From NCBI GenBank assembly GCA_028292625.1, contig JAQGLY010000067.1, positions 1-64,000 of the forward strand: DNA of 64,000 nucleotides, written 5' to 3'. The notes below the pieces were generated by a model. It made no database searches, was not told the origin of the DNA, and saw nothing but the letters and a program-made list of their open reading frames with translations. A program made the position numbers and the translations under genes. This document shows positions 1 to 64,000 of the stretch, piece by piece. Numbering within the stretch: position 1 is the first letter of the stretch; each line of letters opens with the position of its first letter. The stretch is from Herbaspirillum sp. (GTDB taxonomy: Bacteria; Pseudomonadota; Gammaproteobacteria; Burkholderiales; Burkholderiaceae_D).

Positions 1-1834
<1,834 letters not shown>

Positions 1835-1853
1835 TCAGTAGCAGATCCGGGGA

Positions 1854-2180
1854 TCATAGCAAAAGCAGTTGCAGCGCCGGCTTTTCGCCGTAGTCGTCGT
1901 AACGCTCGTTGATCATCGCCACGCAGAACTGCAATTCATCGAGCAGTTCGGGAAAGCGCTGCCGCACCTGTTCGCTGTGCGACAGCGTGATGGTCAGCAG
2001 TTCGTCGTCCCGCAGCCGGATCGACGACATGCCGTCGTCGTCGCGCAGATAGCTGAGGCAGTCGATCCAGGCGCTCAGGTTGCAGCCGTAGAATTCAGGA
2101 AAGCCGAACGCCTGCCGCGATATCGCATGGAAGGCGTCCCAGTCGGTCAACAAGGCGCCGTCCAGCGTGACTTCGCTCAC
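1854..2180 (-). CDS. Barstar-family (barnase inhibitor-like) protein
   Basis: A 108-residue acidic protein with the barstar core: FPEFYGCNLSAWIDCLSYL near residues 27-45 and a C-terminal LQLLL strand. Barstar itself blocks the RNase barnase. Chromosomal barstar-like proteins without a neighbouring RNase are common in proteobacteria and their target is usually unknown. The start codon overlaps the stop of the exbD gene by four bases (ATGA), so it is probably translated together with exbD/exbB. No barnase-like gene (secreted small RNase) lies next to it. I therefore call only the fold, not an immunity role. Confidence 0.8.
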   Translation of the reverse strand: MSEVTLDGALLTDWDAFHAISRQAFGFPEFYGCNLSAWIDCLSYLRDDDGMSSIRLRDDELLTITLSHSEQVRQRFPELLDELQFCVAMINERYDDYGEKPALQLLLL

Positions 2181-2599
2181 TGCCCGGCCTTGGGCACCGT
2201 GACGAAGCCGATTTTGTTCAGCCCCTGCGCCTGCGCCGCCGCCATCAGGTCGGCCAGTATCTGGTAGCGGGTGTTTTTGTCGGCGCGGATCAGCATGTCC
2301 GGCTGGGGCTTGAGCTGCGCGGCGGCGGCCAGCTTGAGCGGCAGTTCGGCCTCGTTCACCGGCGCGTCGTTCCAGAACAGTTTGCCGGCCGGGTCGACGG
2401 TCACGGTCACCGTTTGCGGCTTTTCCTCGGCCGGCTTGGCCTGCGCGCTGGGCAGGTCGACCTTGATGGCATGGGTAAACAGCGGCGCCGACAGGATGAA
2501 AATCACCAGCAGCACCAGCATCACGTCGACCATCGGCGTGACGTTGATTTCGGCCATGGGCGCGTTGTTCTGCTGATCGTTGAAACCGCCGAAAGACAT
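2177..2599 (-). CDS. exbD: ExbD/TolR-family biopolymer transport protein
   Basis: A 140-residue inner-membrane protein of the proton-driven ExbB-ExbD motor that energises TonB or TolA. A short cytoplasmic N-terminus is followed by one membrane helix (about residues 23-43). The helix carries the conserved aspartate (Asp25 in TPMVDVMLVLLVIFIL) that takes part in proton passage. A periplasmic domain of about 95 residues follows. It lies 4 bp after the ExbB-like gene and overlaps the barstar-like gene by 4 bp. No tonB or tolA lies here, so it could serve either system. A second ExbB/ExbD pair with its own TonB lies at 58,781-60,589. Confidence 0.9.
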   Translation of the reverse strand: MSFGGFNDQQNNAPMAEINVTPMVDVMLVLLVIFILSAPLFTHAIKVDLPSAQAKPAEEKPQTVTVTVDPAGKLFWNDAPVNEAELPLKLAAAAQLKPQPDMLIRADKNTRYQILADLMAAAQAQGLNKIGFVTVPKAGQ

Positions 2600-2603
2600 G
2601 GTC

Positions 2604-3302
2604 TTATCCTTCCGTGCGTGGGATGACGCGGGCGCCGGTGGTCAGATACGCATGCAGGTCGTGGGCGAAACCGTCCAGCTCGGCCAGCGTGATCCGGTTG
2701 ATGCGCACGAACGCGTTATAGGCCAGCACCGACGGGATCGCGACCACCAGCCCCAGCGCGGTCATGATCAGCGCTTCGCCGACCGGGCCGGCCACTTTGT
2801 CGATCTGCACCGTGCCGCTGGCGCCGACCGCTTCCAGCGCATGGTAGATGCCCCAGACGGTGCCGAACAGGCCGATGAACGGCGCGGTGGAGCCGACCGA
2901 CGCGAGCAGGGTCAGACCGTTTTCGAGACGGGAGGAGACGCGGTTGATTTCCTGGCGCAGCGTGCGCGTGATCAGTTCGCCGGGATCGGTGGCGGCGTTG
3001 AGCGACGGGGCATCGCCGCGCTTGCTGGTCTGATTGGCGGCTTCGGCGCTCTGAATGGCCAGCGGTGAATAGACTTCTTCGCTGTCGGCGCGCCGGATCA
3101 CGAAAATGGCGTCGGCCAGCGATGGCGCTTTCCAGAAACCTTCCAGAGCGCCGGCGCTGCGGCGGATCCGGAACGCGCTCCAGGCTTTGGACAGGATGTA
3201 ATACCAGCTGAACAGCGACATCAGCGCCAGCACATAGGCGACGCTATGAGAAATGGCGTCGCCTTGCGCCCAGTATTGGGCAAATCCATTGGTTTCGATC
3301 AT
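2604..3302 (-). CDS. exbB: ExbB/TolQ/MotA-family proton channel protein
   Basis: A 232-residue inner-membrane protein, partner of the ExbD-like product 4 bp downstream. It shows an N-terminal membrane helix (about 18-40, VAYVLALMSLFSWYYIL), a cytoplasmic loop of about 100 residues, and two C-terminal helices. The typical MotA/ExbB segment GSTAPFIGLFGTVWGI is followed by GPVGEALIMTALGLVVAIPSVLAYN. These are the signatures of the pentameric stator that carries protons to move TonB or TolA. The start codon is ATG at 3302. ExbB and TolQ cannot be told apart with certainty here because the third partner is absent. Confidence 0.9.
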   Translation of the reverse strand: MIETNGFAQYWAQGDAISHSVAYVLALMSLFSWYYILSKAWSAFRIRRSAGALEGFWKAPSLADAIFVIRRADSEEVYSPLAIQSAEAANQTSKRGDAPSLNAATDPGELITRTLRQEINRVSSRLENGLTLLASVGSTAPFIGLFGTVWGIYHALEAVGASGTVQIDKVAGPVGEALIMTALGLVVAIPSVLAYNAFVRINRITLAELDGFAHDLHAYLTTGARVIPRTEG

Positions 3303-3369
3303 GGTAAGACGCTCATGGGATGCATATGATGGGACGCATTCTATACCGTAAGCGGATTACGTCGCATGG

Positions 3370-4176
3370 TCAGTTCAGACCGAGCACATCCTGCATATTG
3401 AACAGCCCGGTCTGCTTGTCGCGCAGGAAGCGCGCGGCGCGCAGGCTGCCTTGCGCGTAGGTGGCGCGGCTGGACGACTTGTGCGTGATTTCGATGCGCT
3501 CGCCGATGCCGGCGAACAGCACCGTATGGTCGCCGACGATGTCGCCGCCGCGCACGGCGGCGAAGCCGATCGACGACGGATCGCGTTCTCCGGTGATGCC
3601 TTCGCGCGCATACACCGCGACGTCGTCGAGCTTGCGGCCCAGCGCGTCGGCAATGACTTCGCCCATTTTCAGCGCGGTGCCGGAAGGCGCATCGACTTTA
3701 TGACGGTGGTGGGCTTCGATGATTTCGATATCGTAGCCATGCGAAAAACTCTTCGCGGCCAGTTCCAGCAATTTCATCGTCACGTTCACGCCCACGCTCA
3801 TATTCGGCGCGAACACGATCGCGGTCTTGCGCGCGGCGGCGGCGATGGCGTCCTTGCCGGCCTGATCGAAACCAGTGGTGCCGATCACCATTTTGATGCC
3901 GTGTTCGGCGCAATACGCCAGGTGGGCCAGCGTGGCCTCCGGGCGGGTAAAGTCGATCAGCACGTCGCTGCCGCTCAGCCCGTCGGACAGAGCCGAGGCG
4001 ATCGTCACATTCGACGGCGTGCCGAGGAAGGCGGCGGCGTCGGCGCCGATGCCGGGCGCGCCGGCGCGATCCAGCGCGCCGCTGAGGACGGCGTCGTCGC
4101 TCGCTTGTATGGTTTCGACCAGCATGCGGCCCATGCGGCCGGACGCGCCGGCGACTGCGATTTTGATTCGGTTCAT
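3370..4176 (-). CDS. dapB: 4-hydroxy-tetrahydrodipicolinate reductase
   Basis: NAD(P)H-dependent reductase of the diaminopimelate branch of lysine and cell-wall biosynthesis. The 268 residues match the family length. The N-terminal dinucleotide motif is [12 protein letters not shown] (residues 8-19). GTTGF (99-103) and [10 protein letters not shown] (123-132) follow. The active-site segment [20 protein letters not shown] (154-173) places His156 and Lys160 where the E. coli enzyme has its catalytic His and Lys. It sits between bamE and exbB on the same strand, with 23 bp to bamE. Confidence 0.97.
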
Positions 4177-4199
4177 GGCGTTACAAGTAAGTGTTGCGA

Positions 4200-4811
4200 T
4201 TATCTCTTGCCCTTGCGGCCGGACGGCGCTGGCGATGATGGACTCTCCGGAAGGTCCGGATGACTGCCGGCGATCAGCCCCAGGTATTCGCTTTCGGTCG
4301 GCAGGTTGCCGCCTTCCCAGCGGGTCAGGCTGTCGCCGTTGAAAAAGACCGTCACTCGGCTGGCGATCATCTGGCCGTTGCCTTTATGCAGACGGAAATC
4401 GTAATCCCAGCGATCGGAATGGAATATGTCGGTCAATTGCGGCGTGCCCAGCACGAAGCGCACCTGGCTGCGCGTCATGCCTTCTTTCAATTGCGCCAAC
4501 ATTTCCGCAGACACGAAGTTGCCCTGCTGGATATCGATTTTATAAGGGGAAAGGAAGCTCAGGAAAGGCTTGGCGGTGGCTTGCACCCCCTTGTTCGCAT
4601 CGGTCACCGCATTGGCGCTGCCGACGGCGACCGGTTGCGCTGCGGCGTCGGCCGTGGCGGATGGGTCCGCCGGTTTGGCCGCGGTCGGGGTAGCCGGCGC
4701 ACCGTCGTCGATCAATGGATTTTTGCTTGCGCATCCGGCCAGCGCGGCGGCGGCAATCAGGCAAAAAGCCAGTGCGGAAGTGCGATAATGGAAAACGAGC
4801 TGCGTGCGCAT
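4200..4811 (-). CDS. bamE: Outer-membrane assembly lipoprotein BamE (SmpA/OmlA)
   Basis: A lipoprotein subunit of the BAM complex that folds barrel proteins into the outer membrane. The signal peptide ends in the lipobox LAGC, with Cys27 as the lipidated residue. After a low-complexity Ala/Pro/Asp linker (about 30-75), the SmpA/OmlA domain is visible: [36 protein letters not shown], and DRWDYDFR. At 203 residues it is longer than the E. coli protein (113) because of the linker and a basic Pro/Ser-rich tail. It is divergent from fur, the usual arrangement in betaproteobacteria. Confidence 0.93.
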
Positions 4812-4826
4812 AAGGATCTCAATTGA

Positions 4827-4856
4827 TTGAGCAATTGTGCTAAAACGCTATATCAT
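4827..4856 (+). promoter_or_regulatory. Candidate sigma-70 promoter of fur
   Basis: In the 88-bp gap between divergent bamE and fur, TTGAGC (4827-4832) is followed after 18 bp by TATCAT (4851-4856); TATATC at 4849 would give 16 bp spacing. The predicted start lies about 40 bp before the fur ATG. It is read by eye only. The region is AT-richer than its surroundings and must also hold the bamE promoter on the other strand. Confidence 0.45.
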
Positions 4857-4899
4857 AAAGCAGTTATCCCGCTTGTGACCAAATGATTGCGACACCACC

Positions 4900-5340
4900 A
4901 TGCCTAACAACCCCTCCGAATTAAAAGCCAGCGGACTGAAAGCCACGCTGCCGCGACTGAAAATTCTTGAAATTTTCCAGAATTCCGAGGTGCGTCATCT
5001 GAGCGCCGAGGACGTATACAAGATCTTAATCGCCGACAACATGGATGTCGGTCTGGCAACGGTGTACCGGGTGCTGATGCAATTCGAACAAGCCGGATTG
5101 CTGCACCGCAATCATTTCGAGACCGGCAAGGCGGTGTTCGAACTGAACGAAGGCACCCATCACGATCACCTGGTCTGTCTGGGTTGCGGCAAGGTCGAAG
5201 AGTTTTTCGACAGCGAAATCGAAGAGCGTCAGAAAAAAATCGCCCAGGAGCGCGGTTTTACCATTGTCGAGCATGCATTGGCGCTGTACGGGCATTGCCA
5301 GGATTGCCTGAAAAAAACCGGCCATAAGCGTTCCGAATAG
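4900..5340 (+). CDS. fur: Ferric uptake regulator Fur
   Basis: A dimeric metal-dependent repressor of iron-uptake genes. Of 146 residues, the N-terminal winged helix covers about 1-85 ([31 protein letters not shown]). The metal-binding part has [18 protein letters not shown], which gives the HHDH cluster and the first CxxC, and HCQDC near the C-terminus gives the second. Start ATG at 4900. It is divergent from bamE and convergent with hrcA. Identity is clear from the ordered motifs. Confidence 0.97.
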
Positions 5341-5378
5341 TTTCCCGGCGACGCCGGAAGACCTGCGCGGGCGCCGAT

Positions 5379-6410
5379 TTAATGATTATTGGCCAGCGCG
5401 TTCGACAGCAGTTTCGCCGTAATGTCCACAATCGGAATTACCCGCTCGTAAGCCATCCGCGTCGGACCGATCACCCCCAGCGTACCGACCACTTTGCCGC
5501 CCTGCTGATACGGCGCGGTGACGATGCTCATTTCTTCCATCGGCACCAGTTGCGATTCGCCGCCGATGTAGATCTGCACGCCGGTGGCCTTGCCTGAAAT
5601 ATCCAGCAACTGCATCAGCCCGGTCTTCTGCTCGAACATGTCGAACAGCTTGCGCAGCGAACTCATGTTCGACGACAGGTCGGTCACGCTGAGCAGATTG
5701 CGTTCGCCGGAAATCACCATGGTTTCGCTGTCGTCGCTCATCGCATCGCTGCCGGTTTCGACCGCGGCCTGCATCAGCCGCGTCATGTCGTCCTGCAGTT
5801 CGCGCAACTCTTTTTGCAGCCGCGTGCGCACATGTTCCAGGCTCAGGCCGCCGTAATGCAGATTGATGTAATTGGCCGACCGCACGAGTTGCGCCGGCGT
5901 GTAATCGACGTCGGTTATCAACAGCCGGTTCTGCACGTCGCCGTTGGGACTGACGATGACCAGCAGGATGCGCTTTTCGGACAGGCGCAGAAATTCGATC
6001 TGCTGGAATACCGATTCCTTGCGCGGCGTCAAGACCACGCCGGCAAATTGCGACAGGGAAGACAATACCTGGGCCGCATTGGTGATGATTTTTTGCGACG
6101 AATTCTGAAAATTGTTGCCCTGTTTCTGCATCCGCGCCACCACGGCGTTTTCATCGATGGCATCCACCGTCAGCAGGGTATCGACGAAAATACGATAGCC
6201 GCGCGGCGTCGGCACCCGGCCGGCCGAGGTGTGCGGACTGGCCACGAAACCCATCTCCTCCAGATCGGCCATCACATTGCGGATCGTGGCCGGCGACAGT
6301 TCCAGGCCGGATATCTTGGACAATGCGCGCGAACCGACCGGCTGGCCATCCGCAATATAGCGTTCGACCAGGGCTTTCAAGAGCGTTTGTGCGCGGGAAT
6401 CTAGTTGCAT
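5379..6410 (-). CDS. hrcA: Heat-inducible transcription repressor HrcA
   Basis: Repressor of heat-shock chaperone operons through CIRCE elements. The chosen start [19 protein letters not shown] gives 343 residues, the family length. An in-frame ATG at 6446 would add 12 residues, and neither start has a strong ribosome-binding site. The N-terminal winged helix includes [34 protein letters not shown]. The central GAF-like and insertion regions follow, ending in [27 protein letters not shown]. No CIRCE element was noticed in this window, so the targets are elsewhere. Confidence 0.95.
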
Positions 6411-6487
6411 GTCAGGCTGGCGCGGTCGGCTTGGTTGGGCAGTCATGAAAGGGATGGCGATGTCGGTACTGATGAAATGCGTTCCTA

Positions 6488-7255
6488 TTATGCACCTTGC
6501 GCCGCGCGGCCGGCATCCGCGATCAGCCATGTTTCCAATTCGTCCAGCGTGACGCATACCGCATCCGGGCGTATGTGCGCCGGCAAGGCGCGGTCGAAAC
6601 GGTTGATCCAGACCGTGCGCAGGCCGGCCTGTTGCGCGCCGAGCACGTCCAGCGCCGGATCGTCGCCGACGTATACCGCTTCGGCCGGCGCCACCTGCAG
6701 CAGGGCGCAGGCATGCATGAAAATGCCCGGGTCCGGCTTAGCGCTGCCGAATTCGCGCGCGGAAATTGACATCCGGAAATGATCGGCCATGCCAATCGCC
6801 GCCAGATCCGCGGCGCCGTTGGAAATCGAGCCGAGCAGGACCTTGTCGCGCAGCCGGGTCAGCGCCGGCAGCACGTCGTCGAACGGCGTGACGCGGTTGC
6901 GGGCGGCATTGAACAGCGCCATGCCGACCGCGACCTTGGCCGGATCTTCGCCGCAGGCTTCGAAGGCTTCCGCCAGCACCGCGGTGCGCAGCCCGATCAT
7001 GTCGAAGCGGTAGCGCTGCTCGGCCGCCAGCAACTCGGTGCGGCGGGTGCGCAGGCTGTCCACGGTATGGGCGGCGGCCACCGACGGCGCATGCTGCTGC
7101 AGCCATTCATAGAGCAGTTCTTCGGCCGCGGTCAGCACCGGGACGATCGGCCACAGCGTATCGTCCAGATCGAACAGCACCGCCCGAATCGGGGCGGCGG
7201 AGATGGATTCGATGGCGCACGGCGGCGCCGGACGGTCGGTTTTCATATTCATCAC
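6488..7255 (-). CDS. HAD-superfamily hydrolase (subfamily IA)
   Basis: A 255-residue phosphatase-like protein of unknown substrate. The four HAD motifs are present in order: [10 protein letters not shown] (motif I, nucleophile Asp), [11 protein letters not shown] (motif II), [15 protein letters not shown] (motif III lysine), and [14 protein letters not shown] (motif IV). The inserted cap is small and helical. Start candidates are GTG at 7255 and ATG at 7252 or 7246. It lies between hrcA and divergent nadK, where Burkholderiales usually carry such a gene. The specific substrate cannot be read from the sequence. Confidence 0.88.
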
Positions 7256-7309
7256 ATCAATTGCGAGAGCATTTGTTCGTAGAACGCAAATTATGGTCTA
7301 ATCGGCGGC

Positions 7310-8221
7310 ATGCTGCCCATTAAATCTCCTATCGTCCCGTTCGCGCCCAAAACGATTGCCATTATAGGCAAACATTTTGCAACGGGCATCGCCCAGGCCC
7401 TGTCCGACCTTGCGGACTTTCTGGGAAGCTGCGGGCTGGTCGTCGTGTTCGAGACCGAGACCGCTGAAAACATCGCGCTCACAGGCTATGAGCGGATGAC
7501 GCCCGAGCAGATCGGACAGCATGCCGATGCCGTGGTGGTGGTCGGCGGCGACGGCACCATGCTCGGCATCGCCCGGCAGTTGGCGCCGTACAACGTGCCG
7601 CTGATCGGGATCAACCAGGGGCGGGTCGGCTTCATGACCGATATCTCGCTGGATCGCATGATCCCGACGCTGACCGAGATGCTCAACGGAAAGATGGAAA
7701 CCGAATCGCGCGCATTGCTGGAAGCGACCGTGCTGCGCGCCGGCGAAAAGATCTTTTGCGCGCTGGCCTTGAACGATGTGGTGGTGTCGCGCGGCGCGCG
7801 TTCCGGCATGGTCGAGCTGAAAGTCCATGTCGACGGCCGTTTCATGTACAACCAGCGTTCGGACGGCCTGATCGTCGCCACCCCGACCGGCTCGACCGCG
7901 TATGCGCTGTCCTCAGGCGGCCCGATCCTGCACCCCGGACTGAGCGGCATCGTGCTGGTGCCGATTGCGCCGCATGCGCTGTCGAACCGTCCGATTGCGG
8001 TCTGCGACTCCAGCGAAATCGTGATCGAGGTGGTCAGCGACCGCGACGCCAGCGCCAATTTCGACATGCAATCGCTGACCAGCCTGGTCTATGGCGATCG
8101 CATCACGATTGCGCGCTCGCGCCACACCATCACCTTCCTGCATCCGGAAGGCTGGAGCTATTACGACACCTTGCGCAAGAAACTCCATTGGAACGAATAT
8201 CCGACCCCCGAGGGACGTTAG
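7310..8221 (+). CDS. nadK: NAD kinase
   Basis: Phosphorylates NAD to NADP in the cytoplasm. The 303 residues match the family. The GGDGT motif (residues 79-83) lies in [15 protein letters not shown] and is followed by [11 protein letters not shown]. The nucleotide-binding segment [20 protein letters not shown] and the C-terminal [15 protein letters not shown] strand are also present. It is the first gene of a rightward run nadK-recN-hemH; 54 bp separate it from the divergent HAD gene. Confidence 0.96.
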
Positions 8222-8268
8222 GACCCGTTCGCACTCCTAAATCAACTATTAACAGGCCCTAGAAGACC

Positions 8269-9918
8269 ATGTTGCGCACACTGTCGATTCGCGATTTTGT
8301 CATTGTCGAAGCCATCGAGCTGGAATTCGGGCCGGGATTTTCGGTATTGACCGGCGAAACCGGGGCCGGCAAATCGATTCTGATCGATGCGCTGACGCTG
8401 GCGCTGGGTGGCCGCGGCGACGCCAGCGTGGTGCGCGAAGGGGCGGCCAAAGCCGATATCAGCGCGGAATTCACGGTCGATACGCCGGATGCGCTGGCCT
8501 GGCTGGCCGCCAATGAATACGGCGGCGAGGACGGCGGCGTGCTGTTGCGGCGCGTCATCGATAACGCCGGCCGTTCCAAGGCCTTCGTCAACGGTATCGC
8601 CGCGACGGCGGGGCAATTGCGCGAACTGGGCGAACTGCTGGTCGACATCCACGGCCAGCACGCACATCAATCCCTGCTCAAAGGTGACGCGCAACGCCGT
8701 CTGCTGGACGCTCAGGCCGGTCTGACGGCGGAGGCGGCCGCGCTGGCGCAATTGCACAAGAACTGGCGCGCGCTGATGAAGCAGCGCATCGAATTCGAAA
8801 CCGACGCCAAAAACGTGCTGCAGGAGCGCGAACGGCTGGAATGGCAGGTCGGAGAACTGGAAAAGCTGGCCGTCAAGCCGGGCGAATGGGACGACATCGG
8901 CAACGAACACAGTCGCCTGTCGCATGCGGCGGCGCTGATCGAAGGCGCACAGGAAGCGTTGACGACGCTGTCCGAATCCGATACGCCGATGTTGTCGCAA
9001 CTGTCCTCGCTGACGCTGAAACTGGACAAATTGAGCGATGTCGACGCCGATCTGAAAGCGGTGTGCGAATTGCTGGAGCCGGCGCGCATCCAGATGCAGG
9101 AAGCGGTGTATGCGCTCAACGATTATCTGAGCGGCATGGAACTGGATCCGGCGCGGCTGCAGACAGTGGAAAGCCGGCTCGAAGCGATCCATTCCACCGC
9201 GCGCAAGTTCCATGTCGACCCGGACGCGCTGCCGCAGATGTACATCGCGTTGTCCGAGCAATTGCAGCAACTGGCCGACGCCAGCGATGTGGACGCCTTG
9301 CGCGTCAATGAAGAAAAAGCGCATGCCGCCTATATGCGCGCCGCGCAGAAGCTGTCCGGCGGGCGCGCCAAGGCCGCCGTGGCGCTGGGACAGGCGGTGA
9401 CCGCGGCGATGCAGGATTTGAGCATGTCCGGCGGCCGTTTCGAGATCGCGCTGCTGCCGGTCGAAGCGGCGGCATACGGCGTCGAGCAGGTGGAATTTCT
9501 GGTGGCCGGCCATGCCGGCGTCGCGCCGCGTCCGCTGGCCAAGGTCGCGTCCGGCGGCGAACTGGCGCGCATCGCGCTGGCCATTTCGGTGATTGCCTCC
9601 AGCGCCACGGCGACGCCGACGCTGATTTTCGATGAAGTCGACAGCGGCATCGGCGGCGGCGTGGCCGAAGTGGTCGGACGCCTGCTGAAACGGCTGGGGC
9701 AGGGCCGCCAGGTATTGTGCGTGACGCATTTGCCGCAAGTCGCCAGTCAGGCCACTCAGCATTACCAGGTCAGCAAACTTCAAGCCGACGGCAAGACCGT
9801 TTCGCAAATCGGCATGCTGGACGCCAAGGCCAGAGTCGAGGAAATCGCGCGCATGCTGGGCGGACTCGACATTACGCCGATCACGCGCAAGCATGCGCGG
9901 GAATTGCTGGCGCTTTAG
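8269..9918 (+). CDS. recN: DNA repair protein RecN
   Basis: An SMC-like ATPase that acts in double-strand-break repair. The 549 residues are close to the 553 of the E. coli protein. Walker A is GETGAGKS (residues 29-36). The middle (about 160-380) is helical and coiled-coil-like. The ABC signature KVASGGELARIALAISV and Walker B TLIFDEVDSGIGGG lie in the last quarter, followed by CVTHLPQVASQATQHYQV. Its position after nadK is typical. In E. coli recN is LexA-controlled; I did not see a clear LexA box in the 47-bp gap. Confidence 0.96.
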   Translation: MLRTLSIRDFVIVEAIELEFGPGFSVLTGETGAGKSILIDALTLALGGRGDASVVREGAAKADISAEFTVDTPDALAWLAANEYGGEDGGVLLRRVIDNAGRSKAFVNGIAATAGQLRELGELLVDIHGQHAHQSLLKGDAQRRLLDAQAGLTAEAAALAQLHKNWRALMKQRIEFETDAKNVLQERERLEWQVGELEKLAVKPGEWDDIGNEHSRLSHAAALIEGAQEALTTLSESDTPMLSQLSSLTLKLDKLSDVDADLKAVCELLEPARIQMQEAVYALNDYLSGMELDPARLQTVESRLEAIHSTARKFHVDPDALPQMYIALSEQLQQLADASDVDALRVNEEKAHAAYMRAAQKLSGGRAKAAVALGQAVTAAMQDLSMSGGRFEIALLPVEAAAYGVEQVEFLVAGHAGVAPRPLAKVASGGELARIALAISVIASSATATPTLIFDEVDSGIGGGVAEVVGRLLKRLGQGRQVLCVTHLPQVASQATQHYQVSKLQADGKTVSQIGMLDAKARVEEIARMLGGLDITPITRKHARELLAL

Positions 9919-9974
9919 GGGCGTCTTGCCCTAATTTGCCGCAGTTTTTTTAGTTTTACCGGAACCCATCCCCA

Positions 9975-11081
9975 ATGCCTTTTCGTAAAGAACCTTCCCA
10001 TACTCACGGCGCGTCCGGCAAAACCGCGGTGCTGCTGGTCAATCTCGGCACGCCCGATGCGCCCACCACCGGCGCGGTGCGGCGCTATCTGCGGCAATTC
10101 CTGTCGGACCCGCGGGTGGTCGAGATTCCACGCGCGCTCTGGTGGGGTATTTTGAACGGCATCATTCTGCCGTTCCGTTCTTCCCGCTCGGCGGCGAAAT
10201 ACGCATCGATCTGGTGCGCCGAAGGATCGCCGCTGCGGATGCATACCGAACGGCAAACCGCCGCGCTGCGCCACCAATTACAGGAGCGCGGGCATCAGGT
10301 GCTGGTCGCGCATGCGATGCGCTACGGCCAGCCGGCGATCGCGGACGTGCTGCAGCAATTGAAGCAGGAAGGCTGCGACCGCGTGCTGGTGGTGCCCGCG
10401 TATCCGCAGTATTCGGGCACCACGACCGCATCGATTTTCGATGCGGTGTTCGAGCATTTTTCGACGGTGCGCAATGTGCCGGAATTGCGCTTCATCCGCA
10501 ATTATCACGATCACGAAGGCTATATCCAGGCATTGAAGAAATCGGTGCTGGCGTATTGGGAAATGAACGGCATGCCCGACAAGCTGGTGATGAGTTTTCA
10601 CGGCGTACCGAAAAGAACCCTGATGCTGGGCGATCCGTATCACTGCGAGTGCCGCAAGACGGCGCGGCTGCTGGCGCAGCAACTGGGGCTCGACGAAAAC
10701 CAGTATGCGGTGACTTTTCAGTCGCGCTTCGGCAAGGCGGAATGGCTGCAGCCGTATACCGCGCCGACGCTGGTGGCGCTGGCCGGGCGGGGCGTCGGCC
10801 GGGTCGATGTGATGTGTCCGGGGTTTGTCAGCGACTGCCTCGAGACGCTGGAAGAAATCGCGATGGAAGCAAAGCACGATTTTCTGCGGGCGGGTGGCAA
10901 GGAATTTCATTTCATTCCCTGTCTGAACGACTCGGCCGACTGGATCGTCGGCTTGCGCGATATTGTCGAGCAGCACATGATCGGCTGGCCAACGCGGATG
11001 AGCGCGGGCGACAAAGAGCGGGAGATGCGGGAGGCGGCGATGTCGGCGGAGGAGGCGGTTAAGCTGGGGGCTGAGCGGTGA
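9975..11081 (+). CDS. hemH: Ferrochelatase
   Basis: Inserts Fe2+ into protoporphyrin IX, the last step of protoheme synthesis. At 368 residues it is slightly longer than the E. coli enzyme (320). Diagnostic segments are VLLVNLGTPDAPT near the start, AMRYGQPAI, VVPAYPQYSGTTTASIFD and the active-site SFHGVPKRTLMLGDPYHCEC with its conserved histidine. CPGFVSDCLETLEEIAMEA follows near the C-terminus. It follows recN by 56 bp on the same strand and converges on prmC across a long inverted repeat. Confidence 0.96.
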   Translation: MPFRKEPSHTHGASGKTAVLLVNLGTPDAPTTGAVRRYLRQFLSDPRVVEIPRALWWGILNGIILPFRSSRSAAKYASIWCAEGSPLRMHTERQTAALRHQLQERGHQVLVAHAMRYGQPAIADVLQQLKQEGCDRVLVVPAYPQYSGTTTASIFDAVFEHFSTVRNVPELRFIRNYHDHEGYIQALKKSVLAYWEMNGMPDKLVMSFHGVPKRTLMLGDPYHCECRKTARLLAQQLGLDENQYAVTFQSRFGKAEWLQPYTAPTLVALAGRGVGRVDVMCPGFVSDCLETLEEIAMEAKHDFLRAGGKEFHFIPCLNDSADWIVGLRDIVEQHMIGWPTRMSAGDKEREMREAAMSAEEAVKLGAER

Positions 11082-11105
11082 GGCCGGTTCTCTGAAATTT
11101 TGCCG

Positions 11106-11271
11106 TCTGCGGTGGCCCTTCGATACGGTCTCCGATCTACTCAGGACGAACGGTTTTTGTTAAAGGTCTTACCAAACCCCATTTTCCTGCGTAACGGTTT
11201 TGTTTAAAGTTTCACAAAACCCCGTTCGTCCTGAGGAGTTGCGCAGCAACGTATCGAAGGGCCGCCGCAGC
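11106..11271. repeat. Long intergenic inverted repeat, copy 1 of 3
   Basis: Left arm 11106-11153 and right arm 11222-11271 form an imperfect inverted repeat. The outer 20 bases of each arm (reading CTGCGGYGGCCCTTCGATAC) differ at only one position, and the inner ends read ACTCAGGACGAACGG and its complement. The loop of about 65 bp contains TTTTTGTTAAA and a near-matching second TTTTGTTTAAA. It fills the gap between convergent hemH and prmC, so it could end transcription from both sides. Related copies lie at 24,130 and 49,947. Confidence 0.85.
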
Positions 11272-11309
11272 CGGCAAATTTTAAAGAATACGTAGTGGGA
11301 CCAAGCTCA

Positions 11310-12134
11310 CTAGCGCCTTCCGCCGCTGACCCTCTCAATCCCCGCCAGATCCCGCCAACTCTGTACGTCCGCAAACCCATGCAATCCAAGCAATTCCCGC
11401 ACTGCCTCGGCCTGGTCGTAACCGTGCTCCATCAATAACCACCCGCTGTCCAGATGCGCCGCCGCGCCGGCCGCGATGGTCCGCAGCGCCGACAGCCCAT
11501 CGCCATGATCGGTCAGCGCATCGACCGGTTCAAAGCGCAGATCGCCCTGCGCCAGATGCGGATCCCGCGCCACGATATACGGTGGATTGGAAACGATCAG
11601 ATCGAATTGGCTATCGCCCAATGCGCCGCCGTACCAGTCGCTTTTCAGAAAGCGCACCGGCTGTGCCCGCTGCGCCAGATGCCGCGCCGCATTGTCTTCG
11701 GCAACCGCCAGCGCCGCCGTGCTGCGATCGAGCGCGGTCACGTCGGCGTCGGCCCGGCTATGCGCGATGGCCACCGCAATGGCGCCGGAGCCGGTGCCCA
11801 TATCCAGCACCCGGCCGCGCGCCGGCAATCGCTGCAGCGCCAGTTCCACCAGCAATTCGGTGTCGGGACGCGGAATCAAGACATCCGGCGACACGCGCAG
11901 CATCAAGCCGTAGAATTCGCGCTGCCCGACGATATAGGCGACAGGCTCGCCGGCGACGCGCCGTTGCAGCGCACGCTGCAATGCCTCTGCCTGCGACGGC
12001 GTCAGCGTCTGTTCGGAACGTGTAATCAGTTCGATACGCGAAAGCCCGGTGACATGGCACAACAGGATGCGCGTTTCCAATGCATCCAGCGGCGATAGCC
12101 GCTGAACCGCCGCCACCGTCTGCGGGGCGTTCAT
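11310..12134 (-). CDS. prmC: Release-factor glutamine N5-methyltransferase
   Basis: Methylates the glutamine of the GGQ motif in release factors RF1 and RF2. With start MNAPQTVAAV it has 274 residues (E. coli 277). An in-frame TTG at 12164, directly after the dsbB stop, would add ten residues. It shows the SAM-binding GTGSG and the catalytic NPPY in the segment DLIVSNPPYIVARDPHL, plus the substrate-pocket LIPRPDTELLVE. Its substrate RF1 is encoded two genes upstream in the same direction, as usual, but dsbB is inserted between them. Confidence 0.95.
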   Translation of the reverse strand: MNAPQTVAAVQRLSPLDALETRILLCHVTGLSRIELITRSEQTLTPSQAEALQRALQRRVAGEPVAYIVGQREFYGLMLRVSPDVLIPRPDTELLVELALQRLPARGRVLDMGTGSGAIAVAIAHSRADADVTALDRSTAALAVAEDNAARHLAQRAQPVRFLKSDWYGGALGDSQFDLIVSNPPYIVARDPHLAQGDLRFEPVDALTDHGDGLSALRTIAAGAAAHLDSGWLLMEHGYDQAEAVRELLGLHGFADVQSWRDLAGIERVSGGRR

Positions 12135-12166
12135 ATCGTCGCCGGCGGCCTGGGCGGAAGCCAATC

Positions 12167-12640
12167 TCAGCGGCGTTTAAATGCGGCGCTGCCGAGCGCC
12201 AGCGCCAGGATCGCGAACCAGATCAGCGACCATTGCGGAATCGACAGGCCCAGGATGGGAGCGTAAGGCGTCGCGCACAAGCCGTCGGCATTGAACAGGA
12301 ACGGCATCAATTTGGATGTCGGAATCGCATTCAGCGTGCCTTCGAGCGGATCGATGCCGCAGGAGGTGCCGGGATGCGCCACTACCCACAGATGCCAGCC
12401 GGCGGTAGCGGCGCCGGCCAGCGCCACCAGGGCCGACAGTCCGGCGCCAACGCCGGCGGCGGCGCGCGGCAGCAACAGGAAGACGATGCAGATCAGCGCG
12501 ATGGCGAAGAAGGCGTAACGCTGGATGATGCACAGCGGGCACGGTTGCATGTGTTCGACGTATTGCAAAAACAGCGCGGCGCCCAGCAGCGCGATGCAGA
12601 CGAGGGCGACGATCAGCAGTAGTGGTTTGGAGAGTTTCAT
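12167..12640 (-). CDS. dsbB: Disulfide bond formation protein DsbB
   Basis: An inner-membrane quinone reductase that reoxidises DsbA. Start MKLSKPLLLIVALV gives 157 residues; upstream in-frame codons are unlikely. Four membrane helices are visible. The first periplasmic loop carries CPLC in QPCPLCIIQRYAF. The second loop carries the other redox pair, SCGIDPLEG and GLCATPYAPI. It lies between prfA and prmC on the same strand, an unusual position inside a translation-termination gene group. The last two bases before the prmC upstream TTG suggest tight packing. Confidence 0.94.
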   Translation of the reverse strand: MKLSKPLLLIVALVCIALLGAALFLQYVEHMQPCPLCIIQRYAFFAIALICIVFLLLPRAAAGVGAGLSALVALAGAATAGWHLWVVAHPGTSCGIDPLEGTLNAIPTSKLMPFLFNADGLCATPYAPILGLSIPQWSLIWFAILALALGSAAFKRR

Positions 12641-12697
12641 GGTCGGCGAATGGGAATCAACAGGGGCAAAGGCAATCCCGGATCGTAGCATGTCCGA

Positions 12698-13780
12698 TCA
12701 ATTGTCGTCGGCCAGCGCCGCCAGCAGTTCCGCCTGATGTTCTGCGACCAGCGCATTGGTCAGCTCTTCCAGATCGCCGTCCATGATGAAGTCCAGTTTG
12801 TACAGCGTCAGATTGATCCGGTGATCGGTCATCCGGCCCTGTGGGAAGTTATACGTGCGGATGCGTTCGCTGCGATCGCCCGATCCGATCAGCGATTTGC
12901 GGGTGGCGGCTTCCTTCGATTGCTGTTCGCGCAGCTGCGCGTCCTTGATGCGGGCGGCCAGCACTTTCAGCGCCGACGCCTTGTTTTTGTGCTGGCTGCG
13001 GTCGTCCTGGCATTCGACCACGATGCCGGTCGGCAGATGGGTGATGCGCACCGCCGAATCGGTTTTGTTGATGTGCTGGCCGCCCGCGCCCGACGCGCGG
13101 TAGGTATCGATGCGCAGATCGGCCGGATTGATGTCGACGTCTTCGACTTCGTCGGCTTCCGGCATCACCGCCACCGTGCAGGCCGAAGTGTGAATCCGGC
13201 CCTGGGTTTCGGTTTGCGGCACGCGCTGCACGCGGTGGCCGCCCGATTCGAACTTCAGCCGCGAATACGCGCCGAAACCGACCAGCCGCACGATGACCTC
13301 CTTGTAACCGCCGATTTCGGAAGGGGACTCGGACACCATTTCCACCTGCCAGCGATTGCGTTCGGCGAAGCGGGTATACATGCGTAGCAGATCGCCGGCG
13401 AACAGGGCCGACTCGTCGCCGCCGGTGCCGGCCCGGATTTCCAGGAAGATATTGCGCTCGTCGTTGGGATCTTTCGGCAGCAGCATTTTCTGCAGATCGA
13501 TTTCGAACTGCGCGATGCGCTCCCTGGCGCCGGCGATTTCTTCCTGCGCGAACTCCTTCATTTCCGGATCGGACAACAGCTCCTGAGCGGTCAGCGCATC
13601 GTTGCTGGCCTGTTTATACGTATCGTACAAGGCGACCAGCGGGCCCAGTTCGGCATGCTCCCGCGTCATTTTGCGGTAATTGTCCATATTGGCGGTCGCA
13701 TCTTCCTGCATCAGCAGGTCGTTCAATTCCTGCAGCCTTTCGGTGAGCTGGTCGAGTTTGGCGAGCATCGAAGGTTTCAT
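12698..13780 (-). CDS. prfA: Peptide chain release factor 1
   Basis: RF1, which recognises UAA and UAG stop codons and triggers peptide release. Start [19 protein letters not shown] gives exactly 360 residues, the length of the E. coli protein. The frame stays open 58 codons upstream but that part has no RF1 character. The GGQ motif is in [18 protein letters not shown], and the stop-codon-recognition region is before it in the family-typical order. The C-terminal helix [20 protein letters not shown] follows. hemA lies 106 bp upstream. Confidence 0.97.
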
Positions 13781-13886
13781 CGTGTACGGATTCCGGGAAA
13801 AGTGAAGGTAAGGCGGGGGCAGCGTCCGGAGCACAAACGCAGAAGGCGGCGCAACGGAGCTGCGCGCCGCCGGAGAGGAAAAGCCG

Positions 13887-15185
13887 CTAACGCTTGGTGC
13901 GGAACAGTTGCGGCAGCAGCGCCGCCAGACGGGCGCGCTCGTCGCCCTGGGCATGATGCAGGGCCTGTTGCGGGCCGTGCAGGAATTTGGCGGTCAGGCC
14001 GCGCGACAAGGCTTCCAGCACCGCATCGGCATCGTCGCCGCGCAGCAGCATCTTCCTGGCGCGTTCGAGTTCGATCAGGCGCAGGCTTTCGCCGGATTCA
14101 TGCAGATCCTGAATCAGCGGCACCACGGCGCGGTTGTCGACCCAATGCATGAACGACTGCACGCGGGTTTCGATGATCGCTTCGGCCTGCGCCACCGCCG
14201 CCTGCCGGTTTTCCTGGCCGCTGCGAACCACCGCGCCCAGATCGTCGACAGTGTACAGAAACACGTCGTCGAGCCGGCTGACTTCCGGTTCGATATCGCG
14301 CGGCACCGCCAGATCGACCATGAAAATCGGTTTGTGGCGCCGCGCCTTGACCGCCCGTTCGATCAGACCCAGGCCGATGATCGGCAGCGTCGACGCGGTG
14401 CAGGAGATCACGATGTCGAAGGTATGCAGGCGATCCGACAGGTCGCCCAGCCCGATCGCGTTGCCGTTGAAGCGATGCGCCAGCGCATTGCCGCGCTCCA
14501 TGGTGCGGTTGGCGACGGTCAGCGAGCGCGGATTTTGCGCGGCGAAATGCGTCGCGCACAATTCGATCATTTCACCGGCGCCGATGAACAGGATATTTTG
14601 TTGGGAGATCGAATCGAAAATCCGTTCCGACAAGCGCACGGCCGCGGCCGCCATCGACACGCTGTGCGCGCCGATTTCAGTGGTCGAGCGGACCTCCTTG
14701 GCCACCGCGAAGCTGCGCTGGAACATTTGATGCAGATAAGTGCCGAGACCGCCGGCGGCGTCCGCCAGACGTACCGCGTCTTTCATTTGCCCCAGGATCT
14801 GCGGCTCGCCCAGCACCATCGAATCCAGGCCGGAGGCGACCCGGAATGCATGGCGCACCGCATTATCCTGCGGCAGAGCATACAGATGCGGGCGCAGTTC
14901 GGCGTGGGAAAGCTTGTGGTAATCGGCGAGAAAATGCGCGGTGCTGTCGACGGCTTCGTCGACGCCGCCGCGAATGCGGCTGGCGGCGTACAGTTCGGTG
15001 CGATTGCAGGTCGACAGCAGCGCCATTTCGCCCTGCTGGCCATCGGGCTCGTGGCGGCCGAACCAGGCGCGCGCGGCCGCTACCGCCTGACCGATCTGAT
15101 CGGCGGAAAACGCCACCCTTTCGCGCAAAGCGACAGGCGCGGTGGTGTGGTTGAGTCCGACGGCGAGCAAATCCATGAGCGGCAC
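13887..15185 (-). CDS. hemA: Glutamyl-tRNA reductase
   Basis: NADPH-dependent first enzyme of C5-pathway tetrapyrrole synthesis; it reduces Glu-tRNA to glutamate-1-semialdehyde. The 432 residues show [21 protein letters not shown] at the N-terminus and the catalytic cysteine in [30 protein letters not shown] and the nucleotide-binding [14 protein letters not shown] follow, and then a C-terminal helical dimerisation region. The start may be ATG at 15185 or 15176. The hemA-prfA-prmC order is conserved in proteobacteria. Confidence 0.96.
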
Positions 15186-15318
15186 GCAATAGCTGGTAAC
15201 TGGAACAGGGCGCTATTATACCTCTTGGCGCCGGAGGGTGATGGCATGCGCGCAATAGCGCCGATATGTCTAATGGACAACCAGTAGGACTGGTGGTTTT
15301 GCCGGCCGCCGGTTGCTG

Positions 15319-16014
15319 TTATTTGGTCAATTGTTCCAGTTGATAGCCGTAGCCGTAGACCGGCGTCAGGCGGAAGCCGTTTTCCGGCTTCAACTGCAAT
15401 TTATTGCGTACGCGAGAGATATGCGTATCCATCGTGCGCGAAGGCAGATCGCTGTCGCGCGCCCAGATCGCGTTCTGGATGGTCGCGCGCGACAGCGGCC
15501 GGCCCAGATTACGAAACAGCAACAGCGCCAGTTCGAATTCCTTTTGCGTCATGTCGATGGCGGCCTCGCCGCGGGTAACCCGGTGGGACGGCGTCTCGAA
15601 CACATATTGCGCGAAGCGGATCTGCTGTTGCGCCTGGTAGTGCGGATAGGCGCGCTTGAGCAGCAATTGCACGCGCAACAGCACTTCGTTGAGCCGCAAG
15701 GGCTTGAGGACGTAATCGGTGGCGCCGGCGTCGAACGCGGCTTCCAAGGCCTGCATTTCGCTGCGTCCGACGCTGAGCAGCACCGGACGGGAGGCGGCAC
15801 GCGCGGCGGCGATCAGCGCGGTCGCCGCGTCGGTATCGGTCTGCAGGGTTTTCAGATCGAGCAGCAGCAGATCGGCGGGCGGGGCGTGCGACCGCAGTTC
15901 GGCCGGATCGCTGAAGCTTTCGCAGCGATACGCGGCCAGCGTGAGGCTGAGCGAGGCCAGTTGCACAGCGTCGCTGTCGAGGATGGCTATTCTGATCGGT
16001 GCGTCGGCCATCAT
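15319..16014 (-). CDS. Orphan OmpR-family response regulator with atypical receiver
   Basis: A 231-residue two-domain regulator. The receiver (about 6-125) has the phosphorylatable Asp53 in LLLDLK and Lys104 in YVLKPL. The acidic pocket reads ILDSDA where two adjacent acidic residues are usual, and Ser81 takes the Thr/Ser switch position. The C-terminal winged helix (about 133-228) is intact, ending GFRLTPVYGYGYQLEQL. No histidine kinase is adjacent; the gene stands between hemA and minE. Its kinase partner, if any, and its targets are unknown. Confidence 0.85.
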   Translation of the reverse strand: MMADAPIRIAILDSDAVQLASLSLTLAAYRCESFSDPAELRSHAPPADLLLLDLKTLQTDTDAATALIAAARAASRPVLLSVGRSEMQALEAAFDAGATDYVLKPLRLNEVLLRVQLLLKRAYPHYQAQQQIRFAQYVFETPSHRVTRGEAAIDMTQKEFELALLLFRNLGRPLSRATIQNAIWARDSDLPSRTMDTHISRVRNKLQLKPENGFRLTPVYGYGYQLEQLTK

Positions 16015-16029
16015 CGAAAAGCCCGTCGG

Positions 16030-16299
16030 TTAGTGGGAAGCGTCTGCGTCTGGCAGCACCACGTTGACATCGAGCACTTCCAGGTTACCCTGGCGATCCA
16101 GCGAAATCTTGATGTCGTCGGGGTTGACCTTGGTGTATTTCGAGATCACGTCCAGCAATTCCTTGTGCAGCGCAGGCAGGAAGTCGTTGCCGGAGCCCTG
16201 CCGTCCGCCACGCTCGCGCGCAATGATGATCTGCAGCCTTTCCTTGGCGGCGACGGCCGACTTCGGTTTGGTGTTGAAGAGGAATGAAAGCAAAGCCAT
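16030..16299 (-). CDS. minE: Cell division topological specificity factor MinE
   Basis: An 89-residue partner of MinD that drives pole-to-pole oscillation and keeps the MinC inhibitor away from midcell. Start [30 protein letters not shown] was chosen because it is the standard MinE N-terminus with the amphipathic membrane-targeting and anti-MinCD helix. The C-terminal topological domain contains [16 protein letters not shown] and [13 protein letters not shown]. Two bases (TA complement) separate it from the minD stop. Confidence 0.96.
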
Positions 16300-16300
16300 A

Positions 16301-17116
16301 TTATTTTCCTCCGAAGAAACGCTGCAGCAGGCCGGGCTTTTCATACGTGGTAAAGCGCAGCGGCAGCTCTTCGCCGAGGAAACGCGACACCAGGTCATGA
16401 TAGGCCAGCGATACGTCGCTTTCCTTCAGATGGATCGCCGGATTGCCCTGGTTCGACGCGTGCAGCACCGATTCCGATTCTGGAATGATGCCGACCAGTG
16501 GAATGCGCAGGATTTCCTGCACATCGGTATACGACAGCATTTCGCCGGCGTCGACGCGCTTGGGAGAGTAGCGGGTGATCAGCAGATGTTCCTTGACCGG
16601 TTCGCCGCCGTTGAGCGCGCGCCGCGATTTGGCCTGGATGATGCCCAGGATGCGGTCCGAGTCGCGCACCGACGAAACTTCCGGATTGGTCACCACGATG
16701 GCTTCGTCGGCGAAGGTCAGCGCCATCACCGCGCCGTGTTCGATACCGGCCGGCGAATCGCAGACGATATATTGGAAATCCATTTTTCCCAGGTCGCCGA
16801 GCACGCGCTCCACGCCTGCTTCGGTCAGCGCATCCTTGTCGCGGGTTTGCGAAGCCGGCAGGATGAACAGGTTGTCGCAATGCTTGTCCTTGATCAGCGC
16901 CTGGTTCAGCGTGGCTTCCTGATTGACGACGTTGATCAGGTCGTACACCACGCGGCGTTCGCAGCCCATGATCAAATCCAGATTGCGCAGGCCGACGTCG
17001 AAGTCGATGACGACCGTTTTGTGTCCGCGCATGGCCAGGCCGGACGCGAAACTGGCGCTGGACGTGGTTTTGCCGACGCCGCCTTTGCCGGATGTCACAA
17101 CAATGATTTTTGCCAC
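16301..17116 (-). CDS. minD: Septum site-determining ATPase MinD
   Basis: A membrane-associated ParA/MinD-type ATPase that recruits MinC. The deviant Walker A is [14 protein letters not shown] (residues 9-22), followed by [30 protein letters not shown] and the segment [19 protein letters not shown]. The C-terminal amphipathic membrane-targeting sequence is [18 protein letters not shown]. The 271 residues match the family. It is the middle gene of minC-minD-minE; 37 bp separate it from minC. Confidence 0.97.
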
Positions 17117-17153
17117 AAAGAGCTCCTTGATTTATTTCCGTAAATGGTAGCGA

Positions 17154-17885
17154 TTAAGTATTCTTGATCGCCAGCACGTCGAGGCGGTCGCCGGTCAGTC
17201 TGATCTGCACCGGTTTCTGCGCCAGATCGGCCGGCAGATTGTTTTCGAATGTACGATAGATGCCGGCGATGGAAACCAGTTCAGCTTCCATGCTGGTGGT
17301 GAAGATGCGCGCGTCGGCATTGCCGCTGGCGCCTGCCAGCGCGCGTCCGCGCAGCGGCGCATACACGTGGATGCTGCCGTCGGCGATGATTTCAGCGCCG
17401 TTGTTGACCGCCGCCATCACCACCAGATCGGCGCCGCGCGCATAAATGCGGGTGCCGGCGCGTACCGGGGTATCGACGATCATGGTGTTTTGCGACGGCG
17501 CCTGCATTTGATGCTGCGCGGCAGGCGCGGCGGGCGCGGGCGCCGGTTCGGCCTCCGGCTCCGGGGTTTTGGCCGAGCCGTCGGCGATGCTCAGCCCGTT
17601 CGCGACGATATCGGCATGCAGCTCGGGCGGCGCATGGCGCACGGCCACCGCATTGAGGCGATAGGATCTGAAGACGGCGATCAGCGCCGGCCAGTCGATG
17701 GCGGCGTCGGCCGGCAGCGACGCGATATCGAGCACCGCAAATTCATCCTCGAAGAAGTCGGACGCGCCGCCGGTCATGGCCCGCAATGCTTCATCGATGA
17801 CCGTCGGCGCGGCGTCGTGCAGAAGCGCCGAGATGGCGACGACGGTGGAGATTTTGATTTCGATCGGTTTGCGGGGTTTTTGCAT
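17154..17885 (-). CDS. minC: Septum formation inhibitor MinC
   Basis: Inhibits FtsZ polymerisation away from midcell. The 243 residues comprise an N-terminal FtsZ-binding domain (about 1-105), a Pro/Ala-rich linker (about 110-140, [15 protein letters not shown]), and the C-terminal beta-helix domain that binds MinD. This domain includes [42 protein letters not shown] and [11 protein letters not shown]. Start ATG at 17885. It is the first gene of the min operon; a gap of 241 bp upstream holds its promoter and a pair of DnaA-box-like sequences. Confidence 0.95.
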
Positions 17886-18024
17886 AAATAGCTGTGTTGA
17901 ATGCCTGAGCCGGGAACGGCGAATGAGCTGTTCGCCGCATTATACCGTTACGATTCAAGGAGATTAACGATTATGCGTGGCTGCCAGGTCCCGCTTCATT
18001 TCCGAGCTCGTCCGTCGCGCCGAG

Positions 18025-18047
18025 TTACCCACAGATTTTGTGGTTAA
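18025..18047. promoter_or_regulatory. Inverted pair of DnaA-box-like 9-mers upstream of minC
   Basis: TTACCCACA (18025-18033) on the plus strand and TTAACCACA on the minus strand (18047-18039) each differ from the DnaA box TTATCCACA at one position. They are 5 bp apart, so CCACA and TGTGG also form a small hairpin. The next bases, CTGTTGATAAC, are AT-richer, and an AT-rich stretch follows at 18076-18105. The site lies 140-162 bp before minC. It is a motif match only. Confidence 0.4.
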
Positions 18048-18126
18048 GCCTGTTGATAACTCTGGGCGAACAGCCTTAAGTGATTGATATAAATCATTTT
18101 TGTCGGAATTGCGTTTTGCCGGGCAC

Positions 18127-18843
18127 TTACGGTGGCGGTGGAAAAGCCAGCACGTCCTTCCGATAGGTTTCGACGACTTCCGCGATCGGCAGCAGATTCT
18201 CTTCGAACACCAGCGCCCGGTGTTCGAACAGTGCATCCGGTATGTTCAGGACGCCATGGCCGCCGCCGGCGGGGGCCGGCGACGTCGCCATCTCCCAGTT
18301 CGGCGGCAACGGCGACCACAGCACCGCCGCCGCATACGTGCGGCGGAACGGATGCAAGGGCAGCACCGCTTTGCCGAACGGCGTATCGGTCTGCTCCAGC
18401 GCCTGGTTCATCGCCGCGGTCAGCCGTGCCGGCACATACCAGTTATCCGCCTCCGACAGCACCAGAGCGCCGCAGCGCAATTGCACGCGCCGGTATTTGA
18501 TCGGCTCCGCCGGCCCCACCTGCAGCCGCTCGCGTTGCTCGGCCGTGGCCGCCTTATCGACGCCACGGATCAGCGTGGCCGTAATCTTCGGTTCGCTGGC
18601 CAGGCGATGATCGCGGCACCATTTTTCCAGTGTCAGGGTGGCGCTGTTGCTGCCCAGGAGTTCCGCGTTCAGCGTCTGGATCAGCGCCTGCGCCTGCAGC
18701 CGCCCGACGTAGGAATCGGGCCACGGCATGCGCGGCGGCGTTTGCGCGTGGGCCGCGATGGCCGTCATTGCGCCGAGCAGGGCGCTCAAGATGGACGCCC
18801 GGCGTCGTTGCGGTTTCGGGGAAAAGGATAAAACGGCATGCAT
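18127..18843 (-). CDS. Exported chorismate-lyase-like (UbiC/DUF98-type) protein
   Basis: A 238-residue protein whose start MHAVLSFSPK begins a plausible signal peptide ending AIAAHAQ near residue 33, so it is probably periplasmic. The body contains YVGRLQAQALIQTLNAELLGSNSATLTLEKWC, YRRVQLRCGALVLSEADNWYVPARLT and TDTPFGKAVLPLHPFRRT. The TDTPFG and RALVFEENLLPIAEVVETY segments resemble the chorismate pyruvate-lyase fold. Cytoplasmic UbiC makes 4-hydroxybenzoate for ubiquinone; an exported relative probably does something else. The family call is by resemblance from memory, and the function is unknown. Confidence 0.6.
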   Translation of the reverse strand: MHAVLSFSPKPQRRRASILSALLGAMTAIAAHAQTPPRMPWPDSYVGRLQAQALIQTLNAELLGSNSATLTLEKWCRDHRLASEPKITATLIRGVDKAATAEQRERLQVGPAEPIKYRRVQLRCGALVLSEADNWYVPARLTAAMNQALEQTDTPFGKAVLPLHPFRRTYAAAVLWSPLPPNWEMATSPAPAGGGHGVLNIPDALFEHRALVFEENLLPIAEVVETYRKDVLAFPPPP

Positions 18844-19087
18844 GCGCTCTCCGAAAGCAGATTCGATGGCGGCCCAGTCTAACGTGCAGACCGTGCGCCG
18901 TCCATCGCGGGCGGGAAAATTATTTGGCCAAAAAAACACCGTTTTGCGGGGGCTTGTCGGCTTCGAAGCCGGATCTGTCGCTTCCTGTCGCCCCATTCGG
19001 ACTGGAAATGGCGGCGCGGTTCCGGTTGCCGTTACAATACCTGCTTTCAATAATGAAGATTGACGGGCAACCGCGTAGTCTTTCCTA

Positions 19088-20419
19088 GTGGACATACTAA
19101 TAATCTTGGGGCTGATTCTGGTCAATGGCGTGTTCGCCATGTCCGAAATCGCGGTAGTGACATCCAAGCGGATGCGTTTGCAAAAATTGGCCGAAAACGG
19201 CAGCCGGGGCGCGCAGGCCGCGCTCGATCTGTCGGCCAATCCAAGCCGTTTCCTGTCCACCATTCAGGTGGGCATCACCCTGATCGGCATTTTCAACGGC
19301 GCGTTCGGCGAAGCCTCGCTGGTGGCCTCCCTGACGCCGGAAATGGCCAACATCCACCTCATCAGCCCGTATGCGCGCGAAGTGTCGCTGGCCATTGTCG
19401 TGGTCGGCATCACCTTCGCCTCGCTGATTCTGGGCGAACTGGTGCCCAAACGCATCGCCTTGCAGTATCCGGAAGCCGCCGCATCGCTGATTTCGCCGCT
19501 GATGCTGCTGCTGTCGAAACTGATGGGCCCTTTCGTTAAAACGCTCACCGTCAGCACCGAATTTATATTGCGCATACTGCGCCTGCATCATAAAAAGGAC
19601 GATTCGGTCACGGAAGAAGAAATCGCCGGCATGTTCCGCGAAGGCGCCAACGCCGGCCTGTTCGAAAAGACCGAACACGACATCGTGTCGCGCGCGCTGC
19701 GCCTGAACGATCAGCGCGTGGCGGCGCTGATGACGCCGCGCATGGATGTGCACTTCATCGACATCGAGGACAGCATCGAAGTCAACCTGGCCAAGATCGC
19801 CGACAGTTCGTACAACCGCTTCCCGGTCTGCAAGGGCGATATCTCGCACGTGATCGGCATCGTGCATGCGGGCATGCTGTTCGAACAGACCATCCGCAGC
19901 AAATCCTTTACGTCGATCGACATCGTCGCCGCCACCCGGCCGCCGTTGTTCGTGCCGGAAACCATCAGCGCGATGCAACTGCTGGAAACCCTGAAAAAGA
20001 ATCGCGCCGAACTGGCGCTGGTGATCGACGAGTACGGCGAAATCGAAGGCATCGTCACGCTCAGCGACGTGCTGGGCGCGCTGGTCGGCGAGGTCTCGGT
20101 CATCAACGAGGATCATGAAGAAGACGCGGTGCGGCGCGAAGACGGTTCCTGGCTGATCGACGGCGGGGTGACCTTCGACCGCTTCCGCGAATTGCTGTCC
20201 ACCGACGTGCGTTTCCCGGAGGAGGAATCGGGCAGCTATCACACCATGGCCGGTTTCGTGATGACCTGGCTCGGACACATTCCGCAGATATCGGAACATT
20301 TCGAATGGCGCAATTACCGCATTGAGGTCGTCGACATGGACCGCAACCGCATCGATCGCCTGCTGGTGACCCAGATCGAATACCCGATCAAGGGCGACGA
20401 GGACGACCAGAACGGCTGA
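19088..20419 (+). CDS. CorC/HlyC-type membrane protein with CBS domains (DUF21)
   Basis: A 443-residue inner-membrane protein of the hemolysin/CorC family, linked to magnesium or cobalt transport in relatives. The start is GTG at 19088 (VDILIILGLILVNGVFAMSEIAVV). The N-terminal DUF21 region has about four membrane segments. Two CBS domains follow (about 205-330: MTPRMDVHFIDIEDSIEVNLA, IDEYGEIEGIVTLSDVLGALVGE), and then the C-terminal CorC/HlyC domain (about 345-435). The stop lies six bases from the convergent ftsK stop. Actual substrate is unknown. Confidence 0.88.
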   Translation: MDILIILGLILVNGVFAMSEIAVVTSKRMRLQKLAENGSRGAQAALDLSANPSRFLSTIQVGITLIGIFNGAFGEASLVASLTPEMANIHLISPYAREVSLAIVVVGITFASLILGELVPKRIALQYPEAAASLISPLMLLLSKLMGPFVKTLTVSTEFILRILRLHHKKDDSVTEEEIAGMFREGANAGLFEKTEHDIVSRALRLNDQRVAALMTPRMDVHFIDIEDSIEVNLAKIADSSYNRFPVCKGDISHVIGIVHAGMLFEQTIRSKSFTSIDIVAATRPPLFVPETISAMQLLETLKKNRAELALVIDEYGEIEGIVTLSDVLGALVGEVSVINEDHEEDAVRREDGSWLIDGGVTFDRFRELLSTDVRFPEEESGSYHTMAGFVMTWLGHIPQISEHFEWRNYRIEVVDMDRNRIDRLLVTQIEYPIKGDEDDQNG

Positions 20420-20425
20420 GGCTGT

Positions 20426-22987
20426 TTATTCGACCATGGGCGGCGTCAGCACATCGCGGCTGCCGTTGGTCGCCATCGCCGACAGAATGCCGGCGCTTTC
20501 CATCTGCTCGACCAGCCGCGCGGCACGGTTGTAGCCCACGCGGAACTGCCGCTGCACCGCCGAAATCGACGCGCGGCGCGAACGGACCACGAAGGCCACT
20601 GCTTCGTCGTACAGCGGATCGGCCTCCGCATCGGGCGCGCCGCCGAACATGTCGCCCTGCGCTTCTTCGATGACCGGGCCGGCCAGAATCGCTTCTTCGT
20701 AATCCGGTTCGCCGAAGCTTTTCAGATGCTCGACCACGCGGTGCACTTCCTGGTCCGACACGAACGCGCCATGCACCCGCTGCGGATAACCGGAGCCCGG
20801 CGGCAGGAACAGCATGTCGCCATGCCCCAGCAAGGCCTCCGCGCCCATTTGATCGAGCACGGTGCGCGAATCGATTTTCGACGACACCTGGAACGCGACG
20901 CGGGTCGGGATATTGGCCTTGATCAGGCCGGTGATCACATCGACCGAAGGCCGCTGCGTGGCCAGGATCAGATGAATGCCGGCGGCGCGCGCCTTCTGCG
21001 CCAGACGCGCGATCAGCTCTTCGATTTTCTTGCCGGCGACCATCATCAGATCGGCCAACTCGTCGATGACCACCACGATCAGCGGCAATGTCGACAGCGG
21101 TTCCGGCGCATCCGGCGTCAGCGAAAACGGATTGCGCACATACTTTTCCGCCGCGATGCCGTCGCGGATCTTCTGGTTGTAACCGGCCAGATTGCGCACG
21201 CCGAGCGCCGACATCAGCCGATAGCGCTTATCCATTTCTCCCACGCACCAGCTCAGCGCATTGGCCGCCAGCTTCATATCGGTCACCACCGGCGCCAGCA
21301 GATGCGGAATGCCGTCGTAGACCGACAGCTCCAGCATTTTCGGATCGATCATGATCAGCCGCACCTGTTCCGGCGTGGCCTTATACAGCAGCGACAAAAT
21401 CATCGCATTGATCGCCACCGACTTGCCGGAGCCGGTGGTGCCGGCCACCAGCATGTGCGGCGCACGGGCCAGATCGGTGACCACCGGCATGCCGGTGATG
21501 TCCTTGCCCAAGGCCAGCGTCAGATGCGAATCGGAGTGGCGATATGCGTCCGATTCGAATATTTCGGCGAGGCGGATCATCTGCCGTCTGGCGTTCGGCA
21601 ATTCCAGCCCCATGCAGGTTTTGCCGGGAATGGTTTCGACCACGCGGATCGACGTCAGCCCGAGCGCGCGTGACAGATCCTTCATCAGATTGACGATTTG
21701 CGCGCCGCGCACGCCGAGCGCCGGCTCCACTTCGTAGCGCGTGATGACCGGGCCGGAATATGCGCCCAGCACGGTCACAGGCACCTTGAATTCCTTCAAA
21801 CGCTGCTCGATCAATTGTCCGGTTTCGGCCAGTTGTTCGGCCGGGATGTCGACGCTGGCGTCGTTGCCGGCATCCAGCAGATCGAGGCCGGGCAGCATCG
21901 CATCGGAGCAATGCCATGCCGGCGGCGGCATCGGAGCCGGGGCCGGATCGGACGCGTTGGTGCGGAAAACCGGAGGCGGGGCGGCTGGCGCGGCCTCCAG
22001 TACCGGAACGGCAGGCGTCAGCGGCAGCGCCGGTATGACGCTCGCGGCCGCGGCCGGCGAAGGCGGCAAATCGTTGACGGTATCGACCGTCTCCGACATC
22101 GCGATGCGCGTCGGCGCCAAGACCACGGCTTCGACAGCTTCGCTTCGCGCCGGCGGCAGCACGATGGTCGGCGGGGCCGGCGTAGGCGTTGGTTTCGGCG
22201 TCGGAATGGAAGTGAAGGCCGGCGCCGGCATGGATGGCGGCCGGAGCGGCGCGGGCGTGGGAACGGCAGGCCGGCGCACGGTAATGAACGATGGCGGTGG
22301 CGACGCCTGCGGCGTTGGAACGGCCGCACGCGAGCGCGCGATCATCGGCCCGGTCGGCCGCAGGCTTTCGAACGGCGCCCATTCTCTTTCGGCGCGTGCC
22401 GCCGGTTTGGCCGGATCTTGCCGGGAAGGCAAGGGCCAGCGCCCCGGCCTGCTTGCATTCTTATTATGAGTCGCGGCGGCCGACGGCGACAGCTTCCACG
22501 GTTCGGGCCGACGCGGTGTGGAGTCGCCATGGCGACCCGGTTTTCTTTCGACGCGGCGCGTCACGGGCAGGGCGCTTAAGCCGGGAGCCGGCATCGGCCG
22601 CTTGAAGTCGAACTTGCCGATATCCAGCGGCGCAAGTTTTTCCGCGCGCGGCGCCGGACGGCTGGCGCTTCGCGCCGCTTGCGGAGATCGAAAAATCCAG
22701 GGCAGCGATGCAGCGGCAAGCACCAGCAGCAGCGCGCCGGCGAAAAAAGCCCCGCCGACGCCGGTCAGGCGCGCGGCCACGGCGGCGCCGATGGAGGCGT
22801 GGCCGGAGAACAGCATCGCCTCCAGCGCGCTGCTCGTCACCAACATCACGAGGGTGCCCAGCCACAAGCGGATCGCTCCCCGTTGCCGCACCGGCCCGCC
22901 GCCCGCCAATTTGCCGAATAAGCGCCAGACCAGCGGGCTCAGCCACAAGATCGACCAGCCGAACCAATCGAAGAAAAATATATGCAT
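20426..22987 (-). CDS. ftsK: FtsK/SpoIIIE-family DNA translocase
   Basis: A septal DNA pump that clears and resolves chromosome termini at division. Start [21 protein letters not shown] gives 853 residues. Three to four N-terminal membrane helices end near residue 100. A Pro/Ala-rich linker runs to about 370. The RecA-like motor has Walker [15 protein letters not shown] (about 515-528) and [38 protein letters not shown]-like and [24 protein letters not shown] segments follow. A C-terminal gamma winged helix that reads KOPS is present ([21 protein letters not shown]). Burkholderiales often carry two ftsK genes; which one this is cannot be told. Confidence 0.93.
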
Positions 22988-23193
22988 GCTAAAAATAAAA
23001 CGGGGATGAGCTGAAATACGCATGAATCCGGTTGCGCCGCGATGCGCATTGTTCCACCGGCGACCGGAAAGCAAGCAGGAGTTTAACCCAAAGCGATGGC
23101 GGCAACGGCGATTCGCTGCGCATGGCCCCGTAGACCGGCGCCTGCCAATGACTGCTAATATTCGCCCATCCTCCGCCCCTTCATCGAGCCGCC

Positions 23194-24096
23194 ATGAACG
23201 ATCTGCTCAGAAAAATCGATCTCACGTCATTGCGCCTGTTCGTGGCCGTCTGCCAGGAAAGAAACATCGCCCGCGCCGCCGAGCGCGAATTCATCGCGCC
23301 ATCGGCGATCAGCCGCCGCATCGCGGAGCTGGAAGCGATCATCGGCCTGCCGGTGATTCACCGCGAATCGCGCGGGATCTCGGTCACGCCGGTCGGCGAA
23401 ACGGTATTGCGGCATGCGCAGGCGGTGATCGGCAACATCGAGGCGATGGGCGCGGCCTTGTCCCAGTTCGCCAGCGGCGCCAAGGGCAAGGTGCGGCTGG
23501 TCGGCAATCTGTCGTCGATCGTGCAGTTCCTGCCGGAAGACATCGCCGCGTTTCAGCGCATCTTTCCCGGCGTCGACATCGATCTGGAAGAGCAGTCCAG
23601 CGCCGCGGTGATGCGCAGCATCCAGGATCACGCGGCCGATATCGGCATCTGCAACACCATCGCCGGCGCCGAACATTTCGAACGGCTGCCCTACCGCACC
23701 GACCGGCTGTGTCTGATGGTGCCGCGCAGCCATGCGCTCGCCGACGCCAAGGCGGTCGGCCTGGCCGATGTCCTGAATGAAAACTTTGTCGGACTCGGCG
23801 ACGAAAGCCAGTTGACGCAGTTGCTGGCGCAGGAAGCGGTCCGGCTCGGCGCGGTGCTCAACATCAAGATCCGCGTCAGCAGCCTGGATGCGCTGTGCCG
23901 CATGGTGCACGTCGGCCTCGGCATCGCCGTGGTGCCGCAGCAGATCGGCGAGATGTATATCGATACGCTGGACGTGAAACTGGTGCCGATCCGCGATGCG
24001 TGGGCGGTGCGGCAACTGATCGTCATCTTCCGCCATCGTGAGCAATTGACGGCGACGGCTGCTTCGTTGGTTAGTTTCTTGGCTAATCGGCAATAG
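23194..24096 (+). CDS. LysR-family transcriptional regulator
   Basis: A 300-residue regulator. The N-terminal winged helix (about 8-66) reads [24 protein letters not shown] and [24 protein letters not shown]. The effector domain (about 92-296) is of the periplasmic-binding-protein fold. It is divergent from ftsK and points toward the three aconitase-family genes 274 bp downstream. It is a reasonable candidate for their regulator, but LysR genes usually face their targets divergently. The ligand cannot be predicted. Confidence 0.9.
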
Positions 24097-24129
24097 TTAT
24101 CGATCCGGTCTGTTTAAGGTATTTTCTCC

Positions 24130-24243
24130 GTGCGCTTCCTTCGATACGCCGCTAAAGCGGCTACTCAGGACGAACGGGTTTTGGTGAAGCTCAAAGAAAA
24201 CCGTTCGTCCTGAGTAGCCGAAGGCGTATCGAAGGAGGCGCAC
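24130..24243. repeat. Long intergenic inverted repeat, copy 2 of 3
   Basis: Arms 24130-24178 and 24200-24243 pair almost fully; the loop is about 22 bp. The left arm contains CCTTCGATACG and GCTACTCAGGACGAACGG; the right arm is their complement with CCGAAGGCGTATCGAAGG. A further unpaired fragment with CTTCTCGATACG lies at 24258-24269. It sits between lysR and leuC on the same strand, so it could reduce read-through between them. Same family as 11,106 and 49,947. Confidence 0.85.
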
Positions 24244-24341
24244 CGGCCCCCGCCTGCCTTCTCGATACGAGAATTCTGTCTTCGCAATCCATCACTTTCG
24301 GCCCGACGCCCGCCCCGCTAACATCGCTTCATGGCTGAATT

Positions 24342-24355
24342 ATTGCAGCCGCAAT
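24342..24355. promoter_or_regulatory. Small inverted repeat just before leuC
   Basis: ATTGC-AGCC-GCAAT forms a perfect 5-4-5 inverted repeat that ends 15 bp before the leuC ATG. It fits the loose T-N11-A shape of a LysR site but is very close to the start codon. If real it would rather overlap the ribosome-binding area. Weak candidate. Confidence 0.25.
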
Positions 24356-24370
24356 GAAAACGGACCGATC

Positions 24371-25771
24371 ATGGCTAAAACCCTTTACGACAAACTGTGG
24401 GACGCGCACGTGCTGGCGACGGAAGAAGACGGCGCCAGCGTGCTCTACATCGACCGTCACATCATCAATGAAGTGTCCAGCCCGCAAGCCTTCGAAGGCA
24501 TGGCGCAGGCCGGACGCAAGCCGTGGCGGCCGGACGCCAATCTGGCGGTGGCCGATCACAACGTGCCGACCACCGGCCGCAGCGGCGGCATCGCCGATCC
24601 GATTTCGAAATTGCAGGTCGATACGCTGTCGGCCAATGCCGGCGCCTACGGCCTGACGTATTTCGGCATGGCCGACAAGCGCCAGGGCATCGAACATGTG
24701 ATCGGCCCCGAGCAGGGCGCGACGCTGCCCGGCATGACCGTGGTGTGCGGCGACTCGCATACGTCCACGCACGGCGCGTTCGCCTGTCTGGCGCACGGCA
24801 TCGGCACCTCGGAAGTCGAGCATGTGCTGGTGACGCAGACGCTGCTGACCCGCAAATCGAAAACCATGCTGGTGCAGGTCGACGGCGACTTGATGCCGGG
24901 CGTGGTCGCCAAGGACATCGTGCTGGCGCTGATCGGCAGGATAGGCGCGGCGGGCGGCACCGGCCATGCGATCGAATACGCCGGCTCGACGATACGCGCA
25001 CTGTCGATGGAAGGACGGATGACGATTTGCAATATGTCGATCGAAGCCGGCGCGCGTGCAGGCATGATCGCATTCGACGACGTCACGCGCGATTACGTCA
25101 AAGGCCGGCCGCTGGCGCCGGAAGGCGCATTGTGGGATCAGGCGCTGGCGCATTGGCGCACGCTGCAATCGGATGCCGGCGCGCAGTTCGACGCGGTGGT
25201 GACCATGAACGCCGCCGGCATTAAGCCGCAGGTGACCTGGGGCACGTCGCCGGAAATGGTGACGACAATCGACGGCCACGTGCCGGACCCGGCGCAGGAG
25301 AGCGATGCCGTCAAGCGCGACGGCATGCATAAAGCGCTGGTGTATATGGGCCTGGAAGCCAATACCGCGATCGCCGATATCCGCATCGACAAGGTATTCA
25401 TCGGCTCCTGCACCAATTCGCGCATCGAGGATCTGCGCGCCGCCGCGGCCATCGTGCGCGGGCGTCGGCGCGCGGCCAACGTCAAGCTGGCGATGGTGGT
25501 GCCCGGATCGGGGCTGGTCAAGGCGCAGGCCGAACGGGAAGGGCTGGACCGGATTTTTCTGGACGCCGGTTTCGAATGGCGCGAGCCGGGCTGCTCGATG
25601 TGCATGGCGATGAACGCCGACCGTCTGGAGCCGGGCGAGCGTTGCGCGTCGACGTCGAACCGCAATTTCGAGGGCCGCCAGGGCGCGGGCGGACGCACGC
25701 ATCTGGTCAGTCCGGCGATGGCCGCGGCGGCCGGCATCGCCGGACATTTCGTCGATATCCGCTCCTTGTAA
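24371..25771 (+). CDS. leuC: 3-isopropylmalate dehydratase-type large subunit (LeuC family)
   Basis: The catalytic subunit of a [4Fe-4S] aconitase-superfamily dehydratase. The 466 residues align in length with bacterial LeuC. The cluster ligands are visible as the cysteine of [17 protein letters not shown] and the two of [46 protein letters not shown] and [21 protein letters not shown] are classical. It forms an operon with the LeuD-type gene 10 bp downstream and a third aconitase-family gene. No leuA or leuB is near. The gene may therefore be either the leucine enzyme or a paralogue for another hydroxyacid. Confidence 0.9.
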
Positions 25772-25781
25772 AGGAAAACGC

Positions 25782-26429
25782 ATGGAAAAATTCATTCGCC
25801 ACCAGGGCCTGGTCGCTCCGCTGGATCGCGCCAACGTCGATACCGACGCCATCATCCCCAAACAATTCCTGAAATCGATCAAGCGCAGCGGCTTCGGCCA
25901 GAATCTGTTCGACGAATGGCGCTATCTGGATCACGGCGAGCCGGGCGAAGACTGCTCAACACGGCCGCTGAATCCGGATTTCGTGCTGAATCTGCCGCAA
26001 TACAGCGGCGCATCGATTCTGCTGGCGCGCAAAAATTTCGGCTGCGGCTCGTCGCGCGAACACGCGCCGTGGGCGCTGCTGCAATACGGTTTCCGCGTGA
26101 TCGTCGCGCCCAGCTTCGGCGATATCTTCTTCGAGAACTGTTTCAAGAACGGCATGCTGCCTATCGTGCTGGACGAAGCGCAGGTCGAGCATGCGTTCGG
26201 CTGTGTCGCGGCGGCGGGCGGCTTGCAACTGGAAATCGATCTGGAAAGGCAGAACATGCGTAGTGCGGACGGGCGGGTCGATGTTGATTTCGATGTCGAC
26301 GCCTTCCGCAAATACTGTCTGCTGAACGGCTTCGACGACATCGGGCTGACCTTGCGCAAGCAAGACACGATCGCGCAGTTCCAGCAGATGCATCTGGCGG
26401 CGCATCCATGGCTGTTGAAGACGTTCTGA
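25782..26429 (+). CDS. leuD: 3-isopropylmalate dehydratase-type small subunit (LeuD family)
   Basis: The swivel-domain subunit that completes the LeuC-type active site. Its 215 residues include [26 protein letters not shown], the substrate-binding serine loop in [16 protein letters not shown], and [19 protein letters not shown] good ribosome-binding site (AAGGAAAA) precedes ATG 25782. The sequence looks like an ordinary bacterial LeuD in every visible motif. It lies between leuC and the fused aconitase-family gene, with gaps of 10 and 15 bp. Confidence 0.9.
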
Positions 26430-26444
26430 CTCAAGGAAAAAGCA

Positions 26445-28412
26445 ATGGAAAACGAAATCCGTTTCGAGGGCAGGATTTTATATTTGTCGCAGGATCCGGC
26501 GGCGGTGACGGCGCAGTTGAACGGCGCCGATCTGGAGCTGGCGCAGGCATCGCCGTTGCGCGACGACATCTCCACCGATGAAATCACGCCGGTGACGGTG
26601 ATGATGGTCTACGACGAGCGCCTGGCCGATGTGCCCTATGTCGGTTTCCGCGCGGGCGGCGCCATGCCGATCGCCAAAAACGCGATCCGCGACGGCGGTT
26701 TCCAGATCACCGTGGCCGGCAAACGCTACGGTAAAGGCTCGTCGCGCGAATCCAGCCCGCTGGCCGAACTGTCGGCCGGCATCCGGCTGATCGTGGCGCA
26801 AAGCTTCGAGCGGATATACCAGCAGAATTGCGACAACATCGGGGTGCTGACGACCACCGATTTTGCGATTCTGGACCGGATACGCGCCGGCCAGGCGATA
26901 CCGATAGAGGAATTTCTGAAAGGCCGCGACAGCCTGACGCAGCAGATCATTCGTTGCGGCGGATTGCTAGCGTACAGCAAATCGGTGGCGTGGCCGTCAC
27001 CGTCGCGGCAACACATCGCCGCCCCCGCCACCCCCGCCAAAATGCGCACGCCGAGAACGCTGGTCGAAAAAATCATCGCCGCGCATCTGCATCCCGATAC
27101 GCCGGCCGCAACGTATGGCGACGGTGTTTTCATTGCCGCCGACTGGCGTTTCAGTCACGACTATTTCACCGGCATGAGCGCGCATCTGATGCATCGCGCG
27201 TTCGGCAAACCGGCGCCGCTGCATGCGCCCGACAGCATCATCGCATTCCAGGATCATCTGGTGCTGGCGGCGCAGAGCGTTCCGCATGTGCGCGACGGCT
27301 TGCTGCCCGGCGTGGCGAATCTGACCGCCGGACATCATGACTTCGCGCGCCGCTATCCGGTGCGCTCGCACGGGCAATTGGCGCACAGCGCCGGCTCCGA
27401 AGGCATCTGCCACGCGATGATGGCGGAAACCTATGCGCTGCCCGGCCAAGTGGTGGTCGGCACCGATTCGCACACGCCGCATTCCGGCGCGTTGGGCTGC
27501 CTGGCGTTCGGCGCGGGCGCCACCGAAGTCGCCAATAGCTGGGTGACCGGCTATGTGCGCTGCAAAGTGCCGGAGACCTTGCGCATCGAAGTCGACGGCG
27601 GTCTGCGCCATGGCGTCACCGCCAAGGACGTGGTGCTGCATTTGTTGCAAATGGAAGCGATCCGCGGCGGCGGCGCGATCGGGCTGGTGTTCGAATTCGG
27701 CGGCAGCGCGGTGCGCGCGATGAGCGTGGACGAACGCGCGACGCTGACCAATATGGCGGCCGAGCTGGGCGGTTTCACCGGCATCGTCGAACCGGACCAA
27801 AAGACGGTGGCCTTTTTGAAAGAAAGGCGCGGCATCGACTTTGTCTTGCAGGACTGGATGCACAGCGATGCCGATGCCGTGTATCGCGACGTCATTCTCA
27901 TCGACGGCGATCGCATCGCGCCGATGCTGGCGCGGCCAGGCGATCCCGGCAATGGCGTCGCCGCCGACGCGCTGGAACAGGCGGTGCCGGTCAACATCGC
28001 GTACGGCGGTTCATGCACCGCCGGCAAGCGCGCCGATTTCGATGCCTATCATGAAGTATTGCAATGGGGGTTGACGCAGGGATTATCGGTGCCGCCGCGG
28101 ACCACGCTGTTTTTGCAGTTTGGCACGATGGACGTGCGCCGCTATTGCGAAGCGCAGGGATATCTGCCGGTGTTTGAGCAGGCCGGCGCCAACATCGTGA
28201 TGCCGGGTTGCGGCTCCTGCGCCAATTGCGGGCCGGGGCAGTCCACCAGCGACACGGACGTGACGATCAGCGCGATCAATCGCAATTTCCCAGGCCGTTC
28301 CGGTCCGGGCAACGTGTGGCTGGCGAGCCCCTATACGGTGGCGGCCAGCGCGTTGAGCGGCCGGATTACGAGCTTCGAGGCGCTGCGGCGGGCCTATCCG
28401 GCCAAGCATTGA
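26445..28412 (+). CDS. Fused swivel plus catalytic aconitase-superfamily protein
   Basis: A 655-residue single chain with LeuD-like and LeuC-like halves. Residues 1 to about 195 form the swivel domain (LRDDISTDEITPVTVMM, GKRYGKGSSRESSPLAEL, SFERIYQQNCDNIGVLTTTDF). From about 215 the catalytic part begins (RTLVEKIIAAHL), with VGTDSHTPHSGALGCLAFGAGATEVANSW. Cluster cysteines are in IAYGGSCTAGKRADF and GCGSCANCGPG. The swivel comes first, as in AcnB and unlike AcnA. The usual GSCTNS is replaced by GGSCTAGK, which separates it from both LeuC and aconitase. Substrate unknown; it probably hydrates or dehydrates a tricarboxylate or methyl-branched acid. Confidence 0.8.
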   Translation: MENEIRFEGRILYLSQDPAAVTAQLNGADLELAQASPLRDDISTDEITPVTVMMVYDERLADVPYVGFRAGGAMPIAKNAIRDGGFQITVAGKRYGKGSSRESSPLAELSAGIRLIVAQSFERIYQQNCDNIGVLTTTDFAILDRIRAGQAIPIEEFLKGRDSLTQQIIRCGGLLAYSKSVAWPSPSRQHIAAPATPAKMRTPRTLVEKIIAAHLHPDTPAATYGDGVFIAADWRFSHDYFTGMSAHLMHRAFGKPAPLHAPDSIIAFQDHLVLAAQSVPHVRDGLLPGVANLTAGHHDFARRYPVRSHGQLAHSAGSEGICHAMMAETYALPGQVVVGTDSHTPHSGALGCLAFGAGATEVANSWVTGYVRCKVPETLRIEVDGGLRHGVTAKDVVLHLLQMEAIRGGGAIGLVFEFGGSAVRAMSVDERATLTNMAAELGGFTGIVEPDQKTVAFLKERRGIDFVLQDWMHSDADAVYRDVILIDGDRIAPMLARPGDPGNGVAADALEQAVPVNIAYGGSCTAGKRADFDAYHEVLQWGLTQGLSVPPRTTLFLQFGTMDVRRYCEAQGYLPVFEQAGANIVMPGCGSCANCGPGQSTSDTDVTISAINRNFPGRSGPGNVWLASPYTVAASALSGRITSFEALRRAYPAKH

Positions 28413-28417
28413 ATGCA

Positions 28418-28446
28418 TAAAAAAAATGCCGACGGAATCGTCGGCA
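28418..28446 (-). terminator. Intrinsic terminator of the lipoprotein gene
   Basis: On the minus strand an 8-bp stem TGCCGACG with loop ATTC (28446-28427) is followed by an unbroken T run (the A run at 28418-28426 of the plus strand). It lies 48 bp past the stop of the isochorismatase-like gene that reads leftward. Confidence 0.75.
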
Positions 28447-28458
28447 AAGTACATGGAT

Positions 28459-28489
28459 GGCCCGGCAGCGGCGGCTTCCGGGCCGTTTT
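28459..28489 (+). terminator. Candidate terminator of the aconitase-family operon
   Basis: GGCCCGG (28459-28465) pairs with CCGGGCC (28478-28484) around a 12-nt loop and is followed by GTTTTC. It lies 47 bp after the fused aconitase-family gene and faces the terminator of the opposite gene. Confidence 0.6.
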
Positions 28490-28493
28490 CCGT

Positions 28494-29192
28494 TTACCGG
28501 AAATTGATCAGATCGCTACGGCTCAAGGTCACGCGCTGATCGGCCAGCGGCGTATTGTTCGAATTATAGAATCCGGCCTGATTCAGCATCTGATAGCGCG
28601 CCAGCACGGTATTGATCGGCACCGGACTGGACAGGCCATCCTCGGCGACCACCACCGTGAAGCCTCTGGTATTGGCATGGAAGGCGGTATATAACACCGC
28701 GCCGTTGGCGGCGCTGCCGACGATCACCAGCGTTTTGGCGTTGCGCTGTCTGAGCAACTCCTCCAGCGCGGTGCCGGTAAATTTATTGGCGCGCGACACC
28801 ACGGTCGGCTCGTTGCCCTGCGGCGCGATTTCCGCCAGCATCGGCGACGTCCCGGCGGCGCCGACGGTGGAAGAATAGATCACCGGCACCTTGGCCGCGC
28901 GCGCTTTCCGCAGCAGCGACGAGATCGCCGGCACCGTGGCGGTACAAGCCGGATTCGGCTGGCAAACCACCGCATTGATATCCAGAACCAGATAAGCGGT
29001 GGTGGCGGCATCCAGCGTCACCGGTACAGGCGCGGGGATGGGCGGAATCATGGAAGGATCGGGCGCGGCGGCGACGGGCGCCGCTGACCCGGCCATATTC
29101 GCCTGCTGATTCATCGGATACGTGCTGCATGCGGCCAACGTAAGAAGCAGCAAAGCCGAAACGATGGGACGCATTGCTTGGTTTTTGTTCAT
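28494..29192 (-). CDS. Isochorismatase-fold lipoprotein lacking the catalytic cysteine
   Basis: A 232-residue protein with start MNKNQAMRPIVSALLLLTLAACSTYP and a good ribosome-binding site (AGGAGCC). The lipobox LAAC has Cys22, so it is exported and lipidated. The isochorismatase-like hydrolase domain starts near residue 65: YLVLDINAVVC (Asp71), VSRANKFTGTALEELL (Lys137), LVIVGSAANGAVLYTAF. In cysteine hydrolases of this fold the segment normally reads G-A-T-N-x-C-V; here alanine (165) replaces the cysteine. EntB and PhzD isochorismatases also lack it. Export to the envelope is unusual. Substrate unknown. Confidence 0.8.
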   Translation of the reverse strand: MNKNQAMRPIVSALLLLTLAACSTYPMNQQANMAGSAAPVAAAPDPSMIPPIPAPVPVTLDAATTAYLVLDINAVVCQPNPACTATVPAISSLLRKARAAKVPVIYSSTVGAAGTSPMLAEIAPQGNEPTVVSRANKFTGTALEELLRQRNAKTLVIVGSAANGAVLYTAFHANTRGFTVVVAEDGLSSPVPINTVLARYQMLNQAGFYNSNNTPLADQRVTLSRSDLINFR

Positions 29193-29587
29193 ATAAGGCT
29201 CCTGGTCGGATTGCTGGGAAATGGGGTCGATCTGACGCCAAAAAATCTGTCCGGTAAATATAGCGTTCACCGGATGTGGAAATATACTTGAAAAGCTGCG
29301 ACTCATCATGAGCAGAAAAGTTTGCGTCATTGACTCCTAACGATGACGATTTCTTGTCCATACAACGAGGCAACTTCTGAGGCCATATCGCCCGCTACGG
29401 TCAGATTGGAGAGCTACTGCCATATATTTCTATTATGCAACTTTAACTATACTATCCTATAATTGTCAATATATTAATATAATCACGAATAACTTTTAAT
29501 ATTTCTGGTCAGCCATTTTCGGCGTCTCATCTATAATCACATATAGTCAATTATAATTACTTATAATTAGCTATATTATGGTGCTCC
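29193..29587. other. AT-rich divergent intergenic region
   Basis: A 395-bp gap between the leftward lipoprotein gene and the rightward ATPase gene. The part 29401-29580 has 48 G or C in 180 bases by my count (about 27%), far below its surroundings. It holds several TATAAT-like words and the phased repeats listed separately. I see no convincing gene in it. The low GC and the isolated ATPase behind it suggest acquired DNA. Confidence 0.7.
29531..29580. repeat. Five tandem 10-bp AT-rich repeats before the ATPase gene
   Basis: Five consecutive 10-bp units follow NTATAATYAN: CTATAATCAC, ATATAGTCAA, TTATAATTAC, TTATAATTAG and CTATATTATG. Their period is close to one helical turn, so all units face the same side of the DNA. 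The last unit ends 7 bp before the ATPase ATG at 29588. They could be a bent promoter, a cooperative operator, or an iteron-like array. Confidence 0.6.
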
Positions 29588-30745
29588 ATGGCAGAACTAT
29601 TTCACCGTCCTGCATTAGCCAAAAATCTGGCTAAGCAGGTTCTTCATCCTGGCGCGAGCAGCGCCGCAAGTTCCGGCGTTTTCGTTGCCGCGCCACGGCG
29701 CACCGGCAAATCAACATTCGTGCGCGAAGATCTCCGACCGGCATTTGAAGCTGAAGACGCGTCGGTCGTCTATGCTGACCTTTGGGCGAATCCAAGTGCC
29801 GACCCCGGTACGGTCATTGTCGCGGCCATTCGGGCCGCGCTGGCGACCTCCGAAGGTGCCTTACTTCGCCTCTTCAAAGGGGCGGGGTTAAGCAAAGTCC
29901 AGGTCGGCGGCGCTTTCAGTTTCGATCTCGACCGCCTGGGCCTTGGCAAAGAAGTCTCCCTCACCGATGCGCTGGTTGCCCTGTCGGATGAAACCAAAAA
30001 AATGATCGTGCTGATCATCGATGAGGCGCAACACGCCATCACGACCAAGGCTGGGATCAATACTCTTTTTGCGCTGAAGGCCGCGCGTGATGAACTCAAT
30101 AGCAGCCAGCATTTTGGGTTGCGCATCCTATGCACAGGTTCAAACCAGGACAAACTTGCGATGCTGCGCAATGGCAAAGATCAAGCTTTCTTCGGCGCCC
30201 CAATGGTCAAATTTCCGATGCTGGGGAAAGATTTCGTTGAATGGTTCTGTCAGAAAGCCGGTCTCGCGGCCGAACTCGATGCGGAGAAAGTTTGGCCATT
30301 GTTCATTGAAGCTGGGTACCGGCCGGAGCTTCTCGGCGCCGCGGCCGACCAAATCCGATTCGATTTTGAGGCGGATGCGAAGACCGTCTTCAACAGGTTT
30401 TCAGCAGAAGTGCGCCGGCTGGCTGAAGAAATGAATAACGTACAGCGCAAGGTCGTTCACAACCTTACGCCAATCCAGCAAGCTGTCCTTCGCGTCATGG
30501 CTGCCGCCGGGCCAAAGTTTGCCCCCTTCGAAGCGGCGACCTTGGACAAGTATCGCATCGCGATGCAATCGACAGGAGTGCCGGCGGAAGAAGTGAAGAT
30601 CGACGTGCCAAGCGCACAGCAAGCACTGTATGCGTTGCAGGAAAAAAAGCTCGTTTGGAAAGCGTCTCGCGGAGTGTATGACCTGGAAGAACAAAGCCTG
30701 AAAGATATCCTGGCTGCGGAAGGTTTGTTGAAAGACCTTGATTAG
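29588..30745 (+). CDS. Stand-alone AAA ATPase with C-terminal winged helix
   Basis: A 385-residue P-loop ATPase of unknown role. Walker A is APRRTGKST (residues 35-43), and Walker B with the catalytic glutamate is MIVLIIDEAQHA (139-150). A sensor-like LRILCTGSNQDKL comes after a helical insert. The last 100 residues (LTPIQQAVLRVMAAAGPKFAPFEAATL and QQALYALQEKKLVWKASRGVYDLEE) look like a winged helix, the plan of archaeal-type and Orc/Cdc6-like ATPases. No partner gene is adjacent. Base composition is visibly lower in GC than in neighbours. Such single ATPases can belong to defence, plasmid or toxin systems; nothing here decides. Confidence 0.75.
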   Translation: MAELFHRPALAKNLAKQVLHPGASSAASSGVFVAAPRRTGKSTFVREDLRPAFEAEDASVVYADLWANPSADPGTVIVAAIRAALATSEGALLRLFKGAGLSKVQVGGAFSFDLDRLGLGKEVSLTDALVALSDETKKMIVLIIDEAQHAITTKAGINTLFALKAARDELNSSQHFGLRILCTGSNQDKLAMLRNGKDQAFFGAPMVKFPMLGKDFVEWFCQKAGLAAELDAEKVWPLFIEAGYRPELLGAAADQIRFDFEADAKTVFNRFSAEVRRLAEEMNNVQRKVVHNLTPIQQAVLRVMAAAGPKFAPFEAATLDKYRIAMQSTGVPAEEVKIDVPSAQQALYALQEKKLVWKASRGVYDLEEQSLKDILAAEGLLKDLD

Positions 30746-30804
30746 GGCCTGTTCCCGCCTGATTTAGGAGATGCGTTCAAACCAAAACGTGTGCCGGCAT
30801 GGCG

Positions 30805-30822
30805 TGTAACAATCGTGTTACA
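30805..30822. promoter_or_regulatory. Perfect 7-4-7 inverted repeat upstream of the exported protein gene
   Basis: TGTAACA-ATCG-TGTTACA is a perfect inverted repeat in the 238-bp gap between the ATPase and the exported barrel-like gene, 162 bp before the latter's ATG. No T run follows, so an operator is more likely than a terminator. The rest of the gap shows no gene. Confidence 0.45.
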
Positions 30823-30983
30823 TCAAGAATATTCACCGACCAGCCCGATAAAAAAATCTTTCTGTTGAACATTAACTGCCGAGCTTGCTCATACCATGAT
30901 CGCAAGCGGCAGCGACAGCATTCGTCTTTCTTTCCCATCTCTGCCGATGCGCCCGCTTTTACCATCCGGATTGAAGGGAAACC

Positions 30984-32363
30984 ATGCGCGTTCCACTGCA
31001 CACGATTGCCTGCTGCACCTTATTTGTAAGTCTAACTTCGACCATGGCGCACAGCTACGCCGCCGATCAGCAAACTTCGGACCGCCTCTGTTCGCCCGAT
31101 TTAAATATCGACAAGGAAAAACTGGCGGCGTACATGTTACAAAAATATCCCGTCAGCACCGCCTATCTTTCCGCCGGCGCGCATCCCGCGCCGCTGCAGT
31201 CGAACAAGGCGCTGCTGCACTGGCTGCTGGTAAAGAGAGCCGCCGCGCGCACCGCTGACGCCAATTGCGATGGCGGCGACGCCTGCAATCTCGACCATAT
31301 CGCGACCGACATGCAGAATATGCTGGATGGCAGGGACGGTCGCCTGACGCCTTCGGCCAAAACCGATCCGGTGCATTTTTTCGCTACGCAGAATCCCGGC
31401 TTCGCGGTGCATTGCGCCGCCGCCGATGCGACGCCGGATTTGTCCGCGCCGGCGGTAGCGGCGCCGGCCTTGGCGACAACGGCTGCTCCCATCCCCGCAT
31501 CCGCCGCGGCGGCGCCGGCCGCCAATCCCGGACCGCCGCCGGCGCGTTCCTGGACCGACGATATCCGTGTGCGCGGCAATCCCGATCAACTGTCCATCGA
31601 CAGAAACGACGCCAGCGGCTACTCCTCGGTCGACAAGGCGCAGCTCGATTTCGCCAACGACGATGTCGCCGGTTCGAAAACCACGGATATAGTCGGCTAC
31701 GCCGGTTACGCGTGGTTGAAGTCGTCGTTCGGCGACAACGGCAGCACGTATCAGGCGATTCCTTATGTCGGCTTCAAGCAAAACCGCGTCGCCGTCAACT
31801 CGGCGGGCTCCACTGCCATCACCACCTCCCGCACTAGCGATGTCGGGCTGTTGAGCAGCTTCCATTTCGCCCACGCCGGCGACGCCAATTCCGAAGACCT
31901 GAACGTGCGGCCGGACTATCTGATGGACAGCAGCGACGGCAGCCGTCTGCTCAGCATCAACTTCACTTTTACCCCGATCCGCAAGGGAAGCCTGAACGAT
32001 TTGGTTCCGCTATCGAGGGGCTTGTCGGTCAAACCGATTCTGATCGGCGAAAGCCGGAACGGTACCTACATCGATCGCGGCGATCCGAGCGTCACCGACA
32101 TCCATCAGGATTTTCTGCGGCTGGGCGCACAGGCCGGCTTTGCGCTGGTCAGCAACAATCCGAACATCCCCATGGATCTCATCGCGACCTACACCGGCCT
32201 GAAGGCCATCACCGGATCGCAGAGCATCCACTATACGAAGGTCGGTGTGACCTATAACTTCAATCAACATGTCGGTTTAGGCTTGAATTATTCGAATGGC
32301 CTGCTGCCCGACACCGCCACCCGCGAAAAGAAATGGAATCTGGGGATCGCTTCGAAGTTTTGA
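30984..32363 (+). CDS. Exported protein, probable outer-membrane barrel domain
   Basis: I do not recognise a named family. The 459 residues start with a signal peptide (MRVPLHTIACCTLFVSLTSTMAHSYA). The N-terminal part (to about 140) has several cysteines and is followed by an Ala/Pro-rich linker (about 145-185). From about 215 the sequence alternates polar and hydrophobic residues as in beta strands. It ends IHYTKVGVTYNFNQHVGLGLNYSNG and finally KWNLGIASKF, with terminal phenylalanine as in outer-membrane barrels. Start ATG 30984 is preceded by AAGGGAAACC. Function unknown. Confidence 0.6.
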   Translation: MRVPLHTIACCTLFVSLTSTMAHSYAADQQTSDRLCSPDLNIDKEKLAAYMLQKYPVSTAYLSAGAHPAPLQSNKALLHWLLVKRAAARTADANCDGGDACNLDHIATDMQNMLDGRDGRLTPSAKTDPVHFFATQNPGFAVHCAAADATPDLSAPAVAAPALATTAAPIPASAAAAPAANPGPPPARSWTDDIRVRGNPDQLSIDRNDASGYSSVDKAQLDFANDDVAGSKTTDIVGYAGYAWLKSSFGDNGSTYQAIPYVGFKQNRVAVNSAGSTAITTSRTSDVGLLSSFHFAHAGDANSEDLNVRPDYLMDSSDGSRLLSINFTFTPIRKGSLNDLVPLSRGLSVKPILIGESRNGTYIDRGDPSVTDIHQDFLRLGAQAGFALVSNNPNIPMDLIATYTGLKAITGSQSIHYTKVGVTYNFNQHVGLGLNYSNGLLPDTATREKKWNLGIASKF

Positions 32364-32383
32364 CCTGGCGATCCGCGCTGGGC

Positions 32384-32704
32384 TCAAAGATCCAGCACCA
32401 GCAACTTGCTTTTTGAACGGGAGCAGCAGGGCATGAACTCATTGTTTGTGGCCTGCTCGTCCTCACTGAGATACATGTCGCGATGATCGGGCGTGCCTTC
32501 GAGCACGCGGGTCAGGCAGGTGCCGCACACACCCTGCTGGCAGGAAAACGGCACGTCGACGCCGTTTTCCAGCAGCACCTCCAGCACGCTCCGGTCCGCC
32601 GGCACATCGTAAATCCGGTCCGATGCGGCGAGTTTTATCTGGAATCCGCCATCCCCTGCTGCATTGTCAACGCCGGCTTGTTCTTCTATCTGGTCCATGT
32701 TCAT
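32384..32704 (-). CDS. Stand-alone 2Fe-2S ferredoxin (VanB/phthalate-reductase C-terminal type)
   Basis: A 106-residue plant-type ferredoxin. The cluster ligands are CQQGVCGTC plus the first cysteine of PCCSRSKS about 29 residues on. VPADRSVLEVLLENGVDVPFSCQQG and LEGTPDHRDMYLSEDE closely resemble the C-terminal domain of class IA oxygenase reductases such as VanB. There that domain is fused behind FMN and NAD domains. Here it is alone, with its own 18-residue N-terminus and no reductase nearby. It may pass electrons to or from a hydroxylase of this cluster. It is separated from coxG by 196 bp and has its own upstream operator-like sites. Confidence 0.85.
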   Translation of the reverse strand: MNMDQIEEQAGVDNAAGDGGFQIKLAASDRIYDVPADRSVLEVLLENGVDVPFSCQQGVCGTCLTRVLEGTPDHRDMYLSEDEQATNNEFMPCCSRSKSKLLVLDL

Positions 32705-32778
32705 TAGTGGTTTTGTTTAGGCTGATCGCATGATATTCGATATATTCGGCCAGGCTATAACAACGTCAATAAATTGCG

Positions 32779-32790
32779 CGATCGGTAAAT
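32779..32790. promoter_or_regulatory. Half-operator matching the nearby palindrome
   Basis: CGATCGGTAAAT repeats exactly the right 12 bases of the palindrome region at 32829-32840, 50 bp away. Both lie upstream of the leftward ferredoxin gene. Two spaced copies fit a DNA-looping or cooperative repressor. Confidence 0.45.
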
Positions 32791-32823
32791 TTCGCTTGAA
32801 TTCTCTTTTTATACCTACTGGGC

Positions 32824-32839
32824 TTTACCGATCGGTAAA
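32824..32839. promoter_or_regulatory. Perfect 16-bp palindrome, TetR-type operator candidate
   Basis: TTTACCGATCGGTAAA is fully self-complementary. On the minus strand TATAAA follows it after about 17 bp, as a -10 element would. Palindromes with this ACCGATCGGT shape are typical of TetR-family repressors, but no tetR gene is in the window. It lies 120 bp before the ferredoxin start. Confidence 0.5.
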
Positions 32840-32900
32840 TAACAGATCGATTGAGGGCCCGTTGGAAGCCCGCGCAATACAGCGCGAGCCGGTTTTTTAT

Positions 32901-33365
32901 TTATTCTATTGCCGGTTCCGCAGCCGCCCCGCCAACGGCCTCTTTGAACCGGTTGAAGAACTCGGCGGAAGTCCTGGTCGCCACGCCGTCAATCAGCCGC
33001 GAGCCTATCTGGGCGATCTTGCCGCCGATCTTCACGTCGACCGTATAGTCGAGTTTGGTGCCCGGTTGCTGTGCCGCCAGCGTCACGCGCGCCGTGCCGT
33101 TGACAAAGCCGGCCATGCCGCCCGTTCCTTCGAAAGCGAGCGAATAAGTGGTCGGCGCAGTGACGTCGGAAATGAACAGCTTGCCGTTGAACCTGGCCTT
33201 CACCGGCCCGATCACCGACAGCATCGTGGCCTTGAATTCCGTATCGCTGATCTTGATCAGTTCTTCGCAGCCGGGAATGCAGGCTTTCAATATCTCCGTA
33301 TCGTTAAGCGCCTCCCAGACTTTTTGTATCGTTTGAGGGATGAGCTGTTCGCCTGCTAATTGCAT
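32901..33365 (-). CDS. CoxG-family (SRPBCC) protein, short form
   Basis: A 154-residue START-like protein of the carbon monoxide dehydrogenase subunit G family. The START N-terminus MQLAGEQLIPQTIQKVWEALND is followed by ILKACIPGCEELIKI, IGPVKARFNGKLFISDV, and TKLDYTVDVKIGGKIAQIGSRLIDGVA. In carboxydotrophs CoxG links the molybdenum hydroxylase to the membrane. This copy ends soon after the fold and has no evident membrane tail, unlike the second CoxG at 44,769. It is the last gene of the leftward transporter and hydroxylase run, 24 bp after the permease gene. Confidence 0.9.
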   Translation of the reverse strand: MQLAGEQLIPQTIQKVWEALNDTEILKACIPGCEELIKISDTEFKATMLSVIGPVKARFNGKLFISDVTAPTTYSLAFEGTGGMAGFVNGTARVTLAAQQPGTKLDYTVDVKIGGKIAQIGSRLIDGVATRTSAEFFNRFKEAVGGAAAEPAIE

Positions 33366-33389
33366 GGTGATCCTTTGATTGGGTATCGA

Positions 33390-34157
33390 TCAGGTGTGCG
33401 CGTGTTCGCCGCGATAGGCCCAGCCGGTCACGCGCTTTTCCATCCACGCGAAAAATTCGTACATCGCCATCGCCATCACCGAGATCATGATCATGCCGGC
33501 GAACATCAGGTCGGTCTTCATGCTGGACGACGCGGACATCATCAGATAGCCGATGCCTTTGTCCGACGCGCTGATTTCCGCCACCACGGTGCCGACGAAG
33601 GCCATCGTCACGGCGATCTTCAGCGACGCGAAGAACAGCGGCATCGAGCGCGGCAGCCCGACTTTCATCAGGATTTCGGTACGCGACGCGCCCAGCGCGC
33701 GCAGGACGTCTTCCAGTTCCGGCTCCAGTGTCGCCAGACCGGTGGCGACGTTGGCGACGATCGGAAAGAACGACAGCAGGAAGGCGGTAATGATGGCCGG
33801 CTTGGTGCCGGTGCCGAACCAGACCACCAGGATCGGCACGAAGGCGGCCTTCGGAATTGAATTGAAGCCGACCAATAGCGGATAAAGCGTGCGGTAGATG
33901 GAGGCCGATACGCCTACCACGCAGCCCAGCAGGATGCCGACGCCGATGGCGATCGCGAAGCCGGCGATGGTGGTCCACAGGGTTTGCCACGAGTGCTCGG
34001 CAATCGGTCCCCGGTTCTCGATCAGTGAACGGAAGATCGCGGATGGCCGCGGCAGGATGAAGGAATCTATCTTGAAGGCGACGCACACGATTTCCCATAT
34101 CCCGAACAGCGCGCATATCGCCAGCAGCGGCGTCAGTCTTGCCAGTTGTTTTTTCAT
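33390..34157 (-). CDS. ABC transporter permease, NitT/TauT (SsuC) type
   Basis: A 255-residue inner-membrane permease with about six membrane helices. The cytoplasmic coupling segment reads ALGASRTEILMKVGLPRSMPLFFASLKIA, the classical EAA loop. It works with the ATPase just upstream (12 bp gap) and the substrate-binding protein at 40,720. Relatives import sulfonates, nitrate, cyanate, thiamine precursors and aromatic acids. The substrate here is unknown; the context suggests the starting compound of the hydroxylase pathway. Confidence 0.93.
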   Translation of the reverse strand: MKKQLARLTPLLAICALFGIWEIVCVAFKIDSFILPRPSAIFRSLIENRGPIAEHSWQTLWTTIAGFAIAIGVGILLGCVVGVSASIYRTLYPLLVGFNSIPKAAFVPILVVWFGTGTKPAIITAFLLSFFPIVANVATGLATLEPELEDVLRALGASRTEILMKVGLPRSMPLFFASLKIAVTMAFVGTVVAEISASDKGIGYLMMSASSSMKTDLMFAGMIMISVMAMAMYEFFAWMEKRVTGWAYRGEHAHT

Positions 34158-34169
34158 CTCGCTCTCGTT

Positions 34170-34952
34170 TCAGGAACGGCGCACGATGCCGATGTGCCCC
34201 AGCAGCTCGTGCACGATGGCGCCGAATTCCGGGGTGTAGGTGATCGCCAGGTCGCGTGGGCGCGGCAGGCCGATCTCCTTGCTGGCGATGATCCGGCCCG
34301 GGCGCGTGCTCATGACGTACACGGTATCGGCAAGAAACGCCGCTTCGCGCAAGTCGTGGGTCACCAGCACCACGGTGAACGGCGCGGCGGCGTGCAGATC
34401 GCGCAGCACGCACCACAGCTCTTCCCGGGTGAAGGCGTCGAGCGCGCCGAAAGGTTCGTCCAGCATCAACAGTTTCGGCTCGTGTATCAGTGCGCGGCAG
34501 ATCGACGCGCGCTGCTGCATGCCGCCGGAAAGCTGCCACGGATATTTATGTTCCCAGCCTTTCAGACCCACGGTTTCGATCAGGCGCATGGCGCGCGCCA
34601 CATACTCGGCGCGCTTGGCGCGGAAGGTGGATTTGTACGGTTGGACAATTTCCAGCGGCAGCAGGACGTTGTCCAGCGTGGTGCGCCACGGCAGCAGATT
34701 GGCTGCCTGGAACGCCATGCCGGTGATCTTCAGCGGCCCCGCCACTTCCCGGCCGTCGACGATGACGACGCCGGCCGACGGCGGCTTGAGGCCGGTGCAT
34801 AACTTCATGAAGGTCGATTTGCCGCAGCCGGACGGGCCGACGATGGCGACGAATTCATGTTCGCCGATGGCGATGTCGACGCCTTCGATGGCGAGCGGCG
34901 ATTCCGCCGAATACTGCAGCGATACGTTTCGGAAATCGATGAACGGCTTCAT
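34170..34952 (-). CDS. ABC transporter ATP-binding protein, NitT/TauT type
   Basis: A 260-residue ATPase. Start MKPFIDFRNVSLQYS overlaps the stop of the molybdenum hydroxylase gene as ATGA. Walker A is GPSGCGKSTFM, signature LSGGMQQRASICRAL, Walker B LLMLDEPFGALD, then VTHDLREAAFLADTVYVM. The MQQR signature and the QAANLLPWRTTLDNV Q-loop are typical of the SsuB/TauB subgroup. The four-base overlap shows that uptake and hydroxylation are encoded in one operon. Confidence 0.95.
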   Translation of the reverse strand: MKPFIDFRNVSLQYSAESPLAIEGVDIAIGEHEFVAIVGPSGCGKSTFMKLCTGLKPPSAGVVIVDGREVAGPLKITGMAFQAANLLPWRTTLDNVLLPLEIVQPYKSTFRAKRAEYVARAMRLIETVGLKGWEHKYPWQLSGGMQQRASICRALIHEPKLLMLDEPFGALDAFTREELWCVLRDLHAAAPFTVVLVTHDLREAAFLADTVYVMSTRPGRIIASKEIGLPRPRDLAITYTPEFGAIVHELLGHIGIVRRS

Positions 34953-37360
34953 TGCGCGTTGCGCCATGGCTCGGCCGCGGCCGCCGTTTCCAGCGCTTGC
35001 GGCCGTGGCGTCGCCGACGCCGCCGGGATGCGGCCGGCATCGATCAGTTCCAGCAGCTTCATCGGCCTGATCGGCACGTCGGCGATATGCACCTTGAACG
35101 GTTCCAGCGCATGATCGATCGCCGATGCGATCGCGGAACCGACGCATACGATCCCCGCCTCGGCCGCGCCCTTGATTCCCAATGGGTTGATCGGCGACGG
35201 CGTTTCGAGCCAGATCAGTTCGATATGCGGCACATCCAGTGCGGTAGGCAGCAGGTAGTCGGCAAAGGTCGTCGTGATCGGCTGGCCGTCGGCGTCATAC
35301 GCCATCCATTCGAACAGCGTGTTGCCGATGCCGTGCGCGATGCTGCCGTGAATCTGTCCGGCGGCGATCTGCGGATTGATCAGCTTGCCGCAATCCTGTA
35401 CGGCGATGTAACGCAGGATCTTGACTTCGCCGGTGTCGATATCGACTTCCACCTCGCATACGTGGAAGGCATTGGCATAGGCCAGGGCATCGATGCGGAA
35501 CATATTGGTGGCTTCCAGTCCCGCACTGACGCCGGCCGGAAAGGCATAGCCGGGCAGCCCGCGCAGCTGGGCGGCGATTTTCGCCAGCGGTATCCCATCT
35601 TCGTCGCGGTCCTTGCGCTGCACGCGGCCGTCGCGCACTTCCAGCGCCTCTTCCGCGGCGTCCAGCATGTGCGCGGCGACCTTGATCGCCTTCTGCTTCA
35701 CTTCGCGGGCGGCCAGCAGCGTCGATGTGCCGGCGGTGATCGCCTGGCGGCTGGCGAATCCGCCCAGTCCGTACGGGATGTGGCCGGTGTCGCCGGCCAC
35801 CACGTCGATCATGTCCATCGCCACGCCAAGCTCGTCCGCGCAGATCTGGGCCAGCGAGGTCTTGATGCCCTGTCCCATTTCGAGCGCGCCGGTATACACC
35901 GCGACGCGTCCGGTGGACGCTACCTTGACCCGCGCCGACTCGAACGGACCGCGGCCCGTGCCCTTGACCGCCTGCGCGATGCCGATGCCGATGTGGCGTC
36001 CCTGCAAACGCGCGGCCCGCTGGCGCGCCGGAAAATCGGCATAGGCTGCTGCGGCCAAAGCATGCTCCTGCGTCTTCAGATAATCGCCGCTGTCGTACAC
36101 GATCGGCGTGCCGGCGCGATTCTTCAGCGGCGTTACATATGGCATCGCCGTCGCAGCAATCAGGTTGCGGCGGCGTATCTCGGTGCGGTCCAGGCCGAGC
36201 TCGCGCGCTGCGCAATCCATCAGCCGTTCCATCGCGAAATTGCTTTGCGGATAACCCGCGCCGCGCACCGGGATCACCGGCACCTTGTTGGTTTGCGCCA
36301 GCACCACTTCCAGATCGTAATGCGGCACCACATAGGCGCCGGGCAGCGAGGTGGCGGCGTTGTAAGGCACGTTGTAGCTGTGCGGCGCGTAGGCGCCCTG
36401 GTCGTGCACCATGCGTCCGCGCACGCCGAGAATCCTGGCGTCGGCGTCGAGCGCGATCTCCAGCGACCAGAAAGCATCCCGTTCCTGGATCGCAGACAGA
36501 AAATGTTCGCGCCGGTCCTCTATCCATTTCACCGGGCGGCCCAGTTTGCGTGCGGCGGCAGGCACCGCAATCTCCTCTGGATAAACCAGATACTTGGCGC
36601 CGAAAGCGCCGCCGACATCGGGCGCGATCACGCGGACATGGTTTTCGTCCAGCTGCAGCATGTGCGCCACGGTATGCGACAGCTCATGCGACATCTGGGT
36701 CGACGACCATACCGTCATTTCAGCTGTGGCCGGATCGAAACGGGCCAGCACGCCGCGTCCTTCCATCGAACTGCCCAGGCCGCGGTGCGTGCTCAGTTCC
36801 TGCCGGAACACATGGGCCGCGCCGGCAAACGCCGACGCGCAATCGCCGTAGCCGAAATTCAAGGTCTTGTAGGTGTTGCTGCCGGTTTCCAGCCGCGAAA
36901 ACGGGGCGTCCGCTGCCAGCACTTCGCGCGCGTCGACGATGGCCGGCAAAGGCTGGTAGTCGACCACGATCGCGTCCGCCGCATCCTCGGCAATATGGCG
37001 CGAAACGGCGACCACCATGGCGATCGCTTCGCCGACATGGACCGCCTCTTTCAGCGTGAGCACGTAAGGCATCACATGCTCGGGCAACTGGCCTTCGGGA
37101 AAGGCAATCGGCATGCGCAGCGACACCAGCTCCGCGGCCAGGTCGGCAGCCGTATAGACGGCGATCACGCCGGCCATGGCCAGCGCGGCGGAGGTGTCGA
37201 TGTCCCGCAGAAACGCGTGCGCATGCGCGCTGCGCACGAAGGTGGCGTGCAAGGTGTCGGGTAGCTTGATGTCGTCGAGATAGCAGCCCTTGCCGGTCAG
37301 CAGGCGCGGATCTTCCTGACGCCTGACCGGCGCTTGGAAATACTTGGGCGTTGGCTTCAT
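34949..37360 (-). CDS. Molybdenum hydroxylase large subunit (CoxL/XDH family), set 1
   Basis: The molybdopterin-binding subunit of a three-subunit hydroxylase; 803 residues from [25 protein letters not shown]. The N-terminal a/b hammerhead is followed by two Mo-binding domains. Seen are EGRGVLARFDPATAEMTVWSSTQ, DVGGAFGAKYLVYPEE and the active-site loop IPVRGAGYPQSNFAMERLMD. IKGAAEAGI places the general-base glutamate. CO dehydrogenases carry AYRCSFR at the active-site loop; here it is VRGAGYP without cysteine, so CO oxidation is unlikely. Gene order is medium, small, large, with ATGA overlaps on both sides. Substrate unknown, probably an N-heterocycle or aldehyde. Confidence 0.9.
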   Translation of the reverse strand: MKPTPKYFQAPVRRQEDPRLLTGKGCYLDDIKLPDTLHATFVRSAHAHAFLRDIDTSAALAMAGVIAVYTAADLAAELVSLRMPIAFPEGQLPEHVMPYVLTLKEAVHVGEAIAMVVAVSRHIAEDAADAIVVDYQPLPAIVDAREVLAADAPFSRLETGSNTYKTLNFGYGDCASAFAGAAHVFRQELSTHRGLGSSMEGRGVLARFDPATAEMTVWSSTQMSHELSHTVAHMLQLDENHVRVIAPDVGGAFGAKYLVYPEEIAVPAAARKLGRPVKWIEDRREHFLSAIQERDAFWSLEIALDADARILGVRGRMVHDQGAYAPHSYNVPYNAATSLPGAYVVPHYDLEVVLAQTNKVPVIPVRGAGYPQSNFAMERLMDCAARELGLDRTEIRRRNLIAATAMPYVTPLKNRAGTPIVYDSGDYLKTQEHALAAAAYADFPARQRAARLQGRHIGIGIAQAVKGTGRGPFESARVKVASTGRVAVYTGALEMGQGIKTSLAQICADELGVAMDMIDVVAGDTGHIPYGLGGFASRQAITAGTSTLLAAREVKQKAIKVAAHMLDAAEEALEVRDGRVQRKDRDEDGIPLAKIAAQLRGLPGYAFPAGVSAGLEATNMFRIDALAYANAFHVCEVEVDIDTGEVKILRYIAVQDCGKLINPQIAAGQIHGSIAHGIGNTLFEWMAYDADGQPITTTFADYLLPTALDVPHIELIWLETPSPINPLGIKGAAEAGIVCVGSAIASAIDHALEPFKVHIADVPIRPMKLLELIDAGRIPAASATPRPQALETAAAAEPWRNAQ

Positions 37361-37863
37361 CGCGCAACTCCTTCGGCGCGCAAGTGAGCAGCGGCATCCA
37401 GCGCGGCGGCGACGATATTCTGGTAACCGGTACAGCGGCAGAGATTGCCGGTCAGCGCCATGCGCACCTCGGCTTCGCTCGGATCCGGATTTTCGCGCAG
37501 CAATTCCACCAGCGTCATCAGGATGCCCGATGTGCAGAAACCGCATTGCAGTCCGTGATGGTCCCAGAATGCCTGCTGCAACGGATGCAGCGCGCCGTCC
37601 ACCGCCAGGCTTTCCACTGTGCGGACATCGCGGCCGTCGGCTTGCGCGGCAAGCATCAGGCAGGATCGTGCGCTGCAGCCGTCGACCAGCACCGTGCAGG
37701 CGCCGCACACGCCGTGTTCGCAGCCGAGATGGGTGCCGGTGAGATGGCGCTGATGGCGCAGATAGTCGGCCAGCGAAACACGGTCCTCGACCGTATCCGT
37801 AATGGTTTCGCCATTGATGCTGAGCGTAATGGCGCTGGTATATGCGTTCGTGCTCTTGCTCAT
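37357..37863 (-). CDS. Molybdenum hydroxylase 2Fe-2S subunit (CoxS family), set 1
   Basis: A 168-residue subunit with two [2Fe-2S] clusters that moves electrons from the Mo site to FAD. The plant-type cluster uses [16 protein letters not shown] plus a later cysteine (ARSC). The helical-domain cluster uses [10 protein letters not shown] and [10 protein letters not shown]. Start [18 protein letters not shown]; four-base ATGA overlaps join it to the medium and large subunit genes. All eight ligand cysteines appear present. Confidence 0.94.
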
Positions 37864-38732
37864 GGTCGCGGTTCCTCCGCTTGAAAAATGGCTGTCTCGA
37901 ATGCCTTGCGCATCACCACAGCCGCGATCCGCTTGCGATACCAGGAAGGGACGAAGGGGTCGTCCGTCGCGTCGATAGGGGCGATGGCGTCGGCCACGAT
38001 GCGCAGCGCGTCGGCGCCGGCGGCGCATCCGATCAGCGCGTGTTCCGCGGCGCTTAGCCGCAGCGGCACATCGGCCACGCCGGCCAAGGTCAGCGATGCG
38101 CGGGTGATTTTTCCCGACTGGTCCAGCGCCACCAGCACCGCGGCGGCGGCGATCGCGAAATCGCCGTGGCGTCGAGCGAATTCGGAAAAACCGACGCCGT
38201 GCGCTTGCGGCCACGCAGCGAAACGGATCGAGGTCAGCATTTCACCGGCGCCGAGGTCCGGCATCATCATGCCCAGCGCAAAATCCTTCATGGCGATCAT
38301 GCGGACGCCGCGCACGCTCTGCACGGTCAGCACCGCGTCGTAAGCCATCGCCATGGCCGGAATTTCGGCCGACGGATCGAGATGGCACAGGCTGCCGCCG
38401 ACGGTGCCCCAGTTGCGGGTCTGCTGGTGGCCGACGTGCGCGATGGCCTCGGCGAGCAAAGGCAGGCGTTCGCGCACCAGCGCCGATTTTTCGATCTGCC
38501 GCTGTCTGGTCATCGCGCCGATGACGACCGCGCCGTCTTCCTCGCGGATGACGGCCAGATCAGGAATGCAGCTGACGTCGATCAGATGGTCGGGATTGGC
38601 GAGGCGCAGATTCAGCATGGCCATCAGCGATTGGCCGCCGGCCAGAATGCGCGCATTCGGCTGTTCGGCCAATAGGACCAGCGCCGCATCGAGGCTGGCC
38701 GGGCGGTGGTAGGTAAAGGGCGCCGGTTTCAT
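37860..38732 (-). CDS. Molybdenum hydroxylase FAD subunit (CoxM family), set 1
   Basis: A 290-residue flavoprotein subunit. The FAD pyrophosphate loop is LAGGQSLMAMLNLRLA (about 31-46), and the second FAD motif is TVGGSLCHLDPSAEIPAMAMA (about 112-132). The CO dehydrogenase flavoprotein C-terminal domain follows (about 175-285). It is the first subunit gene of set 1 and follows the decarboxylase-like gene by 3 bp. The order medium-small-large differs from set 2 (large-medium-small). Confidence 0.93.
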   Translation of the reverse strand: MKPAPFTYHRPASLDAALVLLAEQPNARILAGGQSLMAMLNLRLANPDHLIDVSCIPDLAVIREEDGAVVIGAMTRQRQIEKSALVRERLPLLAEAIAHVGHQQTRNWGTVGGSLCHLDPSAEIPAMAMAYDAVLTVQSVRGVRMIAMKDFALGMMMPDLGAGEMLTSIRFAAWPQAHGVGFSEFARRHGDFAIAAAAVLVALDQSGKITRASLTLAGVADVPLRLSAAEHALIGCAAGADALRIVADAIAPIDATDDPFVPSWYRKRIAAVVMRKAFETAIFQAEEPRP

Positions 38733-38735
38733 GGA

Positions 38736-39728
38736 TCAGATGCGGGAAAGATCCAATACCGATGGGGCGAACAACTCTTCCACCGCTACCTTGCGCGACG
38801 AAAGATGCTGTTCGAAGGAATAGCGGGTCAGCGTGTCGAGCGCATGGTAGTTCTCCGCCACGCCGTAGCTCCAGTAATCCTTGCCCATCAGCGCGACGGT
38901 GGCTTCGTATTCCGCCACGCTCCACGGCAGGCTGACCCACAGCTGGCCGATGTCCTGCACCTGCTGCATCGCAATCCGCTGCGCTTCGATAAAGGCCTTG
39001 TACACGCTGACCGGCAGCCACGGGTGCTGTTCGACCAGCGATTTCCGGATGCCGATCATGTGCATCATCGGGAAAATGCCGGTGCGCCGGAAATAGTCCG
39101 CTTCCACTTCGCGGAAATTGGGAAACATCCGCGCCACGTTCGGCGCGCCGCGGCTGAGGCAGGACGGTGCGCGGGCGCTGAACACCGCGTCGATCTCGCC
39201 CGATTCCAGCATCATCGACAGGCTGCGGTCGGCCGGGATCTGCTTGATCTCGATGTCGGGCGGCAATTGGATCGGCGAACGCTCGTTGCGGCCGGGCTGC
39301 TCGGTGCCGCCGCGGCGCCACAGAATCGAGGCCGGATCGAGGCCGTATTCTTCCTGCAGGATGCCGCGGATCCAGACGTTGGCGGTGATCTGGTATTCCG
39401 GAATGCCGACGGTTTTGCCTTTCAGATCGGCCGGCGTCTTGATGCCTCTGTCGGTGCGGATGTAAATGCCGGAATGGCGAAACACCCGCGATACGAACGC
39501 CGGGATGGCGACATACGGATTGTCGCCGCGCGCGGTGGTCATGGTGTGGCTGCTGATCGAGATTTCGGTGATATCGAAATCCTGGTCGCGGAAGGCGCGG
39601 TGAAACGCCTCTTCCGGTTCGATGATGATGGGATTGATATCGCAGCCTTCGATGCCTACGCGGCCGTCGAAAAGCGCCTTGGTGCGGTCATAATCGCATA
39701 CGGCCAAGCTCAAGCTGGGTTTGGACAA
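38736..39728 (-). CDS. 4,5-dihydroxyphthalate decarboxylase-like protein (PBP-like fold)
   Basis: A 330-residue protein. The start is TTG at 39728 (SKPSLSLAVCDYDRTKAL) because AGGAG stands six bases before it; the frame has an ATG 19 codons up without such a site. VCDYDRTKALFDGRVGIEGCDI, KGKTVGIPEYQITANVWIRGIL and SLVEQHPWLPVSVYKAF match the Pht5 type of decarboxylase, which is built on a periplasmic-binding-protein fold. No signal peptide, so it is cytoplasmic and not a transport receptor. It may decarboxylate an intermediate of this pathway, between the amidase gene and the hydroxylase genes. Substrate unproven. Confidence 0.75.
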   Translation of the reverse strand: MSKPSLSLAVCDYDRTKALFDGRVGIEGCDINPIIIEPEEAFHRAFRDQDFDITEISISSHTMTTARGDNPYVAIPAFVSRVFRHSGIYIRTDRGIKTPADLKGKTVGIPEYQITANVWIRGILQEEYGLDPASILWRRGGTEQPGRNERSPIQLPPDIEIKQIPADRSLSMMLESGEIDAVFSARAPSCLSRGAPNVARMFPNFREVEADYFRRTGIFPMMHMIGIRKSLVEQHPWLPVSVYKAFIEAQRIAMQQVQDIGQLWVSLPWSVAEYEATVALMGKDYWSYGVAENYHALDTLTRYSFEQHLSSRKVAVEELFAPSVLDLSRI

Positions 39729-39747
39729 GGAATTCTCCTGGTAAGGA

Positions 39748-40689
39748 TTAGGGCTTATCGAGCAGTGCGCGCGGAAACATCGCATGCACGCCTTTATTGC
39801 CGTCGACGATCTGGGTCACGTGCAGGTCGCAGGCCAGGCTGCAGCTCACATACGCATCGATCGGCGACCAGCCTTTCAGTTCGACCAGCCATGCGACCAT
39901 TTCGCGCACGGCCTGTTTGGCCGCGTCGTCGAGATCCGGATCGAGTCCCATCGCGATGTAGTGAGTGGGCGTGATGGCGCGCGGAAAGTTGAGCCCGGTG
40001 GCCTTGTGCAACACGATCTGGAAGGTGCCGGTCAGGGCGGTCTCCAGCGCGGTCAGCGACACTTCGCCGTCGCCCTGCACCGCATGGCCGTCCCCTACGG
40101 AAAACAAGGCGCCCGGCACCTGCACCGGCAACAGCAACGTGCTGCCTTCGACCAGTTCCTTGTTATCCATATTGCCGCCGTATTCGCGCGGCTCGATCGA
40201 CGAGACTCTGCCGTATTCCGGGCGCGGCGCCACCGCCATGATGCCGAAGAACGGCTTGAGCGGCACCGTCAGGCCCCATGGCAGATGGGCTTCGCGCCGT
40301 TCGATATCGATCGGAATATTCAATATCTGCAGCGTGCGGAAATCGTCTATCAATCCCCCGCGCAGCGGCCGCACCACGTTGTAACCCCAGTTCTGGCGCA
40401 GCGCGATTGATTCGACGCGGATCTCCAGCGTATCGCCCGGCTCCGCGCCTTCCACCCAGATCGGCCCGGTCAGGATGTGAGGGCCGAGCTGCGGCGCGCA
40501 GTTTTCCAGCACCGCGGCATGCTCCGGCAACAGAGTGGGGGTCTGGGCCGACTCTTCTTTGGAGCCGCTCAGGGTGTCGATCGTGACGCGGTCGCCCGAT
40601 GCGATGCGCATCGCCGGAGCGATGGACGAGTCGAAATACCCCCAGTGAATGGTCTGCGGGCTGGCGGGAAGTTTGTGATGAGCGTTCAT
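39748..40689 (-). CDS. Acetamidase/formamidase-family amidase
   Basis: A 313-residue amidase of the FmdA/AmdA family, which releases ammonia from short amides such as formamide. Seen are TIHWGYFDSSIAPAMRIASGD, GPHILTGPIWVEGAEPGDTL, a middle LPWGLTVPLKPFFGIMAVAP, and GALFSVGDGHAVQGDGEVSLTALET with the family's conserved glycine-aspartate-histidine and glutamate residues. It lies 30 bp after the gene for the ABC binding protein. The link to a transporter and a hydroxylase suggests that a small amide arises during ring breakdown. Confidence 0.9.
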   Translation of the reverse strand: MNAHHKLPASPQTIHWGYFDSSIAPAMRIASGDRVTIDTLSGSKEESAQTPTLLPEHAAVLENCAPQLGPHILTGPIWVEGAEPGDTLEIRVESIALRQNWGYNVVRPLRGGLIDDFRTLQILNIPIDIERREAHLPWGLTVPLKPFFGIMAVAPRPEYGRVSSIEPREYGGNMDNKELVEGSTLLLPVQVPGALFSVGDGHAVQGDGEVSLTALETALTGTFQIVLHKATGLNFPRAITPTHYIAMGLDPDLDDAAKQAVREMVAWLVELKGWSPIDAYVSCSLACDLHVTQIVDGNKGVHAMFPRALLDKP

Positions 40690-40719
40690 CTGGACCTTTT
40701 TTTTATGAGTGAATTCTGT

Positions 40720-41784
40720 CTATTTGGTAAAAATCCGGCGTTCGGCCTGGGTCGGCATGAAAGCGGGATTGAACATCAGATCGGGATTCGGCGACTGTTT
40801 CAGATCGAATGCGGAGACGATCTGGCCGACCATCTCCTTGATGCGCGTCTTGTCCGCCATGCCGATGCCGTTCGCCTTGAAATTGGGCGTCGCGATCGAT
40901 ACGGCCAGCGCCATGCGCAAACGGCGTTTTTCGACCTCCACGTCGATCAGCGGATCGCGGTCTTTCACATATTTGATCGCCGCGTCCGGATCGGCCGCCA
41001 CCTCGCGCGCGCCGCGCGTGAAGGCGCGCAGGAAGCCGGCCACGGCTTTCGGGTTGGCGTCGATGAACGCCTGATTGGCGATGATGGCGTTGCCATACAT
41101 TTTCACGCCGTAATCGGCGAACTGCATGCTCGAAATGTCTTCATCCTTCACGCCGCGCGCATTCAGATTCAGCAGGCTGGTGAAATAGAAGCCCGCGACG
41201 GCATCCACGTCGCCGCGCACCAGCATGGTTTCGCGCAGCGTCGGATCCATCGTTTTCCATTTCAGTTTGCTGGCATCGACGCCGTTGGCTGCGGTGAATA
41301 GCGAGAACAGCCTGCGGGTCGGATCGAAAATCGGCGCGCCCAGTGTTTTGCCGACCAGGTCGGACGGCTTGTCGATATGCGACTTTTTGAGCGAAAACAC
41401 GGTCAGCGGCGCCTGTTCATACACCAGATAAACCCCTTGCAGGCGGTTAGAGGCGGCCGCCTGGTTGTTGGCGATGAATTCCATCATGGTGCCCAGATCG
41501 GCGAAACCCATGTCGTAGGTGCCCGATGCGATGCGGTTGATGGTGCTGCCGGACCCCGCGCCGGCGTCGATGGTGACGTCCAGGCCTTCCTGGGCGAAGT
41601 AGCCTTTCGCCAGCGGCAGCAGAAACAGCGCGGCCGGACCCTCGAAGCGCCAATCCAGGATGAATTTGATTTTGACGGGCGCCGATTGCGCGTTGGCGGT
41701 GAGACTCGACAGCGACAGCAGCGCGGTCGCCGCGCCGGCGGCGAGAAACCGGGCAGCGCGTCGGAGGGTCGTGCGTTTGTTCAT
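40720..41784 (-). CDS. ABC transporter substrate-binding protein, NitT/TauT type
   Basis: A 354-residue periplasmic binding protein of the SsuA/THI5 group. The signal peptide MNKRTTLRRAARFLAAGAATALLSLSSLTANAQS ends near residue 33. VKIKFILDWRFEGPAALFLLPLAKGYFAQEGLDV and GSGSTINRIASGTYDMGFADLGTMMEF are typical. It is the first gene of the leftward operon, 54 bp after a sigma-54-type promoter. The matching permease and ATPase lie at the far end of the same gene run. Confidence 0.93.
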   Translation of the reverse strand: MNKRTTLRRAARFLAAGAATALLSLSSLTANAQSAPVKIKFILDWRFEGPAALFLLPLAKGYFAQEGLDVTIDAGAGSGSTINRIASGTYDMGFADLGTMMEFIANNQAAASNRLQGVYLVYEQAPLTVFSLKKSHIDKPSDLVGKTLGAPIFDPTRRLFSLFTAANGVDASKLKWKTMDPTLRETMLVRGDVDAVAGFYFTSLLNLNARGVKDEDISSMQFADYGVKMYGNAIIANQAFIDANPKAVAGFLRAFTRGAREVAADPDAAIKYVKDRDPLIDVEVEKRRLRMALAVSIATPNFKANGIGMADKTRIKEMVGQIVSAFDLKQSPNPDLMFNPAFMPTQAERRIFTK

Positions 41785-41837
41785 AAGGCGCCTTCCATTG
41801 GTTTGAGTTCGACTTGGATGTCAGCATGCAGGGGGAG

Positions 41838-41853
41838 AGCAAGAGATGTGCCA
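41838..41853 (-). promoter_or_regulatory. Sigma-54-type promoter of the leftward operon
   Basis: On the minus strand the sequence is TGGCACATCTCTTGCT, which matches the -24/-12 consensus TGGCAC-N5-TTGCW with GG-N10-GC spacing. The GC is 55 bp before the binding-protein ATG at 41784. The 475-bp gap 41785-42259 holds no gene; it contains this promoter, its mirror at 42208 and inverted repeats between them, the room expected for enhancer sites. Confidence 0.8.
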
Positions 41854-41927
41854 CAGGCGCAGGTCGCGAAAAACCGCCCCGATCGCCGTCGTTAAGGTTG
41901 TCCGGCGCCAACATTGTAAAAATATAT

Positions 41928-41940
41928 GGGGCACACCACG
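41928..41940 (+). promoter_or_regulatory. Motif shared with the 46 kb intergenic region
   Basis: GGGGCACACCACG here and GGGGTGTACCACG (46016-46004, minus strand) agree at 10 of 13 positions. Both lie between divergent genes of the catabolic cluster, so they may be sites of one regulator. Weak evidence. Confidence 0.3.
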
Positions 41941-42062
41941 TATTTACCCCCGCACCACTTTGCTGCACCGGCGCTTCCTGGGGACGCGTCGCGCTCCTTA
42001 CTTGTGCGGAAAACGGTGCGCCCCTGGAATGGCGGTTCCCCGTCGAAATCTGCATAAAAGGA

Positions 42063-42110
42063 GGGGCGCCGTTGCATGCGCACAAGCGGCGGCGCATCGA
42101 TCGGCGCCCC
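42063..42110. repeat. Nested inverted repeat in the divergent control region
   Basis: GGGGCGCCG (42063-42071) pairs with CGGCGCCCC (42102-42110). Inside, ATGCGC (42076-42081) pairs with GCGCAT (42092-42097), with 4-base spacers between the stems on both sides. It lies about 100 bp upstream of the rightward sigma-54-type promoter, where activator sites are expected. Confidence 0.6.
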
Positions 42111-42207
42111 CGGAATAAGAGGCATGCCCCGTAAACATTGGATAGCGCTACGGCCGAAATCCCTTCGCATCGGCATTTCCGGCGCCATCTTTGCCTGCGC
42201 TGGCGGC

Positions 42208-42223
42208 GGGCACATCTCTTGCA
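42208..42223 (+). promoter_or_regulatory. Sigma-54-type promoter of the amidohydrolase operon
   Basis: GGGCACATCTCTTGCA keeps GG-N10-GC and shares the 14-base core GGCACATCTCTTGC with the opposite promoter at 41838-41853. The flank CCTGCGC stands upstream of both. The GC is 38 bp before the ATG at 42260. Confidence 0.75.
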
Positions 42224-42259
42224 CATTGGTTGGATACCTCTTTTCCGGAATGTCAAATC

Positions 42260-43519
42260 ATGATGAAAAAAATTCTTCTCAAAGGCGGCCGCGTAATCGA
42301 TCCGGCTTCCGGCATCGACGCCGTATGCGACGTACTGATCAGCGGCGACCGCATTGCGGCGGTGGGCGAGTCGCTGGCGCAGGAGCAGGCCGAAGTGATC
42401 GATTGCAGCGGGCGCCTGGTGCTGCCCGGTCTGATCGACACGCATGCCCACGTTTATCAATACGTGACCGGCCGCTTCGGCATGAATGCCGACTTGTGCG
42501 GCGTGCGTTCAGGAGTGACCACGCTGGTCGACCAGGGCGGCCCCAGTTGCATGACGCTGCCGGGTTTCCGCGAATTTGTCGTCGCGCAATCGAAGAGCCG
42601 CATCTGCGTTTTCCTGTCCGCCTATCTGGTGGGCGGTCTGGAGGGGCATTTCTATCCTGAGCTGTATCGGCCGGAATGCATCAACGTCGATGCGACGGTC
42701 AAGGCGTGCAAGGCGAATCCGGATCTGGTAAAGGGGATCAAGGCCCATGCCGAACTCGGCGGCTTCGCCCGTTGGGGCGTCGAAGCGATGCGCGCCTCGG
42801 CCCGGATCGGCGCCGAAGCCGGCCTGCCCGTGTATATCCATTTCGGCCAGTTATGGCCGATGCCGACGCAAGGCGGCCTCCCGGTCGACCCCGACACCAT
42901 CTTGGCGCAGGTGGTCGACATGCTGAAACCGGGCGATGTGCTGGCGCATCCGTTCAGCCGGCATCCGGGCGGCTTCGTCGACCGCAATAACCGGCTGCAT
43001 CCGCTGGTGCGCGAAGCGGTCGCGCGCGGGTTGAAGATCGACGTCGGACATGGTTCGCATTTCAGCTACAAGATGGCGCGCACCGTGCTCGACGCCGGCA
43101 TCATGCCCGATACGCTGGGGGCCGACATGCACGGCTATAACACGCAGGTGCCGGCGCCGGCCGGCACGCCGGCGGAGCATCCGGACGAAGAACACATGTT
43201 CACCGGACAGATGCGGTTCAGTCTGGTCTCGGCGATGACCAGCATGCTGGCGCTCGGGCTGACGCTGGAACAGGTGGTGCCGATGGTCACCACCAATGCC
43301 GCGCGCATGGCCGGCCTGTCCGACAGCGCCGGCAGCCTGCAGCCGGGCCGGCTGGCCGACGTGACGGTGCTGGCCGATAAACGGGGCAAGTGGGTGCAGA
43401 CCGACAACGAAGGCACGCAGGTGGTGACCGATCGCATGCTGGAGCCGCTGTTCTGTCTGCTCGGCGGCGAACGTTTCGACGCCGACGCGCCTATCCTGCC
43501 GATGTTGAAGACGGCTTGA
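42260..43519 (+). CDS. Amidohydrolase (dihydroorotase/deacetylase-like)
   Basis: A 419-residue metal-dependent hydrolase of the amidohydrolase superfamily. ATG at 42260 or 42263 starts MMKKILLKGGRVIDPASGID. The metal site includes DTHAHVYQY, KGIKAHAELGGFARWG (lysine position), YIHFGQLWPMP, VLAHPFSRHPGG, and VGHGSHFSYKMARTVL, with GADMHGYN supplying the late aspartate. It ends with the usual small beta domain (GSLQPGRLADVTVLAD). Relatives open cyclic amides or remove acyl groups. It is 9 bp before the DUF1116 gene, and a ring-opening step fits the context. Confidence 0.87.
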   Translation: MMKKILLKGGRVIDPASGIDAVCDVLISGDRIAAVGESLAQEQAEVIDCSGRLVLPGLIDTHAHVYQYVTGRFGMNADLCGVRSGVTTLVDQGGPSCMTLPGFREFVVAQSKSRICVFLSAYLVGGLEGHFYPELYRPECINVDATVKACKANPDLVKGIKAHAELGGFARWGVEAMRASARIGAEAGLPVYIHFGQLWPMPTQGGLPVDPDTILAQVVDMLKPGDVLAHPFSRHPGGFVDRNNRLHPLVREAVARGLKIDVGHGSHFSYKMARTVLDAGIMPDTLGADMHGYNTQVPAPAGTPAEHPDEEHMFTGQMRFSLVSAMTSMLALGLTLEQVVPMVTTNAARMAGLSDSAGSLQPGRLADVTVLADKRGKWVQTDNEGTQVVTDRMLEPLFCLLGGERFDADAPILPMLKTA

Positions 43520-43528
43520 GAACTGCGC

Positions 43529-44764
43529 ATGAGCCAGATCGCCATCGATAACGAGAAAGCCAATCTTCAGGCCTTCGCCCGGCTGTGCGCCGTGCGGCCG
43601 GCCTGGACGGCGGTGCGTCCCGCGCGCGAGGCGCTCGGCCTGTCCGGCTTCACGCTGCTGCATGCCGGGCCGCCGTTCACCGATCCCTGCCGGCCGCCGG
43701 CGCCGGTGCTGGCATCCGCGGTGCATTGCTGCATGCACGAAGGATGGGCGCAAGACGAAACGCAAGCGCGGCGTCTGATCGCGGATGGCCGGGTGAGGCT
43801 GTTGCCGGCCCAGCAATACGGCGCGGTCACGCCGCTGGCGGCGGTCATTTCGCCGGGCACTGCGCTGGTCGAAGTGAGCGATCTCGACAGCGCCGGCGAG
43901 CGCAGACGCGCGTGGTCGATGCTCGGCAGCGGCGCCGGGCCTGAACTGCGTTTCGGCAGCCGCAACCCGGCCATCCTGCAAAGACTGGCCTGGCGCGACG
44001 GGCCGCTGGCCGCCGGCTTGGCGGCGGCCTTGCAAGCGAGGCCGATCGACCTGCTCGGTCCAGCCTTGCTCGGGCTCACCGACGGCGACGATTTGCATGC
44101 GAACACCGGCGCCGCCACCGCGGCATTGTGTGATGTTCTGATCCCGCTGCTGCGCGGCGAGGATGAAGCAGCGATTACCGAAATGCTGAACGGCACACCG
44201 GCGTTTTTCCTCCCGCTGTGGATGGCGGCATGCCATTTGATGCTCGATGCCGCTGCCGATAACGGCCGCGATGCCGCATCGACACTGGTGGTGGCGCTGG
44301 CCGCCAACGGGCAGGACGTCGGGATCCGTCTGGCCGGCCGGCCGGCGCAATGGTTTACCGCGCCCGCGCATCCTCCGGCGGGACCGCGGCTCAATCCGCA
44401 GTTGCAAGCCGACGCGCTTGCGGTCATCGGCGACAGCGGCGTGATCGATGCGCTTGGATTCGGTGGGCAGGCCTTGACGTTTGCGCCGGACATCCTGGCC
44501 GCGTTGCTGCCCTGGATGCCCGCCGGCTGGCGCGACGTGCCGGAGCGATTGAGCGGCGTTCATCCGGCGTTTGCACCGGTCGGGTTGCGCGTCGGTCTCG
44601 ACGCCGCGGCAGTGGGGCGGCGCGATATCGCGCCCGTCACCGCCATCGGAATGATCGATGCCGACGCGCAACATGGACTGCTCGGGCGTGGCGTCTACCT
44701 TGCCCCGGCGGAATTGTTTGCGCGGGCTTCAGAGACGGTGCTAAGAAGTCATGCGCAAACCTAA
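43529..44764 (+). CDS. DUF1116 (AllG/YlbE-like) protein without its usual partners
   Basis: A 411-residue protein. VRPAWTAVRPAREALGLSGFTLLHAGPPF, CMHEGWAQDETQARRLIADGRVRLLPAQQYGAVTPLAAVIS and LRFGSRNPAILQRLAW match the DUF1116 family by my recollection. In E. coli its relative YlbE (AllG) works with FdrA and YlbF in carbamoyl transfer from oxalurate. No FdrA- or YlbF-like gene is seen here. It follows the amidohydrolase by 9 bp and converges on coxG-2 with a 4-bp gap. It may act on a carbamoyl or ureido product of the amidohydrolase; this is inference. Confidence 0.75.
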   Translation: MSQIAIDNEKANLQAFARLCAVRPAWTAVRPAREALGLSGFTLLHAGPPFTDPCRPPAPVLASAVHCCMHEGWAQDETQARRLIADGRVRLLPAQQYGAVTPLAAVISPGTALVEVSDLDSAGERRRAWSMLGSGAGPELRFGSRNPAILQRLAWRDGPLAAGLAAALQARPIDLLGPALLGLTDGDDLHANTGAATAALCDVLIPLLRGEDEAAITEMLNGTPAFFLPLWMAACHLMLDAAADNGRDAASTLVVALAANGQDVGIRLAGRPAQWFTAPAHPPAGPRLNPQLQADALAVIGDSGVIDALGFGGQALTFAPDILAALLPWMPAGWRDVPERLSGVHPAFAPVGLRVGLDAAAVGRRDIAPVTAIGMIDADAQHGLLGRGVYLAPAELFARASETVLRSHAQT

Positions 44765-44768
44765 TGCC

Positions 44769-45389
44769 TCATGGTTTGGGCGATATGCCGAACAGACGCT
44801 TGAGACGGCCTAGCAGCATCGGCCAGAACAGGCCGCCCAGATCCAGCGGCGCCGCATGCGAGGGTGCGGGCGGCGCCGGATCCACATTCGCCGCCGTAGC
44901 GTCGGTGGCGGGCGACGCATGCTCCGTCTCCAGTTTTTGCTTCAGCTTGTCGCTGAACGCGCTTGTGAGTCTTTCAGCCAGTTCGCGCACGATGCCGCCG
45001 CGGGAGAACTGCGCAAGGCTGCCCGCGATCGTATAGTCGACCCGCACGTCGACACGCGTCGACGGCGCGCCCTCGGGTGCCGTTTGACCTGCATCATGCA
45101 ATGAAAACACGGCCTCGCCCTTGACGCGCGATCCGCTTTTGCGGTCATTGCCGCTGCCGCTCACCTTGCCCTGCCGGAGGGCGTCGTCGAAGACGATCTC
45201 GCCATCACCCGCAAAGGCCGCCACGATGGGTCCCAGCTTGACCGTCATCGACAGCTTCAGCTTGCCGTCGTCGGGCGGCGCGGTCAGCGCCGCGCCAGGC
45301 AGGCAGCCCACAATTCCCTCGATATCCTGAAAGCAATGCCAGACGCTGTCCATTGCAAACGGGACGCAAAAGCTTTGTTCGATTTCCAT
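44769..45389 (-). CDS. CoxG-family (SRPBCC) protein with C-terminal membrane-type tail
   Basis: A 206-residue START-like protein with start MEIEQSFCVPFAMDSVWHCF and an AGGAA ribosome-binding site. The fold (about 1-150) shows DIEGIVGCLPGAALT, MTVKLGPIVAAFAGDGEIVFDD, and VDYTIAGSLAQFSRGGIVRELAERLT. An Ala/Pro linker leads to APLDLGGLFWPMLLGRLKRLF, a hydrophobic then basic end fit for membrane contact. This agrees with the known role of CoxG in anchoring the hydroxylase. It is in one operon with MarR-1 (31 bp) and divergent from hydroxylase set 2. Confidence 0.88.
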   Translation of the reverse strand: MEIEQSFCVPFAMDSVWHCFQDIEGIVGCLPGAALTAPPDDGKLKLSMTVKLGPIVAAFAGDGEIVFDDALRQGKVSGSGNDRKSGSRVKGEAVFSLHDAGQTAPEGAPSTRVDVRVDYTIAGSLAQFSRGGIVRELAERLTSAFSDKLKQKLETEHASPATDATAANVDPAPPAPSHAAPLDLGGLFWPMLLGRLKRLFGISPKP

Positions 45390-45420
45390 TGGAAAATTCC
45401 TCGCCGAAAAGTTGTTATGC

Positions 45421-45936
45421 CTAGGGCAGCCGGAACGGCACGCTGCCGTTTTCATTGTTGACCTCGACCAGCATCACCATATGCAACAGGAAGATGTCGC
45501 GTTCGGCCTCCGGCAGATGGGCTACCGTGCGGTCGTGCGCGCGCTGTACGGCGGGCGCCATCTTCTTCATCAGGGCCTTTCCCTTGCGGGTCAGCTTGAC
45601 CAGCCGGACGCGGCCGTCCATCGCGCTCTGTCGGCGTTCCAGCAAGCCGCGGTCGTGCAGCCGCAGCACCACTTCCGCGACGCTGGTGCGTTCCAGGCCG
45701 ATTTCCAATGCGAGGCCGTTCTGGTCCAGTTCGCCGCGTTCGGCCAATGCGGTCATCAGGCTGTATTGCACCGGCGTGATGCCGAAGTCGCGCGTTTCCT
45801 CCATGAAGAGCGAGCAATGCAACTGATGCAGGCGGCGGATCAGGAAGCCCGGCCGGGCCAGCAACGGCGATTTGCGCCTGGCATCTTGAAGCTGCTCCTT
45901 GACGCTGGGACCGGAGGTTTTGTTTGGGGTCGTCAT
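45421..45936 (-). CDS. MarR-family regulator 1
   Basis: A 171-residue winged-helix regulator from MTTPNKTSGPSVKEQL; an upstream in-frame start would add 12 residues. The core RPGFLIRRLHQLHCSLFMEE, ITPVQYSLMTALAE, ERTSVAEVVLRLHDRGLLERR and DGRVRLVKLTRKGKALM gives the MarR fold. It is paralogous to the regulator at 50,107 through RPGFLIRRLHQ and GITPVQYS. It is transcribed with coxG-2 and faces hydroxylase set 2, so it likely controls one or both. Confidence 0.92.
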   Translation of the reverse strand: MTTPNKTSGPSVKEQLQDARRKSPLLARPGFLIRRLHQLHCSLFMEETRDFGITPVQYSLMTALAERGELDQNGLALEIGLERTSVAEVVLRLHDRGLLERRQSAMDGRVRLVKLTRKGKALMKKMAPAVQRAHDRTVAHLPEAERDIFLLHMVMLVEVNNENGSVPFRLP

Positions 45937-46003
45937 GACTGTCCTATGAGATTGACCGTGAAGCATATGCAATTAGCGGACCAGTGCGAAATTCGCCCAG
46001 ATC

Positions 46004-46016
46004 CGTGGTACACCCC
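46004..46016 (-). promoter_or_regulatory. Motif shared with the 42 kb intergenic region
   Basis: GGGGTGTACCACG on the minus strand resembles GGGGCACACCACG at 41928. The gap 45937-46252 (316 bp) between marR-1 and coxL-2 holds no gene; it contains this motif, the palindrome at 46100 and the promoter at 46192. Confidence 0.3.
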
Positions 46017-46099
46017 TTTTTGCACAAGATGAGGGAATTTGCCTGTCGGAATAGGGCGGCATAGGGAAAGCTTGCGATAAAACGGTGCATCGAAAATAG

Positions 46100-46109
46100 G
46101 GGGTACCCC
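46100..46109. promoter_or_regulatory. GGGGTACCCC palindrome, MarR operator candidate
   Basis: A perfect 10-bp palindrome in the divergent gap, flanked by TAG and ACA. It lies 83 bp upstream of the sigma-54-type promoter and 164 bp before marR-1. MarR proteins bind short palindromes, but the size is below the usual 16-20 bp. Confidence 0.3.
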
Positions 46110-46191
46110 ACATTATATGTGCGGGAATGGACTCGCAATCGCCATCGCCTCCCTGTGGGACTTGCCCGAGCGCAGGCGCATCGCCGGACGC

Positions 46192-46207
46192 TGGCATGTT
46201 CCTTGCG
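46192..46207 (+). promoter_or_regulatory. Sigma-54-type promoter of hydroxylase set 2
   Basis: TGGCATGTTCCTTGCG has GG-N10-GC and both TGGCA and TTGC cores. The expected transcript start, about 12 bp after the GC, is near 46218. This fits a TTG start at 46253 with its ribosome-binding site, and leaves no leader for the ATG at 46229. Confidence 0.7.
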
Positions 46208-46252
46208 CCGCTGACGGCAATGTCATGAATGCCACCTGGAAAGGGAGCCGCA

Positions 46253-48631
46253 TTGAATACCATTGAAGACAGGAAGCCGAGCGAAACCGGCATCGGCGCT
46301 TCGCTGTTGCGCAAGGAAGACGATCGCTTCCTGCGCGGTCGCGGCCAGTATGTCGGCAATATCCGGATGGTCGGCATGCGCGACGTGGCCTTCGTCCGCA
46401 GCCCCGTCGCCCATGCGCGCATTCGCAGCATAGAAAAGCCGGCAGGCGCGGAAGATGCGGTGTTCGTCCTGTCCGATCTGTCCGGCGTGCGGCCCATCGT
46501 CGCCGACTCGGGCCTGCCCGGATTTCGTTCGTCGGAGCAGCCGGTGCTGGCCGGCGGAAAAGTGCGCCAGGTCGGCGAGATGATCGCCATGTGCGTGGCC
46601 GACAGCCGCGCCGAGGCCGAGGATCTGGCGGCGCAGGTGTTCGCCGATTTCGATGAACTGCCGGCCGTGGTCGACATGCTGGCCGCGCGCGGACCGGCAT
46701 CGCCGCTGGTGCATGAGCACTGGGCCGACAATGTCTTTCTGGAAACCGCCGTCGGTGTGGACGCCGGCGGCGACTTCGACAGCGTATGCGCCGGCGCCGC
46801 GATCAAGGTCCGGCGCCGCCTGCGCACCGCGCGCCAAAGCATGGCGCCGATGGAGGGCCGGGGCGTGGTCGCGCACTGGGACCGGGCGCAGGAACAACTG
46901 GTAATGCATACCTCGGCCCAGATGCCGCATATCAACCGCACCGGCCTGGCCGCCTGCCTTGGCCTGGACGAGGGCAGCATCCGGGTGATCTCGCCGGACG
47001 TGGGCGGCGGTTTCGGCTACAAAGGCATCCTGCTGCCCGAGGAAGTCTGCCTCGGCTGGCTGGCCATGCATTGCGGCCACCCGGTGCGCTGGATCGAAGA
47101 CCGTCGCGAACAACTGACGGCCAATGCCAATTGCCGCGAACATGACTACGACATTACCGGCTATGCCGACCGCGACGGCCGCCTGCTGGCGATCGATTGC
47201 GAAGCGACCGTCGATTCCGGCGCCTATTCCGCCTATCCGTTCTCGGCCTGTCTGGAAGCGGCGCAGATCGGCAGCATTCTGCCTGGACCCTACAAGATGG
47301 AGCGCTATCGCTGCCGTACCTGGTCGGTGGCGACCAACAAACCGCCCATCCTGCCGTACCGCGGCGTGGCCCGGACCGGCGTCTGTTATGCGATCGAAAC
47401 CGTGATGGATGCGATCGCGGTCGAAGCCGGTCTGGAACCGTCGGAGGTCCGCTTGCGCAATCTGGTGCGCGCCGACGAAATGCCGTTCGACAACATCACC
47501 GGCAAACATTTCGACAGCGGCGATTATCCCGAGGCGGTGCGGCGCGCGATGGCGTCCATCGATTTGCCTGCAGTGCGCGCGCGTCAATTGCGCGGCGAAG
47601 CGGATGGACGCCGCATCGGTTTCGGGATGGCGGTGTTCTGCGAACAGGGCGCGCACGGCACCTCGGTCTATCACGGCTGGGGCATCCCGATGGTGCCCGG
47701 ACGCGAACCGGCGGTGGTGCGTCTGACGCCCGACGGCATACTGGAAGTGCGCTGCGGCGTGCATTCCCACGGACAAGGTATGGAAACCACGCTGGCGCAG
47801 ATCGCCAGCGAAGTGCTGGGCATCGCGCCGTCGCGGGTGCGCGTGGTGCTGGGCGATACCGGCGTCACGCCGTACTCCACCGGCACCTGGGGCTCGCGCT
47901 CCATCGTGATGGCCGGCGGCGCGGTCGGCCAGGCGTGCAAGGAATTGAAGGGGCGTCTGAAGCATATCGGCGCGTGGTTGCTTAAGAGCGCGGCGGATGA
48001 GGTGCGATGGGAAGGCGACGGCGTGGCCGCCGGCGGCGCCCGCATCGGCATCGGCGCGCTGGCGCATGCCTGGTATCGCGCGCCGCAGACCTTGCCGCCC
48101 GACGCCGATCCGCGCGGCCTGGAAGTGCATACCACCTACCAGGCCAAGCGCGACACCGGGACCTTCAGCTATGCCTGCCACGCCGTGGTGGTGGCGGTCG
48201 ACACGGAGTTGGGTAAAACCGAGATTCTGGATTACGTGATCGTCGAGGACGGCGGCGTGCTGATCAACCCGATGGTGGTCGACGGCCAGATCTACGGCGG
48301 CGCGGCGCAGGGCATAGGCACCGCGCTGTACGAAGAGATGCGCTATAGCGACGAGGGCCAGCCGCTGGCGTCGACGCTGGCCGATTACATTCTGCCCGGC
48401 GCAACCGAGGTGCCGGCCATCCGTATCGAGCACATGGAAACCCCGGCGCCGTATACCGAGTTCGGCCAGAAGGGCATAGGCGAAAGCGGCGCGATCGGTT
48501 CTACCGCGGCGGTGGCCAATGCGGTCAACGACGCGCTGCGCCCGCTCGGCGTCGAGATCGGCGTGCTGCCGATCACGCCCAGGGTCGTGGTCGACGCGAT
48601 CGCCGCGGCGCGCGCCGGAGACGCCGCATGA
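46253..48631 (+). CDS. Molybdenum hydroxylase large subunit (CoxL/XDH family), set 2
   Basis: The molybdopterin subunit of the second hydroxylase. I choose TTG 46253 (MNTIEDRKPSETGIGASLLR) because AAGGGAG lies five bases before it; ATG 46229 would give eight more residues but has no such site. 792 residues. Seen are EGRGVVAHWDRAQEQLVMHTS, DVGGGFGYKGILLPEE, the active-site loop ILPYRGVARTGVCYAIE and the glutamate of QKGIGESGAIG. As in set 1 the CO dehydrogenase motif AYRCSFR is absent. Genes for FAD and Fe-S subunits follow with ATGA overlaps. Substrate unknown. Confidence 0.9.
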   Translation: MNTIEDRKPSETGIGASLLRKEDDRFLRGRGQYVGNIRMVGMRDVAFVRSPVAHARIRSIEKPAGAEDAVFVLSDLSGVRPIVADSGLPGFRSSEQPVLAGGKVRQVGEMIAMCVADSRAEAEDLAAQVFADFDELPAVVDMLAARGPASPLVHEHWADNVFLETAVGVDAGGDFDSVCAGAAIKVRRRLRTARQSMAPMEGRGVVAHWDRAQEQLVMHTSAQMPHINRTGLAACLGLDEGSIRVISPDVGGGFGYKGILLPEEVCLGWLAMHCGHPVRWIEDRREQLTANANCREHDYDITGYADRDGRLLAIDCEATVDSGAYSAYPFSACLEAAQIGSILPGPYKMERYRCRTWSVATNKPPILPYRGVARTGVCYAIETVMDAIAVEAGLEPSEVRLRNLVRADEMPFDNITGKHFDSGDYPEAVRRAMASIDLPAVRARQLRGEADGRRIGFGMAVFCEQGAHGTSVYHGWGIPMVPGREPAVVRLTPDGILEVRCGVHSHGQGMETTLAQIASEVLGIAPSRVRVVLGDTGVTPYSTGTWGSRSIVMAGGAVGQACKELKGRLKHIGAWLLKSAADEVRWEGDGVAAGGARIGIGALAHAWYRAPQTLPPDADPRGLEVHTTYQAKRDTGTFSYACHAVVVAVDTELGKTEILDYVIVEDGGVLINPMVVDGQIYGGAAQGIGTALYEEMRYSDEGQPLASTLADYILPGATEVPAIRIEHMETPAPYTEFGQKGIGESGAIGSTAAVANAVNDALRPLGVEIGVLPITPRVVVDAIAAARAGDAA

Positions 48632-49464
48632 AGGCCGCATCGTTCGATTACGCGCGGCCGGACAACTGCGCCGACGCCATCGCCTTGTTGAAGGCCAGCG
48701 CCGGCATGGGCAAGATCGTCGGCGGCGGACAGTCGCTGGGGCCGATGATGAACTTGCGGCTGGCGCAGCCGGAGCTGCTGGTCGATGTGCGCGGCATCGC
48801 GGCGCTGCGCGTCTGTTCGGAGCAGGCGGACGCGATCACGCTGGGGGCGGCGACCACGCACGCCGACATCGAGGACGGCCGGGTTCCCGATCCGAGCCGC
48901 GGGCTGATGCCGTATGTCGCGGCCGGCATCGCCTATCGCGCGGTACGCAGCCGCGGCACACTTGGCGGCAGCCTGGCGCATGCCGATCCTGCCGCTGACT
49001 GGGTCAACCTGATGCTGCTGCTGGATGCGCAGTACCTGCTGCAAGGACCGAGCGGTGCACGCACTGTCGCCGGCGGCGAATGGATGGCCGGCGCTTTCAC
49101 CACCGCGCTGCTGGACGACGAAATTCTGACGGCGGTGCGCATCCCGCTGTTGTCGGCCTCGGCCCGCTGGAGCTATTACAAGAGCAATCGCAAGACCGGC
49201 GAGTTCGCCGATGCGATCGCGGCCTTTGTCGACGATCCCGTGCGCGGCGTGCGGCGCGGCCTGGTCGGCGCGACCGACGGCACGCCGCATGTGATCGCCG
49301 ATGCCTCGCCCTTGCTCGACGGCTGGGATGGCGCATTTGCCGCCGCCCAGCTGAAGGCGGCGGGACTGACGCCGGATACCTATGAATACCGGGTGCACCA
49401 GACCGCGCTGTCGCGCGCCGCCGCCCGGTTGTCGCAGAGCAATGGAAAGGGAGGCACCGCATGA
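48628..49464 (+). CDS. Molybdenum hydroxylase FAD subunit (CoxM family), set 2
   Basis: A 278-residue FAD-binding subunit. FAD loops are VGGGQSLGPMMNLRLAQPEL (about 32-51) and TLGGSLAHADPAADWVNLMLL (about 111-131); the C-terminal CO dehydrogenase flavoprotein domain follows. ATGA overlaps join it to the large and Fe-S subunit genes. It is distinct from the set 1 FAD subunit, so this is not a recent local duplication. Confidence 0.93.
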   Translation: MKAASFDYARPDNCADAIALLKASAGMGKIVGGGQSLGPMMNLRLAQPELLVDVRGIAALRVCSEQADAITLGAATTHADIEDGRVPDPSRGLMPYVAAGIAYRAVRSRGTLGGSLAHADPAADWVNLMLLLDAQYLLQGPSGARTVAGGEWMAGAFTTALLDDEILTAVRIPLLSASARWSYYKSNRKTGEFADAIAAFVDDPVRGVRRGLVGATDGTPHVIADASPLLDGWDGAFAAAQLKAAGLTPDTYEYRVHQTALSRAAARLSQSNGKGGTA

Positions 49465-49937
49465 GCCGGCTGGATATCACCGTCAACGGCAAGGCGCTCA
49501 GCGTCAGCGTCGAGCCGCGCACGCATCTGGCCGATTTCCTGCGCGAACAGCGCATGCTGACCGGCACCAATCTCGGCTGCGAGCAGGGCGTCTGCGGCGC
49601 ATGCACGCTGATGGTGGACGGCGTGCCTATGCGTTCCTGCATCGTCCCGGCGGTGTCGTGCGCCAATGCGCAAGTGCGCACCATCGAAGACTTCGACGGC
49701 GATGCGATCATGATGGAACTGCGGGCGGCGTTCAGCGCCGAGCATGCGCTGCAGTGCGGTTACTGCACGCCCGGCATGCTGGCCACGGCGCGCGATATCG
49801 TCACCCGTCTGCCGGATGCGGACGAGGCGCGGATCCGGCTGGAGCTGTCCGGCAATCTGTGCCGCTGCACCGGCTACGTCGGCCTGGTCGCGGCGGTGCG
49901 CCGGGTGCTGGAGGCGCGCCGCGCCGCGGCGGCCTGA
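49461..49937 (+). CDS. Molybdenum hydroxylase 2Fe-2S subunit (CoxS family), set 2
   Basis: A 158-residue two-cluster iron-sulfur subunit. The first cluster uses GCEQGVCGACTLMVDGVP plus RSC, the second CGYCTPGMLAT and CRCTGYVGLV. It ends the large-medium-small operon. Downstream, a long inverted repeat separates it from the convergent marR-2. Confidence 0.94.
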   Translation: MSRLDITVNGKALSVSVEPRTHLADFLREQRMLTGTNLGCEQGVCGACTLMVDGVPMRSCIVPAVSCANAQVRTIEDFDGDAIMMELRAAFSAEHALQCGYCTPGMLATARDIVTRLPDADEARIRLELSGNLCRCTGYVGLVAAVRRVLEARRAAAA

Positions 49938-49946
49938 GCGGCTTTC

Positions 49947-50060
49947 CCCGGCGGCCCTTCGATACGGGCGTTGCCCTACTCAGGGCGAACGGCTTTTCTC
50001 TAATTTTCACAAAAGCCCGTTCGTCCTGAGGAGCCGAAGGCGTATCGAAGGATCGCCGCA
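49947..50060. repeat. Long intergenic inverted repeat, copy 3 of 3
   Basis: Arms 49947-49992 and 50012-50060 carry CCTTCGATACG and ACTCAGGGCGAACGG with the complement GTTCGTCCTGAGGAGCCGAAGGCGTATCGAAGG. The loop is about 20 bp. It fills the gap between the convergent Fe-S subunit gene and marR-2, as copy 1 does between hemH and prmC. Confidence 0.85.
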
Positions 50061-50106
50061 ACAGGAAAACTCAAAGAATGTCCATAAAAACCCCGGATGG
50101 ATTCCT

Positions 50107-50640
50107 TTATTCCTCGGAGCCCGGCTTGCGCGCCTCCAGCACGGGCGTGCGGCTCAAGCCGTTATTGGTTTCGACCAGCAACAGCAAGGCGCTGATGAAT
50201 TCCTTGCGGCGTGAAGCCGGCAGCGCGGCGATGGTGCGCTGATGCGCGCGCGCCACGTTGGTTTCCAGACGGGCCAGCGTGGCGCGGCCGATTTCGGTCA
50301 GCTCCGCCACTTTTTTTCGTTTGTCGATGCGGGAGACGCGGCGCTGAATCAGACGGCGTTCGGTCAGACGGGCCAGCACGTCGGCAATGTTGGCGCGATC
50401 CAGGCCGACCGCGCGCGACAGGGCGATCTGTTCGGATGGACCCAATTGCTCGATGGCGGTGAGAATGCTGTATTGCACGGGCGTAATGCCCTCCGGCGCG
50501 CATTCCTCCATGAACAAGGCGACATGGATCTGATGCAGCCGCCGGATCAGAAAGCCCGGACGTTCTTCCAGCGAGGTATGGCGCCAGCCGGATGTCGGCA
50601 TGTCTTCCGAGTCCGGTTCCGGTTTCGATCGCGCAGTCAT
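50107..50640 (-). CDS. MarR-family regulator 2
   Basis: A 177-residue regulator. RPGFLIRRLHQIHVALFMEE, GITPVQYSILTAIEQL and DRANIADVLARLTERRLIQRR form the winged helix. It shares the unusual RPGFLIRRLHQ helix with MarR-1 at 45,421, so the two are paralogues. It follows the DUF1989 gene by 11 bp in the same direction. Probably it controls the DUF1989 gene and perhaps the divergent amino-acid-type transporter. Confidence 0.92.
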   Translation of the reverse strand: MTARSKPEPDSEDMPTSGWRHTSLEERPGFLIRRLHQIHVALFMEECAPEGITPVQYSILTAIEQLGPSEQIALSRAVGLDRANIADVLARLTERRLIQRRVSRIDKRKKVAELTEIGRATLARLETNVARAHQRTIAALPASRRKEFISALLLLVETNNGLSRTPVLEARKPGSEE

Positions 50641-50651
50641 CGCCGCGGCGC

Positions 50652-51305
50652 TTACGGCCGGTAGACGATGACTTCGATCGGAGTCGGCTTGAAGCCGGAG
50701 GCGGGGTTGTGTTCCTGCGGACAGTTCGACAGCATGGCGATGACCGGCATTTCAGCCTGCAGTTCGACATGGTCGCCGGGTTTGGAGACGCCGGGAGCAA
50801 TCGCGACGCTGCCGTCCTCGCTGAACGCGACGCGCATGAAAAAGTTGATGTTGGACACGATTTCCGACGGCGCCATCGACCAGTCGGCCAGTTCGGCGAT
50901 GAAGTTGGCGCGGCAGCTCTTGGTCTTGACCACGCCGTAGCGCACCAGATCGATCTCGTTGCTGCAGCAGCCGGCCAGCGTGTCATGAAAGCCGCAGCTG
51001 TCCGACACCACCGAAAACATCACCTTTGCATGGTCCGAATAAATCTTGCAGCCTTCGGTGATGTACAGCGACTTGTTCAGTTTGACCGTGTTGGGGATGT
51101 TCAGTCGGTCCATCGGCAGCTCCGGCGAGTAGCACAGGAAATCGACCGCCTGCTGTCCTTCGAGATCGATGATGCGCAGGCGTTCGCCCGGCTCCATGCG
51201 GCGCGACCAGCGCCCGCCGGCCGCGATTACCTCGTGAAAAAGCACGTTGCCGAACGGTTCGGCGGTGGGGCTGGACGGCGGGGTTTGCTGAGAAAGGGTC
51301 GACAT
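50652..51305 (-). CDS. DUF1989 protein (urea carboxylase-associated family)
   Basis: A 217-residue protein with start MSTLSQQTPPSSPTAEPFG. FHEVIAAGGRWSRRMEPGERLRIIDLEGQQAVDFLCYS is the typical N-terminal part. The putative metal site is SDSCGFHDTLAGCCSNE, with NFFMRVAFSEDGSVAIAPGVSKPGDHVEL near the end. Members often occur in pairs next to urea carboxylase and have been linked to carboxyguanidine deimination. Here a single gene stands with marR-2 and an amino-acid-type transporter and no urea carboxylase is in the window. A role in nitrogen release is likely; the substrate is not known. Confidence 0.85.
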   Translation of the reverse strand: MSTLSQQTPPSSPTAEPFGNVLFHEVIAAGGRWSRRMEPGERLRIIDLEGQQAVDFLCYSPELPMDRLNIPNTVKLNKSLYITEGCKIYSDHAKVMFSVVSDSCGFHDTLAGCCSNEIDLVRYGVVKTKSCRANFIAELADWSMAPSEIVSNINFFMRVAFSEDGSVAIAPGVSKPGDHVELQAEMPVIAMLSNCPQEHNPASGFKPTPIEVIVYRP

Positions 51306-51512
51306 GAATTGGCTCCTGGCCGAATTGGTTCGTACACATCCTATCAGTCGCATGAAAGCAGATCAACAGCCGTCGGCGGGTTTTTTTGCAACGCACCGGA
51401 ATGCACTGTCCATGCACTTTTTTGTTGAGTCCTTGCGCCAAAAACAGGAGATTTCGGCGCGCCGCTGTCGATATCGGTGCGCCAATCGCAATGCGCCGCG
51501 GCGGCTCAACGA

Positions 51513-51528
51513 TGGCATGCATATTGCT
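51513..51528 (+). promoter_or_regulatory. Sigma-54-type promoter of the second ABC transporter
   Basis: TGGCATGCATATTGCT has GG-N10-GC and the same TGGCATG start as the set 2 promoter. The GC is about 100 bp before the binding-protein ATG. The gap 51306-51625 (320 bp) holds no gene; two TGCAC repeats 11 bp apart lie at 51402 and 51413 upstream of this site. Confidence 0.7.
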
Positions 51529-51625
51529 GAATTCCGTTTGTTCGTCAGTAGGCATCGTTTCAGCGATTTCAACCTTCGCGCGCGGGCATTGCTGTCCGGT
51601 GCGGTTCTTCCTTCAGGGGGCATTC

Positions 51626-52471
51626 ATGACAACATCCGTATTTGGTAAACGCAATTGGGTCGGCGGCAGCGCGGTTCTGGTGGCATTGGTGGCGGCATTG
51701 GCGGGCATCGGCAAGCCGGCGGCAGCGGCAACCACCGCTGAAGTCAAGGCGCGCGGTTTTATCACGGTCGTCACGGAAGACGATTTCAAGCCGTTCGAGT
51801 TTGTGGAGAACGGCGTTCCCACCGGCTATGACAACGAGATGCTGGCGCTGGTGCGCAAGAAGCTTCCGTTTGAAATCAAACAGCAGATCGTGCCATGGCC
51901 GGGAATCTTGCCGGGCGTCACCACCGGCAAGTTCGACATGGCGTTGACCGCGATCCTGGTCAGTCCCGAACGCAAGAGCACTTTCGACTTCACCATGCCG
52001 CTGGCCGAGTCGACCACCTACTATGGCATCAAGAAGGGCAGCGCCGTCAAATCCGCGGACGATCTGGTGGACAAGGTGGTGGGCGCGCAGACAGGCAGCG
52101 CGATGCTGGCCGACCTGAAGGCCTTTAATCAAACGCTGATCGCCAAGCATGGCAAGGGCATCAAGCAGATCATCGAATACCAGAGCTATCCGGAAGCGTA
52201 TCAGGATCTCGGCATCGGCCGCCTCGATGCCGTCGCCAATACGCTGATCAACCTCAACTCGCTGGTGGCGACCAAGCCGGATATGTTCGTCATCGGCCAG
52301 AGCGTCGGCAAGCCGGTTTATATCGCATGGGCCGTCAAGAAAGGCAATGCCGGCGTGCTGGAACTCATCAACGGCGCGTTGAGCGACTTGAAGAAGAGCG
52401 GCCAGATGTACGAGCTGCAAAAGAAGTGGCTGGGAACCAGCTTTGAAAAAATGCCGCTTTCGGTCAATTGA
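51626..52471 (+). CDS. ABC transporter substrate-binding protein, polar amino-acid type
   Basis: A 281-residue periplasmic binding protein. Start MTTSVFGKRNWVGGSAVLVALVAAL is preceded by CAGGGGG. The signal peptide ends near KPAAAA. FITVVTEDDFKPFEFVENGVPTGYDNEML and GKFDMALTAILVSPERKSTFDFTMP are the family hallmarks. It starts a four-gene transporter operon. The typical ligands are amino acids and related small nitrogen compounds, but the position beside a DUF1989 gene and a sigma-54-type promoter suggests a pathway-specific compound. Confidence 0.93.
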   Translation: MTTSVFGKRNWVGGSAVLVALVAALAGIGKPAAAATTAEVKARGFITVVTEDDFKPFEFVENGVPTGYDNEMLALVRKKLPFEIKQQIVPWPGILPGVTTGKFDMALTAILVSPERKSTFDFTMPLAESTTYYGIKKGSAVKSADDLVDKVVGAQTGSAMLADLKAFNQTLIAKHGKGIKQIIEYQSYPEAYQDLGIGRLDAVANTLINLNSLVATKPDMFVIGQSVGKPVYIAWAVKKGNAGVLELINGALSDLKKSGQMYELQKKWLGTSFEKMPLSVN

Positions 52472-52486
52472 TCGACCCCGGATCGC

Positions 52487-53131
52487 ATGAGCGCATACGA
52501 TTACTGGAGTATCGTGCAGGCTGCGCTGACGACGGTGTCGTTTTCGTTCGTCAGCATTCTGTTCGGCGTGCCGATCGGGCTCGGCCTGGCGCTGTTGCGC
52601 TGGGCCCGGGTGCCGGTGTTCAGCCAGATCGTGACGGGTTACGTCAGCATCGTGCGCTCCTGTCCGGCGGTGACGCTGATCTTGCTGATCTATTTCGCGC
52701 TCCCGCAATTCGGCATTTCGCTGGGCCCGATGGCCGCCGGCGTGCTGGCGCTGACGATTTCCACCGCCGCGTTCAATAGCGAAATCTGGCGCAGCGCCCT
52801 GATCAATTTCCCGGTCGACCAGTACGACGCCGCCCGCGCGTTCGCGATGCCGCGTGCGCTGCGTTTCCGGCGCATCGTGTTTCCGCAGGTATGGCGCGCC
52901 AGCCTGCCGGGGCTGGTCAGCGAAATGACCTTGCAGGTCAAGTCCAGTCCGGCGATCGCCGTGATCGGCATTGTGGAAATCACGCGCGCGGCATTGCGCG
53001 TCGGCGCGCGCACCTACGATCCGCTGCCGCCGTTCATGTTTGCATTGGTGCTGTACAGTCTGATCGTGTACGTATTGGTCAAGGCGCAACGGCTGCTGGA
53101 ACAGCGCCAGCCGATCGAGAGCCGGACGTGA
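52487..53131 (+). CDS. ABC transporter permease 1, polar amino-acid type
   Basis: A 214-residue inner-membrane permease of the HisM/GlnP type with about five helices. Coupling loop: ARAFAMPRALRFRRIVFPQVW. The stop overlaps the start of the second permease by one base (TGATG). Together the two permeases form the heterodimeric channel. Confidence 0.93.
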   Translation: MSAYDYWSIVQAALTTVSFSFVSILFGVPIGLGLALLRWARVPVFSQIVTGYVSIVRSCPAVTLILLIYFALPQFGISLGPMAAGVLALTISTAAFNSEIWRSALINFPVDQYDAARAFAMPRALRFRRIVFPQVWRASLPGLVSEMTLQVKSSPAIAVIGIVEITRAALRVGARTYDPLPPFMFALVLYSLIVYVLVKAQRLLEQRQPIESRT

Positions 53132-53787
53132 TGGGCGACTTCGCCATTATCTGGAGCGAGCGTGCGGGCGTGCTCGAAGGTCTCCTCAATACGATGGGAC
53201 TGGTGGCGATCGGTTCCGTCCTGTCGCTGCTGCTGGGCGCGCTGGTGACGCCGATGCTGATGTCCCGCCGCAAAGCGATTGCACGCATCGCGACCATCTA
53301 TGTGGATGCGATGCGCTGCGTGCCTTTTTTGCTGTTTGTATACCTGATTTATTTCGGCTTGCCGTCGCTGGGCGTTCGCTTTTCCAGCTGGTGGTCCGGC
53401 GCGCTGGCGTTGGTGCTGTACAACGCGGCCTATATGGCGGAATTGCTGCGCGGCGCATGGCAAAAGTTGCCCGAGTCGATGATCGAAGCCGGGCACGCGT
53501 TCGGCTTTACCGGCTTCACGCTGCTGCGGCGCATCGTGCTGCCGCCGGTGATCCTGCGCGCGGTGCCGATGATCGGCAACCAGCTGATCCAGATCCTGAA
53601 AGACAGCGCGTTCCTGACCGTGATTGCGGTGTCGGAATTGACGCACGAACTGACCGGCATCCAATCCATGCATTTCATCCCCTTCGCCGCATTCCTGACG
53701 GCGGTGCTGCTCTATTGGGGCGTCTGCCTATTGATCGAAGGGGGCGTCGCGCTGTTAAACCGACTTGCCGAGGAGCGCAAATCTTGA
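53131..53787 (+). CDS. ABC transporter permease 2, polar amino-acid type
   Basis: A 218-residue permease with start MGDFAIIWSERAGVLEGLL. Coupling loop: EAGHAFGFTGFTLLRRIVLPPV. Five or so membrane helices; ends LLIEGGVALLNRLAEERKS. Its stop overlaps the TTG start of the ATPase gene. The longer frame open upstream of 53131 is only read-through of the first permease region. Confidence 0.93.
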   Translation: MGDFAIIWSERAGVLEGLLNTMGLVAIGSVLSLLLGALVTPMLMSRRKAIARIATIYVDAMRCVPFLLFVYLIYFGLPSLGVRFSSWWSGALALVLYNAAYMAELLRGAWQKLPESMIEAGHAFGFTGFTLLRRIVLPPVILRAVPMIGNQLIQILKDSAFLTVIAVSELTHELTGIQSMHFIPFAAFLTAVLLYWGVCLLIEGGVALLNRLAEERKS

Positions 53788-54566
53788 ATAATCCGGCATC
53801 CGAAATGGTTCTCAACCTGAGCGGCATTTGCAAATCGTTCGGCGCCAACCAGGTCCTCAACGATGTCTCGCTGCAGGTCATGAAGGGCGAGACCGTCTGC
53901 CTGCTGGGCCCGTCCGGTTGCGGCAAGTCGACGCTGCTGCGCTGTATCAACTGGCTGGAGCAGCCGGATGCCGGCACGGTCTTCCTGTCGGGACAGCGCA
54001 TCGGCGTGCGGCCGGGAACCTCGATCAAGATGACCGACGCCGACCTGTCCGGCATGCGCGCGCGCATCGGCATGGTATTTCAGCATTTTGCGTTGTGGCC
54101 GCATATGACCGTGCTGCAGAACGTCATGGAGGCGCCGCTGCATGTGCAAAAACGCGACCGCGCCGAAGTGCGCGAGGAGGCCGAACGCTTATTGGCGCGG
54201 ATGGGACTGAGCGACAAAAAGGACAGTTTTCCGGCGCGCCTGTCGGGAGGCCAGAAGCAGCGGGTCGGCATCGCGCGCGCGCTGGCGATGAAACCGGATA
54301 TCCTGTTGTTCGACGAACCCACCAGCGCACTCGATCCGATGCTGGTCGGTGAAGTATTGGCGACGATGAAGCTGCTCGCCAGCGACGGCGCGACCATGGT
54401 GATCGTGACGCACGAAATGGAATTCGCGCGCCAGGTCGCCAGCAAGATCGTGTTCATGGACGCGGGGCGGGTAGCGGAAACGGCGCCGCCCCAGCAGTTC
54501 TTCAGTAACCCGCAGACCGATTGCGCGCGTCAATTCCTGGCGCGGTTTAGCGGCAGCGGCGGCTGA
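53784..54566 (+). CDS. ABC transporter ATP-binding protein, polar amino-acid type
   Basis: A 260-residue ATPase. I choose TTG 53784 (NNPASEMVLNLSGICKSFG) because AGGAG lies eight bases before it and it overlaps the permease stop; ATG 53805 has no such site. Walker A GPSGCGKSTLLRC, signature LSGGQKQRVGIARAL, Walker B ILLFDEPTSALDP, then VTHEMEFARQVASKIVFMD. Typical of the GlnQ/HisP group. A strong terminator follows at 54,626. Confidence 0.95.
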   Translation: MNNPASEMVLNLSGICKSFGANQVLNDVSLQVMKGETVCLLGPSGCGKSTLLRCINWLEQPDAGTVFLSGQRIGVRPGTSIKMTDADLSGMRARIGMVFQHFALWPHMTVLQNVMEAPLHVQKRDRAEVREEAERLLARMGLSDKKDSFPARLSGGQKQRVGIARALAMKPDILLFDEPTSALDPMLVGEVLATMKLLASDGATMVIVTHEMEFARQVASKIVFMDAGRVAETAPPQQFFSNPQTDCARQFLARFSGSGG

Positions 54567-54625
54567 AGGCAGGGAAGTCCGTCGGCGGCCGGTTTGCCGC
54601 GAGAATATTCATTTGCAACAACGAA

Positions 54626-54668
54626 GACCCGCATGGAGCCTCAGGCTTCATGCGGGTTTTTTTGTTTT
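54626..54668 (+). terminator. Strong intrinsic terminator after the ABC operon
   Basis: ACCCGCATG-GAGCCT and AGGCTT-CATGCGGGT (54627-54657) form a 15-bp stem with one mismatch-level break and a one-base loop, followed by a T run to 54668. The 320-bp gap 54567-54886 also holds the response-regulator box at 54,751 and no gene. Confidence 0.9.
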
Positions 54669-54750
54669 TTCTTCCTGAAATCACCGGTCAGAATAAAGAA
54701 AAAGAATGACCGCTTGATGACATTTTCAGCATTTTTTATTTTTCTCCTTG

Positions 54751-54778
54751 CTTAATTTTCGCCTAATTTTCACTTGTT
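54751..54778 (+). promoter_or_regulatory. PmrA/QseB-type direct-repeat box before the TonB receptor gene
   Basis: CTTAAT-TTTCG-CCTAAT-TTTCA-CTTGTT: three hexamers at 11-bp spacing, the layout bound by OmpR-family regulators of the PmrA/QseB group. The block including the following AACAT closely matches 62725-62752. It ends 109 bp before the receptor ATG. Confidence 0.65.
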
Positions 54779-54886
54779 AACATCCGTTTCAATTTATCGC
54801 AAACGCCCGTCGGCAGGGTGCGATTCATGCGGTGAAAAGCCATAAAGCGCAAAGCAAACGACATATTTCAAACTAGGGGTTTACCA

Positions 54887-57514
54887 ATGACGCACCTGAA
54901 TCATTTGAAGCGAAAGCAGATTGCCATTGTCATATCGGGATTAATGGCGAACATGGTGTTTTCCGTAGCGATGGCCGCCGATGCGGACGGCACGCCGGCC
55001 GCCGACGGTAAAAATGTCACATCGCTGACCGACGTGAACGTGCAATCCCAGCGCAATCCCGAAGCCGTTGCCCGCGCCCAGCAGGAAACCGCTCCCAACC
55101 TGATCAACGTCACCACCGCCGAAGAAATCCGCAAACTGCCTGATGTGAACGCGGGTGAGGCGGTGCGCCGCCTGCCCGGCATTTCGCTGGAAACCGATAC
55201 CGGCGAAGGCCGCTTCGTCAACATCCGCGGCCTGGACGCCGATCTGACCAGCACCACGTTCGGCGGCGTGCGTCTGCCTCCGACCAATACGGCGAGTCCA
55301 TTCAGCGGCGGCCGCGCGGTGGCTTTCGATACCATCCCGGCGGGCATGATCGGATCGATCACCGTCACTAAAACGAATACGCCGGACCAGGACGCCGAGG
55401 CGCTCGGCGGCACCATCGAGATCACGCCCAAAACGCTGGCGCCCGGCCAAAGTGCCTTTCTGGATGGGAAACTCGGCGGCGGCAAGGAACTCATGCGTCA
55501 ATCCGGCGTGAGCGATGTATCGGTCAGCGGCGGCACGCGTTTCGGTTTTGGATCTTCCGACCCGGCTTCAGGATTGACGTCCTATTCGGACAAGCCGTTC
55601 AGCTTCGTCGGCAGCTATTCCCGCTACGAAGACAACCGCGGCGTGGACGATCTGGAAGCGGGCTACGCCAGCGACGGCGGCACTACCGCCGATCCCAAGA
55701 CCTACAGCAGTCTCCAGCAGCGCTATTACAACTATCACCGCACGCGCTATGGCGTCGGCGGCGAACTCACGTTCGAGCCGGACGCAAACAATAAGTGGTA
55801 TGTGCGCTATTACGATTCGGGCTATACCGAAACGGTTAACCGCCAGGCGCTCAACGCTAGTTTCCCCGGTACCGCGACACGCAACGCCGATGGCTCCATC
55901 ACCGAATCCGGTGTGACCTATAGCAAGGCCTTGCGCGACGAACACGAGACCATCAGCTCCCAGGTCTTCACGATCGGCGGCAAGGATACGCTCGGCGAGA
56001 CCAAGGTCGATTATCACCTTGCGCACACCAAGGGATCCGATAACCGTCCTTACGATCAAAACAGCACGTTCACGAACCCGACCTCGGCGACGGTGACATA
56101 CAACAACATCGCCAACCCCAACCTCCCGCAATACAGCGTGAGCGGCCTCAATCCAGCCGACCCGAACGGCTATACCCTGTCGAACTTCAACAACACCAGT
56201 GTGCTGACCCAGACCACCGAATGGTCCGCTGCGGCCAACGTCAGCACGCCGACGCACTGGACGTCGGCGCAGGATGAAGAATTCAAGTTCGGCACGAGTG
56301 CGCGCTTGCGCAAGAACGACAATATCGTGACGCCGACCACCTATAGCTCGGTGCCTGGACTGGCATTGATCAATGCCATCAGCGGCTCGCCGATCACATA
56401 CTACGATGGCACTTATCAGAACGGCTTTAACATCAACAAGGCCGTTATCGACAACCTGGTTGCCCAGGGCGCCGGCTTTGTCCAGAATACGGCAGCCGAT
56501 GCGTTGAGCGCGGCGGCCCAGAGGACGCACAACACGGAAGATGTGTTCGCCGCCTACTTGCAGGAGCAGATGACATTCGGCAAGCTGGGCCTGCTGGCGG
56601 GAGTGCGGGTGGAGAACACCAGAGCCCAGTATGACGGCAATGCCGTGGCGGGAACCGTCATCACGCCGGTATCGAACAGCAGTAACTACACCAATTTTTT
56701 CCCGACGCTGCAGGCGCGCTATGAACTGGCGCCGAAGACGATCGTGCGCGCCACATACTCCAGCACCATCGCCCGGCCGGGGTTCAACCAGACCAGCGCC
56801 GCAACGACGATCGATACGGGCAACAATATCGTGACGACGGGAAATCCCAACCTCAAGCCGACCCTGTCCGACAATTTCGACCTTTCCTTTGAGCATTACC
56901 TGGAGCATGCCGGCATTGTCTCCTTTGGCGTATTCGACAAGGCCATGACCGATTACGTCATTGGCAACGTCTCTTTCCAAAACCTGCCGAACACCGGGCC
57001 GTACGCCGGCCTGCCCGGGAATACCGAGGTGATCTCCTTCACCAATGCCGCTTCGGCGCGGGCGCGCGGTTTTGAGCTCAACTACGAGCAGCGCTACAGC
57101 TTCCTGCCGAGCATCCTGAGCGGACTGGGAACTTCCTTCAACTGGACCTACGTGGATTCCTCCGTGATGATTCGTCCAGGCGAAACGACCAAGTTGCCAT
57201 CCACCTCGCGCAACAGTTACAACGCCGCGGTGTTCTGGGAGCGCGGCGGGCTGGACCTGCGTCTGGCCACTTACTACACCAGCCGTAATCTGCTGGGCGT
57301 CGGCGCCACCGGCAGCCAGGACATCTATTCCGAGGCGCGATTCTCGGCCGACTTCGGCGCCAGCTACCAGGTCGCCAAAAATTACGGTTTGTTCCTCACC
57401 GTCAAAAACCTCACCAACACGCCTATGAAATTCACCGAAGGCACATCGGACCGCGTGATTCAGCGCGAGACCTATGGCAAGACCGTGGAAGCGGGCGCCA
57501 CCTTTAATTTTTAA
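54887..57514 (+). CDS. TonB-dependent outer-membrane receptor
   Basis: An 875-residue receptor. The signal peptide ends SVAMA-AD near residue 31. The plug domain (about 75-190) has VTTAEEIRKLPDVNAGEAVRRLPGISLETDTGEGRFVNIRGLDADLT and ends in DQDAEALGGTIEITPKT. This resembles the large TonB-Xanth/Caul receptor group. A 22-strand barrel follows and ends GKTVEAGATFNF with terminal Phe. It starts a gene group with a beta-propeller protein and a private ExbB/ExbD/TonB set. No Fur box was noticed; a response-regulator box lies upstream. Ligand unknown. Confidence 0.93.
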   Translation: MTHLNHLKRKQIAIVISGLMANMVFSVAMAADADGTPAADGKNVTSLTDVNVQSQRNPEAVARAQQETAPNLINVTTAEEIRKLPDVNAGEAVRRLPGISLETDTGEGRFVNIRGLDADLTSTTFGGVRLPPTNTASPFSGGRAVAFDTIPAGMIGSITVTKTNTPDQDAEALGGTIEITPKTLAPGQSAFLDGKLGGGKELMRQSGVSDVSVSGGTRFGFGSSDPASGLTSYSDKPFSFVGSYSRYEDNRGVDDLEAGYASDGGTTADPKTYSSLQQRYYNYHRTRYGVGGELTFEPDANNKWYVRYYDSGYTETVNRQALNASFPGTATRNADGSITESGVTYSKALRDEHETISSQVFTIGGKDTLGETKVDYHLAHTKGSDNRPYDQNSTFTNPTSATVTYNNIANPNLPQYSVSGLNPADPNGYTLSNFNNTSVLTQTTEWSAAANVSTPTHWTSAQDEEFKFGTSARLRKNDNIVTPTTYSSVPGLALINAISGSPITYYDGTYQNGFNINKAVIDNLVAQGAGFVQNTAADALSAAAQRTHNTEDVFAAYLQEQMTFGKLGLLAGVRVENTRAQYDGNAVAGTVITPVSNSSNYTNFFPTLQARYELAPKTIVRATYSSTIARPGFNQTSAATTIDTGNNIVTTGNPNLKPTLSDNFDLSFEHYLEHAGIVSFGVFDKAMTDYVIGNVSFQNLPNTGPYAGLPGNTEVISFTNAASARARGFELNYEQRYSFLPSILSGLGTSFNWTYVDSSVMIRPGETTKLPSTSRNSYNAAVFWERGGLDLRLATYYTSRNLLGVGATGSQDIYSEARFSADFGASYQVAKNYGLFLTVKNLTNTPMKFTEGTSDRVIQRETYGKTVEAGATFNF

Positions 57515-57537
57515 TCGAATTCACCACAAGGAATAGC

Positions 57538-58608
57538 ATGCGCATCATCAACAAGACGACACTCTGTATGGCCCTGACAGCCGGCGCCATCGTCGCGCCG
57601 GATTTCGCCCAGGCGGTCCAGGCGGACAGCATCGGCGCTTCTTACAAAGTGGCGGCGCAATACCCCATCGGCGGTTCCGACGGCTGGGATTACATGGCGT
57701 TCGACGGCAAACGCAGCCGGCTTTTCATCAGCCGGGGGCGGCATGTGCAGGTGATGGACACCAAGAGCGGCAAGCTGATAGGCGAGATCCCCGATACGGA
57801 CGGCGTGCATGGGATCGCCTTCGCGCAGGATCTCAAGCTGGGCTTCACCAGCAACGGCAAGGCCAATACGGTCTCGGTGTTCAATCTGGACACCCTGGCC
57901 GTGGTGGACACCATCAAGGTGTCGGGCGTCAAACCCGATTTCATCTACTACGAGCCTGCGCACAAGCGCATCTATACCTCTAACGGCGGCTCGGCCAACA
58001 TCACCGCCATCGACGCGACCACCCGCAAGGTGGTCGCGACCATCGATCTGGGCGGCAGCCCGGAGGCAATGGTCAGCGACAAGGGCGGCCGGTATCTGTA
58101 TGTCAATCTGGAAGACAAGAACGAACTGTTGAAGATCGATGCGCAGGCCGGCAAGGTGGTGGCGCGCTGGCCGATCGCGGCGTGCGATGCGCCCACCGGC
58201 CTGGCGTTCGACACACAGCACCAGCGCCTGTTCTCGGTTTGCCACAGCGCGAACATGATGGTCGTCGACGCCAAGTCCGGCAAAGTGGTCAGCACGGTGG
58301 CGAGCGCCAAATTCGCCGATGCCGCCGCCTTCGATCCCAAACAGCATCTGGTTTACAGCTCCAACGGCGAGGGTGCGCTGATGGTGGTGCGGGAGGACTC
58401 GCCCAACGCTTATACGGTGCAAAGCAAATTGACCACGATGCCGGGCGCCAAGACCATGGCGCTGGATCCGAAGACGCATCGTGTGTATCTGGTGAGCTCG
58501 CAGTTCAGCCCGGCGCCGGCCGCCACTGCGGAAAATCCGCATCCGCATCCGGCCATCGTGCCGGATACCGTGGTCGTTCTGGTGGCGGAGCCGAGCACCG
58601 TCAAGTAA
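57538..58608 (+). CDS. Periplasmic YVTN-type beta-propeller protein (YncE-like)
   Basis: A 356-residue protein with a signal peptide ending FAQAVQA near residue 28. Repeats of about 40 residues such as TVSVFNLDTLAVVDTIKVSGVKPD, ANITAIDATTRKVVATIDLGGSPEA and GKVVARWPIAACDAPTGLAFD build a YVTN propeller. A histidine-containing tail NPHPHPAIVPDT is near the end. It lies 23 bp after the TonB receptor gene. In E. coli yncE neighbours the TonB receptor yncD. It may bind or hand over the ligand or metal; this is inference. Confidence 0.88.
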   Translation: MRIINKTTLCMALTAGAIVAPDFAQAVQADSIGASYKVAAQYPIGGSDGWDYMAFDGKRSRLFISRGRHVQVMDTKSGKLIGEIPDTDGVHGIAFAQDLKLGFTSNGKANTVSVFNLDTLAVVDTIKVSGVKPDFIYYEPAHKRIYTSNGGSANITAIDATTRKVVATIDLGGSPEAMVSDKGGRYLYVNLEDKNELLKIDAQAGKVVARWPIAACDAPTGLAFDTQHQRLFSVCHSANMMVVDAKSGKVVSTVASAKFADAAAFDPKQHLVYSSNGEGALMVVREDSPNAYTVQSKLTTMPGAKTMALDPKTHRVYLVSSQFSPAPAATAENPHPHPAIVPDTVVVLVAEPSTVK

Positions 58609-58640
58609 CCGCGAGGCCCGGCCGTTTGTCATTTGCAGCG

Positions 58641-58677
58641 CGTTCCATCTCTCAGGCAGCCGATGAGCGATGGAACG
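58641..58677 (+). other. Stem-loop 1 between propeller and exbB genes
   Basis: CGTTCCATC (58641-58649) pairs perfectly with GATGGAACG (58669-58677); loop 19 nt, no T run directly after. Together with the terminator-like stem at 58,694 it could protect or attenuate the transcript before the motor genes. Confidence 0.5.
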
Positions 58678-58693
58678 TCCAATCGTTGTTTTT

Positions 58694-58729
58694 CGGCCCC
58701 TGAGCCTTGATTGCTCTCCGGGGCCTTTT
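58694..58729 (+). terminator. Terminator-like hairpin between propeller and exbB genes
   Basis: GGCCCC (58695-58700) pairs with GGGGCC (58720-58725), with TGAG/CTC possibly extending the stem, followed by TTTT. Placed 51 bp before exbB-2, it would make ExbB/ExbD/TonB expression partly separate from that of the receptor. Confidence 0.6.
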
Positions 58730-58780
58730 GGGCTTCATCAATTCAGGCGCCGATCCGGCTTGATTTTAATAGGACACACT

Positions 58781-59428
58781 ATGAATACCATGATTAAACT
58801 AATCGCAGACTCCTACGGTTTGTTGCCCCTGCTGGCCCTCATTTTGCTGGTCGCCGCGACGGTCATCGTCGAACGCCTCAGTTTTTTTTCCAGAAGCGTG
58901 AGATCGGCCGCCAATCTGCAGTACGACCTCGATAAAGTCAAACGGGGCAATCTGGTCGACATTCAAAAAATCGCGAAACATTACGATGGCACGCTCCAGG
59001 CCGCGGTGGTCCGCGCCGGCATTGCCCATCATGGCGATGCGGAAGCAGAGTTCGAGCGCGAAATCGAAAACGCGATCATGTTCGAGATGCCTAAACTCGA
59101 CCGCAACCTGTGGGTGCTGGATACCGCGGTGACGCTCGGCCCGCTGGTCGGCCTGTTCGGCACCATCGCCGGCATGATCAGCTCCTTCAATGTACTGGGA
59201 TCAACCGGCACCGGCAATCCGATGGCCGTGTCCGGCGGCATCGCCAATGCCTTGATAGCGACCGGCTTCGGTCTGACCATTGCCATCCTGGGTCTGGTTT
59301 TCCTGAATTTCTTTAACAAGCAAGTGCGCAATACCGTACTGCAGCTGGATCTGATTCAATCGATGCTGACGATCCGTCTGGTAGCCACGCGCAATGTCGA
59401 AGCCCATCTTTCCGCGGTTAAGCCGTAA
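58781..59428 (+). CDS. exbB: ExbB/MotA-family proton channel protein, second copy
   Basis: A 215-residue membrane protein with start MNTMIKLIADSYGLLPLLALILL. Three helices: about 13-32, and the pair LDTAVTLGPLVGLFGTIAGMISSF and ANALIATGFGLTIAILGLVFLNF. It lies 17 bp before the ExbD gene and belongs to the receptor cluster. It is clearly different from the copy at 2,604, so the cluster brings its own motor. Confidence 0.92.
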   Translation: MNTMIKLIADSYGLLPLLALILLVAATVIVERLSFFSRSVRSAANLQYDLDKVKRGNLVDIQKIAKHYDGTLQAAVVRAGIAHHGDAEAEFEREIENAIMFEMPKLDRNLWVLDTAVTLGPLVGLFGTIAGMISSFNVLGSTGTGNPMAVSGGIANALIATGFGLTIAILGLVFLNFFNKQVRNTVLQLDLIQSMLTIRLVATRNVEAHLSAVKP

Positions 59429-59445
59429 GCGGTATCGGAGCAATC

Positions 59446-59856
59446 ATGAAAAACCATCGCAGCCATTACTTCGGCGCCGAGTCCAAGCCCCGGATCGAGA
59501 TCATTCCGATGATCGACATCATGATGTTTCTCCTGGTGTTCTTTATCCTGTCGACGCTGAGCATGATTCAGAGCAGCGGATTGAAGCTGAACCTGCCGCA
59601 GTCGTCGACCTCGACGCAGGTCGAAAGCGCGAAACTGACGCTGGGCGTCAACAAGGACGGCGCATTTTTTGTGGAGTCGCAACCGATCACGGAAGACGAA
59701 CTCGTCAGCCGCCTGAAGTCGCTGAAGGAGGAAAAGAAGGTGGACGTCATCATCATGGGCGATGAAGGCACCGAATATCAGAAAATTGTGAAAGCAATGG
59801 ATGTGGTGCGGACAGCGGGTGTCACATCGGTCGCACTGGCGACCAGTGGAAAATAA
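59446..59856 (+). CDS. exbD: ExbD-family protein, second copy
   Basis: A 136-residue protein with an N-terminal cytoplasmic part, one helix with the conserved aspartate (IEIIPMIDIMMFLLVFFILS), and a periplasmic domain (LGVNKDGAFFVESQPITEDEL, KVDVIIMGDEGTEYQKIVKAMDVV). It stands between exbB-2 and tonB with short gaps (17 and 22 bp). Confidence 0.92.
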   Translation: MKNHRSHYFGAESKPRIEIIPMIDIMMFLLVFFILSTLSMIQSSGLKLNLPQSSTSTQVESAKLTLGVNKDGAFFVESQPITEDELVSRLKSLKEEKKVDVIIMGDEGTEYQKIVKAMDVVRTAGVTSVALATSGK

Positions 59857-59878
59857 GCTGCCAGGGAGCACAACCAAC

Positions 59879-60589
59879 ATGTCTTCAAACAGCAGCGTCC
59901 TGCCGGGCGCTTTATGGGCGACGCCCAAGGAAGCGGACACCACCCGCCCGATCTCCTGGACGCGCGCGATTCTGGGCGGCTTGTTGATCGAAGCCGGTTT
60001 GCTTGGCGCCCTGGGCGCCATGGCGATGACGGAATCGGTGCCGGTTCAGCCCGAAATCATCATGCAGGTGGAGATGGCCCCGCCGAAACCGCCGCCGCCA
60101 CCGCCTCCGCCGCCGAAGGAAATCGTCAAGCAAAAGCCGATCGTGCAAAAGACCATCACGCGCAAAATCGTGATGGAGCAGCCCAAGCCCGTTCCCCCTC
60201 AACCGGTGGTGGAGCCCACCCTGCCCACCCCCGAGCCGGTGATCGCGGCGGCCGAACGGCCTAGCGCGGACGCGCCCGCGGTCGCCACGCCGAAGCCCGC
60301 GTCCGGTCCCGCCCATGGGCCATCGGCGCCGGTCGCGATGACGCTGGCTTGCCCGGTCCAGGTGGCGCCGGAAATGCCGGCCAAGGCGTTGGCGATGGGG
60401 ATCGCAGGCCGCGTGGTTGCCCGCGCGAAGATCCAGTCCGGCAAAGTCATCAGCGTGGACATCCTCAAATCCGAACCGCCCGGGGTGTTTGACGCGGCGG
60501 TGAAAAGCGCAATGATGCGATATCAATGCGAGAACAATTCGACCGATATCGTGGCCGCGGATCAGACCTTTAATTTCACGTTGAATTAG
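59879..60589 (+). CDS. tonB: TonB-family energy transducer
   Basis: A 236-residue protein from MSSNSSVLPGALWATPKEAD; GGGAGC stands before the start. One membrane helix (about 28-48, ILGGLLIEAGLLGALGAMAM) is followed by a Pro-rich periplasmic spacer with a run of nine prolines (PPKPPPPPPPPPKEI). The C-terminal TonB domain (about 150-236) reads AGRVVARAKIQSGKVISVDILKSEP and MMRYQCENNSTDIVAADQTFNFTL. It completes a private energy-coupling set for the receptor. Confidence 0.9.
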   Translation: MSSNSSVLPGALWATPKEADTTRPISWTRAILGGLLIEAGLLGALGAMAMTESVPVQPEIIMQVEMAPPKPPPPPPPPPKEIVKQKPIVQKTITRKIVMEQPKPVPPQPVVEPTLPTPEPVIAAAERPSADAPAVATPKPASGPAHGPSAPVAMTLACPVQVAPEMPAKALAMGIAGRVVARAKIQSGKVISVDILKSEPPGVFDAAVKSAMMRYQCENNSTDIVAADQTFNFTLN

Positions 60590-60626
60590 GGCTCGCCAAC
60601 ATGGAGGTTTTTCCGTATGGCTTGCT

Positions 60627-61994
60627 TTACGGGGAAGCCTCTTCCGCCACGGGAAACTCCACTACCACCCGCAGACCGGAAACGGCATGATGATGGTCCA
60701 GATCCTCCAGTGCGATGGTGGCGCCGATTCTGGCCGCAATGGTTTTCACAATGGAAAGGCCCAGGCCGGACCCTTCGGTATCGCTGCCCAATATCCGGTA
60801 AAACGGATCGAATACGCGCGCGCGCTCTTGCTCCGGGATGCCCGGACCGGTATCGTCGACCAGTAAAATCGCGCGCTGGCGATCCGCATGGATGGACAGA
60901 TTGATCAAACCGCCGTTGGGCGTATAGCGAATGGCGTTTTCGACCAGATTCTTGATCAGCATTTTCAGATCGATTTCGCGCGCCGACACCAGCGCGTCCG
61001 ATTGATTCGTGACGCCGAGATCGATGTCCTTGGCTTCCGCCAGCGGCATCAGATCTTCGATCACCGAGCGCAATGTCCGCCAGAGCGATATCGGCGCGAA
61101 GTCCGGTGCGATGGATTCCTGCGCCTGCGCCAATACCAGCAGTTGCTCCAGCAGCGTGCGGGTGCGTTGCACGCCGGTGCGCAAGGTGTCGAGACGCTCA
61201 CGCGCGGGCGCCGACATGGCGGCGGACGAAAGCCGCTCCGCGTGGAGGGAAAGCGCCGTCATCGGGGAGCGCAGTTCGTGCGCCGCGTCGGCGATAAACC
61301 GCCGTTGCGCCGAGATCGACGAGGCGACGCGCGCCAGCAATCGATTGATGGCGACCAGAAACGGACGGATTTCGGATGGCAGATTTTTATCGCTGACGGC
61401 ACGCAGATCGTGTTCGCTGCGCTGGTCGATATCGGAGGCAAGCTGTCTGATCGGCATGAACGTGCCGCGCATCAGCATGCCGACGAGCAGCAATAAGATC
61501 GGAATCGAAAAAATGAACGGCGTCAGCGTTCTGATCGCGCTGTCATGGGCGACCTCGTCGCGCGACGCGGTCTGCTGCGCCACGGCGATTCTGGTTCCGG
61601 AATCGAGGGTCTTCACATACACCCGCCATACCTCGGTATCGACGGTAACGGTCTGCAGGCCCTCTACCACATCCGGCGGCAGTTCCAGGGTGTTGCCGAG
61701 CCTGGAATGCGGTTGGCCGCCGGCGCTAGGCACTACTTCTACAATCAGCTCCGAGTCCGGATCGGTGCCGGGTACCCGCTGGCGCATTTTCGCCTGTTCG
61801 ATAGGCAAATCGTGACGGTTGATCAATGCCGCGACTTGGCGCAACTGATCGTCCTGGAATTCAAGCGCCCAATCGAAGGCAGAGAAGTAAGAAAAGAGTC
61901 CGGCGGCCAGCGCGATAGCCAGAATGAAGGTCGCCAGCCAGACCGACAGCTTGAATTGCAGCGACTGCTTCATCTTTCTTTTGAAATCATCCAT
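60627..61994 (-). CDS. Sensor histidine kinase
   Basis: A 455-residue membrane kinase. Helix 1 (about 15-36), a periplasmic sensor of about 115 residues, and helix 2 (about 158-176) precede a HAMP-like segment. The phosphoacceptor is His239 in FIADAAHELRSPMTALSLH. The N box has Asn353 (LIKNLVENAIRYTPNGG), then DDTGPGIPEQERARVFDPFYR and GSGLGLSIVKTIA. Its start overlaps the response-regulator gene by 25 bp. The sensor resembles the QseC/TctE plan. The signal is unknown; metals, cations or antimicrobial stress are typical for relatives. Confidence 0.93.
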   Translation of the reverse strand: MDDFKRKMKQSLQFKLSVWLATFILAIALAAGLFSYFSAFDWALEFQDDQLRQVAALINRHDLPIEQAKMRQRVPGTDPDSELIVEVVPSAGGQPHSRLGNTLELPPDVVEGLQTVTVDTEVWRVYVKTLDSGTRIAVAQQTASRDEVAHDSAIRTLTPFIFSIPILLLLVGMLMRGTFMPIRQLASDIDQRSEHDLRAVSDKNLPSEIRPFLVAINRLLARVASSISAQRRFIADAAHELRSPMTALSLHAERLSSAAMSAPARERLDTLRTGVQRTRTLLEQLLVLAQAQESIAPDFAPISLWRTLRSVIEDLMPLAEAKDIDLGVTNQSDALVSAREIDLKMLIKNLVENAIRYTPNGGLINLSIHADRQRAILLVDDTGPGIPEQERARVFDPFYRILGSDTEGSGLGLSIVKTIAARIGATIALEDLDHHHAVSGLRVVVEFPVAEEASP

Positions 61995-62632
61995 CCCACA
62001 CCTCTGACGTTTTTAATGACGGTACTACCGAGTTTTTTGCGGAGGGCGTGGATCAGGTATTCGACCGCATTGCTTTCCACTTCTTCATTCCATCCGTAAA
62101 TGCGGCCTTCGAGTTCGGAACGCGAAAGAATGGCGCCGGGACGAAGCATGAAAGCAAACAGCAACGAGAATTCGCGCGACGACAGACGGATGGCTTTACC
62201 GCCCAGATCGGCTTCCCGCGTGACGGGGTCCAGGGAAAGTACGCCGTTGCTCAGAACAGGACCGGCGGCGCCTCCCTTGCGGCGGATCACCGCGCGCATC
62301 CGCGCCAGCAGTTCCGCCATTTCGAACGGTTTCAACACGTAGTCGTCGGCGCCGCCATCCAGGCCGCGCAGCCTGTCCTCCAGCGCGTCGCGCGCGGTGA
62401 TGACCAGCAGCGGCACCGAATTTCCTTTGCTGCGCATCGAGCGCAAGGTTTCGAAGCCATCCATTTTCGGCAAGCCGAGATCGAGCAGAACGACGTCGTA
62501 TGGCTGGCTTTCGGCCGCGGTCAGGGCGGTGACGCCGTCGCGCACCCAATCGACGGCATAAGCGGCGTCCTTCAATGCCGACTCGATTGCCTCGCCGATC
62601 ATTCGGTCGTCTTCCACTAATAGAACTCTCAT
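61970..62632 (-). CDS. OmpR-family response regulator (PmrA/QseB type)
   Basis: A 220-residue regulator. Start MRVLLVEDDRMIGEAIESAL at 62632 is preferred because GAGGAG lies about ten bases upstream; ATG 62641 is too close to it. Receiver: acidic pair in VEDD, Asp51 in VVLLDLGLP, Lys101 in YVLKPF. The winged helix is READLGGKAIRLSSREFSLLFAF to VKN-type VIKNVRGVGWMI. It is divergent from the TolC-like gene. Boxes of the type bound by this subgroup lie before three promoters, including its own. Confidence 0.93.
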   Translation of the reverse strand: MRVLLVEDDRMIGEAIESALKDAAYAVDWVRDGVTALTAAESQPYDVVLLDLGLPKMDGFETLRSMRSKGNSVPLLVITARDALEDRLRGLDGGADDYVLKPFEMAELLARMRAVIRRKGGAAGPVLSNGVLSLDPVTREADLGGKAIRLSSREFSLLFAFMLRPGAILSRSELEGRIYGWNEEVESNAVEYLIHALRKKLGSTVIKNVRGVGWMISKER

Positions 62633-62670
62633 GCGGCGCATGCTCCTCGGAATGGGCTCGATTCATTGCA

Positions 62671-62687
62671 ATTTAACGCAGATTAAG
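62671..62687 (-). promoter_or_regulatory. PmrA/QseB-type box before the response-regulator gene
   Basis: On the minus strand CTTAAT-CTGCG-TTAAAT matches the hexamer-N5-hexamer plan with one deviation in the second hexamer. It ends 39 bp before the preferred start. It suggests autoregulation. Confidence 0.5.
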
Positions 62688-62724
62688 CCGTTTATGCGAT
62701 TGTCCGGCGTTTTAATTAGAGGGC

Positions 62725-62752
62725 GCTAATTTCCGGCTAATTTTCAGTTGTT
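62725..62752 (+). promoter_or_regulatory. PmrA/QseB-type direct-repeat box before the TolC-like gene
   Basis: GCTAAT-TTCCG-GCTAAT-TTTCA-GTTGTT, three hexamers with 11-bp period. TTGTTA at its end can serve as a -35 with TATTCC 17 bp on. It ends 80 bp before the TolC-like ATG and is 84 bp or more from the regulator gene. Confidence 0.65.
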
Positions 62753-62832
62753 ACATTATCGACCGTGGTGTATTCCGTCGTGTCACGGTTTACGTACTGC
62801 ATTCTTTCAATAATGATGGAGTGACGCAAGAC

Positions 62833-64000
62833 ATGATGGGAAAGCCAGTAATAATTTTGCTGACGGTAATGATGTTGGGCGCTTGTTCCACTTACCAGTC
62901 CATGCCGCTCAACGACCGCCCCGCAACGCTCGATGAAATTCCCCATCTGACGGTCGACGTGAAGCAATTGCCTTTGCCCGAGTTGCCGGCGCACCCCTTT
63001 GCGCCGTCGAACCGGGGCTTGGACATCACCGACGTCGCCATATTGGCGGTGGTGAATAATCCGGATTTAAAGGCAGCGCGAAACGACGTCGCTATCGCCC
63101 ATGCGCAGGCGTTTTCGGCTTCATTGCTGCCGGATCCCCAATTGGCCATGTCGGCCGATTTCAACCGCAACCCGGATTCGACCTCGACCAGAGGCTACTC
63201 GATCGGGCCCAGTTACGATTTCGGCTCTCTGCTCACGCATTCGACGCTGCGCGCGGCTGCCGATGCGGAAAGCCGCAAGACCGATCTGACGCTGTTATGG
63301 CAGGAATGGCAGGTCGTCGCACAGGCGCGGCTATTGTTCATCAAACTGACGCAGGGCGACAAGCTGGCGCAATTGTTGCGGCAGCATCGCGACTTCTTCG
63401 CGCAACGGTATCGGCATCACAGCGAAGCCTTGGCGCGCGGCCTGATTACGGCGGACACGGCGACCACCGCGTTCGCTTCATTGCAGGACATCGACAAGCA
63501 GATCAACGATCTGGAGCGGCAGAACAATCAGTCCAGACACGATTTGAATGCATTGCTGGGCCTGGCTCCTGGCGTGGATGTGCCGTTGTACGGCACGGCG
63601 GTGCTGCCGCCGCTGGACGCCGGGGGCATCGCTGAGATGCTGTCGCACATCGCGCAACGCCGCCCCGATCTGCTGGCCTTGCAATACGGCTATGCAGCGC
63701 AGGACGAACGATATCGGGCCGCGATCATCGCGCAATTCCCGGCCATGACGATCGGTCTCACGCGCACGCGGGACACCGCCAATCTGTCTTCGCAGGGCTT
63801 TAACGTCTCGCTGTCTCTTCCCGTTTTCAACCGCAACCGCGGCAACATCGCGATAGAAAAGGCGACGCGGCAAAAACTGTACGACGATTATCGGCAGCGC
63901 ATCGACGTTGCGCGCAGCGATATCGATCGCATTTTGTCCACGCAAAGCATAGACCGGCGTCAGATGGCCGAAGTCGACGCCAGCGTGCGGCAACTGGAGT
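62833..64000 (+). CDS. TolC-family outer-membrane efflux lipoprotein, cut by window edge
   Basis: The reading frame runs from ATG 62833 (MMGKPVIILLTVMMLGACSTYQS) to the window end without a stop, about 389 residues. The lipobox is LGAC with the lipid-carrying Cys at residue 18. ILAVVNNPDLKAARNDVAIAHAQAFSASLLPDPQ and LLGLAPGVDVPLYGTAVLPPL, then IAQRRPDLLALQYGYAAQDERYRAAIIAQFP are typical of the outer-membrane channel of RND efflux systems such as CzcC or CusC. Genes for a membrane-fusion protein and RND pump are expected beyond position 64,000. It is divergent from the two-component system. Confidence 0.9.
   Translation, partial: MMGKPVIILLTVMMLGACSTYQSMPLNDRPATLDEIPHLTVDVKQLPLPELPAHPFAPSNRGLDITDVAILAVVNNPDLKAARNDVAIAHAQAFSASLLPDPQLAMSADFNRNPDSTSTRGYSIGPSYDFGSLLTHSTLRAAADAESRKTDLTLLWQEWQVVAQARLLFIKLTQGDKLAQLLRQHRDFFAQRYRHHSEALARGLITADTATTAFASLQDIDKQINDLERQNNQSRHDLNALLGLAPGVDVPLYGTAVLPPLDAGGIAEMLSHIAQRRPDLLALQYGYAAQDERYRAAIIAQFPAMTIGLTRTRDTANLSSQGFNVSLSLPVFNRNRGNIAIEKATRQKLYDDYRQRIDVARSDIDRILSTQSIDRRQMAEVDASVRQLE

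Follow-up and report, generated by a model that had tools for sequence, protein, structure and literature searches.

The 475 bp that separate two divergent operons in this DNA of Herbaspirillum sp. appear, as judged from the sequence, to form a sigma-54 control region. It is conserved on its plus side, probably responds to NtrC with an added MarR operator, and probably serves a pathway for nitrogen compounds. The region was analysed within a stretch of 64,000 nucleotides, referred to as the window. The coordinates of the features are collected in Table 1.

Table 1. Features of the divergent control region and of the genes and candidate sites around it.
Feature	Position	Strand	Remarks
CoxG-type protein	32901..33365	-	
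ABC transporter permease	33390..34157	-	
ABC transporter ATPase	34170..35147	-	probably begins only after the CoxL stop
CoxL-type molybdopterin subunit	34949..37360	-	listed ORF extends to 37708; profile start agrees with an ATG at 37360
CoxS-type [2Fe-2S] subunit, 168 aa	37357..37863	-	from translation; CoxS158 match at the corresponding place in L084
CoxM-type FAD subunit of a molybdenum hydroxylase	37860..38732	-	
Second substrate-binding protein	38736..39785	-	weak NMT1/phosphonate-bd match
Acetamidase/formamidase family protein (FmdA_AmdA)	39748..40689	-	
NMT1/SsuA-type substrate-binding protein	40720..41784	-	first gene of the minus operon
Divergent control region	41785..42259	.	475 bp separating both start codons
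Predicted minus sigma-54 promoter TGGCACATCTCTTGCT	41838..41853	-	serves the NMT1-FmdA-SBP-CoxM-CoxS-CoxL-ABC-CoxG operon
Palindrome GGGGCACACCAC, candidate MarR operator	41928..41939	.	74 bp behind the minus promoter
NtrC-box-like 17-mer CGCACCACTTTGCTGCA	41951..41967	.	12/14 against TGCACCAnnnTGGTGCA
Palindrome GAGGCATGCCCC, candidate MarR operator	42119..42130	.	77 bp behind the plus promoter
Predicted plus sigma-54 promoter GGGCACATCTCTTGCA	42208..42223	+	serves the amidohydrolase-AllG operon
Amidohydrolase/deacetylase-family metallohydrolase (AmidoH)	42260..43519	+	above cut-off to NF006689
AllG family protein (formerly DUF1116)	43529..44764	+	
MarR-family regulator MarR183	45421..45972	-	likely ATG at 45936
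Palindrome, third copy	46005..46016	.	between MarR183 and CoxL800
Candidate sigma-54 site TGGCATGTTCCTTGCG	46192..46207	+	before the second CoxLMS operon
CoxL800, second CoxL-type molybdopterin subunit	46229..48631	+	
MarR177, second MarR-family regulator	50107..50640	-	
DUF1989 protein	50652..51353	-	
Candidate sigma-54 site TGGCATGCATATTGCT	51513..51528	+	before the SBP_bac_3/permease operon; counterpart in 29/31 relatives
SBP3 (SBP_bac_3), amino-acid-type substrate-binding protein	51626..52471	+	likely real start ATG 51626

The two promoter sites share the 14-mer GGCACATCTCTTGC, which is found exactly at 41839-41852 on the minus strand and at 42209-42222 on the plus strand and has no other perfect match in the 64 kb or in the 4.08-Mb genome. 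Both sites have the GG-N10-GC arrangement of a -24/-12 promoter. The C of the -12 element precedes the start codon by 55 bp on the minus side (41839 to 41784) and by 38 bp on the plus side (42222 to 42260). The initial annotation had reported a common 14-base core, exact spacing at both sites, these two distances and a region of 475 bp, and the coordinates agree with it throughout. Transcript starts are predicted at about 41827 for the minus promoter and about 42234 for the plus promoter. The extent of the minus operon was deduced from gene order and spacing. In the stretch 34949-37863, an over-extended CoxL ORF call conceals the CoxS-like minus-strand gene at 37357-37863 and, similarly, the listed SBP3 ORF begins too early.

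When the window is scored with a general sigma-54 matrix, the minus and plus sites rank first and third. A second matrix, derived from 42 intergenic sense sites of the E. coli ChIP-seq set in PMC4591121, assigns 18.9 to the minus site (first in the window) and 14.0 to the plus site (fourth). The minus site thus equals or exceeds 40 of the 42 E. coli sites in score and differs from one of them, OS04, at a single base of 16; the plus site equals or exceeds 12 of the 42. Under a Markov null, only 0.67 sites are expected per 64 kb on both strands at a score of at least 15.5 with the general matrix, so that two correctly oriented sites within one divergent region of 475 bp are very unlikely to be a product of chance. 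To this extent the earlier statement that a chance pair is very unlikely stands. The shared core is less exceptional than it implied: among the 47 consensus sites of the genome, 5 of 1081 pairs share the whole core, the present pair included, so that the match is an event of about 0.5% once two sigma-54 sites are given, and not astronomical. Because matrix hits are only modestly in excess over the window as a whole (four sites with a score of at least 14 in the general matrix, against 1.4 expected), conservation is the decisive evidence.

Relatives of the cluster were collected by scanning public genome records with an AllG alignment, which yielded 56 loci. The amidohydrolase is matched in 48 of these, accompanied by CoxL800 in 34, MarR183 in 36 and SBP3 in 29 of the 48; DUF1989 is matched in 5 of the 56. 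A usable amidohydrolase start is available for 39 of the 48, and in 34 of the 39 (all except L065, L080, L081, L088 and L094) a -24/-12 core occurs at most 80 bp upstream, compared to 1.2% of random 80-bp pieces. SBP3 could be evaluated in 31 of the 56 loci: 29 of these, all except L089 and L092, have a sigma-54 site with a score of at least 12 (general matrix) in the 400 bp upstream, a level reached by 2.8% of random pieces. The same upstream test on CoxL800, which served as a control, gave no site in 35 correctly cut regions; four of the 39 regions (L060, L063, L064 and L090) were wrongly cut and excluded, and the only two scores of at least 12 fall there. Since the core is kept in so many loci, even though their counts are not independent because the relatives are related by descent, we regard the plus promoter as a conserved feature of the cluster. 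The comparison of both sites in related genomes that the initial annotation had proposed thus came out positive for the position of the plus promoter.

Within flanks of 10 kb, the genes of the minus operon (NMT1, FmdA, SBP, CoxM, CoxS, CoxL, ABC, CoxG) are found in order only in L084, which appears to belong to the same-genus genome G026. There they lie between the amidohydrolase and AllG, all in one direction, and a weaker site, AGGCATGGCTTTTGCG, ends 38 bp before a start codon at the amidohydrolase. A second divergent pair like the present one was not found among the 56 loci, so that conservation bears on the plus promoter only. Both sites are scored well by the ChIP-seq-derived matrix, the plus site is backed by conservation, and the genome encodes RpoN in one copy. 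Their initial description as sigma-54-type is thereby borne out, and the control region looks like one with two genuine sigma-54 promoters. A reading as an RNA element was dropped, as no Rfam family matches at its gathering score in 30000-56000.

The genome contains seven activator-domain matches, five of them strong, and none is on this contig. This agrees with the earlier proposal of one activator encoded outside the window, and this activator can be named as NtrC with fair confidence. The respective family cut-offs are exceeded by NtrC (TIGR01818), NorR and PrpR but missed by a NifA-like protein on contig C4; the fifth strong match, on C20, is labelled AcoR-like by us. The ORF just upstream of NtrC reads like NtrB. 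The five strong proteins (two weak matches of 27.4 and 26.5 bits were outside the set) were compared with the activators of Tatumella and Alloalcanivorax, two distant genomes among five that carry the cluster; the set comprised the 6 and 7 strong ones of 11 and 13 activator-domain matches, those omitted all being below 32 bits. Only NtrC has a near full-length counterpart of high identity in both (57% over 487 and 489 aa). For the remaining four, the alignments are partial and mostly in the AAA/Fis region, the longest being that of PrpR (38% over 419 aa). Because NtrC is very widespread, its presence discriminates only weakly.

Candidate binding sites were assessed against the published NtrC boxes TGCACCAnnnTGGTGCA (PMC8743547) and TGCACC(A/T)4TGGTGCA (PMC4987338). 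The 17-mer between the promoters is the only place in the 64 kb that matches the former at 12 or more of 14 positions; five others reach 11. Shuffles of the region reached 12 in none of 2000 cases and 11 in 18 of 2000, and the genome's own glnA box also scores 12/14. Measured from its centre, the 17-mer is 106 bp away from the minus and 249 bp away from the plus promoter, and both distances fall within the 80-250 bp or so at which a box of this type is expected upstream. With a 13-position NtrC consensus, 35 of 57 cluster upstream regions have a match of at least 10, where 6.8 are expected. The half-site TGGTGC is found 19 times upstream of the genome's own sigma-54 sites (4.4 expected; 15 of 30 regions), this and the NtrC-type test covering 30 of the 47 consensus sites. 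In the relatives, it occurs 36 times upstream of the amidohydrolase (5.4 expected; 25 of 30 regions) and 30 times upstream of SBP3 (4.9 expected; 20 of 24 regions), and 56 of these 66 copies are 60-159 bp from the sigma-54 site. Four one-letter variants of the half-site are not enriched in these upstream regions. The half-site and 13-position tests used 30 of the 39 AmidoH loci (omitting L054, L055, L065, L078, L080, L081, L087, L088 and L094) and 24 of the 31 SBP3 loci (omitting L057, L060, L078, L089, L092, L094 and L095), so that the samples lack the loci with no site and certain close repeats.

Not all sites fit equally well. No TGGTGC occurs within 230 bp of the plus promoter, which must therefore use the box 249 bp away, and the exact half-site is also absent at the 46192 and 51513 sites. 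In L036, a relative from the same genus, the AmidoH promoter matches the 13-position consensus at 9/13 at best. On contigs C31 and C34, an NtrC-type site of at least 11/13 accompanies only one of 17 sigma-54 sites, which makes it probable that a further activator is at work in the genome as well. NifA recognizes TGT-N10-ACA. At none of the four window sites do the preceding 260 bp contain this motif; it is equally absent from all 38 sites scanned, so that the scan has no positive control, and the only two NifH-family matches are short and partial (37 and 33 of 271 positions); NifA control is not favoured. On balance, we consider NtrC the likely activator of the control region.

Apart from the NtrC-type box, the control region contains two copies of a 12-bp palindrome of about GTGGTATACCAC, and a third is found near MarR183; the window has five further matches to a loose form of it. 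In the relatives, the palindrome is 10- to 12-fold enriched upstream of the amidohydrolase (45 copies, 3.9 expected), SBP3 (37, 3.0 expected), MarR183 (39, 3.6 expected) and MarR177 (37, 3.6 expected), where it has to be considered that the motif was defined on the very loci later tested, that MarR183 and AmidoH share an intergenic region in 24 loci, and that the two MarR queries often match one gene. It is not enriched upstream of AllG (5, 5.3 expected), CoxL800 (1, 3.4 expected), CoxM278 (1, 3.7 expected), CoxS158 (3, 3.7 expected) or CoxG228 (4, 3.5 expected) in these relatives. When MarR183 genes located away from AmidoH are considered, 10 of 13 have the palindrome upstream, with 0.1 expected per region; one of them, L095, is a poor match. 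Because of its enrichment upstream of the AmidoH, SBP3 and MarR genes, the palindrome most likely serves the cluster's MarR protein as operator. In all 16 aligned Burkholderia-type relatives, the half-palindrome GGTACACCAC comes immediately after the -12 element, as though the point of transcript initiation were covered by an operator for a repressor; the promoters of the window do not have it.

These elements can be combined into a model, which we regard as probable in its entirety: an NtrC box placed between a sigma-54 pair would drive both operons, and MarR would add control by substrate. RNA polymerase with RpoN would be present at both promoters in a closed complex. When nitrogen is limiting, phosphorylated NtrC from a gene elsewhere in the genome would bind at 41951-41967 and, by looping, would drive both the transporter/amidase/molybdenum-hydroxylase and the amidohydrolase/AllG operons, which would allow the uptake and breakdown of an alternative nitrogen source. 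The cluster-encoded MarR protein would probably bind the palindromes about 75 bp behind each promoter and thereby make expression dependent on the substrate. NtrC occupancy, looping, MarR binding, the nitrogen-source role and the common control of the two operons are what we infer from the arrangement of sites and genes. More tentatively, a two-key switch may be envisaged, in which the MarR operators between the NtrC enhancer and the sigma-54 promoters permit opening only if a shortage of nitrogen coincides with the presence of the substrate. The nitrogen-compound pathway under this conserved switch would be shared by genera that include Paraburkholderia, Cupriavidus, Pseudomonas and Tatumella, and in the present genome the switch might have been mirror-copied to capture a second operon.

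Other readings have to be weighed against the model of joint NtrC control. The sigma-54 promoters may be real and be served by another of the genome's own enhancer-binding proteins (NifA-like, AcoR-like, PrpR or NorR). With five strong activator-domain matches there are candidates, and the scarcity of good NtrC-type sites on C31 and C34 would fit, as would L048 (570-1016), the only one of the 56 loci with an enhancer-binding-protein domain match in its flanks, about 2.1 kb from the MarR gene. We nevertheless think this unlikely, given that the four non-NtrC proteins align only partly with the 13 strong Tatumella and Alloalcanivorax activators, that the NifA motif is absent at the four window sites (with the above reservation about the positive control), and that PrpR adjoins a -24/-12 site of its own on C81. 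It is quite improbable that both promoters are used under unlinked control, each with its own activator or sites, and that the 14-mer is a coincidence or a relic. The distance of 249 bp between box and plus promoter, longer than for most half-sites of the relatives, and the existence of other core-sharing pairs in the genome would be compatible with this, but promoters and palindromes are arranged as mirror images (74 and 77 bp), and L084 has the genes of both operons in one orientation.

The two copies of the 14-mer constitute a perfect inverted repeat, 356 bp apart, and might thus be taken for an operator of a MarR or LysR protein instead of a promoter pair. This is very improbable, as the relatives conserve the -24/-12 core and not the spacer, and a different palindrome is the better operator candidate. 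That the sites are chance consensus matches in GC-rich DNA and sigma-70 promoters do the work is hardly credible: the modest window-wide excess of matrix hits would by itself permit it, but the frequency of the core in relatives is far above its background, and a sigma-70 promoter reading was dropped because no sigma-70-like promoter was found in 41600-42400.

The joint control by NtrC that we prefer leaves the origin of the matching core to be considered. The core match, the mirrored palindromes and a CCTGCGC stretch behind both promoters suggest an inverted copy, and the minus promoter may have arisen as such a copy of the plus promoter. When the stretch between the promoters is aligned with its own reverse complement, a score of 26 is obtained (p 0.0017 of 3000 shuffles), compared to 15, 12 and 14 for direct, reverse and complement control alignments. 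Since 54 of 1500 real window pieces of the same size score as high, the evidence for an inverted copy is only moderate, and an inverted duplication of the whole region is retained at that level only.

The sites at 46192 and 51513 are, together with the divergent pair, the four best of the window, and they would extend the local sigma-54 regulon. Neither they nor the NtrC-type box, the paired palindromes and the possible duplication had been listed in the initial annotation. In the entire genome, the strict consensus KGGCAYNNNNNTTGCW occurs at 47 sites and the reversed pattern at 5, so that the genome probably uses sigma-54 promoters widely. Eleven of the strict sites are clustered within about 60 kb on contig C34 (L115-L125), where five downstream genes that were scanned code for an ABC transporter, a CoxM-type protein, a luciferase-like monooxygenase, an NMT1 protein and an MFS protein. 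An NtrC-type site of 11/13 in the 13-position consensus accompanies just one of the eleven. Perhaps C34 is a second sigma-54 catabolic island with a different activator; a nif cluster, which was also considered, is not borne out by the NifH-family matches or by the downstream genes. In a search for a common upstream dyad at the 17 sites of C31 and C34, four-base arms did not exceed shuffles, and with five-base arms only gapless GCGGC did (3 regions, compared to at most 2 in 30 shuffles). Further divergent strict pairs are located on C13 (38613-38704) and C31 (32848-33050). The C13 pair is flanked by genes for transglutaminase/DUF2126 and circularly permuted ATP-grasp proteins, and DUF404/407 is presumably an ATP-grasp family.

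With these results, a widely shared catabolic cluster is placed in a probable NtrC/sigma-54 response to nitrogen limitation, which narrows the growth condition under which its substrate may be sought. The control region also offers a compact natural case of a single enhancer that would serve a divergent pair of sigma-54 promoters, a MarR-type operator lying between them. A literature search returned nothing that we recognised as this cluster or its regulation; absence from print is not claimed.

Two of the closest parallels concern nitrogen scavenging. The hpxWXYZ genes carry an AtzH-like domain, an amidase and a gamma-glutamyltranspeptidase. These are also present in the relative L053 (Pseudomonas sp. 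RIT409), where AllG and an AtzH-like domain are found in one open frame (9974-11554), followed by the amidase and the gamma-glutamyltranspeptidase. To our knowledge, the CoxLMS/AmidoH/AllG set is not part of hpx. For the hpx purine genes of Klebsiella oxytoca, control by NtrC and sigma-54 has been suggested from promoter sequences, with data not shown (PMC8381380), and the resemblance is that of nitrogen-scavenging operons with suggested NtrC/sigma-54 control. The NtrC/sigma-54 regulon of Burkholderia cenocepacia H111 includes ABC transporters, xanthine dehydrogenase, a urate oxidase cluster and a transglutaminase/DUF404-407 cluster (PMC5491218). An apparent copy of the latter in the present genome has a divergent sigma-54 pair and an NtrC-type site of 12/13. 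In contrast, the AmidoH/AllG/CoxLMS cluster is not named for the H111 regulon in the accessible part of that paper.

With the E. coli allFGHK operon, which is activated by AllS and ArcA according to PMC11326118 and PMC12535856, the cluster shares the AllG subunit family. It differs in that neither AllF nor AllH is matched among the 20 window proteins scanned around the AllG-family protein.

Divergent sigma-54 promoters are well documented in E. coli. There, FhlA and ZraR each serve both sides of their divergent pair. The pairs hycA/hypA and zraP/zraSR are listed as OS27/OS28 and OS38/OS39 in Table 1 of PMC4591121; the published activators are FhlA for hypA and ZraR for zraP. As in these two cases, two outward-facing sigma-54 sites are present in one intergenic region and, since divergent pairs are an established arrangement, the control region described here is essentially familiar in kind. 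It differs from hyc/hyp and zraP/zraSR, which have a pathway-specific activator, in that the activator is probably the global NtrC, encoded by an unlinked gene, and that a MarR-type palindrome has been added.
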